Assembly: GCA_963565915.1 (NCBI GenBank)
Contig: OY751489.1
Coordinates: 2,914,001 to 2,978,000, forward strand
Source: Entoloma clypeatum
Lineage: Eukaryota; Basidiomycota; Agaricomycetes; Agaricales; Entolomataceae
DNA length: 64,000 nucleotides
Direction: 5' to 3'
Shown here: positions 1 to 64,000 of the stretch, one piece after another
Position numbering within the stretch: position 1 is the stretch's first letter
Layout: each line of letters opens with the position of its first letter
Notes under the pieces: model-generated
Seen by the model: only the letters and a program-made list of their open reading frames with translations
What the model was told of the DNA's origin: nothing
Database searches by the model: none
Made by a program: the position numbers and the translations under genes

Positions 1-1
1 C

Positions 2-2611
2 CGAATTCCATCCACATGGACCAGTCAGTAAAGCGGGAGGGCGTAATCATCTGCAACAAATGGACGAGATGTATCATCCTGAACAACGATGTGGAAACAT
101 CTACTTTCCATTTGCAAATGCGACGGAATGGGAACTGGTGGCGTGGCTAGGTGGAGGAAACCTTTCAAAGAGGGAGATCAATGCCTTCTTATGAACCCAA
201 TATGTGCGTATTTTTTCAGATCTCCCACCGAATTGAGTTTAACAGTCTTGATAGGTGAAGCAATGCCCAGTCTCCTTTTCCAATGCCGATGTCCTCCGAA
301 ATCGCATAGCAAGCTTACCTTCAGTTCCCAGATGGCAGTCCCAGACCCTGACAATCAACAGATTTGAGACACACGCACCCATGACACTATACTGGCGTGA
401 TGGCCTTGAAGTAGCATGCTTTCTTTTTAGCAATCCATTATTCACCCAGTCAATCCAGCTCACGGCATATTGCGCATTCGATGCCAATAACCAACAAATG
501 TTTGGTGAGTTTATGTCTAGTGATTTCGCTTGGGAACAGCAGGTAATCAGGTTTATTCATGCTATAAAATTTAATTATTAAGTCATTTGCTACAGGGCCT
601 GGCCCGACCCGGTGAATGCATCCTCAGGATTGTTGGAGCGTCCGATAAGACACTGCTAACCATTGGTACCGGAAACAAAGAGATGCACCCCATGCTCATT
701 GCGCTAGCGAATATTGATGCCAATGTCTGGATGAAGGTGTCTTCGCATGCATTCTCACTGGTTGGCTATCTCCCTATCCCAAAGTTTAAGAATGTCTCGC
801 CAGAAGCCCAATCGATTCTGGCTGCACTTGTCTATCACCAGTGCCTCGGCACCATATTCTCAAACTTGAAGGTTGCATATCATAACGGGCATGTTGCGAG
901 TGATCCGTGGGGGGGATTGTGTGTTATTTGCACCCCACTTGCAGCATGGATTGCCGACCATCCTGAACAACTTCTTATATCCTGCCTTGCCTCAAAACAG
1001 TCCCCGTTCTCAACTGCTGGTGCTAACGACCTTGGCAAGACTCAACCACACCCCACTCAAACAGCCAACAGCATTCTCACCACTATCAATCAGGCCTGCA
1101 AGGAGACCCCCGGCGTATGGGACCTGAACACATTTGCCAAGACATGCAAAAAACATCGCTTAAACGGTGTTCTTCATCCATTTTGACATGGTTGGGGTGG
1201 TGCAGAGCCTTCATCATTCCTAACACCAGATGCTCTACATCAATGGCATAAATTCTTCTTTGACCATGTCGTCTGGTGGGCTATCAATCTTATTGGTGGT
1301 GACAAACTCGATTTCCATCTGCAAGCTCTGCAGCATCAAGTCAGAATGCAGAATTGGCCTAACAGTGTCTCCAAACTCAAGCAGCTTACCGGCCGTGACC
1401 ATTGTGCTTTGGAGCAAATCCTCGTTCCTATCATTGCTGACAGTGTGGACCATCAGGTTCTCTGCACAATATGCGCTATTGTTGATTTCATCTTTCAAGC
1501 ACAGAATATTTACCACTATGATGACACTCTCCATGCTTTGCATGAAGCGCTTTGGGAATTCCATGCCTGCAAGAATGCAAAAATCAATGCTGGTGGTCGT
1601 CGTGGCAAGAACGGCCCCATTGGTCATTTTGCCATCCTGAAACTCGAATCTATGCAGCATGTTGTTTGGCTAATTTGGTCAAGGGGAGCGGCCTATCAGT
1701 GGACAAGTGATATCATGGAATGTTGTCACATAACGTTAGTCAAGGTGCCGTATCGCCACACCAATTATGTCAATTTCCATGATCAATGCTGTCGGTTTCT
1801 TGATTGCCAGGAGAAGCTCTGTTTTTTCCAGCTCTATGTTACGTTGAAGACCTGCCACACACCTCTCTGGATGGCAATACTTGCCAATGATGAGGCTATT
1901 GCCATGGAACAGTCACCTGAGTTAATGGCCGATGATCGTTCTTTATGGAGCCACCTCCCCGAGGAGGTTTCACTTGTCAATCAACACCATTCGCAAAAAC
2001 CTTTATTTGAGCATCCGCATGCTGGTGCCTCCTCTGATGGGCTTGGCACAATGTTCCTCCTCACATGCAAACCACATGCCTCTAACGTAGGCATTTGTGA
2101 CGCCGCAGTAGCATACAATCTTCCTGACCTTGAGCCGGCCCTCAGGGATTACATGGCGGGGAGGTCCTACGTTGACTGGTTGGGTCGTCGAGATCGCACT
2201 TCTCCCCCTCTTACATTCACATGAGTAAATATCTGGCATAATATTTATGTCTAGTTGATGTCTGCCCAAGATTCTCGCCTCTTCACTCCGGTTCAAACAA
2301 TACAGGCTTTGCCACCCTCCAAAAGCCTATTATTTGGGAGATGCAATACAGTTCTAATAGGTGGAGGTGGTTCTAGTGACGAGAAGGTACATATGATTTG
2401 TCATTTGTCAATCAATATGCTCTGACCACCTCGCAGTCCCAGTGGTTGTGCAAGTGCGAATAATCCTCCAGCCCATTCTCTCTGGAACTGCCACTGTTCC
2501 AGTCCTCTTCTATGGTGAATGCTTTCAGGTTGTTAGCAACACTGACGGGGAGGCGCGGCCAGTCCGTGGCGGTGACATGTACCATCTTCGACGCCACTAT
2601 TGCCAGAACAG
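2..2611 (+). pseudogene. Plavaka-family DNA transposase, decayed and 5'-truncated by the window edge
   Basis: Conceptual translation resembles the large Plavaka transposases of Agaricomycetes. The order is: an N-terminal stretch with YFPFANATEWEL (about 85-200), a segment with MTLYWRDGLEV (255-581), then one long frame from 587 to 2224 holding ASDKTLLTIGTGNKEMHP, LPIPKF, TPDALHQWHKFFFD, LKQLTGRDH, GGRRGKNGP and AYQWTSDIMECCHIT. A C-terminal part homologous to the domain following the transposase continues in other frames to about 2600. The 587-2224 frame is broken only by a TGA at 1184-1186, where the family has Trp, consistent with TGG to TGA. Other breaks lie near 230, 582 and after 2224. 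The 3' part is cut at 2612 by a Gypsy-2 LTR. No terminal repeats are visible. Family assignment is from recalled motifs and is confident; activity is excluded by the breaks. Confidence 0.85.
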
Positions 2612-2648
2612 TGTAAGGGTGACCTTACGATCCAACAATTCCGAAGTG
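2612..2648 (-). repeat. Gypsy-2 3' LTR, left fragment
   Basis: Begins TGTAAGGGTGACC and matches the first 37 bases of the LTR at 16052. It is interrupted after AAGTG by Gypsy-1 copy A, and the LTR resumes at 9820 behind the second AAGTG (9815-9819). Confidence 0.85.
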
Positions 2649-3168
2649 TGTCATGACCATACGATATTCATCCGACTTATCCGACGACTCCGACGATTCC
2701 TCCGATCCGACATCCGCTCTGACAACATTCTATTTATGTTTGATTATACTTCTACTACGTAACATTTCAACCATACTTACAAGTAAACATATGTTGTTCA
2801 CTTTTCATTTGTTACTCTCTGTACTCCGAATGTTCCGATGGTCAACTCTGATATCTACACATCACTTATGGTAATACTGATCATTCTAGTTTACTATAAA
2901 TAGTGTACCAAACCTGTCGTAGAACCTCAGTTCAAATATCATACATTACACCTCCGAGCATTCTCTTCGTCACATCCACTCATCCGCTCTTCCGCTTATC
3001 CGACATCCATCAATCCAAAATCAAGGACCACATCAAAGAGTGGGGCGCAACACACAAGTTGAAGCCAGGTCCTTTCCACCAGACGTCGCATCTGTCGCAT
3101 CCACTCCTCCGCTACTCTGCTCCGACTCATCCGACGTTTTCCGACGTTGAGAAATACGCTACGTGACA
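2649..3168 (+). repeat. Gypsy-1 copy A 5' LTR
   Basis: 520 bp, TGTCATGACC at the start and ACGTGACA at the end. It is 24 bp shorter than the 3' LTR because a segment near 2950 (GCATCCACCTCC region of the 3' copy, about 9575-9600) is missing. It contains a TATAAATA box (2895-2902) and many TCCGA/TCCGC repeats. Confidence 0.92.
2895..2902 (+). promoter_or_regulatory. TATA box of the Gypsy-1 LTR
   Basis: TATAAATA, also present in the 3' LTR at 9517-9524 and, on the other strand, in both LTRs of copy B. It probably marks the U3/R promoter for gag-pol; the start site is inferred, not seen. Confidence 0.6.
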
Positions 3169-3219
3169 GTATATTTGAACTACCACCATTCTTTGATTTA
3201 CCAAACAACCTCTACCCAC

Positions 3220-4484
3220 ATGTCTCAAACCCGTAATACAGTTTGAACAACTAGGACTGCTCATGCAGCAGCAGAACGTTCATCATCCACACCACGCTCT
3301 GCTTTCCTTCGAGGAACCCGCAATGTAACCATTACTCCTCAAGGAGCCACAGCATCAACCACCGCTCCTACCCCCGGACCATCTGTTCCTCCACTTCCTT
3401 CCAGTCCTCCAATCCCACCAACGGAACCCTCCGCACCCCCTAATTTTGGCATTTTCAGCAGGTCTCCAGGAGGATCTCCTCCTCCCTCCGACCCTAGTTT
3501 ACATGGGGATTTGGACGACTCCGATTCCAATCCAGATCAGGAACCCAATCTAGCTGAAGCCATTATGCTTATGACCAAAGAGTTGAAACATCATGACACA
3601 AAGAAGAAAAAGTTGTATGCCAACGAACCGGATACCTTCAACGGATCCAATCCGCGCAAACTCTCCGCATTCATTCTACAATGCAAACTCTACTTCGCTG
3701 ACAATGACAATTTCAACTCCAAACATTCCAAAGTCAACTTTGCCATGTCCTACTTCCGAGGCACAGCACTCGACTACTTTGAACCCTTCATCCTTGACGA
3801 CAAAGAACTCAAATGGCGGGGTTCTTTCCCCGACTTCATCCAACTTCTCCACTCTGAGTTTGGTACCATTGATCCTGAGGGAGAAGCCAAAGAACAATTG
3901 GACAACCTTCGGATGAAGGAAAACCAAAAGATTCTAAAGTACAACGTTGAATTTTCCAATGTCTGGCTACCAAGACTGATTGGGATGAAAACTCCCTTCA
4001 ACACCGTTACTACGTCGGACTCCTGGATCGGATCAAGAACGTCCTCTCGCAACAGCCTAAGATCAAGTCCTTGTCAGACTTGCGATCTACGGCTCAAACC
4101 ATTGACGCTCGCTACTGGGAACGTCAACAAGAGAAATCCAGAACCGATAAAACCGCACCCAAGTCCGACAAAAAACAATCCACTCCGAACCAGTCCACTG
4201 CACAAACATCACCAATGAAACCCTCCGCTCCTGCTACCACTTCCGCTTCCACATCCGCTCCGAAACCCGACCTCTCCAGTAAATTAGGCAAAGACGGCAA
4301 ACTAACGTATCAAGAATGCAAATGTTGTTTCAATAATAACCTTTGCTTATTCTGTGGTAGCGTCGGACACGCTGTCAAGGACTGCCCCAAGTCCACCTCC
4401 TCCACTTCCAAGGCTAAAGGGAAGGCCGCCCAAGTCGGCACTCAAGCCAAGGAAAAAGGTAAGGAGATCAAGTCAAAAAAATAG
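3220..4484 (+). pseudogene. Gypsy-1 copy A gag (broken)
   Basis: Starts MSQTRNTV. A TGA at 3244-3246 replaces the Arg codon CGA that copy B still has. The frame then continues through a Pro/Ser-rich N-terminal region and the capsid-like segment (FRGTALDYFEPF, EQLDNLRMKENQKI) to about 3951. There copy A has two extra T residues (ATTTTCC against ATTCC in copy B), shifting the frame; the second part, 4071-4484, carries a CCHC zinc knuckle (CLFCGSVGHAVKDC) and a Lys-rich tail ending in SKK-stop. Gag packages the element RNA. Intact comparison: copy B, 428 aa. Confidence 0.9.
4475..4481 (+). promoter_or_regulatory. Putative -1 ribosomal frameshift site between gag and pol (copy A)
   Basis: Seven A residues in the phase A-AAA-AAA lie immediately before the gag stop TAG (4482-4484). 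A -1 slip leads directly into the pol frame (ATA GGC AGT). The same arrangement is present in copy B. This is the classical X-XXY-YYZ layout; a downstream structure was not evaluated. Confidence 0.65.
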
Positions 4485-7400
4485 GCAGTGGTCCTCATGA
4501 AGCATGGTCTGAGGACTGCGTTGACTCTCTCCGTGCCTCCGCTCCCATCCAACTTAACGCGTCTGCTCTCTCCAATCTGAACTCTTTACGTATCAATATC
4601 TCATCTTCTTTTTTCTCTTCAGATTCTGTCCCAGCACTTGTTGATTCAGGATCTACCCACTGTTTTATTGACAATAACTTTTCCTCCGCTTATGATCTTC
4701 CGACCTCCGCTATTCCACCTTTAGAACTAAAGCTTTTCAATGGTTCTTCTAACATGTTTATCACTCAAGTTGTAACAATACCTATATGTTTTCCTTCAGG
4801 TAAATCTTTTGAACAGGATTTTTATGTTACTCCGCTTGACTCCGCTTCTTCCGTGGTTCTTGGATACAACTGGCTCACCCGCCACAATCCTATGATTGAC
4901 TGGGTATTGGGCAGTATCACTTTCCGTCCACAGATGCAAAAAGAGCCGTTTCCAACATCAACGTCGACACCCTCCCAAGGCAGGACAGCTACGCTTCCTC
5001 CTCCGGAACCTCCGATCGTACCTCCGCAGATTTCACTCATTAATGCAGCCACATTTATGAGGGCATGCAAATTGCCTGGTACACAATCCTTTCAACTTCA
5101 CCTTTTGACTCCCTCCATTTCCACTCACTCCGCATCCACTTCCGACACCCCCAACTTGACAAACGTGCCTGAGGAATACCACGACTATGCTGATGTCTTC
5201 AGAAAACGAAAAGCAGACACACTTCCACCACACCGTCCTTACGACCTCAAGATCAAACTCGAAGAGGGCTCCACTCCCCCGCTCGGTCCGATCTACTCCC
5301 TTTCACAAACCAAACTCCATGCCCTCTGTGAATTCATTGATGAACACCTCACCATTGGATTCATCCGACCCTCTTCCTCTCCGCACGGCACTCCTGTCCT
5401 TTTCGTTCGTAAAAAGGATGGCTCCCTTTGTCTTTGCGTCAATTTCTGTGGTCTTAACAAAATCTCAAAGAAGGACCGATATCCGCTTCCGCTCATATCT
5501 GACCTTCTCCAGACCGCCGGAAAAGCCAGTGTTTATACGGCTCTCGACCTCCGACACGCCTATCACCTCGTCCGCATAGCGGAAGGAGATGAATGGAAAA
5601 CTGCCTTCCGCACGCGCTATGGGTCTTTTGAATGGCTTGTCATGCCTTTTGGACTCACCAACTCTCCAGCCGTCTTTCAACGCTTCATGAACAACATCTT
5701 CCATGACTTGCTCAATAAGTATGTCACCATATATCTTGACGACATCCTCATCTACTCCGACTCTCCATCCAAGCATAAGAAGCACGTCCGTGAAGTTCTC
5801 CGACGGCTCCGACAACATGGTTTATACGTGCGCGCAGACAAATGCGAGTTTTCTATGGACACTGTTGAATACCTTGGCTTTATCCTCTCTCCGACCGGCC
5901 TCCGCATGTCGGATAAGAAAGTCAAAATTATTCAAGACTGGCCTGAACCAAGGAAGGTCAAAGATATTCAATCTTTCCTTGGGTTTGCCAATTTTTATTG
6001 TCAATTCATTCCTTACTACTCCGAAATCACTGTTCCGCTCACCCGACTCACCTGCAAAAACACACAATGGCACTTCTCCGACTCCGCTCGTGAATCTTTC
6101 AACACCTTGAAGAAAGCCTTCACCACGGCACCTGTTCTTACGCATTGGATTCCTGACAGCCCTATTATCGTCGAAACTGATGCCTCCGACTACGCTTTGG
6201 GTGCGATCCTCTCCATCCGCACCTCCGACAACGAAATCCATCTGGTCGCTTTCCACTCCCGCACCTTTACACCTCCCGAGTTAAATTATGACACCCACAA
6301 CAAAGAACTATTAGCAATCCATGATGCATTCAAGGTTTGGCGTCACTACCTTGAAGGCTCTGCTACTCCGATCGATGTCATAACGGACCACAAAAATCTT
6401 GAGTACTTTTCTACTACCAAGGTTTTATCACGTTGACAAGCTCGTTGGTCCGAATACCTTTGCCAGTTCAACCTCGTCATCCGCTTCCACCCTGGCCATT
6501 TGGGTACGAAGCCCGATCTTTTAAGTAGACAATGGGACGTCTACCCTAAAGAGGGAAATAGCAACTATTTGTCCGTCAATCCAAGCAACTTCAAACCCAT
6601 CTTCACCCAAGAACAGCTCACGACTTCACTTCACGCAACAGAGTTATATATGCCCGTCCTCCGTGCCACAATCATTATGGATACGGATCAGCTCCGGTCC
6701 AACATCCTCTCCGCTCTTCCGACCGATCCCATTTATACCTCTTTCCTCGACAATCCTAATCCACGCTGGATCGTGAATGAAGCAGGTTATCTACTCCACA
6801 ATGGACGTATCTACGTTCCCAACTCATCCAACCTCTGTCTCTGCATCCTCCGCAATAAGCACGACCATATCCTCGCTGGACACCCTGGTCAAAATAAGAC
6901 TATTAGTCTTATCCAACGAGAATACACTTGGCCTGGAATGCGCGACTTCATCAAAAAGTATTGCAAGTCATGTACCACTTGTATGCGCGCTAAACCCCAA
7001 CGTCATAAACCTTACGGTCTGCTTAAACAACTATCTATCCCTGAATGTCCCTGGCATTCCATTTCCATGGACTTCATTGAACCCCTTCTGACATCCGCTG
7101 GCTCCGATGCAATTTTGGTCATTGTAGACCGCCTCACTAAACAAGGCATCTTCATCCCTACCACCATTAATTGCACATCTGAAGACCTAGCAAACCTTTT
7201 CATGCTTCATGTCTTTTCCAAGCACGGAGTTCCGCAAAATGTCACATCCGATCGCGGACCCAAATTTGTCTCCCGTTTTTTCCACTCTCTTGCAAAAGCC
7301 CTCGACATGAAGCTTCATTTCACTTCTGGATATCACCCTGAAGGCGATGGTCAAACTGAATGCACCAACCAGACACTTGAACAATACCTCCGCATCTTCT

Positions 7401-8146
7401 GCAACTACCAGCAAGACAACTGGTCCGCTTTGCTTCCGCTTGCGGAGTTCACTTACAACAACACTCCGAGTGCCACTACTGGTGTATCACCATTCTCCAC
7501 CAACAAAGGTTATCATCCCGACATTACACTTCATCCAGAACGTGATCTAGCATCCGATAAAGCTCGACAATATATCGTCGACTTAGATGAATTACATCAA
7601 GAACTAAAGACTGCTGTCGCAGAGGCACAACAACGTTATCAAGGCCCTGCAGACATCCGACGGTCTCTGCCTCCTCCGCTCCTCATCGGACAAGAAGTCT
7701 TTGTTAAAGCCAAGTTCTTCCGCACCACACGACCCACCCAAAAACTATCCGACAAATATGCTGGCCCATTTGAAATCATAGCCCAACCCGGCACACACTC
7801 CTTTACACTATGTCTACCCGACACCATGCGTGCTATACACCCCATCTTCCACATATCTATGCTCGAACCAGCAACTCCCAACAAGATTCCGAATCGGATA
7901 CAATCTCCTCCGCCTCCGCTCAAGATCGAAGGAGAATCCAAATACGAAATTGCAGAAATTGTCGACTCAAAGATCGATAAAAGACGACAATGCAAACTCC
8001 TCTATCTCATCCGCTTATTAGGTTATGAAGACACCAGTGAAGAGTTTTCTTGGTTACCCGCATCCAAGCTTGAACACACAGCGGATATGGTAGCGGACTT
8101 CCACTCCGCTCAACCAACTAAGCCAGGCCCCTTATCGCGCTTGTGA
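4482..8146 (+). pseudogene. Gypsy-1 copy A pol (protease-RT-RNase H-integrase-chromodomain), one nonsense codon
   Basis: The pol frame runs from the slippery site. Protease: ALVDSGSTHCFID (about 4630-4675). Reverse transcriptase: VRKKDGSL, HAYHLVRI, MPFGLTNSPAVFQ and the catalytic YLDD (about 5730). RNase H: VETDASDYALGAIL and HNKELLAIHDA. A TGA at 6434-6436 interrupts the frame where copy B has CGA; reading resumes in the same frame. Integrase: an HHCC zinc domain (AGHPGQNKT, CKSCTTCMRAKP), then the D,D,E core (SMDFIEPL, TSDRGPKFV, EGDGQTE). The C-terminus carries a chromodomain (YEIAEIVDSKIDKRR, LGYEDTSEEFSWLPASKL) that probably directs integration to heterochromatin. Everything needed except the stop codon appears present. 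Confidence 0.93.
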
Positions 8147-8197
8147 CAAGAAGAAAAGAAAAAATCTATTGAATATTTTTATACTAACAAGAAACTA

Positions 8198-9139
8198 CTA
8201 CTTTTGTTGTTTCTTGTTAGCTACCCCCTCTGCTTCCTCCATCCGCTTCCTCTTCTTCGTTTCTTCTTCTTCTTCTTCTTCTACCTCCTTTGCCAACTCC
8301 TCCAATATCCTATCATATTCCTCCGCATCCTCATCCTCATCGGATCCCTCCTCTGAAAGCTCTGCATCCTCCGCATTCTCCTTGTACGCAATAACCGTTA
8401 AGAGATCCGTGATCTCTCTTAACCCCCACATTTCCTCCTTCATCAAATGCACCTCCCTCACTATGTTTTGAAGTGCCCTCACCACTGCCAACCCGATCTG
8501 CACCTCCGGCAGACCAAACCCCTCCGGCATGACCTCTGGTTCCTCCGACGCTGCGGCCATCCGTGATCCCTCTGCGGTCCCCTCTCCCTTGGACAATCCT
8601 GCCTTCGCGTTCTTCATCACACCACCTGCCACCTTGGTCTTTCCAATCCTCACCGCCTTGGTCATCCTCCGCTTCACCTCCGACTCCACTTCCACTCCCG
8701 TTCTGCAGCTTTGTTTTAAACGCTGGCACCGCCAGCATGACGAAGCATTGTCATCTCTAAAGAATGAGTTAATAACAAAGTGTTATTAAGGAATAGAGAA
8801 AACTTACTCCGATGGCCAAAAACACAAATCTCCCGTCTTCAAGCAGGAGGTACAAACCTCGCTCCCCTGTTTGTAACTTGCAGGCATGTCCTTGTACACT
8901 CCCTGCATCTTGACCGCCTTCACCTCCGCATCCGCATCCGGCTCCTTTGCCTTTTCCTTCTCCGCCTTCCTCTCTGCTTGCTTCCGCTCTTTCGCCGCCC
9001 TTTTTGCCTCAATGTGTTCTGCTTCCTCCTTCGCGCGCTCCTCTGCCTCCTGCAGTTTCGCCTCCAACTCCTCAGTGATTTTCTTTTGGCGCTCCCTTTC
9101 AGCACGGAGAGCGGCAAGGGGCGAGTTCTCAGCGGACAT
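8198..9139 (-). CDS. Antisense gene of Gypsy-1 copy A: spliced Zn2Cys6-like coiled-coil protein
   Basis: Lies between pol and the 3' LTR on the strand opposite to gag-pol. Exon 1 is 9139-8808 and exon 2 is 8756-8198; the 51-nt intron has GTAAGT and TTTAG ends and joins the frames as Glu-Asp-Asp, giving 296 aa. Exon 1 encodes a charged helix (LAALRAERERQKKITEELE, then Lys/Glu/Ala-rich) ending in Cys-x2-Cys-x6-Cys. Exon 2 starts with a second Cys-x2-Cys-x6-Cys (CWRCQRLKQSC); 11 residues separate the halves, so the spliced product fits Zn2Cys6 spacing. A basic stretch, a hydrophobic helix (about 8440-8470) and a Glu/Asp-rich tail with KKRKRMEE follow. The start MSAENSP is chosen because copy B shares it; an upstream Met (9199) is possible. 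Function is unknown; DNA or chromatin binding is an inference. Confidence 0.75.
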
Positions 9140-9270
9140 AGCGGATAGGCGACGGGATAGATGTTGTCGTTGGGTGACAAGAGAGAAAAAATCATGCACA
9201 AGCTTTTCAAACCAATGGTCATGTGGATTACCTCATTGGTCCTCAGGGTTCGGCCCTAAGAGGGAAATAC

Positions 9271-9814
9271 TGTCATGATCATACAATATTCATCCGACTT
9301 ATCCGACGACTCTGACAATTCCTCCGATCCGACATCCGCTCTGACAACATTCTATTTATGTTTGATTATACTTCTACTACGTAACATTTCAACCATACTT
9401 ACAAGTAAACATATGTTGTTCACTTTTCATTTGTTACTCTCTGTACTCCGAATGTTCCGATGGTCAACTCCAATATCTACACATCACTTATGGTAATACT
9501 AATCATTCTAGTTTACTATAAATAGTGTACCAAACCTGTCGTAGAACCTCAGTTCAAATATCATACATTACACCTCATTCGCATCCACCTCCATTGCCTC
9601 CAAGCATTCTCTTCGTCACATCCGCTCATCCGCTCTTCCGCTTATCCGACATCCATCAATCTGAAATCAAGGACCACATCAAAGAGTGAGGCACAACACA
9701 CAAGTTGAAGCCAGGTCCTTTCCACCAGACGTCGCATCTGTCGCATCTGCTCCTCCACTACTCCACTCCGACTCATCCGACGCCCCCCGACGTTGAGAAA
9801 TACGCTACGTGACA
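9271..9814 (+). repeat. Gypsy-1 copy A 3' LTR
   Basis: 544 bp, TGTCATGATC to CGTGACA, preceded by the purine-rich AAGAGGGAAA and followed by AAGTG. The antisense gene starts 132 bp inside the element from this LTR, so the LTR (reverse orientation) or the adjoining sequence probably supplies its promoter. Confidence 0.92.
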
Positions 9815-9819
9815 AAGTG

Positions 9820-10253
9820 CTCCAAAGCGACTCCGATGTCGGACAACTTGCAAGGGAAATCCAAAGTTAAATTAGACTCTACAAAGTACAATACGAGGCG
9901 TACCTTGCAAGGAAAATCCAAAGAGAAAGTTCTGAGGATTCCCTTGCAAGCTAGACAGCTATATAGACGACGAGAATTGGAAATGAGAAGAGGAATGTTG
10001 AAATACGACAAAGATTGGGAGTAGGAATGGGAATGGAATATGTAAATCGGAAGTGTGCATGTGGTGGTATAAATCATTGCTCCGACGTGCACTATTGTTG
10101 GAGGTCGGAGGTGTTGAAAGATAGATGGAAATGAAAGGAAACGAAAAGTATAGTAATATAAGTAATAGACGTACCACAACAGTTGGAGGGTCAGAGGATG
10201 GGTTGGAGGTGTCGGAGGTGTCGGACTGAGGAAATCGGATGGTTGCCCTTACA
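9820..10253 (-). repeat. Gypsy-2 3' LTR, right part
   Basis: Continues the LTR begun at 2612, matching 16097-16551, and ends GGTTGCCCTTACA. Within it, two stretches of CTTGCAAGG(G/A)AAATCCAAAG occur about 60 bp apart, as in all full Gypsy-2 LTRs here. Confidence 0.88.
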
Positions 10254-10264
10254 TTACCCCCCTT

Positions 10265-13200
10265 CTAAGGTGCGGCGTCTCGACACGCAAGGCGGAATGT
10301 ACAGGACTTGAAGGGAGTTGCAGCAATTCGACATGGAGCTCCCGGGTGTCGGCGGTAAAATTCCCGGACCAGGTGCAGAGCGTGGACATCCTCCTCCGTC
10401 TCCCATGAGTTTTCCTCGTAGCCGTACCCCTTCCACTTGACTAGGAACTGCAGCTTGCCTCGTTGAAGCCGACTGTCCAAGATTGTTTTGACTTCATATT
10501 CCAATTCTTCTCCAACTGCGGTCGGAGGCAGAGGGATTTGGACATCTTGTCGGAAGGGGTCTTCTGGAGCCAGCGACAGTTTTACAACATGGAATACGGG
10601 GTGAATGTGAGACATGGAAGGAGGGAGTTTGAGTTCATACGCATGCGTTCCAACAGGTCAGACAACTGGAAACGGGCCTACATATCTATGAGCCAGTTTT
10701 TTGGTTGGTCGGGTGGTTTTGAGGTTGGAGGAATCCAGAAAGACCTTGTCACCCAGTTGGAAGGTTGGAGTAGATGTCCGACACTGGTTGTAGTACTGCG
10801 CCATGTTGTCTTTGGCCTTTCCCAAAGCTGCTTGTGCTTCCTCCAATGTGGACTTCATCTGCTTGCCGAACTCCTCCACCGCCTCGATCTCCAATGGTCT
10901 TTGTCAGGGCTCAAAGCCCATACGTGGGTGACATCCACTGTCGATGTAGAAGGGGGTTTGGCGCGTGGACACGTGGACATGGTTATTGTATGAAAACTCC
11001 ACCATCGGAAGCCATTCGTGCCAATCATCCTGTCGTTCGTTAACGAACAGTCGGAGGTATTGTTCCAATCCCTGGTTCACATGTTCCATCTGTCCATCCG
11101 ACAGCAGATGGTAGGCCGTCGAGGCAGCAACCTTAGCCTATACAATTCCCGTGTGAACTTGGCGACGAACTGTGGTCCTGTAAGGGCAACCATCCGATTT
11201 CCTCATCTTCCGATTTCCTCAGTCCGACACCTCCGGCACCTCCAGCACCTCCGACACCTCCGACTATCCTCCGACCCTCCAACCATTGTGGTACGTCTAT
11301 TATTTATATTACTATACTTTACGTTTCCTTTCGTTTCCATCTATCTTTCAACACCTCCGACCTCCGACAACCTCCAACCATACTCCGGGTTGGAGTGCAC
11401 ATCGGAGCGATGCTTTATACCACCACATGCACGCTTCCAATTTACATATTCCATTTCCATCCCTACTCCCGATCTTTGTCATACTTCAACATTCCTCTTC
11501 TCATTTCCAACTCTCGTCGTCTATATAGCTGTCTAGCTTGCAAGGGAATCCTCAGAACTTTCTCTTTGGATTTCCCTTGCAAGGTACGCCTCATATTGTA
11601 CTTCGTAGAGTCTAATTTAACTTTGGATTTCCCTTGCAAGTCGTCCGACGTCGGAGTCGCTTCGGAGCACTTCAGAGTTGTCGGATCGTAAGGTTGCCCT
11701 TACAGGTCCGCGATCGGAGACAATGGCCTCCGGAAGACCATGCAGCTTCCAAACATGTTGAACATAAGATTTCACAGACCCAAGGGCGGAGAGAGCGGAG
11801 TGCGTCGGAATGAAGTGTCCGTGTTTCCCAACTGAGTCTACTACTACCATGATAGTGTCGTATCCATGGGCTTCTGGTAGTTCAGTGATAAAATCAACAC
11901 TAGTTACCTGCCACCGTTCCAATGGAACTGGGAGCGGATGGAGTTCGCCAGAGGGTGCGGAGCGTCAGACCTTGGTGCAGAGGCAGGGGTCGCAAGTTTT
12001 GCAATACTGACCAATTAAGTGTGCCATGTGGGGCCACCAATAAGTGCGCAATACCAACTCTAGAGTCTTCCAATGTTCTGGGTGTCCAACCACCGGGTTG
12101 TCGTGATGTTGCGTGATGATTTGCTGTCGGAGTTGCGGGCTGTTGGGCATGTAAATGTGATCTCGAAAGTACAGTAAACCCTCCGACTGTCACCATTCCG
12201 CTCCGCGGACGGAGGCAGCTCCGACTGTCGGAAGGGATTTGATTACCTCTGCTATGCTATCCTCTAGAAGGCCATCGCGGATGCCCTGTCGGACCTGTCA
12301 GAGGATGTTGCGCTCCTCACCTTGAATGGCTACTCCCCGAGTGGCCCGTATGGCAAACAGCTCCGGTTGGAGTAGGACTATGTCCTCGTTGTCCCATGAG
12401 CCATCTCCGTGGTCCGCCCTGTGCAACAATGTGTTGGACTTCCCCATCTACTTGCCTGGCCAATGGTGCATCTTGAAATCGAAACGCGCTAGGTATAGAG
12501 ACCACCGTGCTTGTCGCCGATTGAGCTTCTGGGCGGTCATGAAGTATTCGAGGTTTTTGTGATTGGTCCAAATTTCCACCGTCTTCTCCGCTCCTTCAAG
12601 GAAGTGTCTCCATTCCTCCAGCGCGCGGATTACGGCCAGCATCTCCTTATTGTGAATTTTGTAGTTGCGTTCCACTGGGCTAAGGCTTTTGGAATAAAAT
12701 GTGACAGGGTGCCACTTACCGTCCTCTGACGGTTGGGACAGTACCGCTCCGGTCGCAAAGTCAGAGCTATCCGCTTCAACTCGCCACTCCTTGCTGTGGT
12801 TGGGGAGGACAAGTATCAGAGCGGAGGTGATCCTCCACTTCAGACCTCTGAAGGCCTCTGCTTCCTTGTCGTCCCAGGACCATACACAGCCCTTGGTTGT
12901 GAGTCGGAACAAAGGACGCACAATGTCAGAGAAGCCTTGGATGAAACGACGATAGAAGTTAGTGAATCCAAGGAAGGACTGTACCTCCCACACGTTAGTC
13001 GGAGTCGGCCACTCCGCCACTCCGGCAATCTTGACAGGATCCATTTCCACACATCCTTTCTCAATAATAAGGCCAAGGTATTCGATCTGTGTCTGTTCGA
13101 ATTCACACTTCTCTGGTTTGAGATACAATCCATGTTGTCGGAGCCGCTCTAATACTATGTGTGTGATTCTCCGGTGCTCTGACAGGTCCGACGTGAAGAT

Positions 13201-14570
13201 GAGAATATCGTCGAGGTAAACACATATGCCACCTTCAGTAATAAGATCTTGTAGGATATTGTTCATCATAGTCTGAAAGGTTGAAGGGCTATTAGTGAGT
13301 CCGAAGAACATTACGAGGGGTTCGAAGAGCCCCCAATTTGTCCGAAAGGCCGCTTTCCATTCATCTCCGGGCTTGATTGTAGCCCCATCGGATGACGAGC
13401 TTGGTGAAGTATTGAGCATTCTGAAGCTTATTGACTAGTTCGGAGATGAGCAGAAGAGGGTACTTGTTCTTGATAGTCTTGGAATTGAGCAATCAATACT
13501 CCTGAACGAGTCAGAGGGAACTGTCCTTCTTCTTGATGAAAAAGACTGGGGAGGCCATCGGAGATTTTGAAGGTTGGATCCAACCAGTGGCCAGATTTTC
13601 TTCCAAGAATGCATTGAGTTCCTTCTGTTCCATCGGAGCAAGCGGATACACCTTGCAACCCGTCGGAGTTGCATTGGGGACCAGCTCAATGGCATGGTCC
13701 CATACGCGTTCCTCTGGCAGATTGTCGAAAGAGGTCTTAGAAAATACATCTTCAAAATCATATAAGTGATTAGGTACGGAGTCGCGAAAAGACTTGGGTT
13801 TTTGATTTTGGAGGAACACCTCCAATAAGCATTGTGAGGTAGTTGATGCTGCGCGAACAAATTCCAACATCGGAGGTAAGGCTCCGACGAAGAGGCGATC
13901 TCTGTCTTCAAACTCATCTTCTTCCTCTTCCTCCGCCTCATCTTCCAAAGGCTCATCCGACGATTGTTCTTCGTCCTCACTTACGTCTTCCACCCAAGGG
14001 CCTCGTGGGGCCTCCTCCGTTAATCCCGCATCCGGCGTCGGACCCATCTGACAAGTGCGGATACGTGCCTGCTCAAATTTGCGGATCTTCTGCTCCTGAG
14101 TGGCCTCCTGATGGCAAGTCCAACAACGAGCTGGACATCGACTCATTTTCACCTCCCCGGAGGTCCAATCTACCTCGGGATTGTGCTCCTTGAGCCACGT
14201 GAATCCAAGCACAATATCCTGCTTTCCCAGTCCAGTTACTGCGAGCTGGGTCCTTTCCGTGTGATCCTGATATTGGAGTATAACATCCAGGACCTCCAAT
14301 ATTGCTCCGGCGTCGTTCAGAGTACCATTGACATTGTAGACAGGGATTGCATGTTGTAGCCTTCAGGTACTGAGTCAATGTTTCTCTACCAAGGAGTGGT
14401 CAATGAAGGAGCCAGTCACTCCGCTATTGAGGAGAGCCTTTTGTGAAAGGGTATCCTTGGTATCCGTTGCCTCTCGAACAACATCTAGTTCAATAGCGTT
14501 GTCAGAGCCATCAGAGGCCAGGATGTATTTTTTCGGAAGTTGTTGTTCCCATTTTCGGAGTCAGGGTTGG
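10265..14570 (-). pseudogene. Gypsy-2 pol (protease to chromodomain), heavily broken
   Basis: Minus-strand order: protease near 14440 with NSG in place of the catalytic DSG (copy C retains LLDSGATGSFID); the linker and RT start at 14299-13511; RT with GDEWKAAFRT, LTNSPSTFQ and YLDD (13419-12448); RNase H (VEADSSDFATGAVLS, HNKEMLAVIRALEEW); integrase zinc domain (12150-11965, HHDNPVVGHPEH, CKTCDPC); catalytic core (11922 onward, DFITELP, IVSDRGP); then a solo LTR insertion at 11179-11704; then the rest of the core (GLEQYLRLFVNERQDDW) and a chromodomain at 10615-10265 (LEYEVKTILDSRL, LQFLVKWKGYGYEENSWE). Stops in the 13435-13510 segment fit CGA-to-TGA changes. Typical chromovirus layout; not functional. 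Confidence 0.88.
11179..11704 (+). repeat. Gypsy-2-family solo LTR inserted in the Gypsy-2 integrase
   Basis: 526 bp, TGTAAGGGCAACC to GGTTGCCCTTACA, in the opposite orientation to the host element's LTRs and flanked by a perfect 5-bp duplication GGTCC (11174-11178 and 11705-11709). The insertion splits the integrase right after the D-R-G-P motif. A TATATAG lies at 11522. The solo LTR implies a full insertion followed by LTR-LTR recombination. Confidence 0.93.
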
Positions 14571-14678
14571 GCAACTTTCAGAGTCAGGGTAGGTGTGACT
14601 GAGGGTTCATTCTGCGCCGAGTCATAGGGAGAAGAAGTAAAATCTGATTCATCTATAGACAAGGAAGCATAACGATTG

Positions 14679-15863
14679 CTAATGGACAACGAGGGCACAC
14701 TGTTCACAGGAAAAATCCTCTTGTTTGTCTTCCGCATGCTCCGACGCTCCGGCAACGTCGGAGATAGACGCCACTGCATCTTTAGCGGCTAGTTGGTCCA
14801 TTATATACTCCTCCTGTTTGTCCGACATCATGAATTGGACATCGAATCGGAGCGGACATTCACAACTGAAATGACCAGTCTTACCACATCTGAAGCATAC
14901 ATTGGCGTTCTTACCCCTGGTACGAGAGGCATTGATGTCCATCGCATTGGGGTCGCGGGGGGCCGGAGTCGGAGTAGCGACTGTCAGAGGTGCACGCGGA
15001 ATATAGGGGATGAATGGTCGGGGGAAGACAGATCCTGCTGCTGCCTTCGGTGCTGTCGGAGCAGCGCAGAAAGGGTTTGGACGTGTCGGAACGGTGGACT
15101 TGAACGCTTTATTTGCGATCCGATTATCATCATTGACTCGTGCGGCTGCATACCAAGCCTCTGGGTTGTCATCCGCGGGTTGTCCGAAAGTTAGTGTAGC
15201 AATTTTGGATTGGATGTCGGATCGGAGCCCATGTCGGAATTTGAGTACTATGTTTGTTCCTTCAGTGTACCCAGCCTTTTCGACATAATATTTGAAGTCA
15301 TCAATGTAAGCCTCCACATCTCGACTACCTTGGTAATAGGCCTCTCCTTCAAGAATGAGCCGTGCGTCTTGTTCTTCATTTTTTGGAGTGAACTCCGCGA
15401 TGAACGCGGTTCAGAACTGTACCCAGGTCTGGTGGCACGGAGCTCCGGTCCGATGCTCTTGTCAGATGACGCAGTTGGCGAAGCGTGCAGCGCGTCCACT
15501 CTTCATGAAGGAAAGCGCCCAATAGATCCTAGCATGATCATCTGCAAACTGTTCCGGGACCAGTCCCATATACAGTTCGCAAGAATTAAGGAAAGTCCAA
15601 CCAGTGGTACGCGCTCCGTCAAAGTCCGACAGAGTCGCAGGTTTGGCCCGACGTGCGCCTGGATTGGCAGGCGCAATCGGAGCTGGCGGAAAGGCCGGAA
15701 CTGGGGCCTCTGCTGGAGGTGGAATCGGATCGGGGTTGGGAATGGGAACAGGTGGAATAGCGGCGCGGATAAGTTGTTCGAGTTGAGCAGTAATGTTGGT
15801 GAGGGTCTGGCGGTGTTCCTGGAACTTGTGTTTGAGTGCAGCAAGATGTTCAGGGTCGTCCAT
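14679..15863 (-). pseudogene. Gypsy-2 gag, two nonsense codons in one frame
   Basis: A single minus-strand frame from MDDPEHLAALKHKF to a TAG at 14679-14681. It is interrupted only by TGA at 15462-15464 and 15411-15413; the second is CGA in copy C. The N-terminal helix and Pro/Ala-rich region (15863-15650) precede the capsid-like segment (DFDGARTTGWTFLNSCELY, FGQPADDNPEAWY). A CCHC zinc knuckle (CFRCGKTGHFSCECP) lies near 14870. The tail is Asp/Glu/Ala-rich. The pol region follows in another frame, as in copy C. Structural protein of the virus-like particle; not translatable as it stands. Confidence 0.88.
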
Positions 15864-16051
15864 TTCTACATGTGATATGGAGTCACCAGTTACAGAGTGG
15901 TAGGTGGAACAGTGGGAAGAGGGATCGGAAGGGGCGTCGGATGTACCGGAATTGGAGGAGGGCAGACTTGAGTCCGTGTCATCAACTCCAAAGCGCGGAA
16001 TGGCTTCAACGGTACAATTCGTACCTGGTCTGTTTAGAGAGAACTTTCTAC

Positions 16052-16551
16052 TGTAAGGGCAACCTTACAATCCAACAACTCCAAAGTGCTCCAAAGCGAC
16101 TCCGGCATCGGACAACTTGCAAGGGAAATCCAAAGTTAAATTAGACTCTATGAAGTACAATATGAGGCGTACCTTGCAAGGGAAATCCAAAGAGAAAGTT
16201 CTGAGGATTCCCTTGCAAGCTAGACAGCTATATAGATGATGAGAATTGGAAATGAGAAGAGGAATGTTGAAATACGACAAAGATCAGGAGTAGGGATGGG
16301 AACGGAATATGTAAATCGGAAGTGTGCATGTGGTGGTATAAATCATCGCTCCGATGTGCACTCCGACCCGGAGTACGGTCAGAGGTCGTCGGAGGTCGGA
16401 GGTGTTGAAAGATAGATGGAAACAAAAGGAAACGTAAAGTATAGCAATATAAGTAATAGACGTACCACAACGGTTGGAGGGTCGGAAGACGGGTCGGAGG
16501 TGTCGGACTGAGGAAATCAGAAGATGAGGAAATCGGATGGTTGCCCTTACA
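16052..16551 (-). repeat. Gypsy-2 5' LTR
   Basis: 500 bp, same orientation as the split LTR at 2612/9820, with the 13-bp terminal inverted pair TGTAAGGGCAACC / GGTTGCCCTTACA. The next bases to the right (ATTGT) begin the integrase of another element, not a duplicate of the left flank. Confidence 0.9.
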
Positions 16552-17457
16552 ATTGTTTCTGACCGCGGACCACAGTTTGTCGCCAAGTTCACATGCAAAC
16601 TACTGTATACAGGCTACTAGGCATTAAGGTTGCTGCCTCAACAGCCTACCACCCGCAGTCAGATGGACAGACGGAGTGGGTCAATCAAGGACTGGAACAA
16701 TACCTTCGCCTATTTGTCAATGAACATCAAGACAATTGGGACGAATGGCTTCCAATGGCTGAATTCGCATATAACAACCATGTTCACGCATTGACATGCC
16801 AAACTCCATTCTACATTGACACTGGCCGCCATCCGCGCATGGGATTCAAGCCTCATGCGCAGCGGACAAAGATCGAGGCAATAGCAGAGTTCAGTGAGCA
16901 GATGAAGTTTGCTCTCGAAGAGGCTCATGCAGCATTGACAAAGGCAAAAGATGACATGGCGCGATATTACAATCAGCATCGGAGTACCACTCCAACATTC
17001 CGCCTGGGGGACAAGGTCTTTTTAGACTCATCAGACCTCAAAACCACCCAACACAGTCCTTTCCCAGTGGTCCAACCTGTCTGAACACATGCCTACAAAC
17101 TTCGCCTCCCCTCTTCCATGTCACGTGTTCACCCAGTATTCCATGTTGTCAAACTTTCACTAGTTCCCAATGACCCTTTCCGACCCTTTCCGATGCCAGG
17201 TCTGCTCCCCTCCGCCTCCACCTGTAGTCAGAGAAGAATTGGAGTACGATGTTGAAAACCTCTTGGACAGCCGACTACATCAAGGCAAGCTTCAATTCTT
17301 GGTCAAATGGAAGGGATATGGCTACAAAGAGAATTCCTGGGAAGCAGAAGACAATGTCCATGCTCCGCGCCTAGTACACAACTTCTACCAACAGCATCCG
17401 GGAGCTCCGCGTTGGATCTCCGCAGCAATATTTGACTTGTTTTGCCTGACACATTGA
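16552..17457 (+). pseudogene. Integrase-chromodomain C-terminus of a second Gypsy-2-like element (remnant D)
   Basis: Plus-strand remnant starting within the integrase core at IVSDRGPQFVAKF (16552). It continues through LLGIKVAASTAYHPQSDGQTE (16593-17084), the GLEQYLRLFVNEHQDNW segment and GDKVFLDSSDLKTT, and after a break a chromodomain (17225-17400, ELEYDVENLLDSRL, FLVKWKGYGYKENSWEAED). All upstream gag, protease and RT sequence is missing; a Gypsy-2 LTR is directly upstream. The region before 17084 lacks the usual loop between KTTQ and SPFPVV, indicating a small deletion. Confidence 0.85.
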
Positions 17458-17483
17458 GATGCTGTGCCTTGAAAGGGGGGTGA

Positions 17484-17897
17484 TGTAAGGGCAACCACTT
17501 TTCTATTTCCTTTTCTCTTTTCCTTTCCTTTCTATTCCACCATCTCTGATGTCCTCCGATCAGATCCACTATGTCCAACATCTTATCTGACACTCCGCAT
17601 CCAATGACTCCGCTCCTCCACACATTGGATCACAGGTTACCATTCATCTTGTTTCCATTCATCCCCCATCCCTACTCCCAATCATTGCTCATCATTCATA
17701 TGTCTCGTTTTATCTCTTATTTCATATCTCACTTTACTATTTATCTAACTAGCCTGCAGGGAAATCCTTAGAACTTTCTCTTTGGATTTCCCTTGCAAGG
17801 TGTGTGTTGTATTACTTATTGGACTGCTCAATCTAAACTTTGGATTTCCCTCACAAGCATCTGAGTTTGAGTCTTGGATCGTAAGGTCGCCCTTACA
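17484..17897 (+). repeat. 3' LTR of remnant D (diverged Gypsy-2 subfamily)
   Basis: 414 bp, TGTAAGGGCAACCACTTTTC to GGTCGCCCTTACA, preceded by the purine run GAAAGGGGGGTGA. It shares termini and the CTTTGGATTTCCCTTGCAAG motif with Gypsy-2 but its middle differs. It interrupts the ORF at 17898-18406. Confidence 0.85.
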
Positions 17898-18406
17898 GAT
17901 GACCCATGGGAGGATGCTGACGTCGAGCTTAGGTCGTTTAAATTCTCCATCTCCTACATCTAAATACACCAACAATAATCTGGCATGTTTAGCCTTTCCA
18001 ACAAGGTTTTCTTCTTGTCCGTCCTCTTCATTTGTTGCATGTCCTTCTCCCTCCCCATTTTTTGTGTTCCGCCAACTGTTTCCCCTGATAGTGCTCCTGC
18101 CAATTGGTTTGCTGCTCCTCGTTGCCCTGCATCCCGTGTGGATCTCTCAAAATTATCAAGCATTTCTTGGTAGGTTGCATATGCTGATATGAACCCTCGT
18201 TCATCATGATCTGATCGTGGGATTGCTTCATATAATTTGATTGTAGCTTCAGCTTTGAGGATTTTTCCTGCTTGGAACGTGTTGACGAGAGCCATGCATT
18301 TTTGCTCAATGGTCTCGTTGGCGTTCAAGTTGGACGTGTCTCCATGAGACGTTCCGATAGTGGATGCTTGGCTTGCTGACTCAGGTGATTCATGTGTGGT
18401 GCTCAT
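17898..18406 (-). pseudogene. Uncharacterised Ser/Thr- and Lys-rich ORF, 3'-truncated by an LTR
   Basis: Minus-strand reading starts MSTTHESPESASQ. It has an acidic/polar N-terminus, then AEATIKLYEAIPRSD and YQEMLDNFERS, and a Lys-rich stretch (GREKDMQQMKRTDKKKTLLERLN). The frame breaks near 17960 and appears to continue as FKRPKLDVSILPW up to the LTR at 17897. It resembles, from memory, the short ORFs found next to fungal transposons, but I cannot name a family. The hAT MITE lies just upstream at 18463. Confidence 0.4.
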
Positions 18407-18462
18407 GAATATGAGTTCAAGAGGACGATGATGTATAAATTTGCGTGAAAATATGAAGCACA

Positions 18463-18721
18463 TAGTGTTTCAAAGTCCAGTCCAGTCCGGTTTTTTGACC
18501 AAAAAAATGTGAACCTAGAACCTGAACCTATGCATAGGTTTCTCTGATTTCATGAGACTGGTATAGGTTTAAACCTATGAAACCTATCAAAAACCTATAA
18601 GACTGGACTGGACTGGTATGAACCTGTCTAGTGGTTCATACCAGTCCAGTCTCTCATAGGTTCTTATGTGGTCCAGTCCTGCACCAGTTCTAGGTTTCCA
18701 AAACTGGACATCCAAACACTA
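18463..18721. mobile_element. Non-autonomous hAT-type MITE, 259 bp
   Basis: Termini TAGTGTTTCAAAGTCCAGT and, inverted, TAGTGTTTGGATGTCCAGT (16 of 19 matching), with a perfect 8-bp target duplication GAAGCACA (18455-18462 and 18722-18729). An 8-bp duplication with TAG ends is typical of hAT elements. The interior is built from repeats of ACCTATG/CATAGGT and GACTGGACTGG in both orientations, giving several overlapping palindromes. No coding capacity. Confidence 0.85.
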
Positions 18722-18754
18722 GAAGCACAGAGAGTCATGAGTGGAAGAAGATTG

Positions 18755-19103
18755 TGTTGAACATATCGCCAGATATGTCGCACTATGTGCTTGTCACAAG
18801 AAGTGACTATAAGTCACTATTACCATATATGTGAGTTTATGGTATAACCACGGACGAATGACTTGTTTATGTATTGTTTGTACAATGGTCCGTGCGCATA
18901 TTGGATTAGTATAAATACCCATGTATTTAGTACGATGAATCCTAACTTCTTGAACACCCCAGTTCTTTGAGTTAACTAACAAGCTAGTCCAGCTTCTAGA
19001 ATATCTTTAGTTACTCTTTACCAGGTTAGTGGAGCTTCCTTCATGCCTTCGTACCGTTACATCTTGAGCGCCCTTTGGGCTGCCTATGTCGGTTACTTTA
19101 TTA
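18755..19103 (+). repeat. Copia 5' LTR
   Basis: Starts TGTTGAACATATCGCC and ends TTTATTA, directly followed by the primer-binding site. It contains TATAAATA at 18910-18917. Confidence 0.93.
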
Positions 19104-19115
19104 GGTTATGGGCCC
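19104..19115 (+). promoter_or_regulatory. Copia primer-binding site, half initiator-tRNA type
   Basis: GGTTATGGGCCC directly after the 5' LTR. It is complementary, with one mismatch, to the anticodon stem-loop of initiator tRNA-Met (GGGCTCATAACC), as in Copia and Ty5 elements that use a cleaved tRNA half as primer. Match judged from memory of the tRNA. Confidence 0.6.
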
Positions 19116-19151
19116 CGGCCCTAGCGCCGCATGCTCTGAGTATCTTAGCTT

Positions 19152-19877
19152 TTGCGCTATTATTGGCAGCATCCGCTTTGTATGCTAGCCTGGAGACTGG
19201 TTTTCTCAGTATCGAATACATCGAGCTCAATGGTTCCCTTAACGGTGAACCTCGAAGTGTTCGAGGTATTGAATGCACCTTTCAGTGGGTCATTCTTGAT
19301 CGATTACTTGAGAATCCCTGTTACATTGATCGCATCACGAGAGCAAGTCCATATGGTGCCAACGGCACAGGGTTCAGTCCCTGCAGGTCATGATGACAAT
19401 GGACGCATCGTTGCACGTTGCGGGGTGTGTCGACAACTTGTTGTTGACAGTCAGCATTGCCCAAGGCATTGCATAGACAACACCACCTTTGACTACTCGT
19501 GTGCTACGTGTGATGCAGGAACAGCCAGGACTCGAGTTCTAAACCGCAGACGGCGTAATCGCCGTACTGAGGTACCTGTTGTGGTACCTACCCAAGATGG
19601 AGATCCCACGGATCCTCCGCCCATGTATGTTGATGATGGGACCATCCCTGAAGCACACGGGGCACCTCCTCTTTCGCCTCCGACCCGACAAGTTCGGTTG
19701 CCGGATAATGACTCCTTAATTGAAGCAGCGAACAGAGCGAATGAAGTCATGCTCCCTGTTCAGGGAGGATCTTGCACCTGTGGGCAACACAGCACTCAGG
19801 GCGCACATGACGATTGGATAGAATTAGTGATGGCATTTCATATGCTACCACTAGACCAAACAGGGAACGAAGAATGA
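19152..19877 (+). CDS. Extra ORF in the Copia leader, Cys-paired and Arg-rich, unknown function
   Basis: A 241-residue open frame between the 5' LTR and gag, where Copia elements normally have only a short leader. The first third is hydrophobic and may not be translated; a later Met (about 19353, MVPTAQGS) would leave the more protein-like part. That part has CGVCRQ, CPRHC and CATCDAG, i.e. three CxxC-type pairs that could bind zinc. A basic stretch RVLNRRRRNRR, a Pro/Asp-rich acidic linker and CTCGQHS follow. It ends 90 nt before the gag ATG, in the same frame. No family recognised; it could also be an inserted host gene fragment. Confidence 0.4.
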   Translation: MRYYWQHPLCMLAWRLVFSVSNTSSSMVPLTVNLEVFEVLNAPFSGSFLIDYLRIPVTLIASREQVHMVPTAQGSVPAGHDDNGRIVARCGVCRQLVVDSQHCPRHCIDNTTFDYSCATCDAGTARTRVLNRRRRNRRTEVPVVVPTQDGDPTDPPPMYVDDGTIPEAHGAPPLSPPTRQVRLPDNDSLIEAANRANEVMLPVQGGSCTCGQHSTQGAHDDWIELVMAFHMLPLDQTGNEE

Positions 19878-19967
19878 TGATCGACAAGGCAGCTCATATA
19901 TTTATTTTCTGATGCGCTTTTTCGATATTTCATATGCTGATTCTATTTATGTTTTACCAGCATCATC

Positions 19968-22900
19968 ATGTCTTCAAACTCGAAACTCGACCTCGCTTCC
20001 TCCATTCCCAAACTCACCACCACAAACTTCTCCATCTATCAGGAGAAAATGAGCGCCTACCTCAAGGCTGCTAAAGTGTGGAGGATCGTCACCGGTGATA
20101 AAAAGATTCCGGTTGACCCTAAAGAGACAGACTGAGCAGGACGATCAGGCCCAAGGCCTAATTCAGATGTCCATTTCGGACTCTCTCATCCATCACATCA
20201 AGGGAGCTAAAACCTCCAAGGAGATGTGGGACCTGATCGCTGTTAAACTGTCCACCGTCTTTGCTGATTTTCAGCAACTCCTCCGCACCTCTCTTTCTCC
20301 CGCCGATCCTTTATCTGGCATCGATAAGATGCAGACCCTTTTTCAACGACTCGAGCACAACCACATAGACATCCCCAAGTTCGTCCGGATCATGATGATC
20401 CTGAATGGACTGCCTCAAGGCTATGATGGTCTAGTACACAGCATCCTTTTTGATGCGGTACACTATGTGGCACCTAGTGGAGATCAATCCGCTGTACTCA
20501 AGATCGAGAAAGTAATCGAGCAAGTACGCTCAGAATACTTCCGTAAAAACCCGCACGCTCCACAGTCCCAAGGAAGCGCTCACGCAAACAAAATCTCTGC
20601 GGTAAAACGCGCTCGTCCTAACCCCCCGAAATACCAGCCTCGCACTGGACCTTCTCAGGGATCTTCGGAAGGACCGGCTGTTAACCAGCAGCATTTGCAT
20701 CAGCACTCCAAGCCCTGGAAAGGCAAGGGACGTGGAACTTCTGCCGGGAAGACCAAGGGCAAAGGACCCTGGAAAGGTAAAGAGAAGGCGCATTTTGCCT
20801 CCTCTGCCATGGATAGCGCCCCTGATGGGCAGCTCCCAATCCAGACCTTGCCCAACACGGTCATTTACGAAAATGGGTCTATCTTCACTCCGCACCCCTC
20901 ATCATCCACCGATTGGAGGATTAGGAACAACCAATCGCTTGCGATCGGTAATATTCCTGGCCCAGGCCCTTTCACGGACCTGGATGGAGCGCGCACACTG
21001 GCTAACAGCATTGGTGTCCCTCCAACAGCTCAGAATCTAACTCGCCTCGTCGAGGTTCCTGCGCTTCAACATAATGAAGCTGCAACGTCAAGGCCGCTCT
21101 CAGCGCCTCCGACAATGGACCCCCGGAATCACCGCATTCCGGTTTTCGAAGAAACGCCGAGTAGAATCAGCTGGGCTGATGAGATGGAGACAGAAGACAT
21201 AGCCCCCACCATAAGGGGCTATTACGATGAAGGATACGTCAATGACTATATGGAGTATGAAGTTTCCCGTGGTAATGGAAACAACGACGACATGGGGTAT
21301 GTTTCACATTCAAAAGCACGTACAATGCAGTTAACAAATACTTCACAGAAGCCTCTTTGGAGACGAGTGAATGGACGGCGGTCCAATGTATTTTTATCAT
21401 CTGCTGTACACGCGCTTATAGCGCAAATAAATTCTCATTATGTGAATTGTGCTGAATGTAAGAAACAGAATCAATCCAATTGGATTCTTGATTCAGGTGC
21501 ATCATTGCACTTTACTTATGATATCAATGATTTCATTGAGTATACCCCACTAAAAGATCGTCAATCTGTGCAAATTGCACAGAAAGGTCACACTATTCAG
21601 ATCCTTGGACAAGGGACGGTGTTGATTAATCACACCATCAAGAAAAACGGGAGAAAACAAAACAAAATAACTCGTCTATCACCCGTTTATTATATACCAG
21701 ATTTAGACGTTCATCTTTTATCTGTAGGCGAGATCCTTAAACAAGGAAATGAAATTAGCGGACGATTTGGTTCGATCACGCTAAAGACCAATTCAGGTCT
21801 TCCTTTGTTTATGTGTTATCCTCATAAGGCAAATGAATCGATTTATTGGCTAAACGCCATGATCATTAAAGAGGAACGAATACACTTGGTTAGTCTTAGT
21901 GTCTCACAGTCTGTTGATTATGACACTTGGCACAAGCGATTCGGACACCCTTCACATGAAGTACTGCGACATGCTTCTAAACATGTCAAAGGTTTCAATG
22001 GAGTGGACAAACTGTCCACTGAGCGACCCTGCAAAGGATGCGCTCTTGGAAAGATGCCTTCAAAATCTTTCCCACCATCTCAGACACGCGCTAAAGCACC
22101 TCTTGAGCTAATCCATTCGGATTTAAAGCAATTCAAGAAGGCGACTTATGACAAATATAATTATTATATCAGCTTTGTTGATGACTACACATCACACGCC
22201 TGGATCTCTTTATTGAGACTAAAATCTGATGCACACTCTGCACTTCGTGATTTTAATGCCATGGTTAAAAACCAATCCAATACGACAATTAAAACTTGGC
22301 GTTTTGATGGCAGCGGTGAGTTTGTCCCTTTCCAAGCAGATATGCGTGAGATGGGAATCCAGGGTGAAGTAACTGTGCCGCACCAGCCACAACAAAACGG
22401 TCGTGCAGAACGTTTCAACAGAACTTTAATGGATAAAGCACTTGCTATGTTGCATGATGCTTGCCTACCCGAAATATGGATTCAATTTGCGGTAGAACAT
22501 GCACTTCACTTGTATAACCGAACTCCATTGAAAAGACATGGATGGCTTACTCCGTATGAGTCCCTTAAAAAGGAAAAGCCTGATGTGTCGAACCTACACG
22601 TTTTTGGATGTGGTGCTTATGTCTTTCTTCCGAAAGAAGTTCGTACTACCACCGCTAAATCTGAGCTGATGATCTTCATCGGATTTAAAACTGGAACTAA
22701 AGGTTACCGGTTTATGCGGATGACAAACAACGTGGTCTTCATAGGTGTCACAGCAATGTTTGATGAACAGCTGTTCCCAAAATGTTCTACATTGAACAAA
22801 ATACCTTCGATAACACAGTACCATGATCCAACATCAGACGATATGGGAAACAATGATGCAAATGGACATGATGGCCCGTCTGATTTACCAACCGACGATT

Positions 22901-25110
22901 TCCATTCGGAAGACAATGATGCACATGGTCCTGGCGGTTCACATTACCCGTCTAATCCAGGAACCCATGATGACAATCATAACCTCCCTGATACAAATAG
23001 CGACCAAACTGGTCAGCTTCCCGAAGGTTCCAATCAGACTTCTGATGGAACAGACAGACAGGACACCGCTGAGAATCAGCAGTGGGTTCCCCGGACTCGC
23101 AATCCAGGGAAACGTGTGCGCATAGATGCACCAAACGATGATCGTACCTTACCAGGCGATTATCGTCCACAGACTGATCGTCCTCGTCGTACTCGGGTTA
23201 TACCCCAGCGTCCTGGAAATGTTTACGGGAATGACTCGGCTGAGGCCTTGCGTCAAAATCAGCGTGATTGGAGCAGAACCGTTCAGGAGGATTCATGGCG
23301 ATACGCCTATAATCCCCGATCGGAGACCAGACCCCAGCAATCTGGCGCTGTTCCATCAACTAGCTCTGCTGATCCTCAGATGTATCAGAACAATTCCAAT
23401 CCGAATTCGGATATAGATATGGAGGAATCACTCTATATTAGGGAAGGGGGAGGACAGTCACAAATGCTTGCGCACTTGCTATCTAAAGCAATCCCTGCAT
23501 ATGACGAAATTCCACAAGACCCAAAGTCTTGGCAAATGAAGGACATAAATGAGCTACCTGAAAAGGAAAAGCTTGAATGGAAAGCAGCATGCCGTGAGGA
23601 ACTAGAAGCCCTCCGGAAGCGCAATGTCTTTAAGTTGGTTGACCTACCTAAAGGTCGTAAAACCATCAGAAATTGATGGGTATTCGACGTTAAAACTGAC
23701 GGACGAAAGAAGGCACAACTCGTTGCCAAGGGTTTCTCACAGATCGAGGGTATCAATTTTGATGAGATCTTCTCACCTGTGATACGTTTCGAGACTATCC
23801 GGATCCTCTTCGCCGTAGCTGCGCTTGAAGGATGGGTGATTGAAGGAGTAGATGTCAAATCAGCTTTTCTCTATGGAGAGCTCGATGAAGAAATCTATAT
23901 GAATCAACCCGAAGGCTTTGTTGTCAAAGGCCAAGAACGGAAGGTCATCCATTTATTAAAAGCACTCTATGGCCTTAAACAGGCGGCAAGAGCGTGGTGG
24001 ATCGCGCTCAATGCATCAATGGAGAAGCTAGGTTTTACTCGCTGTAGAACTGACTCAGGCGTCTTTGTTTACCACAACAAACAATCAGGTGATTTAATAA
24101 TCGCTTTGATCTATGTTGATGACGGCCTGTTCATGGGATCAAACCCAGATCTTGTTCGCAAGATAAAATCTGACTTTAAAAATAAATGGGAAAGTCGTGA
24201 TCTTGGTATTGCTAAAGAATTCTTGCGTATGAGAATACGACAAGATTTGGAAAAGCAGATCGTAACAATCGATCAGTCAGAATACCTGAAGAAGATCATT
24301 AAGCGCTTTGGCTTAGAAAATGCAAAGGCTGCTGACACTCCACTCCCAAAGGGTTATTACCCTGCACCAAATAAGGGGGAGGTGGATCCCACACTCAAAA
24401 CAAGATACCAAATGATCATTGGATCGTTGTTGTACTTGTCCATTGGAACGAGACCGGACATTGCTTTTGCAGTTGCAAAAATGTCACAAATGTCTGCAAA
24501 TCCTTCCGAAGAGCATGAGAAATACACTCTACGGATTATCAGATATCTTGTCGGTACTCAAGACTATTCCATAGTGTATGATGGTCGATCCAAAGCTTCC
24601 TTTGAAGCATGGACAGATTCAGACTGGGCATCAGACCCATCTGATAGAAAGTCCCAATCGGGATATTTCCTTAAGCTTGCAGGAGGACTTGTTCTTTGGA
24701 AAAGTCGCAAGCAAAAAACAGTGGCACATTCTTCCACTGAGGCGGAAATGGTTGCTGCCAGTGAATGTTCGCGGGAATGCGAATGGGTTACTCATCTCTT
24801 CAGAGAACTTGGACTACAGGACATTACCAAAATGCCGTTCCATGTAGACAACCAAGGCGCGATTTTCAATGCGCAAAACCCAGTTACTGAAGGCAGAACC
24901 AAACATATAGCAATCCATCACTTTGCTATACGCAATAGAGTTCAAGATGGATTGATCGAACCAAGGTTCGTTCCGGGAACAGAAAATCTGGCTGATATGT
25001 TTACCAAGCCACTTGGTCGCCAGGAATTTGAGAAATTCCATGCTCTACTCCGAATGGAGTTTAAAGAGCCTTATACTCCACTTACGAAACCTACCAGGGA
25101 TTCTAAGTGA
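19968..25110 (+). pseudogene. Copia gag-pol, one frameshift and one TGA
   Basis: Starts MSSNSKLDLASSIPKL at 19968. A single-base shift near 20130 moves the frame to the one that runs to 25110, interrupted only by TGA at 23674-23676 (between KTIRN and WVFDVKTDG; fits CGA to TGA). Gag has the UBN2-like region (ALGLIQMSISDSL-type) and a Lys/Gly-rich tail rather than a CCHC knuckle. Protease: WILDSGASLHF (about 21480). Integrase: YDTWHKRFGHPS, C-x2-C in CKGCALGKMPSKSF, then the core HSDLKQF, DGSGEF and GRAERFNRT. RT: SAFLYGELDEEIYMNQPEGF, YGLKQAARAWW, YVDDGLF. RNase H: TDSDWASDPSDRKSQSGY, STEAEMVAASE, LADMFTKPL. All catalytic residues are present. Confidence 0.93.
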
Positions 25111-25117
25111 GGGGGAG

Positions 25118-25466
25118 TGTTGAACATATCGCCAGATATGTCGCACTATGTGCTTGTCACAAGAAGTGACTATAAGTCACTATTACCATATATGTGAGTT
25201 TATGGTATAACCACGGATGAATGACTTGTTTATGTATTGTTTGTACAATGGTCCGTGCGCATATTGGATTAGTATAAATACCCATGTATTTAGTACGATG
25301 AATCCTAACTTCTTGAACACCCCAGTTCTTTGAGTTAACTAACAAGCTAGTCCAGCTTCTAGAATATCTTTAGTTACTCTTTACCAGGTTAGTGGAGCTT
25401 CCTTCATGCCTTCGTACCGTTACATCTTGAGCACCCTTTGGGCTGCCTATGTCGGTTACTTCATTA
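25118..25466 (+). repeat. Copia 3' LTR
   Basis: 349 bp, same length as the 5' LTR, TGTTGAAC to TTCATTA, followed by GATTG. The purine tract GAGGGGGAG abuts it. Confidence 0.93.
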
Positions 25467-25471
25467 GATTG

Positions 25472-26198
25472 TCTAACATTTATGTGTCGGATATATATAC
25501 TGCAGCTGAGAGAAGTCTCAAATTGATGACACATGGATAAGCACAGACCAGGTCTTCGTCCCACAGGGACAAGAACTCAAAATGCTCAGTGGAGCTGCTC
25601 AGCAGAGTGGGTGTGTGAATGGCTATCCGTGGGATAGCTACTGCAGCAGGAGTTGGCTCAGTGGAGCTGCACATGCCTCATGATTAGCTTTCTGTAAACT
25701 TCATTTAAAGCCAAAACATCTGACATGAATTTTGCAATGTAGCTGCCGACCTGGTGGTCAGTTCACAATGTAAATACAACCTTGTTCTCACATTATCCTT
25801 GCCTCACAGTATGAGTATAATACTGCATCTAATGCACAATATTATTGTAATACTACTGACCACAGATAAGCTGTTATGAGCTGTTGCTGAGGTGTTATAT
25901 TATTGTAACGTGCTCATGAATGTCATATTGCTAAAGGATGGTTTTTATGTGAGTTCCTCACCTACTGTTTGAAGAGCTTGTTAAGATAATATATTGGTGA
26001 CCAAGAAATACGGACGCGCGATGCCAGTTGCAGTATTCCCACGGGGGTACGAAAAGTGGCGAGGCCAGTGGCTAAGAAACCCGCAAATTTACATAAGCAT
26101 CGCTTTTTCGGGGTCAGCAGTACAAAAGGGAGCAAGTCCCTGATTTGCTGATGCCGATGAGTAATCTGATTTAAAACAGAAAGCACATCTCCCGCCCC
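25472..26198. other. Intergenic, no gene recognised
   Basis: AT-rich sequence between the Copia insertion and the 3' end of epoxide hydrolase 1. Short ORFs (25480-25674, 25962-26186, minus) show no protein-like features. The part nearest 26198 is probably the 3' untranslated region of the minus-strand gene. Confidence 0.5.
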
Positions 26199-27797
26199 TC
26201 AGAGCTTCGCATACCCGCTCTTCCCAGGGACAACCTCATACGCCGGCCCACCCTTTCCAAACATCCTCCTCAAATCTCCCACAAGATCTTCCGGTCGCTC
26301 ATGAGCGGCGAAATGCCCACCCTTCTCGTGGTCGCCTTGGAACACCAAATTCGGGTCCTTGTACCACCTACAGAGAGTGGGATGGAATCATATCAGCATG
26401 ATGAAGATAAAGGAACGACGAGGATCAGTACCTCCTGGGGAACCGAAGGATTTCCTTGGGGAAATACGAATGACCAAGTGGAATATTGCTCCAAGTGTCT
26501 GCCTTGGGAAGTGGGGTTTTCACTTCGCGGTAGATGCGGACCGAAGCAGCAGGTCCCGCGCGGGAGAACCAGTAGATCGATATCCACGTCAGAACTGATC
26601 GAAGAATTTACGATGACTAGAACCACTTTTCAGAATAAGCTAGACACGCACCCTCATCATCGTCCCACTGATAGTCATCCACCGCAGCCACAAGTTTTTC
26701 GTATATCCATGCCAGTAACCCGACTGGCGAGTCTGCCAAGGAGTACCCCAGGGTCTGTGGCTTTGTAGATTGAATGGCATAGTAACCCCATCCCGTCGTG
26801 CGAAATTCAGTCGACTTTTGGAGACCCTCCACCTCTTTTGTTGTGTATGTGTTGAAAGGAAGATAAGAGAGGAGATGTGATAAGAGCAGGTCTGGGCGGC
26901 TGATTGAGGGTGGGGGCATCCTGGAAGGATATCAGGCGAGAACGGGTGAGGTGCAGAGGTCACTAACACCGGAAAGTTGGTATGCCATGCTTTGACGTGT
27001 TTCACGCCATACGAACTGGCTAGTTTACGGGTAATCTGTGGGAATCATCAGGGATAGGATTGGAAGGGATAGCAGGTACACTGACGAAGTATCCCCAGTC
27101 ACCAGCCTGAGTTACTATAAGAATATAAGTCAGCGAACTGCTCTCAAATGGTAACGAATGTATACCATATTCGTTATAGCCAAGCGACACCATCAGCTTG
27201 TTGGAAACCTATTACGAGTTGTTCCATGAATCTTCCAACCAAACGAAATGGGCAGACATGCCTCCGCATACTGAGGCAACTCGAATCCCTTTTTCGTTGG
27301 AGCAGTCGAGAATCCAAATCCAGGCAAGCTTATGGCAACGACATGGAAGCTAGGATGTTCTGGTGAAGCTTGCACTAACAGAGGAAGGATATGACGAGCT
27401 TCAAGGAAAGAACCCGGCCCTGGTAACGCACACCGTCAATAATGCAAGTTGTGCAAAAGAGCGGTTCCTTACAGCCATGAACGAACAATAGCGGAATTGC
27501 ATCTCCCACCTCACTGCGCTTATGAACATAGTGAATGTTTAGCGTTCCAAAGCCTTCCACCTCGATATCTCTCGTGAACTGTGGCATCTCGGCATTGAGC
27601 TCGGCTTCGTGCTTTCTCCAGTCATAGCCGTCCTTCCATCGGTTGACGAGGCGCTTGACTGCGGGGAGAGATGAGCCGTATTCCCAGCCCGCGTCCTCGA
27701 GCTCGTCTGGGAAAGTGGCAAGGGCGAGTTTCTGCTGGAGAATGGACAACTGGGCGTCGGAAATGGCGATTTTGAAAGGGTTCTCGGTGGAGGTCAT
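26199..27797 (-). CDS. Epoxide hydrolase (microsomal/juvenile-hormone type alpha/beta hydrolase), copy 1
   Basis: Multi-exon minus-strand gene. Exon 1 (27797-27473) gives [14 protein letters not shown] and the EHN domain ([48 protein letters not shown]). The splice to 27419 rebuilds the oxyanion motif HGWPGSF. After [14 protein letters not shown] the next intron (27209-27261) begins GC and ends AG. Then come SLGYNEY, the nucleophile motif [20 protein letters not shown], the lid region with [19 protein letters not shown] and YFSRAGP-like sequence, and the base His in [11 protein letters not shown] near the C-terminus (ends YAKL-stop at 26199). It hydrolyses epoxides to diols via an Asp-ester intermediate. 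A close paralogue is at 35572-37184. Confidence 0.88.
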
Positions 27798-28039
27798 GGT
27801 GGAGGGTTGACCCGTGATAATATAAGCCTACCTGAGGCCGGTAACCCCTGGATGTTTGAGCGGTGATCAATTGACGAGCGATTTTTTATGAGTTTCAATG
27901 GTAGCAAGTCTAGTGTGGGTCGTGTTCAAGTGTATGTATGGTGATTGGTACATGGAGGTCATGATCGTGGATCATCAACCAAAGAGGAGTACTCTTCCAC
28001 AACGCAATCCGAACTCGCAGTAGCAGCTGACCTCCAATT

Positions 28040-28690
28040 AGCCCTCTATTCAGAGAAAACATCACAATCTCCGACTACCTCCTGACCTTCTGCGCCTGGT
28101 GTGAGTTCAAACTCGAAGGAACCTACAAGTTCAACAAGAAAGAAATGCCTACATTTCTGCCATCGCCCAATGCAAGAGCCACAGATGGAGGAAAGTTATA
28201 TCAAACGGGGCCGTCATAAAGGATACAAGCTTGCACACGAACCGAACACCAGAAGAGAAGGACATGCTAGTAATGGGTGCCGGTTGTCGCAATGATAGGC
28301 TCCGAAAGAGGCAAAACGTCATCCTTCACGGCTTGGCGGTACGATATGAGGCCAACAGGATGGAATCGAAGAGAATCTTATCGTCTGGTAAGGCTCGACA
28401 TCATTGAAGTGCGAAACCTGTTGATAAATGCGTTGAATCATGTCATCGCATCCAAATTGGCTAACGTGAATTCGGTGTCTCCTCGATCCGTTTCATGGAT
28501 CTGATTTCGCGCTGTAGTCTTCTCTGAATGTCGGGCTTGCTTGACGCCTCCGGCAACATCCACTGATAAAAATGAGAACCTAAGCCAGGTACTTGCAATT
28601 CTTTGACTCACCACATCTGGGCCAGAAGCTCTTCTTCAGTTAACCTCGCGTTCTCATTTTTAGATGCATTGGAGCTGGGGGCTAGGTGGG
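28040..28690 (-). pseudogene. Cytochrome P450 relic (C-terminal half)
   Basis: Minus-strand fragments in the order expected for a fungal P450: ENARLTEEELLAQM (I-helix start, about 28665-28625), an intron-like stretch, KPDIQRRLQREIRSMKR (about 28540-28490), EFTLANLDAMT then a TGA, a further intron-like gap, and DSLRFHPVGLISYRQAVKDDVLPLSEPI, where the invariant Glu of ExxR reads Asp. Downstream are a decayed heme-loop match (FSSGVRFVC) and AMAEM, with a stop, then SFEFELTP. Frames change repeatedly. The family is clear to me from motif order; non-functional. Confidence 0.65.
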
Positions 28691-29432
28691 ATTCTTGAAG
28701 CAGTGAATACATAAGTCTGGAGGAATGATATGAATATGGAAGGAAACGTACAGAGAACCGAGCCTCGCGCCACGCGAGCTTGTCGAGATATGGCTGGAAC
28801 CCTTTCCAGTAGTCTTCGGGGATTTGGCGGCCAAGAGAGGGCTGGGGAACTCTGTTCCCGTCGTGTCTTCTGGGGGAGTGGCTCGTGGAGGAGCTGAATC
28901 AAGGCGGCGCGTAGAGCGAAATTTTGAATGGCTGTTCTGTGACACTGGGTGAGAGATTGAACAATGAATAATAAAGGCCAGAACTGAACGCACGCAATAT
29001 GGAGCGCTTTAAAAGGTTCAGGGGCAGCGCTAATTGGAAGGCTGTGGTGTATGCTGAATGTGAATGTGAGACAACTACCAATGGGAGGCTTGGAGATACA
29101 GATAGAAGGGCCCTTGTCTATTGCAGGAAATACACTGTAAAGTAACAGCGAGGCTGGTGAGACCAGTGCCGAAAGTGGTGTCCTGCCTTGATATCGTCGT
29201 TCGCAAGCGTGGCGGCTCGTCAACTGTGACTTGTTTATTTTCATCAACAGCTTGAGCGACCGCGCCTGCGCTTCGCAGCTCGTGAATCACGGGTATCATC
29301 GACACCTGTCCCGGCATCGCCTCCATCGAATGGTAGGTTTGTCCACTACTCCCATGCACCTCGCCAGCGACCCAGGCAAAAAATTCTGGATTTTCGGCAT
29401 GGATAAATTTCAAGGTTGTTTCAAGACGGCAC
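28691..29432. other. Intergenic, no confident gene
   Basis: An open frame at 29247-28660 (minus) looks low-complexity and shows no recognisable domain. One alternative frame reads IPEDYWKGFQPYLDKLAW near 28820-28760, which looks protein-like and could be another relic exon upstream of the P450 remains, but I cannot place it. Confidence 0.3.
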
Positions 29433-31106
29433 CTAGGCAGACAGGCCCGACTGGAGATAGGCCTTGCTGAGGAACCTGTTGCAGCGGATGGTCTCCAGGA
29501 CGAAGCTGATGGGTGTGGCATATGCTACATCACAGGAATCCGTGACACCACCACCACCGGTGAGGATACCGCCAATGCGCCCAGCACCATCAACAATGAC
29601 AGAACCAGAGTCACCTTCAGCAGAGAAGACACCAGACTTGTTGTTAAAGGGAAATATAGCCCATTCCTTGGAAACCCCGGAGAGGTAGCCAAAATAGTTA
29701 CGGGTGTAGGATATGATGTTGTTGGCGCGGCCGACAGTCAGGCCGGTGGCGCTGCCACGCTTGATGACCATGATGCAGGGCTGGTCATCCTGATCATACA
29801 TGGTTGGCTTGCGCATCTCGTCATCTGAGATGGTACCCCGAAGTCTCAGAAGGCGGTCGCCTGGATAGCGGAAGTTGTGGGTGTTTTTGGGGTTTGGATA
29901 CATCATGCGAGTGAGCACATCGGGCGGATACTTGGTGCCAAGGTCAATGGTGTTACCCGCAAAGCTGCGTGAATTGATCTTGGAGGCGTCAATATCGATG
30001 ACGGCCACATCTTGGGTGTACTGCTTGGTGCCGGCACCAATCACAATGGGGGGGGAAAAGATGACATGGCCCAGGATACGGCTCTTTTCCGTCGCCCAGT
30101 GCTTCGAGAGCTCCTGGAAGGCAGTGAGAGCCTTTACCTTCACCTCCACTTTCCTCAACACACTCTGGGCATCCTCATACTCTGTAATAGCCCCAACATC
30201 CTTCCTTCCCACCATCCGCTCGATTCGCTCCTTCTGATAACTGGTGATGATGTCCTGTGCTTTGATCTGGTCTTGAATGGAGTCTAGATGCTGCTGGAAC
30301 GATGTTTGGCTGAGGAGAAGAACATTGTGGCGGCGGCGACTTTTCGACTTGCGCTCAAAGAGATCGTTGTTGCCTGTCGGAAAGACGACATGGCGAGCAG
30401 TGACTAGGAGGAGCCTCTTGCCTTTGCTACCTTCGTTGAGGAAAAATCCACCAGTCCCTTCTGCCCAGGATGTCATTTGCGCACAAATTGGGACACCAAG
30501 TGTGGCAGTGAAGGGCTCGAGGACATCCACTGTTGGGTCACTGTCGAAGGTGGGCTGGAAGAGCCTGGGACCAGTCAAGCGGATGACCTCTGAATAGCGA
30601 ATCTCAACATCGATGTCGTTAATGCTTAGTAGAAGAAACTTGCACTGAAAGGCCGCATCGATACCCTGTTCCTAGGAGAGGGAACCAGGCTTCACTCCGA
30701 TCCAGAGTATGACACAGTCAGGACTGGCAGGCTGAGAGGACTCCTTGACGTAGCCGATGCGAACAACATCGGTGCTGGTCCATTCGACATTTCTTCCATT
30801 CAAGATGATTTGCACCTTGAAAGCGAGGTTATCTTCCCAGATCTCCTGAATTTTGTGGTTGCCAACAACCTTGAGCTCCTTGAGTCTGGGATATGCCTCT
30901 GGACCAGTGGGCATCACATAGGGTGTGCTGCCAGTGCGAGCAACCAGGACTGGCTTGGAGGGTAGGCCAGCATAGTATAGTTTGGCTTCATCAGCAGAAG
31001 GGGGAGAAGAAGTGCTCAAGGTCGAAAACTGATCTCCAGAGACAAACTGACTGCCAAGAGTGAGACCACCAAGAGAGTCGCCAGACTTGTTGGTGATGGC
31101 AGTCAT
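29433..31106 (-). pseudogene. Trypsin-fold serine peptidase-like gene with an in-frame TAG
   Basis: One minus-strand frame from MTAITNKSGDSLGG to GLSA-stop (29433), interrupted by TAG at 30672-30674; the sequence on both sides (VILWIGVKPGSLS, then EQGIDAAFQCKFLLL) reads as one protein. The catalytic triad of a chymotrypsin-like peptidase is visible: His in LLLVTARHVVF, Asp in QDVAVIDIDAS and Ser in GDSGSVIVDGAG. A charged coiled-coil insertion (IKAQDIITSYQKERIERM) lies between His and Asp. The N-terminal third is specific to a family of basidiomycete proteins I recall but cannot name. No intron can remove the TAG (the flanking GT...AG is only 14 nt). Either a recent pseudogene or a readthrough or sequencing issue. 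Confidence 0.7.
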
Positions 31107-31480
31107 GCTAGGTGTGTTGTTACTTCTCTTGCAGATTCCGTATGAGGTGTTTTGATTGAGGGAGCGAGCAGACAATACAACCAGAGCCTCTCAGCCGATC
31201 GTGGTGGACAGGACCAAGCACGCATTTTCAAGAGTGTTACATGTATGTCACTATGTATTGACTGGCAATATGCAAGTTGCACAATCTGTTTCCCACTGAA
31301 ACTAATTGCAGTCAAGATCGTGCATAGAAGGCATCACCATTAGAGGCATGTCTGATTTTACATGCCAAAATCAAAGGACCCCTACATATTCACTGAGGCA
31401 TCACCGATTACTGGGGGCAAATGTGGTATAACAGTCCGTCTAACACTCGCGTCTCTTGAGGCCCCAGGAACTATGAGAAA

Positions 31481-32384
31481 TCATAGCCCACACTAGAAAA
31501 CGGTGATTCATTTCATTCAAACATGAGCGGAAATGGACCAAACACACCTGCATGGCCTGAGCCTTGGTATTCATTATAAGAGCAACAATAAGACCGTAAA
31601 GACCCAGGACCTCGGCGAAGATAAGAATCAAGATCTTCCGACGTGAATGAGGAAAACTACAGGAAGACGGGTTCAAAACGTTACACACCATTCCGACGAA
31701 AAGTCTGGGTTGTTGAGCGGTTCCTCGGACACCGGCGTCCCCGACGATACCGACGGCGAAACCAGCAGCGAGACCAGCAAGACCGACAGAGAGACCGGCA
31801 CCGAGTTGAGTAAAGCCTTGGGCCAAGGACATGGTTGTTTTGACTGAGTACAGTTCAGGTTGGCACGCGTTTGAAAGAAAAGTAATTACGCACGTTCACC
31901 AGCGATAAGCACGGAGACGACAAGACCGTAAATCTGCGGGTTGAGAGACGTAAGACGGACAAAAAGGGAAGGGAAGAAAAGGCACCAACAGCAATGATAC
32001 CAGCCATGATGACCGGAACGACGCATTTCATCATAAGGTCTGGGCGCAACACCGACATCGCGGAAATGCCAACTCCTGATTTTGCCGTACCATAACTTTT
32101 GGAGCGAATGAGCGAGCGAAGAATATACACCAACGGTAATGAACGCACCTCGCTCCAATGGCTGTTCATAATGGCGGAAATGTTGTCAGTCAACTCGCTT
32201 CGACGCAAAAAAAATACATAAAACGGGAGGTAAACGGGGTTCCCAAGGGGTAGAAGCTCACAGGTAAAAACGATGGCGCTGGTACAGCCCTAAATCAAAG
32301 TTGAGAAAGCACCGCAGCGAGGCCATAAACCGGACTCACCATGGCGCTGAAGAAGGGAGCATAGACTGGGCACAGGTCGGACAT
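31481..32384 (-). CDS. VMA3: V-type proton ATPase 16 kDa proteolipid subunit c
   Basis: Small membrane protein of the V0 rotor that carries protons across the vacuolar/endosomal membrane. Exons, minus strand: [15 protein letters not shown] (32384 down), then GCTSAIVFT, then the segment with [33 protein letters not shown], then [11 protein letters not shown], then [36 protein letters not shown] and QPRLFVGM, then [19 protein letters not shown]. The essential proton-binding Glu lies in [10 protein letters not shown], and four transmembrane helices are evident. Six or seven short GT-AG introns. The last splice is ambiguous: CAG joined to TGTGGGCTATGA (stop 31481) gives a short conventional tail, but a longer unspliced tail to 31440 is possible. 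Head-to-head with DBR1. Confidence 0.92.
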
Positions 32385-32527
32385 GATGGTGATGAGGTGT
32401 TGAATATAACGAACGGAACGATGAGGGGACGTTGGTTGAGGTTGAGGCCCTGCTGCGTGTCGGCAAGTGCCGCGTCGGACTCTCAATTACTGATAGTTCG
32501 TCTCCGACTCGTCAGTCATCGTCTACA
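32385..32527. promoter_or_regulatory. Shared divergent promoter between the V-ATPase subunit c gene and DBR1
   Basis: Only 143 bp separate the two start codons. No TATA box stands out. A palindrome-like AGGTTGAGGCC region and pyrimidine tracts occur. The two housekeeping genes must share this region for initiation in both directions. Confidence 0.55.
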
Positions 32528-34404
32528 ATGAAGGCAAGCTTGTTCCCCCTCTTCTCTCCCTTCATCTTACTCACGTCCACAGATCGCAGTCGAAGGATGC
32601 TGCCACGGCGAGCTCGACGCAATCTATTCACAAATTTCGCGTCTTGAAGCCCAGCATCACTACAAAGTCGACCTTCTCCTCATCTGCGGCGACTTTCAAG
32701 CCATTCGCAATCACGCCGATCTCCAATGTATGGCTGTTCCGCACAAGTACAAAGAACTCAAGGATTTCCACAAGTAGGTGGGACCCCTCCTATGCTCTTC
32801 CAAAGACCTTGATCAATTGACCAGTCTCCGAAAGATATTACTCTGGTGAAAAGACCGCGCCAATCCTTACCATCGTTATCGGTGGAAATCATGAGGCCTC
32901 AAATTATATGTGGGAACTGTTGGTGTTTTATCCACATTTATTCGATACGCACCTTCTTCATAGCCGTCCAGATACCACGGCGGATGGCTTGCACCCAACA
33001 TCTACTTCCTCGGTCATGCGGGTAGTGTTCTCGTAAACGGCATCCGCATATCTGGTTCCTCGGGAATCTTCAAAGCACACGATTTTCCTCTAGGTGCGTG
33101 CCATAGTTTCGACATACCATAGACTTAATCCCATCGCTCAGGGAGCTACGAAAAGCTTCCCTACGACTCCAGCACAATGCGCAGTATCTACCACATCCGC
33201 GAATTTTGCGTCAGGAGACTTTCTCTTGTGAGTAGCGCCTCTCAGTTTCCCAAGCTCTCATCCCCTGTTGCCGACACGCAGCTCCCGTTCCCAGACATCT
33301 TCCTGTCTCATGACTGGCCGCACCAGATCGAACACTATGGAAACCTTCCCGGCCTCCTCGCGCGCAAAAACTTTCTCCGCCCGGACATCGATGCGCGTCG
33401 TCTCGGGTCCCCACCACTCATGGGGTTGCTGATGACGCTTCAGCCCAGGTGGTGGTTCGCAGCGCACCTGCATGTGAGGTACGAAGCGGCGGTGATACAT
33501 GGTGCGAGCAGAGCCGGGGATACGATAGGGGAACAGAATGCAGGGCCGGAAGTGAGGAATCCAGACGAGATTGTGATAGATGATGGGGATGAGGAGGAAA
33601 GAGGGCAAGAAGGACCCAATAACGGGACTGAAACGGCCTCTAGTACCAGTGAAGGTGCAGGACATCGAGCCGTGCGGAATCCGGACGAGATCACTTTGGA
33701 GGATGAAGAGCAAGATGTCGCAGCACTGCCCCCAGCAGTGCCTCAGCCGCCAGTAACCAAATTTCTGGCCTTGGACAAATGTTTACCGAAACGACAGTTC
33801 CTCGAGGTGCTCTCTCATTCGCCCTGGGATGGCGTCCAGCTTACCTTTCCTTGCTTTACCAGATCATCGACGTGGACCCAGCCGATCTTACACACGAACT
33901 CCCCCTAGCAAACACCAGCCAAACACCACACCCCAACCTTGGTCCCCCCGGTCCGCCAACTCAACCAAATATCCACCTTGCCACCTCGTCACCAAGACCC
34001 AGACTAGCCTACGACCCAGTGTGGCTCGCCATAACCCGCGCCTTCCACCCCTATTTCTCCGTCACCCGGGCACAACTACCTTTCCCTGATGAGAAAACGG
34101 CGCGCGACAGCGTGAAAACAGAACTCGGATGGGTAATGGAACATGTTCCAAAAAAGCTAGGAGGATGGGAGGTCGATGCTTGTCAACACTTCTGGCGGGG
34201 TGTGCCAGACGTGGGACTTGGGCAGAAGCGAAGCAACGGACAACGTGAGTTTTTTTTAACCCGGTTACACCCCCAGAATGTTGACACGTAAGTTACGTTG
34301 AAGCCTCGTGTTACACGAACCCCCAAACGGAGGCCTTCTGTTCGCTGTTGGAAATTGAGAACAAGGTCAACCCTAGGCCGGTTTCGGGAGGACGCCTCGG
34401 ATGA
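32528..34404 (+). CDS. DBR1: RNA lariat debranching enzyme
   Basis: Cleaves the 2'-5' bond of excised intron lariats in the nucleus; metallophosphoesterase fold. Eight exons: 32528-32533 (Met-Lys only), 32583-32773, 32835-32918, 32972-33093, 33142-33237, 33282-33806, 33863-34244, 34304-34404. The first intron starts GC (GCAAGC); the others start GT. Metal-binding motifs in order: [37 protein letters not shown] and FAAHLHV. The C-terminal DBR1 domain reads [13 protein letters not shown] and ELGWVMEHV, and the last exon gives [19 protein letters not shown]. An acidic insert with two copies of R-N-P-D-E-I (about 33560 and 33690) separates the catalytic and C-terminal parts. Exon joins are my reading, supported by restored family motifs. 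Confidence 0.92.
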
Positions 34405-34514
34405 GACACGTTCATGTGCTATGTACCTGATAACGAAATACATATGTGGGTTACGGCTTTACTTAGTGGGGCGGAAATGGGGCGGAAAACAAGTGGTATC
34501 AGTAAGACCAGCTC

Positions 34515-35479
34515 TCAAACGCTCATTTTCATTGAAATTGGCGGGTGTGGCTCGTAGCCCTCGATTACAAAATCCTCATACACAAATTGCTCGATATCTT
34601 CGATGCCCTGCCTCTTCCAACGCAGCTTCGGAAACTTCCTGGGCTCCCTCTTCAGCTGCTCCTCCAACGCCTCGGCATGGTCGCGGTACACATGCGCGTC
34701 GCCAAGCTGAATGACAAGTTCATGCGCCTCCGTGCCCGTGACGTGCGCGATCATGTGCGTCAGCAGGGCGTACGACGCGATGTTGAACGGGATCCCGAGG
34801 CCGAGGTCGGCGGAGCGCTGGAACATGAGACAGGAGAGCTTGGGCTTAGAATCGGGTGGGGTGGGGAGGTGCACGTAGAACTGGCACATCATATGACACG
34901 GCGGAAGCGCCATCTGCGGGATATCTATATTATCGATTCATGAATACAGATTAGTTGCTTGGAAAGGAGGTGGAGGATTCACGACGCACCTTTGGGATTC
35001 CACGCACTCAGGATGATCCTCCGATCCGTCGGATCCTCCTTGATCTTTCGAATGCAGTCCCGCAGCTGATCCACACCCTCCCCGGTGTAATCCTTGTCGC
35101 AATCGGCATACTCGGCCCCAAAATGCCGCCACTGGAACCCATACACAGGACCTAAGTCGCCTTCCCGGCGGTGACGCAGCCCGCGGCTGTCGAGGAACGT
35201 CCGCGACCCGTTGCCGTCCCAGATCTTGACACCGCGCTGGGAGAGGAGTGCTGCGTCCGTTTTTCCGTGGACGAACCAGAGGAGCTCCTCGATGATGCCG
35301 CGGTGGAATGTGCGCTTGGTGGTAAGGAGGGGGAGAGTGGCGTCCGCAAGGGAGAAGCGGAAGGATGGAGGGGCGAAGATGGAGAGGGTGCCGGTGCCAG
35401 TGCGGTCAGGTCGAATGGCGCCAGTGTCGAGGACGCGTCGGATAAGGTCAAGGTATTGCTGCTCTTCGTGGATTGACAT
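34515..35479 (-). CDS. CDC21: Thymidylate synthase
   Basis: Converts dUMP to dTMP using methylenetetrahydrofolate. Exon 1 (35479-34990) has [67 protein letters not shown] and [14 protein letters not shown]. The 65-nt intron (34989-34925) interrupts the Asp codon of [11 protein letters not shown]; exon 2 (34924-34515) holds the catalytic Cys in [30 protein letters not shown] and the C-terminal MKMSV. An in-frame Met 13 codons upstream (35518) is possible, but [10 protein letters not shown] fits the family start. Length about 299 aa, normal. Convergent with DBR1, 110 bp apart. Confidence 0.95.
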
Positions 35480-35571
35480 TCTGGCGCGTCGAGGTGTGGT
35501 GCCAGACGCCAGTGTCACGCCTCACGTGACAAAGTCATGTATATTTCATAGAAGATACATATAAGTAAGAT

Positions 35572-37184
35572 CTATGCAGACTCATACCCATGCTTACCCG
35601 GAACGACGCCAAACGCACCCCCGCCTCTTCCGAACATCCGCCTCAAATCCCCAACAAGTTCCTCGGGCTTCTCGTGTGCGGCAAAATGGCCTCCACTCTC
35701 ATGTTCAGACTCAAACACCAGATGCTGAGATTGCAGCCAGCTGGGAAAACTATGAAATTATCGCATGCAAAGGGAGTAGCTTGCTTACCCCCGTGGAAAT
35801 TTCACGAGTTCTTTCGGGAAAAACGAGTATCCTACAGGAATGTTCGTCATCTCACATCCATAGAACGGGCCATCACCTTGCATGACTTCGCGATAGATGC
35901 GCAGAGAAGCAGCTGGTCCGGCGCGGGAGAAGTAGTATATCGAAATCCAGGTCAACACTAGAACATTCAAGCCATGAATGCCTGGCCACGATGGAAACGG
36001 GCTAGTAAAAAAACAGAACGCACCTTCGTCGTCCTCCCAACAATACGAATCTGTCCATGCGACCAACTTTTCATAGATCCAAGCCAGTAATCCCACAGGC
36101 GAGTCGGCCAATGCGTAGCCCAGGGTCTGCGGTTTCGTGGACTGTTCAATCACGTACCCCTGCCCAGACTTTACAAAGTCCTCGGTACGCATAAGACCAT
36201 CCTGATCGCTGGCACTGTAACCGAGGGATGGGATGTATGATAGAATGTGAGAAAATAATAAGAGGGGTCGGCTGAGGGACGGAGGTTCAGGTCTAGGTAT
36301 AACAAATGAAAGTCAGAGTCGCGCAGAACAAGAAGGGTCAATCTACTCACATGGGCATGTTGGTATGCCAGGCTTTGTTGTGCTTCGGGCCATATAGGCT
36401 AGCCATTTTCTTGGCGACCTATAGGGAAATGAGCAATCACCTTTAATGCATTCTACGCAATTCACCCTATACCCCCAGTCACCTCCTTGGGTCACTGAAG
36501 TTCACAGTGTCAGATGGCCAAGGATATGATGAAAGATCTACCGACGCACCGTATTCCTCGTATCCGAGCGCTAGCATCAATTTGTGTCCGACCTTCACAA
36601 GGACGACGGCCAAGGTTGAAATTACGACGGAAAATCCGAGGCAGTACTGACCTCGGCATATTGAGCGATCCTGAAGCCTTTCTTTGACGGTGCAGTTGAG
36701 AACCCATATCCAGGGAGGCTCAAAGCAACAACGTGGAAGCTTGGATGATTGGCTGAAGCCTGCACAAGAAGTGGCAAGATCTTGCGGACTTCAATGAAAC
36801 TGCCAGGCCCTGTGCAATGTGTCTGGCCAATTCTTATTTGAATGATTGTGAGCACGTACAGCCGTGAACGAACAAGAGGGGTATCGCGTCCCCAACCTCG
36901 CTCCTTTTATGCACATAATGGATGTTGAGTATCCCAAACCCGTCGACGTCGATGTCTCGCGTGAATTGGGGCAATTCGGCGTTGAGAGCGGCTTCGTGCT
37001 TTCTCCATTGATAACCATCCTTCCAGTGGTTGGCGAGACGCTTTACGTCGGAGAGGGGCGCTCCGTAGGACCATCCTGCTTCATCTAGCTCGTCAGGAAA
37101 GGTGGCAAGGGCCAGCTTTTCCTTGAGGAGGGTGATTTGGGACTCTGGGATGGAAATGTGGAAAGGGGACTCTGGGTGTGACAT
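35572..37184 (-). CDS. Epoxide hydrolase (microsomal type), copy 2
   Basis: Paralogue of the gene at 26199-27797 with the same motif order and matching intron positions. Exon 1 (from 37184) reads [46 protein letters not shown] and [18 protein letters not shown]. The intron inside HGW is followed by [11 protein letters not shown] and [14 protein letters not shown]. The next intron begins GTCAGT, whereas copy 1 has GC at this place. Then [10 protein letters not shown], the nucleophile TQGGDWG, the lid ([23 protein letters not shown]), [17 protein letters not shown] and the base His in [22 protein letters not shown]; ends ESA-stop at 35572. Likely detoxification of, or growth on, epoxides; substrate unknown. 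Confidence 0.9.
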
Positions 37185-38864
37185 TGGTGAGGCGAAGTTG
37201 TGTGAAGACACACCCTGGAGTGACCCGACTGGTTGCATCCACGCTTTGACAGGCGTGGCAGAAGCTCTCAGTGAAGAGAATAGGGAGTAAGTACTCACTG
37301 TCATTTCAGCCCAATTCGCCGGTACCAAGGTCACTGTAAGCCCTTGTAGGCAGTACCGTAAAATTTCTCCTGTCCCCGAATTCAATCCCGTACGAGGCCG
37401 CGTGTGCGAACCCAGGCGCATTTAACGCACGTCGCCCCTCTAACCCGTAAACCCGCTGCTGTAAGTACCTGGCTTCGTGCTCCACTCCCCTGGCGAGTCC
37501 GATGCGCCCGCGACGCGTATTCCGCCTCTCTAATGACCCTCGTCACTTACATAGCTACACGCCTCCCTACTTTAACCCATCCAGTCCTCGGCCTTACGTG
37601 AGGTTACAGTCCAGGGAGGAAGTAGACTCACCGCCAATGGATACCAACTATGATCCACGGCTTCCTGCTGGTTTCACTTCAGCAGACCTGACGGCGAACT
37701 TCGAAGCTGTTGCATTCAGATGGGAGAACCCAGGGAGAGCCTTTTTACAATCCATTCTTGTAGAAATATCATTTCATCGATTTCTGGACATGTTTTTCTT
37801 GCTTGTTCGGGTCAAATTGCTGCAATCATGATGAATGCGCCAGTTTCGTATGGAGCTCGATTCACTGGCATGACTACCAATGCCATCGAATGTCGTGGCG
37901 CGTTACGGCGCGAGGTACACTAGTTACGAGCTCTCTGCAATGACGAAAATATAAAACGTGCCAGGAGGAGCAATACGTGCAGACCAAATCGTGCATTACA
38001 GCTAATCGCGGAACTTAGGGCGCGAGCCGCGGATTTCAGTGGTGATACTTAGAGTATATGACAGGATACAAAGCATTCTATTCGACAATTCCGTTTCACC
38101 ACCCAAAATTTGCCGTGGAAAAAAAAAATGTTTTGGGCAGCGCACCTCGACACTGGGCTCTGGTCAGCCGATGACGGAGTTTATATCTAGAAAACTCGAC
38201 TGGTCAATGGAGAGATCCACTGAGCGAATGCGCTCTCGAGTCTATCGAGTGTGTATGTGAGGGTCCTCCAAGCAAGGGGTCATGGTTATTTCCCCACGGC
38301 GGACATGTCCGGGGAAAGTAACGTTGATGTGGGGATGTCCATTGGTTATCCCCGATCATGATCAAGATGAATGACATGACCGAGCCGCTGGGCGGACGGT
38401 TTCTGTCCTTGTAGATGGATGCACCATTGGAAGCGAAAGCATACAACTTGGCGTGCTGTTACTTGAAACTATCATTGGCTTGCTCTTCTGTGCTTCAATG
38501 GGGCCGGAATGCGCTGTGATTTTAGCAACAAGCTCCGGATTTTCCACTGGCGATTCTAGAAAACGGCTTGAAGGGAAATGTATTCATTTATGAAACTGAA
38601 ACCGGGGTGATGGCTGTTGAGGGTCAATTCGCGCCGACCGGCGATGACTCGGGGGAAGGGCGAGGGGCGGACTGTGCGAGGAAAGTGTGCTAAACGTAGG
38701 TTCGGATATGTCCCGCAAGGAATGAGATGTCCTTGATCCGGTTTACCCTGTAGTTATATGTACACCGATGAAGTTGGTCATTATAAATGTACATAAACAA
38801 CGAACGGTTTATAAAACAGAGACTCGATGGCGTCTTAATTCATCACAACGTCTGCCCCTCACCA
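37185..38864. other. Intergenic region upstream of GDH2
   Basis: About 1.7 kb with no gene I can support. A short frame at 37637-37740 (MDTNYDPRLPAGFTSADL) looks protein-like but has no continuation. GTG-rich and AT-rich stretches near 38000-38600 show no repeats matching the transposons. The proximal part presumably holds the GDH2 promoter. Confidence 0.4.
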
Positions 38865-41800
38865 ATGTCCTCACCATCACCTCAAGATTCTACGCGTAGT
38901 ATTGACCCTGACATCCTCGCCGCGTTGAGTCCCACGTCGGCGCGTAATGGCAGCGATCCCTCCCTCAATCGAGTGAAGAATCTTCCCGGATATACCACCC
39001 CAGTATTCAAGGGTAAAGATGAACAACGTGCGCTCGTCCAGAGCGATGTTGCAGCCAAGGTACTCGCTCCTTTTGTCGAGATCTACAAATTAGCCTGACA
39101 CTGGGCTCCCTTCCAGGGTTTTATCCCGCGAGAGCTCGTCGCCGGCGAGGTCAACTGGTTCTACACCAATCTAGGCATCGACGATACATATTTCCAGAAC
39201 GAGGAACGCAGTGTCATTTCTGATCACATTATCGCGCTCTTTGGTGCAAAAATCCTAGCGTACACCAAACACGATCCCAGTAAACTCGTCATCGATCTTG
39301 AGAAGATAGACGAAAAGGGCGCGACCTTCATTCACACCAGTCCGCCTGGTCTGACGCTGACTGAAGGTCCGGGATCGACATGCGAAACAAGGTTGGTTTC
39401 CCCTTCTGCCTTTTTCAAGCCCCGACATCATCTGAATTGGTCTGGTGCATCTCAGGATAGACCACTTATTCCTTGATAATTCCACACCACAGAATGCGTT
39501 CCGCCTAGAAACTTTCCGCTCTACAGGATCCATCTCAGCGACTGCCTCACAACAACTTCGTTGCTACTTCGTGACAAAATGCAAATTTCCATCCACTCCT
39601 CCCCAAGCGGGCCAGACCAAGACTGACATCACATCCGTCTCGGACTCGGTTTTCTTGGAAAAGGCTACTGCCAATACCCTGGATATTTATCAAAAGGTAC
39701 GTTCTCAAGCCTATCAGGAAGAAACATACGGTCTAACATGTCATCACAGGTAATGTGGAATGTGGAGTCCCGTCATGGCCCTGTTATCGAGGTATTTGAA
39801 GTTGAAGGCACTCGAGAGAGGCGCCTGGTTATTGGGCACAAGATGGGCAGCACCTCCAAATTCTTCAGGTTTGTCACAGCATGAGCCAACCTCTCTCGAC
39901 TGACAACCTCGCCAGCGCTCTGTCCAACCTTTATCATTTTTACTCTTTGTACTCCGCTCGCAAATACGTTGGTTAGTATCACATCTGTCTCGAGTTTTCT
40001 CTGCTGAGAGACTCTTGCTATAGAGCAATTTTCCAACGGCATCACCATCATCTCCCTTTACCTCAACCCCCTCCCCGATGCCAATGCGCCCCCCATTGAG
40101 CATTCCATTTTCCAGGTCATGAAAGAAGTCTCCCTTCTCTTCTGTCTACCCGACAACCCTTACTTCCTTCCTGGGGTGCACGCCGTCCAAGAAGCCACTT
40201 ATGCCTGTTAGTACCCGAAGCCCCCCCCCCCCCCCCCCTTTTCTTTTGCCGTACCGATCTAATCACTTTCACGATAGATTCTGGATGGATTTTTGCGCAA
40301 CATTTCTGCAACCGCCTTGGACCTGCATACCTCCAACTCAAGAATGTTCTCGACGAAAATGACCCGACACATGCTGAAGTGCTCAACAACATCAAGCGTC
40401 GTTTCCGTGAGGAGACCTTTACTCGCGAGAGTATTGCACAGATCATCCATGCCTACCCCGAACTAGTTGGTCTTATATGCGCAAATCCTCTCTCTTCAAT
40501 TAATCCAATTTACCTGTGCCAGATCCGCCTGTTGTATGTCAATTTTGCAATGACGCACTACCCGACCAATGACGACTCCAAACTGATGTAAGCCTGAGAC
40601 TGGTGAGGGTATGGAACGAGGATACTCATCTCTTCCCGCAGGCCAACACTGTCATACCAGCGTCTGCAAATTACTCAGCCGTTATCGGACGAAGATCTCT
40701 ATGATAAGATCCGGCGCACTGTCAATAATAAGCACGAGCTCCAGGTCTTCGAAAGCTTCTTGATTTTTAACAAGTTTGTCCCGATCTTATCAATTGCCTA
40801 TCGGCAGCGTCATAACTGCTACTCCACAGGAATGTCCTTAAGACCAACTTCTATCAACCTACCAAGGTGGCGTTGTCCTTCCGCCTAGCACCTGACTTCC
40901 TGCCCGAAATCGAGTATCCGAAGAAGCCATTTGGCATGTTCATTGTTATTGGTTGGTTGTCCTTCCCCTAAGTATCGTCTCTAGATAGCTTACTGGGTCA
41001 ATTTGTACAGGAAATGACTTTAGAGGCTTCCATATCCGCTTCCACGATGTGGCTCGTGGAGGAATCCGACTTGTCATGTCCCGAAACAAGGAGTAGGTTT
41101 ATGTGTCCCTGTAATTTATTTTGAGCTGACGATATGTGCGTGGTCAGGAATTATTCGATCAACCAGAGAATGTTGTAAGGCTCATCCATCCTTTTTGTGA
41201 TTACTCGCTCAAAAAAATATCTTCAGGTTCGACGAGAATTATGCATTGGCATCTACTCAAAATTTGAAGAATAAGGATATCCCTGAAGGAGGCGCCAAGG
41301 GTACCATCCTTCCTTCGTGCGTCTCTCAATATACTCGCGTCTGGAAGCATTCTCATCCTTCTCGTGCGCAGACTCGGTGCGAACCCTCGTCGTTGCTTCG
41401 AGAAATATGTCGATGCGAGTTCACTGTCTTCCTCCCTTTTTATGACGCTTTTTTTGACTGCAATTATCCCAGGCAATCGTGGACCTCCTTATCCCGGGAC
41501 AAACCCCTGGAATCAAGGAACGTCTGGTGGATCTCTATGAGAAGCCTGAGATCCTATTCTTTGGCCCAGATGAGGGTACTGCGGACATGATGGACTGGGC
41601 TGCGTGTAAGTATAGATTTTGGTTTGGTGTTTTCGCAGTTGATCAGGAATCCTCTTCGAAAATAGTGCATGCACGGGAGCGAGGCGCCGAGACATGGTGG
41701 AAGTCTTTCACTACTGGGAAGAGCGCGGCAAAACTAGGTGGAATACCTCACGACACATATGGCATGACTTCGAAGTCCATTCGCCAATATGTGTTGGGTA

Positions 41801-43135
41801 TATACAAACAGCTTGGTTTGAGGGAGAAGGATGTCACCAAGGTTCAGACTGGCGGTCCTGGTCAGTTATCTTCGATTTGACATATCTCTGACCTTTCACT
41901 GATTTTGATTTGTTTTTCCATTACAGATGGTGACCTTGGCTCCAGTACGTCGATGATTGTGCCATAATCGCATCCTGGTTACTGATTGTTTTAGATGAGA
42001 TTCTTTTGTCCAATGACAAGACCATTGTAATCATTGACGGAAGTGGCGTTCTCGCCGATCCTGCTGGTCTCCATCGCGAGGAACTTACCCGCCTTGCCAA
42101 GCTTCGTATCCCCGTCAGCAATTTCAACAAGTCAAAGCTAAGCAAAGATGGATACTTGGTTAAGGTGGAAGATCAAGACGTTAAACTTCCTTGTAAGATG
42201 GGTTGCTTCTGATATTGTGATGGCCCTCATTGGACTCCGATTTAGCTGGCGAAATCGTCATTGATGGTACGGACTTCCGAAATGGCGCTCACTTGCGATT
42301 CAAGGCCGATCTTTTCGTGCCTTGCGGCGGACGGTGACTGACCTCGTATCTCCTTTGTTAATCCAGCATCGCTGAAGTTTATTCATCAGACCTGAAGCAG
42401 TCAACATCTCCAATGTGGCTGCTCTCGTAGACGCCGAAGGCAAACCTCATTTCAAATATATCGTTGAAGGCGCGAATCTGTTCTTCACTCAACAAGCGCG
42501 TTTGCACCTCGAGAAACGCAAAGTTGTTCTATTCAAGGATTCCAGTGCCAACAAGGGTGGTGTTACCAGTTCCTCCCTCGAAGTTCTTGCCGGTCTCGCT
42601 CTCTCGACGGAGGAGTACACCAACCTGATGATCTTCAAAGATGGCCAACCCTCCGAGTTCTACAAAAGCTATGTCAAGGATGTTCAAGAAAAGATTTCCG
42701 AAAATGCCGCTGCGGAGTTCCAGTGCATCTGGCGTGAACATGCTCGACTTAACGGGGCGAAGGCACGAACAACGATCTCGGACGAATTGTCTTCGACGTT
42801 GAATAACCTCCAAGCGGAGCTTGAGGCTTCGGACCTGTTTGACGATCTTCCTAGCAGGAGGGGGGTAATGAACCGCGCGATTCCGCAAACTCTGGTGAAG
42901 GAGATTGGGCTTGATACGTTGTTGAAGAGACTGCCTCTGCCATACCAGAAGGCGCTGTTTGCGAGCTACGTGTCTTCACACTTCGTAAGGATGTTCTCTC
43001 TCAATTCCACGACTTGTCGGATATTTATTAGTCTCTATTTTCTTTTAGATATATAAATATGGTGTCAACGCATCCAGCGTTGACTTCTTCCATTTTGCGA
43101 GAGACCTTGCTGGACCACAGGGGAACAAAAACTAG
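38865..43135 (+). CDS. GDH2: NAD-specific glutamate dehydrogenase (large type)
   Basis: Large gene with about 18 short introns. Exon 1 (38865-39059) reads MSSPSPQDSTRSIDPDILAAL; exon 2 starts at 39117 (GFIPRELVAGEVNWFY). Further segments: LVIGHKMGSTSKFF, YLNPLPDANAPPIEHSIFQ, GWIFAQHFCNRLGPAYLQLK, PTLSYQRLQITQPLSDEDLYD, TNFYQPTKVALSFRL, then the catalytic/substrate region FRGFHIRFHDVARGGIRLVMS, ALASTQNLKNKDIPEGGAKG, the nucleotide-binding part (FFGPDEGTADMMDWAA, KLGGIPHDTYGMTSKSIRQY, LVPCGGR-type FVPCGGR, YIVEGANLFFTQQAR, LFKDSSANKGGVTSSSLEVLAGL). The last intron precedes IYKYGVNASSVDFFHF, ending NKN-stop. It deaminates glutamate to 2-oxoglutarate with NAD for catabolic nitrogen/carbon use. 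The intron near 40218-40238 holds a long poly-C run. Confidence 0.94.
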
Positions 43136-43424
43136 ACTCGTGTTGCTTGATGCTACCTCGTGGACTTTTGATTTGATCTGTGTGGAAAAGGGGGGAAGGA
43201 TTTGAATAGTAATTCGGATGTACAACTATAATCATGGAATTTGACGCGGAACAGCCCATCTCATCGTCTCCATTCGTGCTCAGATCCACGATGTCTGTCC
43301 ACCGGAAAGGCAGATGAGCTTGTTATCGCTGTTGAAGGGTACGTGGCGTCGTGCCAAGTGCTGAAGTCGTGTTTGTCCCGGTTGAAGACGGTTTCAACAC
43401 AACAAGATGTGCATCGGCTTATCG

Positions 43425-45088
43425 ATGGCTCTTAATGACTTGCTTGGGGAAGATCATGTCGCTTCTCCTTCAAATGGTTCTCTGCTCATTCCACAGGGCA
43501 CATTTGAAGAAATTCCCATCATGTCAGCCCTCTGTTTACCATTGATCATAGGACACACCACAATTCTCACCCAGAGACCTGGCAGACACAAGTAATCATG
43601 ATCCTGTCGCAAGACGCGCTCTCGCAAGGCTCATTCGCGATGCCTGTATAAATGTGCGACTCTCAATCTCTCCTGGGGTTTCCGATAACCAACCTCTGAA
43701 TGATCAGGTCGGGTTCTTCTATCGTAAGACCCAAACTTATCGCTCTTTCTGCACGGGATCCTTCAAAGTCCTCCAGTGAAGAATCATGGCATTCCCGAGG
43801 AACATATCCAGAGTGCTGTTGTGGTGGCGAAAGAATATTTCGGCCTGCCCCTTAGCAAGAAGCTAGAGGTGAGAACGAACTCCATATCATTGGATCCTTC
43901 TTCAAATAATAGATACCAGCTCGATATCAAGAAATCCGCTAACTTTAAGGGCTACACCGCTTTGTTGCAGGAGAACGCTAACCCAGAAAACCTCGGAGAC
44001 CTTCACGAAGGTTTTGACATCGGCTGGGAACCTGATCTTCCTCAATCAAAGACGTCCTCCGACATGAGCAATTCTGTCGATAGGCCCATGTCCGGATCCA
44101 ACGTTTGGCCAACAAATCCCCCTGGGCTCAAAGAAACAGTCTTGAGCTATTAGTGCGCTGTGTGCTTCACGATCGAGAATTAATCTCACCCATCTATCCA
44201 TCCCCATAGCCACGAGGCTGTCAAGCTCGGAAGAACACTCTTTCCCCTATTTGCACTAGCACTTGACCTTCCAGAGAATTTTTTCGAGGATAAGGTAGCC
44301 ATCGACATTTTTTTGGTCATGGTCTAATCGTGATCCATGCGTTTCTAAAGATCACTAGACCTGCTGCCATCATGCGGCTCCTTCATTACCCTTCGCAGCC
44401 GCCCACTATCGATATTGATGATCGACAGATCGGAATCGGAGCTCATACAGAGTGCGGGTGCTTTTCAACTTGACTTTCTAAATTCACCTGTGCATTGCAG
44501 CTACGAGGTTAGCATTTGTTACTACCAGATGCATGAATGGTAGTAATAACCGCCCGATTTTCGTTGCGTGGTGGGGTTAGTGCTTCACCATATTGTGGCA
44601 AGACAGCATAGGAGGTCTCCAAGTCCAGAATAGCACAGGGAAATGGATAGACGCCACCCCAATCCCGGGTACTCTTGTGGTCAAGTAAGTCTTACTCGAT
44701 TGGAAGGTGTTGGGTAAAGCAACCTTTGAGGGGATACTTTCAGCCTCGGAGATCAGTTTGCTCGCTGGACAAGTACGTCGCGTTTCTTGGCCTCGGTCCC
44801 AGTGACAAACATTTGACTGAAAGATGACGTCTTCAAATCGACACCTCACCGTGCCATCAATCGTTCTGGGGAAGAGCGGTATTCTATCCCACTTTTCTTT
44901 GGCACGGATTATGACGTACTCCTTGAGGTGCGTGCCTTCATCACGAATATTTCTATTTTCCCATCAATTGATGGGAACTGGGCCGAAAGCCCATTCCGAC
45001 CTGTGTTTCAGCAGAGACCCCAGCAAAATATGAGGTCATTCTGGCTGGAGAATATGTGAAATCTCGGTTGGAGTCTACTTACGCGTGA
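43425..45088 (+). CDS. Isopenicillin N synthase-like 2-oxoglutarate/Fe(II) dioxygenase
   Basis: Multi-exon gene. The start [14 protein letters not shown] (43425) is the best candidate; MCIGLS at 43407 is in the same frame. The N-terminal DIOX_N domain reads FEEIPI, then after an intron [42 protein letters not shown] and [13 protein letters not shown]. Middle: [21 protein letters not shown] and [13 protein letters not shown]. Catalytic domain: HYPSQPP, the metal-binding His and Asp in [37 protein letters not shown], the third ligand His in [11 protein letters not shown] and the cosubstrate Arg in [14 protein letters not shown]. It ends [12 protein letters not shown]. The substrate cannot be told; such enzymes act in secondary metabolism and purine or flavonoid-like oxidations. 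Confidence 0.87.
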
Positions 45089-46773
45089 AAGCGCCACCTC
45101 GATGTGTTGCGGTTAATGGCGACAAGCTCTTCTCGTAGACTGATTTACATTTGCCGCAACAAAAAGGAAACCCAGGTATCAAAGCCCTTGTTTATTACGC
45201 CTATCTGATGAGGTGAAAGAAGTCGACATCTGCACACCTGGGTTAATATTCTCATGAGCGACAGCACCCCCTACACAAGTAACTGGCATCGTGAAAGATC
45301 GGGATACCTTGATGGTATTCAAACAGGCACTCAGATGAAAAATAAGATACGCCATCGCAAGATATGCAATGGAGGAAGGATTGCTCATCATATCTTCCAA
45401 ACGGTGCGGTGATCGGATGAAACGACTCGAGACCGGGCTAGGGATGAGCCAGCACGACTGCGACTATCGGCACACTGGAAAATTCGCAAACATGGAATCT
45501 ACTTGTCAGATGCTGTGAACTAGGAGATACTCTCATCAGATCAGGAAAACATAAGAGGTTGCTCGCAATATCTTCAACAGCAGCTCAGCAGTCAACATGC
45601 AAAAGTCCGTTCATAGAACCTAATAATCTTCTGCGAAGATATCGCATTCGTATAAGAGTGAGAACAATGCTACGCCACTCTCCTCCTGAAGATAAGTCGC
45701 TATTCACATCCTCGGGTGGCGTTCGGATAGGACCCCTGGGGTGTTGAAGGATGAGCTAGCCCCATTCAATCCATCATGACGAAAGTGTCGCATATGGACT
45801 ACCGACATATAGCAATCATGTTCTTGTGCCGTTGATGTCTTCCAGGTGGGTCATCATTCATGATGTATGCAAAATACCACATGGGGTCCTTTCCAGACAG
45901 AATGAGGGCGGGACTAGAAGCCGAACATGTATCGGGCACCTATCCACCGCAACGGGCATGCGCATAGGACGGTCGTGGTCATAGCTCGTGAAATTATCCA
46001 GCAAGGACGAGACTGAGCCCCCTAAGAAGCGAAAGCTGTTTGTTGTGTATGGTGCGTCCAGGTGATTGACGGGAGTCCCTTTCCGTCGACAAGTGGTGGA
46101 TGAAGGTCGGAATAAGAAGCTGCCTGAGGGTGGTTAGTCTTTTTCTATGCCAGGTGCCTAACAATTAGCGATAGGCACAGCTGATGGTCAGTGAACTGGT
46201 CACTCTGGAAGACCTACTTAGGTCCTACATACATAAAAGAAGTGATCAGGCTTCACGGGAAGGAATCCAGTATTCTACTACTTCCATTCGGATGACAGTG
46301 GACCCGACAAATTCGGGGATCTTTGGAGAGTCAACTTAGACCTCGTGCTTTCCGAGTCTTTCCTTCCACCTCGTTCATATTCGTCCGAATCCCCTGCAGG
46401 GTTGTGCCGTTACGAACAGAAATGTTGTTCAATTCGTGACCCTGGGCCGATTAAGCTTCACAGGTTTCACCCCTCTGACAACCAGCCGTCGCTTATTCAC
46501 CACTGGTCGTCGACAAATGAACTGGAAAGACGGGACTTCCTTTTGGAAATTTACCAAGTCAGATTTGGTTTCAGAACTGCGACCTGCGTAGGAAACACCC
46601 ACACGACTAACGGAACATGCCATCAGTCCTGAAGGGTTTAAATATTTTGGAAACCGCTGTACCTGCCGTTTTCTATAAGAGTCTTCGGGAGTCCGACCTC
46701 AGTGGTGTTATCACCCACCAGACGCTGCGCTGTCGGTTTCGGAGTGGTCCGATAGGAGCCACAGTCGCCGAGC
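45089..46773. other. Intergenic, only weak ORFs
   Basis: About 1.7 kb. A minus-strand frame at 45400-45179 (AYLAMAYLIFHLSACLNTIKVSRSF, then VTCVGGAVAHENINPGVQM) has the look of a real C-terminal exon with one membrane-like helix, but no gene could be built around it. A plus-strand frame at 46345-46632 looks random. The segment before 46774 probably contains the promoter of the dehydrogenase gene. Confidence 0.35.
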
Positions 46774-48048
46774 ATGGACACACCTTTCTCTTCGTCACAC
46801 ACGAACGGTCTGTTCCACACGGAGGATCCATTTGCTGCTACATCTACCTTCAATTCGTTCAGCCCAGCAAACCTTTTTAACGTCAATGGACTAGTAGCTG
46901 TTATCACAGGTGGCGCAACAGGTATGAAAACATCAAGGAGTGCACTCCAAGTCGTACTTGATGGCCCGCCTGACAGGGATCGGCTTAATGATGGCCACTG
47001 CGCTCGAGAACAATGGTGCCACGGTTTATATTTTAGGCCGCCGGCTTGACATACTGGAAAAGGCTGCTAGTGAGAATAACGTAAGTGTTCAACTTTGTGT
47101 CTGTCCTTCTTCATCTCACTCATCCCAGAGGCACGGTAACTTGATACCCATTGTATGTGATGTAACAAGTCGCGACAGTTTGCTCGTCGCTGTGGACGCC
47201 GTGAGGGTTCGCCATAGCTACATCAACTTACTTGTCAACAATGCTGGAATCGCGAGAAATCTATATGTACACCCATTACCAGGGCCGGTTCAACAATCCC
47301 CGGTCGAAGGACCCCCCTCACCTCCTGCCTCACCGCCATCTGGGCCCCTGATCCCTAACATCAGCGCTTTCCAAAGTGCGTTGTGGGATACTGGTTCTCC
47401 TGACGATTTCGCAGACACCTTCGCAACGAATGTCACTGCTGTATATTATACGACGGTCGCATTCTTAGGGCTTCTCCACCAGGGAAATGTGCGACAGCAG
47501 CGTCACGAGCTCCCTGCCATCATAATCAACCCTACTGTTCCCCCACGTCCGCCATATCATACTTCACAAGTCCTTTCGGTTTCTTCATCAGGGGCTTTCC
47601 GGTTGGATGCGAAGGTCCTCTCACCATCTTATACTTTGTCCAAAATTGCTTGCACGCATCTTGGAAAAATGCTCGCAAACCTCTTGGCGCCATGGGGAAT
47701 CCGAAGTAACGTACTAGCTCCAGGGGTTTGGCCGAGTGGTGCGTCACTATTTCTGTCTCTATGGCTTACATTTCACCTTTTCTTGGATCAAGAAATGACA
47801 ACGACACCGACACCGACCTTCAAGATGGACCCATCGGCTCTGGCAGAGTCAGTCCCCCTTCGACGAACAGGGACTGCAGATGTGAGACCACGTATTCTCC
47901 CTCAGGTGAAGGTTCCCTGATTTCTTTTTGTTTTGAGGATATGGCTGGTGCCATCTTGTTTTTGGCAAGTCGCGCCGGGGCGTATGTGAATGGCGCGGTG
48001 TGGCTTGTGGATGGCGGTCGTGTAGGCTGTGTTCCAAGCACCTACTGA
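46774..48048 (+). CDS. Short-chain dehydrogenase/reductase
   Basis: Rossmann-fold NAD(P)-dependent oxidoreductase. Starts MDTPFSSSHTNGLFHTED; the cofactor motif TGGATG-IG is assembled across the first intron (46921-46980), followed by LMMATALENNGATVYILGRR. After intron 2: RHGNLIPIVCDVTSRDSL, LLVNNAGIAR (NNAG motif), a Pro-rich loop, FATNVTAVYYTTVAFL, the active-site Ser in VLSVSSSGAF and YTLSKIACTHLGKMLANLL (YxxxK). Then RSNVLAPGVWPSE (after intron 3), MTTTPTPTF, SVPLRRTGTAD, and after intron 4 MAGAILFLASRAGAYVNGAVWLVDGG. Complete at about 340 aa, with a family-typical C-terminus. It resembles fungal SDRs that carry a long loop after NNAG; substrate unknown. Confidence 0.9.
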
Positions 48049-48336
48049 TCGTTCCTTTTGACGCTATCTCCCACTAATGAACCAGTAATTTATTGTCTGA
48101 CGTTTGGGATGTTCTTGGGGAATCGGATAGATCGTGGAGTGTTCTATGTACATACTACATACTATCATAATAAACATATCACGTGACTGAATAAGCTGAG
48201 TAGTCAGCGCGAGAGATTGTGGCTACGCCTTACGCTCATCCTGTCTTCGAGATTCTTTGGAAAAGTCCTTCGCAGAAGTCTCACAACCGCTCCGTTATCC
48301 ACTTCTGTCCTTGTAACTAAGAGGGACTCCTTTACA

Positions 48337-49667
<1,331 letters not shown>

Positions 49668-51288
49668 AGTTTTCTTAGATTGGATTGGAGCTTACACTGC
49701 ACGGAACCGCACCGGAAATATATGGACAAATAAGCAAATAGATCGTTCCCGCAATCACCCACAAATGAGCTTCGCCTGGCGCGGTTTTCTGGCAATCCAT
49801 GATTGCTCAGGAAATGGTCTACAAGTCCACGATAATGCCCATTGTACATTCAGAGTTTGAGTAATTACCCCGTTCAAAAGTCAGCATTCCTTTTGAGTAC
49901 ACGACATGGTGCTCTTCAATCTATGCCTAGTTTTCCAGCACCTTTTGAATGAGAAGTCGAGATAATGTAATTGAGAAGATGAAGAATGAGTCGAAGGGAA
50001 CTGTCGCTGAGGTGCTTGATGCACCATTTCCCCCAGCCATCTGGACCTGGAGTTGGCCTGCAATTTCCCTTATCGAGAAGAGCTCGAAGAATTGGGGTCG
50101 AGGAGACAGGGCTAGTGACAGACGTGACCGCATCACATCAGCAAAACCATCTCAATGTCTGGTAGTATGGCAACACAACGTGCCATACCACCCAGCTTTT
50201 TGTATGTATGTCATACATCCCAGATACTAGAATGCACTCATATGGTTGTACCATTCATTTTTCGCAACATAATATTTGAGACATAAAAGGTAGTTCATTT
50301 CATTAAACAAATGATAATGTGATACGAAACAATAAATAAAATAGGGTTCAATGTCGTGGATGCCACATCTCTTGCTCTCTCCTGCTTCCCGCACGTCATC
50401 TCTAAAGATCCTCACAAGCGCGTCCCTTGGTGACCCCATTGTGTCTCTCCGAGCATCGTGGTGTGGTGTGGAGGCTTACCATGGTGTGTTGTCGTGTCAC
50501 AAGTGGAGCAAGGAGGTGTTGCGGGGGACAAGGGACAAGGGGGAGAAGGGACTCTGAGGGACTTCGAGGGAGCCAAGAGGACATTGGTTGACATGGCAAC
50601 GTGTCAATATTTGGCACATCCAAACTCCATCAACCCTGAGCCGGCAACTTCCGATGTTGAATGTTGAACCGCAGTCGGAGTGCCTTGTTGCCTCTGTCTT
50701 TTTCCCCCATCACCTACCTCCCCATAAGTATGCATCTCCCCCCTCATTTTTCTTTTCTTGCAATGCCTCTTGCTCCCTTTGTCGCATGATAAACCACTAA
50801 GTGTGGCACCCTCTAGGTAAGTCATTCATTGGCCATGCCATGTCACAAATGCATCACTCACTGTTTTAACAGACTAGGTTACCCATTCAGCAGACACTGG
50901 TAAGCCCCCACTGCCATGCCGTACCACATTACCTGCTGACCACCTTCTCCATAGGCTTGTACCACTCTCAACATCCATGCGACTGGTCTGCGACTACATG
51001 CCCAGGCATGTGTGTGTGTCTGTGGCGATACACAAGAGCCGGGGAGGTTAGGGCCGTTGTCTTGAGGAGGTGCAGAAGGGGGGGTGTCACTGAGCGGCAT
51101 GTGTGCAATGCGTGAGGAATGGATGACACGTGGGGGGCAGTGGGGGTGTTGAATTTGACGTCCCATTATGTTTTCGTATCCAGGCTTGACTATAGTAGAG
51201 TCTAATATAATGATTATTTCTCAATCTAATTCTGAATGCAAGGAGCATTAATAGGGCCTAGGAAATGATTATGGTGGATTATGGCCAG
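49668..51288. other. Intergenic, no gene recognised
   Basis: About 1.6 kb between thioredoxin reductase and the right transposon block. Open frames here (for example 50458-50667, 50879-51166) are low-complexity, with no protein-like composition. A GT-rich patch lies near 51010-51025. No terminal repeats were found. Confidence 0.4.
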
Positions 51289-51606
51289 TGTCACGTAGCA
51301 TGTTTTTCAATGTTGGAAAATGTCGGATGCATCGGAGCAGTCAGAGCAGAGTAGCGGATGAATGGATGCGACAAGTCCGACGTCTTGCAGAAAGGACCTG
51401 GCTTCAACTTATGTGTTGTGCCCCATTCTTTGACGTGGTCCTAGATTTCGGATTGGCAGATGTCGGAGGGTGAGAGGAGCGGATGTGCGGAGCGGAGGTG
51501 CGGAGGTGGAGACATGAGAAGGAGGATGAGGACAAAAGGCAAAGGAATAGATTGGTGGAACGTATGACAAGGGATAGTGACGTATAATATTCGAACTGAG
51601 GAACTA
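51289..51606 (-). repeat. Old Gypsy-1 LTR fragment
   Basis: Starts TGTCACGTAGCATG and follows the reverse-oriented Gypsy-1 LTR with many differences up to CGAACTGAGG, where copy B begins. The remaining half is not found on the far side of copy B. Confidence 0.8.
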
Positions 51607-52149
51607 TGTCACGTAGCGTGTTTCTCAATGTCGGAAAACGTCGGACGAGTCGGAGCGGAGTAGCGGAGGAGCGGAATGCGGTAAGTGCGACGTTGGCAGA
51701 AAGGACCTGGCTTCAACTTGTGCGTTGCGCCCCACTCTTTGACGTGGTCCTCGATTTTGGATTGGCAGATGTCGGATGAGCGGATGAGCGGATGAGCGGA
51801 GGTGACGGAGAGAATGCTCAAAGGCAAGTAGAGACGGATGCGAATGAGGTGTAACATATGATATTTGAACTGAGGTTCTACGACAGGTTTGTACACTATT
51901 TATAGTAGACTAGAATGATCAGTATTACTATAAGTGATGTGCAGATATCGGAGTTGACCATCGGAACATTCGGAGTACGGAGAGTAGCAAATGAAAAGTG
52001 AACAACATATGTCTACTTGTAAGTATGGTTGAGATGTTACGTAGTAGAAGTATAATCAATATAAATAGAATGTTGTTGGAGCGGATGTCGGAGCGGATGA
52101 ATCGTCGGAGTTGTCGGATAAGTCAGATGTGAATCATATGGTTATGACA
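51607..52149 (-). repeat. Gypsy-1 copy B 3' LTR
   Basis: 543 bp, reverse orientation, TGTCACGTAGCG to GGTTATGACA; it abuts the old LTR fragment. The purine-tract complement TATTTCCCTCTTAG lies just inside at 52150-52163. Confidence 0.9.
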
Positions 52150-52280
52150 GTATTTCCCTCTTAGGGCCGAACCCTGAGGCCCAGATGAGGTAATCCACGT
52201 GACCGTTGGTTGAAAAGCTTTGTGCGTGATCTTTCTCTCTTGTCACCCAACCACAACATCTATCCCGACGCCTATCCATT

Positions 52281-53257
52281 ATGTCCGCTGAGAACTCACC
52301 CCTCGCCGCTCTTCGTGCTGAAAGGGAGCGCCAGAAGAAGGTCACTGAAGAGTTGGAGAGGAAGCTACAGGAGGCAGAGGAGCGCGCGGAGGTGAAGAGG
52401 GCGGCGAAAGAGCAGAGACGAGCAGAGAGGAAGGCAGAGAAGGCGAAGGCGAAGGAACCGGTTGCGGGTGTGGATGTGGATGCGGTGAATGCGGAGGTGA
52501 AGAAGGTCCGGCTGCAGGGGGTTTTCAAGAATATGCCTGCGAGTTACGAGCAGGGGAAGGAGGATTGCACCTCCTGCTTGAAAGCGGAGGACTTGTGTTT
52601 TTGGCCATCGGAGTGAGTTTTTTCTATTTCTTTATACACTTCGTTATTAACTTGTTCTTTAGGAATGACAATGCTTTGTCGTGCTGGCGGTGCCAGCATT
52701 TAAAACGAAGCTGCAGAACGGGAGTGGAAGCGGAGTCGGAGGTGAAGCGGAGGATGACCAAGGCGGTGAGGGTCGGAAAGGCTAAGGTGGCAGGTGGTGC
52801 GATGAAGAAGAACGCGAAGGCGGGATCATCCAAGGGAGAGGGGACCGCAGAGGGATCGCAGATAGCCGCAGCATCGGAGGAGCCGGAGTTCATGCCGGAG
52901 GGGTTTGGTCCGCCGGAGGTGGTCATAGGCACGGAGGTGGTGAGAGGGCTTAGGAGCATGATAAGGGAGATGCGGCTGATAAAGGCGGAGTTGAAGGAAC
53001 TGCGGGAGATCAAGGAGCTTTTGATGGTTATCGCGTGGAGGGAGGATTCGGAGGCTTTGGAGGAGGGATCCGACGAGGACGAGGATGCGGAGGAGTATGA
53101 TAGGGTATTGGAGGAGTTGGGAAGGGAGGTAGAAGAAGAAGAAGAAAAAGAAGAAGAAACAAAGAAGCGGAAACAGATGGAGGAAGCGGATGCGGAATCC
53201 GGATCGGAGTGGAACGAGGAAACGGAGGGGGTATCTAACAAAAAACAGCGAAAGTAG
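52281..53257 (+). CDS. Antisense gene of Gypsy-1 copy B: spliced Zn2Cys6-like coiled-coil protein
   Basis: Counterpart of the gene in copy A, again opposite to gag-pol. Exon 1 is 52281-52612, exon 2 is 52663-53257; the 50-nt intron (GTGAGT to TTTAG) joins Glu to Asn-Asp-Asn. The total of 927 nt gives 308 aa with an open frame. Exon 1 ends with CTSCLKAEDLC and exon 2 opens with CWRCQHLKRSC; the spacing C-x2-C-x6-C-x11-C-x2-C-x6-C fits the fungal Zn2Cys6 binuclear cluster. N-terminal to it is a charged helix (ALRAERERQKKVTEELERK). After it come basic stretches (VKRRMTKAVRVGKAK), a Leu/Ile-rich helix (MIREMRLIKAELKELREI), a Glu/Asp-rich tail and KKRKQMEE. The start ATG is shared with copy A. Function unknown; a regulator of the element or its chromatin is an inference. 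Confidence 0.78.
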
Positions 53258-53301
53258 TTTTTTGTTAGTATAAAATTTTAATAGATTTTCTTTTCTTCTT
53301 G

Positions 53302-56300
53302 TTACAAGTGCGATAAGGGGCCTGGCTTAGTTGGTTGAGCGGAGTGGAAGTCCGCTACCGTATCCGCTGCGTGTTCAAGCTTGGATGCGGGTAACCAAGA
53401 AAACTCTTCACTGGTGTCTTTATAACCTAACCAGCGGACGAGGTAAAGGAGTTTGCAGCATCGTCTTTTATCGATCTTTGAGTCGACAATTTCTGCAATT
53501 TCGTATTCAGTTTCTCCGTCCATCTTGAGTGGAGGCGGAGGAGATTGTATCCGATTTGGAATCTCGTTAGGAGTTGCTGGTTCGAGCATGGATATGTGGA
53601 AGACGGGGTGTATAGCACGCATGGTGTCAGGTAGACGTAGTGTAAAGGAGTGCGTGCCGGGTTGGGCTATGATTTCAAATGGGCCAGCATATTTGTCGGA
53701 TAGTTTTTGGGTGGGTCGTGTGGTGCGGAAGAACTTGGCTTTAACAAAGACTTCTTGTCCAACGCGGAGCGGAGGAGGCGGAGAACGTCGGACGTCTGCA
53801 GGGCCTTGATAACGTTGATGTGCCTCTGCGACAGCAGTCTTTAGTTCTTGATGTAATTCATCTAAGTCGATGATGTATTGTCGAGCTTTATCGGATGCTA
53901 GATCACGTTCCGGATGGAGTGTAATGTCGGGATGATAACCTTTGTTGGCGAAGAATGGTGATACACCTGTAGTGGCACTCAGAGTGTTGTTGTAAGCGAA
54001 CTCCGCAAGCAGAAGCAAAGCAGACCAGTTGTCTTGCTGGTAGTTGCAGAAAATGCGGAGGTATTGTTCGAGTGTCTGGTTGGTGCGTTCGGTTTGACCA
54101 TCGCCTTCAGGGTGATATCCAGAAGTGAAGTGAAGTCTCATGTTGAGGGCTTTTGCAAGAGAGCGGAAAAAGCAGGAGACGAATTCAGGTCCACGATCGG
54201 ATGTGACATTTTGCGGAACTCCGTGCTTGGAAAAGACGTGAAGCACGAAAAGGTTTGCTAGGTCTTCGGATGTGCAATTAATGGTGGTAGGAATGAAGAT
54301 GCCTTGTTTAGTGAGGTGGTCTACAATGACCAGAATCACATCGGAGCCAGCGGATGTCGGAAGGGGTTCAATGAAATCCATGAAAATAGAATGCCAGGGA
54401 CGTTCAGGAATAGGGAGTTGTTTAAGCAGACCGTAGGGTTTATGACGTTGGGGTTTGGTGCGCATACAAGTGGTACATGACTTGCAATACTTTTTGACGA
54501 AGTCGCGCATTCCAGGCCAAGTGTATTCTCGTTGGATAAGACTAATAGTCTTATTTTGACCAGGGTGTCCAGCGAGGATATGGTCGTGCTTATTGCGGAG
54601 GATGCGGAGACGGAGGTCAGATGAGTCGGGAACGTAGATACGTCCATTGTGGAGTAGATAACCTGCTTCATTCACAATCCAGCGTGGATTAGGATTGTCG
54701 AGGAAAGAGGTGTAAATGGGATTGGTTGGAAGAGCGGAGAGGATGTCAGAGCGGAGCTGATCCGTATCCATGATGATTGTGGCACAGAGGATGGGTGTAT
54801 ATAACTCTGTTGCACGAAGTGAAGTGGTGAGCTGTTCTTATGTGAAGATGGGTTTGAAGTTGCTTGGATTGACGGACAAATAGTTGCTATTTCCCTCTTT
54901 AGGGTAGATGTCCCATCGTCTACTTAAAAGATCGGGCTTCGTACCTAAACGGCCAGGGCGGAAGCGGATGACGAGATTGAACTGGCAGAGATATTTGGAC
55001 CAATGAGCTTGTCGACGTGATAAAATCTTGGTAGTAGAAAAGTACTCAAGATTTTTGTGGTCCGTTATGACATCGATCGGAGCAGTGGAGCCTTCAAGGT
55101 AGTGACACCAAACCTTGAATGCATCGTGGATCGCTAATAGTTCTTTGTCGTGGGTGTCATAGTTTAACTCGGGAGGTGTAAAGGTGTGGGAGTGGAAAGC
55201 GACTGGATGGATTTCGTCGTCAGAGGTGCGGATGGAGAGGATCGCACCCAAAGCGTAGTCGGAGGCATCGGTTTCGACGATAATAGGGCTGTCAGGAATC
55301 CAATGCGTAAGAACAGGTGCCGTGGTAAAGGCTTTCTTCAAAGTTTTGAAAGATTCGCGAGCGGAGTCAGAGAAATGCCATTGTGTGTTTTTGCAGGTGA
55401 GTCGAGTGAGCGGAACGGTGATTTCGGAGTAGTAAGGAATGAATTGTCGATAAAAATTGGCAAAACCTAAGAAAGACTGAATGTCTTTGACCTTCCTTGG
55501 TTCAGGCCAATCTTGAATAATTTTGACTTTCTTATCCGACATGCGGAGGCCTGTCGGAGAGAGGATAAAGCCAAGGTATTCAACAGTATCCGTAGAAAAC
55601 TCGCATTTGTCTGTGCGTGTGTATAAGCCGTGTTGTCGGAGACGTCGGAGGACTTCGCGGACATGCTTCCAATGCTCGGAGGGAGAGTCGGAGTAGATGA
55701 GGATGTCGTTGAGATATATGGTAACATACTTATTGAGCAGGTCGTGGAAGATGTCGTTCATGAAGCGTTGAAAAACGGCTGGGGAGTTGGTGAGTCCAAA
55801 TGGCATGACAAGCCATTCAAAAGACCCATAGCGCGTGCGGAAGGCGGTTTTCCATTCATCTCCTTCCGCTATGCGGACGAGGTGATAGGCATGTCGGAGG
55901 TCGAGAGCCGTATAAACACTGGCTTTTCCGGCGGTCTGGAGAAGGTCAGATATGAGCGGAAGCGGATATCGGTCCTTCTTTGAGATTTTGTTAAGACCAC
56001 AGAAATTGACGCAAAGACAAAGGGAGCCATCCTTTTTACGAACGAAAAGGACAGGAGTGCCGTGCGGAGAGGAAGAGGGTCGGATGAATCCAATGGTGAG
56101 GTGTTCATCAATGAATTCACAGAGGGCATGGAGTTTGGTTTGTGAAAGGGAGTAGATCGGACCGAGCGGGGGAGTGGAGCCCTCTTCGAGTTTGATCTTG
56201 AGGTCGTAAGGACGGTGTGGTGGAAGTGTGTCTGCTTTTCGTTTTCTGAAGACATCAGCGTAGTCGTGGTATTCCTCAGGCACGTTTGTCAAGTTGGGGG

Positions 56301-56966
56301 TGTCGGAAGTGGATGCGGAGTGAGTGGAAATGGAGGGAGTCAAAAGGTGAAGTTGAAAGGATTGTGTACCAGGCAATTTGCATGCCCTCATAAATGTGGC
56401 TGCATTAATGAGTGAAATCTGCGGAGGTACGATCGGAGGTTCCGGAGGAGGAAGCGTAGCTGTCCTGCCTTGGGAGGGTGTCGACGTTGATGTTGGAAAC
56501 GGCTCTTTTTGCATCTGTGGACGGAAAGTGATACTGCCCAATACCCAGTCAATCATAGGATTGTGGCGGGTGAGCCAGTTGTATCCAAGAACCACGGAAG
56601 AAGCGGAGTCAAGCGGAGTAACATAAAAATCCTGTTCAAAAGATTTACCTGAAGGAAAACATATAGGTATTGTTACAACTTGAGTGATAAACATGTTAGA
56701 AGAACCATTGAAAAGCTTTAGTTCTAAAGGTGGAATAGCGGAGGTCGGAAGATCATAAGCGGAGGAAAAGTTATTGTCAATAAAACAGTGGGTAGATCCT
56801 GAATCAACAAGTGCTGGGACAGAATCTGAAGAGAAAAAAGAAGATGAGATATTGATACGTAAAGAGTTCAGATTGGAGAGAGCAGACGTGTTAAGTTGGA
56901 TGGGAGCGGAGGCACGGAGAGAGTCAACGCAGTCCTCAGACCATGCTTCATGAGGACCACTGCCTA
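53302..56966 (-). pseudogene. Gypsy-1 copy B pol, one nonsense codon and RT Asp-to-Asn
   Basis: Same domain order as copy A. It is continuous from the frameshift site through protease, RT and RNase H to a TAA at 54838-54840 (copy A has CAA), then in the same frame through integrase (TSDRGPEFV, EGDGQTERTNQ) and the chromodomain to 53302. The RT motif reads YLND (about 55711) against YLDD in copy A, which would abolish polymerisation. Other motifs (VRKKDGSL, ETDASDYALGAIL, HHCC zinc domain) are intact. Confidence 0.92.
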
Positions 56967-58250
56967 TTTTTTTGACTCAATCTCCTTACCTTTTTCCTTG
57001 GCTTGAGTGCCAACTTGGGCGGCTTTCCCTTTAGCCTTGGAAGCGGAGGAGGTGGACTTGGGACAGTCCTTGACAGCGTGTCCGACGCTACCGCAGAATA
57101 AGCAAAGGTTATTATCGAAACAATGTTTGCGTTCTTGATACGTCAGTTTGCCGTCTTTGCCTAATTTACTGGAGAGGTCGGGTTTCGGAGCGGATGTGGA
57201 AGCGGAAGCGGTAGCAGAGGGTTTGGTTGATGATGTTTGTGCAGTGGATTGGTTCGGAGCGGATTGTTTCTTGTCAGACTTGGGAGTGGGTTTATCGGTT
57301 CTGGATTTCTCTCGTTGACGTTCCCAGTAGCGAGCGTCAATAGTATGAGCCGCGGATCGTAGGTCTGATAAAGACTTGATCTTGGGTTGTTGGGAGAGGA
57401 TGTCCTTGATCCGATCCGGAAGTCCGACATAGTAGCGGTGTCGGAGGGAGTTTTCATCCCAGTCAGTCTTGGTAGCAAGACATTGGAATTCAACGTTGTA
57501 CTTCAATATCTTTTGATTTTCCTTCATCCGTAGGTTGTCCAACTGTTCTTCGGCTTCGCCCTGAGGGTCAATGGTACCAAACTCGGAGCGGAGAAGTCGG
57601 ACGAACTCGGGGAAAGAACCCCGCCAATTGGGTTCATCATCGTCAAGAATGAAGGGTTCAAAAAATTTGAGTGCTGTGCCTCGGAAGTAAGACATGGCAA
57701 AGTTGACTTTGGAATGTTCTGAGTCGAAGTTGTCATTGTCGGAGAAGTAAAGTTTGCATTGTAAAATGAATGCGGAGAGTTTGCGCGGATCGGATCCATC
57801 GAAGGTATCCGGTTCGTTGGCATACGACTTTTTCTTCTTTGTATCTCGACGTTTCAACTCTTTGGTCATGAGCAGAATGGCTTCAGCTAGATTGGGTTCC
57901 TGATCTGGATTGGAATCGGAGTCGTCCAAATCTCCATGTAAACTACCGTCGGAAGGAGGAGGAGATCCTCCTGGAGGTCCGCCGAATAAGCCAGAATTTA
58001 GAGGTGCGGAGGGTTCCGTTGGTGGATTTAGTGGAGGACTGGCAGGAAGTGGTGGGAGCTGACAGTCGGAAGAAGGCGGAGGAACGGATGGTCCGGGGGT
58101 AGGAGCGGATGATGATGCTGTGGCTCCTCGAGGGGTAATGGTTATATTGCGTGTTCCTCGAAGAAAAGCAGAGCATGGTGTGGAGGATGAACGTTCTGCT
58201 GCTGCACAAGCAGTCCTAGTTGTTCGAACTGTATTATGGGTTTGAGACAT
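56964..58250 (-). CDS. Gypsy-1 copy B gag, intact
   Basis: 428 residues from MSQTHNTVRTTRT to ESKK-stop. Pro/Ser-rich N-terminal region, then DSDSNPDQEPNLAEAILLMTKELKRRD, capsid-like FILQCKLYFSDNDNF, YFRGTALKFFEPF, EQLDNLRMKENQKI, and the zinc knuckle CLFCGSVGHAVKDC near the C-terminus, with a Lys-rich tail. It shows what copy A lost: CGA at the codon that is TGA in copy A, and no 2-nt insertion. The longer frame from 58307 starts upstream in the leader; MSQT is preferred because copy A shares it. Confidence 0.9.
   Translation of the reverse strand: MSQTHNTVRTTRTACAAAERSSSTPCSAFLRGTRNITITPRGATASSSAPTPGPSVPPPSSDCQLPPLPASPPLNPPTEPSAPLNSGLFGGPPGGSPPPSDGSLHGDLDDSDSNPDQEPNLAEAILLMTKELKRRDTKKKKSYANEPDTFDGSDPRKLSAFILQCKLYFSDNDNFDSEHSKVNFAMSYFRGTALKFFEPFILDDDEPNWRGSFPEFVRLLRSEFGTIDPQGEAEEQLDNLRMKENQKILKYNVEFQCLATKTDWDENSLRHRYYVGLPDRIKDILSQQPKIKSLSDLRSAAHTIDARYWERQREKSRTDKPTPKSDKKQSAPNQSTAQTSSTKPSATASASTSAPKPDLSSKLGKDGKLTYQERKHCFDNNLCLFCGSVGHAVKDCPKSTSSASKAKGKAAQVGTQAKEKGKEIESKK
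56967..56973 (-). promoter_or_regulatory. Putative -1 frameshift site between gag and pol (copy B)
   Basis: A-AAA-AAA followed at once by the gag stop TAG, same phase as in copy A. Conserved although neighbouring codons differ (GAG ATT GAG against GAG ATC AAG). Confidence 0.65.
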
Positions 58251-58301
58251 GTGGGTAGAGGTTGTTGGGTAAATCAAAGAATGGTGGTAGTTCAAATATA
58301 C

Positions 58302-58833
58302 TGTCACGTAGCGTGTTTCTCAACATTGGAAAACGTCGGACGAGTCGGAGCGGAGTAGCGGAGGAGCGGAATGCGGTAAGTGCGACGTTGGCAGAAAGGA
58401 CCTGGCTTCAACTTGTGCGTTGCGCCCCACTCTTTGACGTGGTCCTCGATTTTGGATTGGCAGATGTCGGATGAGCGGATGAGCGGATGAGCGGAGGTGA
58501 CGGAGAGAATGCTCAAAGGCAAGTAGAGACGGATGCGAATGAGGTGTAACATATGATATTTGAACTGAGGTTCTACGACAGGTTTGTACACTATTTATAG
58601 TAGACTAGAATGATCAGTATTACTATAAGTGATGTGCAGATATCGGAGTTGACCATCGGAACATTCGGAGTACGGAGAGTAGCAAATGAAAAGTGAACAA
58701 CATATGTCTACTTGTAAGTATGGTTGAGATGTTACATAGTAGAAGTATAATCAATATAAATAGAATGTTGTTGGAGCGGATGTTGGAGCGGATGAATTGT
58801 CAGAGTCATCGGATAAATCATATGGTTATGACA
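58302..58833 (-). repeat. Gypsy-1 copy B 5' LTR
   Basis: 532 bp, reverse orientation, TGTCACGTAGCG to GGTTATGACA. It joins a Gypsy-2 gag sequence at CTGGGTACAG. Confidence 0.9.
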
Positions 58834-59748
58834 CTGGGTACAGTTCCGAACCGAGTTCATCACGGAGTTCACTCCAAAAAATGAAGAACAAGATGCACAA
58901 CTTATTCTTGAGGAAGAAGCCTAATACCAAGGAAGTCGAGATGTGGAGGCTTACATTGACAACTTCAAAGATTATGTCGAAAAGGCTGGGTACAACGAAG
59001 GAACGAACATAGTCCTCAAGTTCTGACATAGGCTCCTATCCAACATCCAGTCCGAAATTGCTACACTAACTTTTGGACAACCTGCAGATGACGACCCGGA
59101 TGTGTGGTATGAAGCTGCATGAGTCAACAATAATAATTGGATCACCAATAAAGCTTTCAAGTCCACAGTTCCAACATGTCCTAACCCTTTCCATGCTGCT
59201 CTGGCCGCACCAAAGGCAGCAGCAGGATCTGTCTTTTCCTGAGCTTTCATCCCCTATATTCTGCGTGCACCTCTGACAGTTGTTGCTCCGGCTCCGACCA
59301 TCTGCGACCCCAATGTGATGGATATTGATGCCTCTCACGTTAGGGGTAAGAATGCCAACATATGCTTCAGATGTGGTAAGACTAGTCATTTCAGTCATGA
59401 GTGTCCGCTCCAATTCGACATCTGATTCATGACATTGGACGAACAGGAGGAGTACGTGATGGACCAACTGGCTGCTAAAGATGCAGTGGTGTCTACCTCA
59501 AACGTTGCCAGAGCGTCGGAGCAAACAGAAGACAAACAAGAGGATTTTCCCCCTGACAATGAGTGAACATTGTGCCTTTGTTGTCTACTAGCAATTGTTA
59601 TGCTTCCTTGTCTATAGATGAATCAGATTTTATTCCTTCTCCCTATGACTCAACACAAAATGAACCCTCAGTCACACCTACCCCAACTCCGAAAGTTGTC
59701 CAACCCTGACTCCGAAAATGGGAATGACAACTTCCGAAAAAATACATC

Positions 59749-60379
59749 TTGGCCTCCAATGGCTCCAACAACGCTATTGAACTAGATGTTGTTCTGGAGA
59801 CAACAGATACCAAGGATACCATTTCACAAAAGGCTCTCCTTGACAGCGGAGCAACTGGCTCCTTCATTGACCACTCTCTGGTAGAGAAACATCGACTCAG
59901 TATCCAAAGGCTACAATGTGCAATTCCTGTCTACAATGTTGACGGTACTCCGAACGATGCTGGAGCGATATCGGAGGTCCTGGATGTTGTACTCCGATAC
60001 CAGGATCACACAGAGCGGACCCAGCTCGCAGTAACTGGACTGAAAAAGCAGGATATTGTACTTGGATTCATGTGGCTCAAGGAGCACAATCCTGAGATAG
60101 ATTGGACCTCCAGGGAGGTGAAAATGAGTCAATGTCCGGCTTGCTGTCAGACTTGCCATCAGGAGGCCATTCAGGAGGGAAAGGTCTGCAAATTTGAGCA
60201 GGGACACATCCATGCTTGTTGGATGGGTCCGACGCCAGATGCTGGATTAGCGGAGGAGGCCTCGCAATGCCCTTGGGTGGAAGACATAAGCGAGGACAAA
60301 GAACAATCATTGGATGAGCCATTGGAAGATGATGCAGAGGAGGAAGACAAGTTCAAAGAGGGAGATTGCCTCTTTGTCG
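59749..60379 (+). pseudogene. Gypsy-2 copy C protease region, interrupted by a hAT element
   Basis: Open frame ASNGSNNAIELDVVLETTDT, with the protease active site LLDSGATGSFIDHSLVEKH (about 59848), VTGLKKQDIVLGFMWLKEHNPEIDW, a Cys/His-rich patch (CPACCQTCHQE) and an acidic linker. It is cut at CLFV by the hAT element at 60380 and resumes at 61433 with the GALPLTSEFVRASSTTSQ frame. This copy keeps the catalytic Asp that Gypsy-2 itself has lost. Confidence 0.8.
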
Positions 60380-61424
60380 TAGGCAATGGCACAGGTCAGG
60401 GTAACCGCCCCGGGTTATGGGTTGGGGTATCCACGGGTCCAGGTACAGGTTGTGTTTTCGCAACCCGCGACCCCTGGCAGTACCCGTCACATGTCATGCT
60501 CTGACGTGGCACTGCCTCGGGACTCTTCGCCAATGCCCACACCTGGTGCCCAAGGCTGGCTCTTGCCCAAACACCCAACAGCCGTCTGCTGCTCTCAACG
60601 GTCACGTCTCGCCCCCACCGCTGTTCAACGGCTGTCTCTTGCCACCCAACGGGCACCTCTCATGCCCAACGGTCCCCACATGCGCCTAACGCCCCCCCCA
60701 CATGCGCCCAACAGCTGCCACTCGCGCCCACTGCCCTGAACGGCTGCATCTCGCCCGCCAACGCCGCCTAATGGCCATCTAGCACCCCAATGAACACCTC
60801 TAGCGCCCAACCGCCCCCCCACATGCCCAACGGCCGCCACTCATGCCCAACCGCCCCCACACATGACCAACTGCCGCCACTCGCCCCCACCGGCCCCCAC
60901 ACGTGTCCAACCGCCCCCACACATGCCCAACGGCCGCCACTCGCCCCAACGGCTGCCACACATGCCCAACGGCTGCCACTCGCCCCAACGACACCTCTCC
61001 TGCCCACCAGCTGCCACACGTGCCCAACCGCATGCCCAACAGCTGCCACTCGCCCCAACGGGGACCTCTCATGCCCACCGGCCCCCAGATGCACCCACCG
61101 GCTGCCACTTGCGCCCACCACCCTGAATGGCCACGCATCACACCCCACTCACACCTGGAGGAGAAGAGTGGAGCTGGGAGGATGGGGCTGGGGACAACAA
61201 GTCCCCAGCAGGGTGTAGTATGATGCATGCATCCCGCATGCGTCTCGTAGTTTTTTTTTTGGTAGTTTAAATACATGTTTTTTCTACTGTGAACACCCAC
61301 GCGGGAACCCGAACCCGTCGGTACCCGCGCTGCATCTACCCATGGGTCGACGGGTTGCTACCCGTGCGGGTATGGGTACAGGTCAGTGTTGTCGTACCTG
61401 TGGGAGTACCTGTGCCATTGCCTA
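60380..61424. mobile_element. Non-autonomous hAT-type element, 1045 bp, with C-rich repeat interior
   Basis: Perfect 17-bp terminal inverted repeats TAGGCAATGGCACAGGT and a perfect 8-bp target duplication CTTTGTCG (60372-60379 and 61425-61432), indicating the hAT superfamily. Subterminal GGGTA/TACCC motifs cluster at both ends, as for hAT transposase binding. The interior (about 60500-61140) is a degenerate array of units like CCCAACGGCTGCCACTCGCC. No transposase; translated ORFs inside are repeat artefacts. Confidence 0.88.
60510..61135. repeat. Degenerate C-rich tandem array inside the hAT element
   Basis: Units of about 24-36 bp built from CCCAACGGC, TGCCACTCGCCC and CCCCCACATG. Very GC-rich on one strand, unlike flanking DNA. 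Confidence 0.75.
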
Positions 61425-61612
61425 CTTTGTCGGAGCCCTACCTCTGACATCAGAATTTGTTCGAGCATCATCAACTACCTCGCAACGCCTATCGGAGGTG
61501 TTCCTCCAAAATCAAAAACCCAAGTCTTTTCGCAATTCCATACCTAATCACTTACATGATTTTGAAGATGTATTTTCCAAGACCTCCTTCAACAATCTGC
61601 CAGAGGAACATA

Positions 61613-63230
61613 CAGTGCCTCACAAAACTGATTCAATGTTTGCTACTTTGTGAATACCTTCAAAATAACTTTGCAAATAATGCCAATCAAAAGAGGGTAT
61701 TGGTACCTGGTTAAAGCCCTGCTTCAGGACTCTCGGAATCTGCAATAATTATGTAATTCCCATGAAAAATGATCAATATATGATCAAATTACTCCAGGGA
61801 CTCATTGAATCAGTTTTGTGAGTATGTACAATAAATACAGTATTTTATACTTTAGTACTTGGTATTACCCCCCTTAGCTTTGATTACTGCCTCTACCCTT
61901 CTTGGCATACTTTCTATCAGGTTTTGACACACTTCTGGCTCTATATTATTCCACACCTCTGCTGCTCTGTCCCAAATCTCCCAGACTCTCTTAGGTGGTG
62001 TTGGATATTCATTCAACTTCCTTTTAATATGAACCCAGAGGTGTTCAATAGGATTGAGGTCTGGGGACTGTGCAGGCCAATCCAGCAGAGCAATATTCTT
62101 GCTGTCCATCCATTTTTTGGCCTTCTTGGAGGTGTGCTTGGGGTCATTGTCCTGCTGAAAAATGATCTCCTCTTCAGAGATTCCACTCTCCTCCATGCTG
62201 GGCAGCAAATTGTCCTCCAAAATGGACACATACTGATAAGCATCCATCCTCCCCTCAACCTCTGCAAGTCTCCCCACACCTTCCCAACCCATACAACCCC
62301 AAACCATAATATTTCCTCCCCCAAACTTGACTGTGCCCTGAACCTCTCTTTCAATAAGCCCCTCACCCTTCTTTTTCCAGACCCATTCCTTGCCATCTGA
62401 CCCAAACCTGTTGATTTTGGTCTCATCTGACCAAATGACCCTCTTCCAGTCCTCCACTGTCCATTCCCTGTGCTTCATAGCAAATGCCAACCGCCTCTTC
62501 CGATGTATGGCCTTTAAGAAAGGTCTTTTCTTCTTTGTTACAGCCTTGAATTCATGTTTTCTGAGAACCCTTCTCACAGTTTCTGGGGAGACAGGATTGG
62601 AGATGACAGTGTTGATGTGTTTGGTAGCCTGCACAGCATTGGAGGCTCTCCCTGAGGTGATTTGTGAAAGTATGTTTTGTGTGTTGGTGGGAGAAAGCTT
62701 GGATGGTTGACCACCAGAAGAGAGATTGCAATAAGGAAGAAGATTCTGAAGCACTCTGGAGACAGTTGGTTGGCTGACACCCAGGTTAGAGGCAATATGA
62801 TGAGTGGAGTGACCATTGGAGGCCAGGGAAAGGATGTTTTCCTTGTGGGAGGAGGGGATGGGGCACGTGATTGGTTGTGGAGGCTGTTGAGGTTGGATTC
62901 TTCTTATACAACTTTCCTTGACAACCCATCAGGGTTCTATTCAAGTTCCATCAGTAAGTCATGACAACTGGTTACCATACAACCAGTGAAGCATTTGATT
63001 CTGATAATTGCCATAGGTACTCACAAAACTGATTCAATGAGTTGCTGATTTAATTTAATCATATCTCCATGGATTCTGATCTAAATCATATAATTCCTTT
63101 ATATTCTGAAAGCCCTGAAGTAGGGCTTTCAATTGTATACCAAAGGTTTAATTCAATTGGTATTCTTTGCAGAGTTATATTGAAGGTATTCAAAAAGCAA
63201 CAAACATTGAATCAGTTTTGTGAGGCACTG
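61613..63230 (-). mobile_element. Tc1-like DNA transposon, 1618 bp
   Basis: Flanked by TA (61611-61612 and 63231-63232). Termini CAGTGCCTCACAAAACTGAT, with a perfect 30-bp inverted pair and looser similarity to about 80 bp. A 20-bp site CTCACAAAACTGATTCAATG occurs four times: 61619-61638, 61803-61822 (inverted), 63020-63039 and 63205-63224 (inverted). It encodes a DDE transposase on the minus strand. Confidence 0.92.
61852..62925 (-). CDS. Tc1-family DDE transposase
   Basis: The catalytic part (300 aa, 62754-61852) is intact: VIWSDETKINRFG (first Asp), the glycine-rich GGGNIMVWGCM, QQDNDPKHTS (second Asp) and SPDLNPIEHLW (Glu), giving D34E spacing, followed by LIESMPRRVEAVIKAKGG at the C-terminus. 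The same frame extends upstream to about 62925 with a helix-turn-helix (HKENILSLASNGHSTHHIASNLGVSQPTVSRVL), the DNA-binding N-terminus. A TGA at about 62933-62931 lies in front and no ATG is in this frame, so the true start is missing or lies in an unseen exon. Cut-and-paste at TA. Possibly active if the start is supplied. Confidence 0.88.
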   Translation of the reverse strand, partial: VVKESCIRRIQPQQPPQPITCPIPSSHKENILSLASNGHSTHHIASNLGVSQPTVSRVLQNLLPYCNLSSGGQPSKLSPTNTQNILSQITSGRASNAVQATKHINTVISNPVSPETVRRVLRKHEFKAVTKKKRPFLKAIHRKRRLAFAMKHREWTVEDWKRVIWSDETKINRFGSDGKEWVWKKKGEGLIEREVQGTVKFGGGNIMVWGCMGWEGVGRLAEVEGRMDAYQYVSILEDNLLPSMEESGISEEEIIFQQDNDPKHTSKKAKKWMDSKNIALLDWPAQSPDLNPIEHLWVHIKRKLNEYPTPPKRVWEIWDRAAEVWNNIEPEVCQNLIESMPRRVEAVIKAKGGNTKY

Positions 63231-63232
63231 TA

Positions 63233-64000
63233 GGTACTGACTATAGGCGGTAGCAGATGAGTCAGTGCTGCGGAAGGCAGTGCACATGAGTAAGGCGACT
63301 GTGGAAGGCTATGTACAGTGAGTAAGCTGACTGCGGAAAGCGAGTCAGCACGGGAGCGAAGTATACTAAAGGGGATGACGAAGTAATGTAATGAGTCAGA
63401 CTGGAAATCAAAGGTTGCGAAAGTAGACATTAGACATAGTAAGCTAGTAAGAGGGCGCCGAGTTGGGCCGATAAGTAAAAGATATGACGTGGTCCTCATA
63501 CCGTAGAGTCCATAACATGTTCCCCTCTCCAAGCTCTGTGTCCTCACAGAGTCACTGTCCCCATCCCTCGTTGTTGCCGGGATCAGACCAGTTCGGACTT
63601 TCCTTGAGGCTCCAATCATATATCAACTCCTCGTTGATGGCTACGGCGAGTTCAAGGCCTTTGATGGCCAGCCAAATGCGTCGATTTTCGATGACAAGGG
63701 TGCTGGTGTAATTTCCGAGGTTTGTTTCTCTTCGGGAGTCGGGGCGACGGGGAGATTGGACAACGAATGAAGTCGAATATTCATCTGGCGATGAAGGAGA
63801 TCGGCGAGGGAAGTTTCAAGGGCATGGATTTGGTCTCTCATGGAGAGCGCTTCGTCCATAAGGGCGGCGATGGCGGGGTTGATGTCGGTGGTGGAGGTGG
63901 AGGTGATGATGGTGTTTGACATGGCGGTGAGGATGGTTGAGAGGTAAAAGAAGAATGGGGTGGCTATATTGGGCAGGGAGAAGACTAGAGCGGGGAACTC
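63233..64000. other. Right window edge, no clear gene except one short ORF
   Basis: The sequence right of the Tc1 element does not continue Gypsy-2 copy C. It holds repeated AGTCAG/AGTAAG stretches (63235-63360) and one minus-strand frame at the far end. Confidence 0.4.
63641..63922 (-). CDS. Short ORF with a coiled-coil-like N-terminus, possibly an element gag start
   Basis: 93 residues starting MSNTIITSTSTTDINPAIAALM, then a heptad-like stretch MRDQIHALETSLADLLHRQM and a polar tail. Length and composition resemble N-termini of basidiomycete retrotransposon gag proteins, but no diagnostic motif follows. It could also be a spurious frame. Confidence 0.3.
   Translation of the reverse strand: MSNTIITSTSTTDINPAIAALMDEALSMRDQIHALETSLADLLHRQMNIRLHSLSNLPVAPTPEEKQTSEITPAPLSSKIDAFGWPSKALNSP

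Follow-up and report, generated by a model that had tools for sequence, protein, structure and literature searches.

Antisense genes between pol and the 3′ LTR have been described before, both for plant elements and for Boty, an element of fungi, whose gene is called brtn. In Boty of Botrytis cinerea/Sclerotinia sclerotiorum, brtn is described as an extra antisense gene located between pol and the 3′ LTR (PMC7264820, PMC8365987, PMC4227169, PMC5987419). The corresponding genes of plant Gypsy elements (aORF-3R) are described for Grande (gene23), RIRE2, Retand (TRP28) and PvRetro13; gene23 is reported to encode a nuclear protein and to have a promoter upstream of the gene (PMC7264820, PMC11963269). 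In HTLV-1, the antisense 3′-end gene hbz is driven by the 3′ LTR, has spliced and unspliced forms and encodes a nuclear bZIP-type factor (PMC10186651). For the ORF3 genes of bdelloid LTR elements, expression from spliced messages is stated (PMC5408684). VANC21, from a VANDAL transposon of Arabidopsis, is reported to bind a motif that its transposon carries in dense arrays of a single orientation (PMC5735166).

The gene analysed here resembles brtn of the chromodomain element Boty in being an extra antisense gene that separates pol from the 3′ LTR in a fungal Ty3/Gypsy element, here one probably of the chromodomain type (PMC7264820, PMC8365987, PMC4227169). The host of brtn is however an ascomycete, and the comparison was made by description, the passages on brtn in these papers making no mention of an intron. 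A preliminary description of the locus knew of no antisense gene with this protein in fungal chromoviruses; an antisense gene at this place is, however, already known from Boty (brtn; PMC7264820, PMC8365987, PMC4227169). The plant aORF-3R genes are likewise antisense, lie between pol and the 3′ LTR and are kept by most copies (PMC7264820, PMC11963269). They differ in belonging to plant elements, with Retand in a non-chromovirus lineage, and in their TRP28/SMC domains. The word ‘intron’ does not occur in the main text of PMC7264820 or PMC11963269. As in hbz, the gene is antisense and placed at the 3′ end, and here splicing and a drive from the 3′ LTR are probable; hbz differs in being retroviral, in its bZIP protein and in its TATA-less, Sp1-dependent promoter, and to our knowledge has no six-Cys cluster. 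The word ‘antisense’ was absent from the Laccaria transposon survey (PMC3411680) and from a fungal co-option screen (PMC10799480), and was found in the Ectocarpus survey (PMC12477816) at four unrelated places or small-RNA passages. In the open-licence PMC papers listed, neither titles nor abstract openings reported an antisense gene of a basidiomycete LTR element that is both spliced and of the six-Cys type.

Gypsy-1 copies and the antisense gene in the window

The window is the whole stretch of DNA analysed (64 000 nucleotides of Entoloma clypeatum contig OY751489.1). It contains a complete Ty3/Gypsy copy (Gypsy-1 copy A, 2649-9814) with the 5-bp duplication AAGTG on both sides. The features referred to below are as follows.

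2649-3168, plus strand: 5′ LTR of copy A, preceded by AAGTG at 2644-2648
3247-4484, plus strand: gag of copy A in two frames (3247-4218 and 3951-4484, frameshift), with a CCHC-like knuckle under the Pfam cut-off
4463-8146, plus strand: pol of copy A, with a stop codon inside at 6434-6436
8198-8756, minus strand: exon 2 of the antisense gene and its stop, with the last three Cys (CWRCQRLKQSC), a basic stretch, a helix, an acidic tail, KKRKR and NKKQQK
8350-8530, minus strand: variable helix cassette of exon 2, an identity dip against three other family A copies
8757-8807, minus strand: intron of the antisense gene, 51 nt, phase 2, with a TTAAC branch-like word and an in-frame donor stop if unspliced
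8808-9139, minus strand: exon 1 of the antisense gene, with an N-terminal coiled-coil-like region and the first three Cys (CTSCLKTGDLC)
9271-9814, plus strand: 3′ LTR of copy A, followed by AAGTG at 9815-9819
9352-9360, minus strand: antisense TATA-like box in the 3′ LTR of copy A, CATAAATAG, about 220 nt before the gene ATG
9517-9525, plus strand: sense TATA box in the 3′ LTR of copy A, TATAAATAG, diverging from the antisense box
9815-16551, minus strand: neighbouring second Gypsy element (Gypsy2), with LTR-like repeats at about 9815-10253 and 16084-16551 and an inverted piece at 11209-11672
19000-25110: Copia-type element, split by one stop codon, with an RVT_2 match inside
51603-58819, minus strand: copy B, the second Gypsy-1 copy, with LTRs 98.1% identical and flanks without matching duplication
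52281-53257, plus strand: antisense gene in copy B, intact, 308 aa (exon 1 52281-52612, intron 52613-52662, exon 2 52663-53257)

The LTRs of copy A (520 and 544 bp) differed by substitutions at 4.2% of 520 aligned sites, or by 8.3% when gaps were counted. Its pol gave Pfam matches to protease, RT, RNase H, integrase and SH3. The chromodomain-like end of pol in this decayed copy was below threshold for PF00385 (E 3.7e-4, 20.8 bits, cut-off 25.1). PF00385 was carried by P0001, the closest pol relative listed, and by many others of the listed relatives; the organisms named among the 120 listed were Pisolithus, Trametes and Cyclocybe, which would make an agaricomycete host likely. The gag of copy B encodes 451 aa. 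The 3′ end of copy A abuts exactly the LTR of Gypsy2, an element which has no room behind pol for an antisense gene. Elsewhere in the window, a 358-aa ORF (61852-62928, minus strand) resembles by eye a Tc1/mariner-type transposase.

The gene model of the preliminary description, i.e. two minus-strand frames joined in correct phase into 296 codons through a 51-nt GTAAGT...TTTAG intron, was exact to the base. Removal of the intron at 8807-8757 (phase 2) joins exon 1 (9139-8808, 332 nt) to exon 2 (8756-8198, 559 nt) and gives 296 codons and a stop. The distances that it had given, about 130 bp from the 3′ LTR and 51 bp from the end of pol, were measured as 131 bp (from the ATG to the LTR start at 9271) and 51 bp (from the gene end to the pol stop at 8144-8146). 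If unspliced, the frame ends at the donor stop, which in copy A leaves a product of 111 residues with half a cluster. Other splice joins across the gene give shorter products (227-290 aa), some of them without Cys3 or without the second half-cluster.

Each LTR in the window has the sense box TATAAATAG and, 165 bp away on the opposite strand, the antisense TATA-like box. The antisense box reads TATAAATAG in 20 of 21 compared copies and CATAAATAG in copy A, which is therefore without a perfect box; conservation of the TATA boxes among related copies is partly due to shared descent. In the whole window, TATAAATAG occurs six times against 0.17 expected by shuffling, all six inside the LTRs of copies A and B, and shuffles yield a TATA box about 2% of the time. 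Three loci of family B and two of family C (these sister families are presented below) had no TATA[AT]A in the 400 nt ahead of the gene. In family C, the ATG of a long frame (MEDREK...) is 26 nt from the putative LTR edge, as judged by comparison with family A, so that a message with this ATG would have to begin in or beside the LTR. A bacterial-type promoter scan of the LTR was uninformative for a fungal host.

Conservation of the gene and counterparts in sister families

The gene was compared in 41 family A copies (copy A, copy B and 39 loci fetched from the 60.08-Mb genome of 20 contigs). Apart from copy B, these are the 40 scored of 149 candidates of a DNA search, a set biased to good copies. 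The ATG, the GT/AG signals and a TTAAC branch-like word near the 3′ splice site were each present in 41/41 copies, as were the intron and an in-frame TGA/TAA at the donor. Exon 1 had 13 different lengths (323-383 nt), all of them 2 mod 3, and the intron was 49, 50 or 51 nt long and variable in sequence. An ORF of more than 280 codons was kept in 33/41 copies; in two of these (L043 and L044) the C-terminus is shifted, which leaves 31/41 canonical copies. A spacing of CX2CX6CX(9-13)CX2CX6C was found in 40/41 copies, the exception being L016.

Synonymous change prevailed. The gene of copy A gave dN/dS values of 0.22-0.27 against 32 others, at dS of 0.40-0.60. Among the family A gene pairs with dS above 0.03 (337/528), the median dN/dS was 0.31 and the maximum 0.82. 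In seven test pairs, the frame of the gene was the only one free of stops, with a dN/dS of 0.22-0.27; the remaining frames gave 0.73-1.77, except for the sense frame sharing codon position 3 (0.32-0.37). A gene on the opposite strand was considered and rejected: this sense frame has stops, and its low dN/dS is read as a shadow. For the preliminary description, a lack of synonymous excess among Gypsy-1 homologues would have spoken against the gene; the comparison was run and the excess was found. Pol was under tighter constraint in four pairs of intact copies (dN/dS 0.12-0.13 against 0.33-0.42 for the antisense gene).

A chance ORF was ruled out by the invariant splice signals, the frame-keeping lengths of exon 1 and the dN/dS values; start, splice signals, donor stop and exon-1 phase do not vary across the 41 copies. 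The first claim of the preliminary description, a real intron-bearing protein gene antisense to gag-pol, thus draws support from splice signals, frame and purifying selection, and we regard the antisense gene as almost certainly a real spliced gene.

Attachment of the gene to the element was analysed from pol ends, for which the best 150 of 2220 candidates were scored; 95 of those listed had at least 79% identity and were assigned to family A. Antisense exon 2 was found downstream of 91 of these 95 pol ends, within 150 nt for 89 of them, and a same-orientation exon 2 behind none (0/95). No gene was present within 1.5 kb behind the other four, one of which has it at a distance of more than 6 kb. 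At G000:C5:2087832-2095466, the pol end belongs to an open 1231-aa frame and the nearest accessory gene is more than 6 kb further; from the coordinates alone, it looks as though another element had inserted between pol and gene. Among the merged exon-2 places, 34/125 had no listed pol end (best 150 of 2220 pol candidates scored). Searches with exon 2 gave, fragments included, 138 matches for family A, at least 152 for family B and at least 151 for family C. The gene had been presented as a feature of copy A; it is indeed present there, but its distribution is far wider and covers three element families. Three loci (L020, L023 and L024) have LTRs 100% identical with matching 5-bp duplications, and in each of them pol is open over 1231 aa, a 453-aa frame has the size of gag, and the antisense gene encodes 322 aa. 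The gene therefore travels with recently moved elements. The features of aORF-3R genes were all found, i.e. antisense position to gag-pol between pol and the 3′ LTR, retention by most copies and constraint at the protein level.

Two more families (B and C) were marked by pol ends at 72-74% identity. Downstream of pol, five of the six loci of these families that were opened first showed an intron-split antisense gene in the equivalent position, and the sixth (L051) a remnant. Gene models were obtained for 16/19 family B loci and 16/21 family C loci. The model search imposed the six-Cys pattern and an intron of 42-70 nt, and the counting set further imposed an MSA/MLA start (B) or an acceptor ending in TTAG (C); since the pattern was required, the presence of six Cys in 16/16 models of each family is not independent evidence. 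The AKKAKTQ end was reached in 9/16 C models, the rest running off the fetched piece or being truncated or shifted. Intron phase was not imposed by the search and was 2 in 16/16 B and 16/16 C models. The intron lies four codons past Cys3 in B and C, and five codons past it, also in phase 2, in 40/40 patterned family A copies; from one family to another the intron thus shifts by no more than one codon, and it always separates Cys3 from Cys4. Median dN/dS was 0.39 in B (81/120 pairs, dS above 0.05) and 0.31 in C (117/120 pairs).

In profile comparisons (hhalign), the Cys regions aligned with E values of 1.7e-8 (A-B), 2e-4 (A-C) and 4e-4 (B-C), and the best E values of reversed-profile controls were 0.24, 0.025 and 0.004, respectively. 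The A-B match is therefore firm and the B-C match weak by sequence alone, so that the links of family C lean mainly on position, intron and layout. No alignment of weight was obtained beyond the Cys region. The proteins have a common layout: a coiled-coil-like start, the split six-Cys cluster, a basic stretch, a helix-like part, an acidic tail and a basic end (NKKQRK in A, NKKQRTK in B and AKKAKTQ in C). Comparison of the three element families showed the A, B and C genes to be, by these features, counterparts with the same intron. We regard the antisense gene as a genuine accessory gene, with splicing, of a fungal Gypsy lineage that is probably of the chromodomain type.

The protein and its variable helix cassette

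Zn2Cys6 (Zn_clus) proteins have the spacing CX2CX6CX5-12CX2CX6-8C, carry their basic residues in the cluster's first half and, as a class, recognise CGG triplets. The antisense protein has the same general arrangement, CX2CX6CX(n)CX2CX6C, and the spacing in copy A (CX2CX6CX11CX2CX6C) falls within that of the class. However, of the four proteins compared with PF00172 (Zn_clus), two from A and one each from B and C, none matched it at E<=5. In all three families, moreover, Lys and Arg are abundant in the second half of the cluster instead of the first; Zn2Cys6 is therefore a resemblance only. An intron between the two halves and a coiled-coil-like part ahead of the cluster are further differences. 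Of the Zn2Cys6-like cluster proposed in the preliminary description, the spacing was retained and the class membership was not; the coiled coils it mentioned are plausible by eye in the N- and C-terminal parts, which are coiled-coil-like.

The A, B and C proteins had no Pfam match to bZIP, TRP28 or SMC domains. Searches of Pfam and PDB gave no relative of the antisense protein, with weak low-complexity matches alone. Among 5.8 billion proteins, no relative was obtained with a four-sequence alignment as the query (7999 candidates scored, E<=0.01) or with the exon-2 core (259 candidates, E<=1); a control pol query on the same proteins, with 7994 candidates scored, recovered 1911 relatives at E<=1e-10. 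Viral contigs gave 146 pattern matches and no relative, and phage records no relative. This result may reflect a restriction to the lineage, or spliced antisense genes left uncalled in the source annotations.

In a structure prediction of exon 2 alone (mean pLDDT 64.7), the variable cassette was modelled confidently as a single long helix. In 150-nt windows, identity of copy A with three other family A copies fell to 65-69% centred on 8425 and 75-78% at 8500, against 80-97% elsewhere in 7600-9775. The dS of copy A to L020 was 0.79 in the cassette block and was also raised, to 0.48, in the first 131 codons. Loci L049 and L050 (B1 and B2) matched at 93-100% in windows of 150 nt along the fetched pol end, the gene and the LTR side, but identity fell to 65-70% in a stretch of about 300 nt of exon 2 that follows the Cys cluster; the cassette difference was seen in the comparison of L049 655-1591 with L050. 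Between these two loci, dS was 0.84 in the cassette (dN/dS 0.35) against 0.075 before and 0.14 after it. On the simplest reading, recombination of an old, selected segment would explain the cassette. Between copy A and L020, dS was 0.44 over the whole gene (8198-9139) and 0.15 over a pol fragment (6437-8143); this difference of about three times suggests that copy A may be a mosaic element.

Oriented TCCG motif and possible functions

An excess of TCCG(A/C) on the element-sense strand was found in copy A (2649-9814), copy B (51603-58819), L020 and L048-L053, and spans LTRs, gag, pol and the antisense gene. Copy B has 147 TCCG against 37 expected (z 21) and 28 CGGA against 23; family B and C loci gave z values of 9-12 for TCCG. 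The 62 TCCG sites in pol of copy A are distributed over the codon frames as 23, 19 and 20. Its antisense gene contains, in the orientation of the element, 16 TCCG against 3 CGGA, with 12 of the 16 in one frame of the unspliced span. By synonymous shuffling, TCCG was in excess in an intact copy for pol (88 against 45.6, z 9.5) and for gag (26 against 15.1, z 4.5; CGGA 11 against 6.2). For the antisense gene, the values were 30 against 23 in L020 (z 2.7), 16 against 13 in copy A (z 1.3), z 2.7 in the B gene and z 2.1 in the C gene, where the opposite orientation was also in excess (7 against 2.6, z 4.1). No TCCG excess was found by shuffling of one Copia and two host ORFs, nor in the Copia segment and 25 kb of other window sequence. 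In Gypsy2, TCCG/CGGA was enriched on both strands and one of three ORFs showed an excess by synonymous shuffling (z 3.4); since this element is motif-rich and has no room for such a gene behind pol, a strict one-gene-one-motif link is weakened.

The TCCG sites of L020 are most often spaced 8 or 9 nt apart. Triple-motif arrays with 8-nt spacing occur 975 times genome-wide, against 11 for the reversed pattern. On contig C1, 47/72 arrays are within 8 kb of an A, B or C match (9.7% of the contig, overlapping matches counted singly), and 46 of these 47 point with the element. CpG decay was considered as a cause of the motif, and the strand asymmetry speaks against it. Between the intact copies L020 and L026, 172/184 TCCG were kept, and 82-87% of the other CpG words (Fisher tests in the two directions, 4e-5 and 0.006, with words that overlap and are not independent). 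In three comparisons involving L010/L015, retention was 0.87 against 0.81, 0.86 against 0.85 and 0.90 against 0.88; with such small differences, the support from retention is weak. The motif may be a target or a signal of the accessory protein. As for VANC21, a short motif is dense and in one orientation within its own element (PMC5735166). VANDAL is however a DNA transposon with a mainly non-coding motif, whereas here the excess includes the coding parts, gag and pol among them, and binding is putative.

The following mechanism is proposed. The 3′ LTR would act as a two-way promoter, from which the antisense gene would be transcribed towards pol, and splicing would unite the two half-clusters into a six-Cys domain. 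The antisense intron would ride through retrotransposition, since replication copies the sense RNA, in which it is no splice substrate. The protein would enter the nucleus by means of its KKRKR/NKKQRK ends, pair through its coiled coils and bind nucleic acid of its own element, most likely at the oriented TCCG/CGGA motifs; once bound, it would activate or unsilence the element's own copies. The link from a six-Cys cluster to CGG-type sites would be that of Zn2Cys6 proteins, among which Pfam does not place this one. We see about an even chance that the antisense protein is a self-directed nucleic-acid-binding regulator, with binding and expression both inferred, and propose only tentatively that TCCG is its target.

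Binding of the element's genomic RNA, for packaging, nuclear export or protection and with the sense TCCG as an RNA signal, would agree with a motif specific to the element-sense strand even inside the antisense gene, and with pol sites about equal over the codon frames, as for an RNA-borne signal. This role is nevertheless judged unlikely, as Gag already has its knuckle-like CCHC motif (below the cut-off) and as the KKRKR/NKKQRK ends with an acidic tail are commoner in nuclear DNA-acting proteins. Same-orientation arrays are, moreover, also reported for a DNA binder, VANC21 (PMC5735166). The gene could also act on the host (e.g. on host silencing proteins) and not on the element, TCCG then having another cause; Gypsy2 has the motif and no room for the gene, and a fast-diverging, exchanged helix cassette would suit a changing protein partner. 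The arrays of contig C1 are however tied to the carrier elements and their orientation, and the Copia segment and 25 kb of other sequence are free of the excess, and we find such a role quite improbable.

Restraint of the element by its own protein (copy-number control), as with known retroelement self-inhibitors, would be conceivable insofar as an antisense product of the same LTR could compete with sense transcription, and antisense retroviral proteins can oppose sense transactivators. Antisense transcription is reported to be independent of, or inhibited by, Tax and Tat (PMC10186651). But copies whose LTRs are 100% identical have the gene intact, and three families retain it; the fastest spreaders would lose a pure restraint, and there is little to recommend this role. 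That the functional product is the antisense RNA itself (dsRNA or a silencing trigger), with an incidental ORF, recalls the non-coding antisense transcripts reported for other retroelements (PMC7264820). It is extremely improbable in view of the purifying selection seen in the protein frame, the frame-keeping exon-1 indels in 41/41 copies and the conserved splice sites and donor stop.

In its complete form, the reading as a self-directed regulator is speculative and falls well short of being probable. The gene and the element-wide oriented TCCG(A/C) would form a two-part self-recognition system, in which a spliced antisense protein with an exchangeable cassette would find its own copies by motif density and keep them transcribed against host silencing. 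The motif would have built up to the point of influencing which codons are used in gag, in pol and even in the antisense gene, and Gypsy2 would exploit it in trans as a free rider. By this reading, fungal Gypsy elements would have, as retroviruses do, an antisense gene resembling a regulator, for which a candidate target motif is available. The function of antisense accessory genes of LTR elements becomes directly testable, as binding or not to TCCG arrays. Retrotransposons lose introns on copying; here an intron-bearing gene has been retained in no fewer than three element families, probably because its coding strand is not the one that is copied as message.
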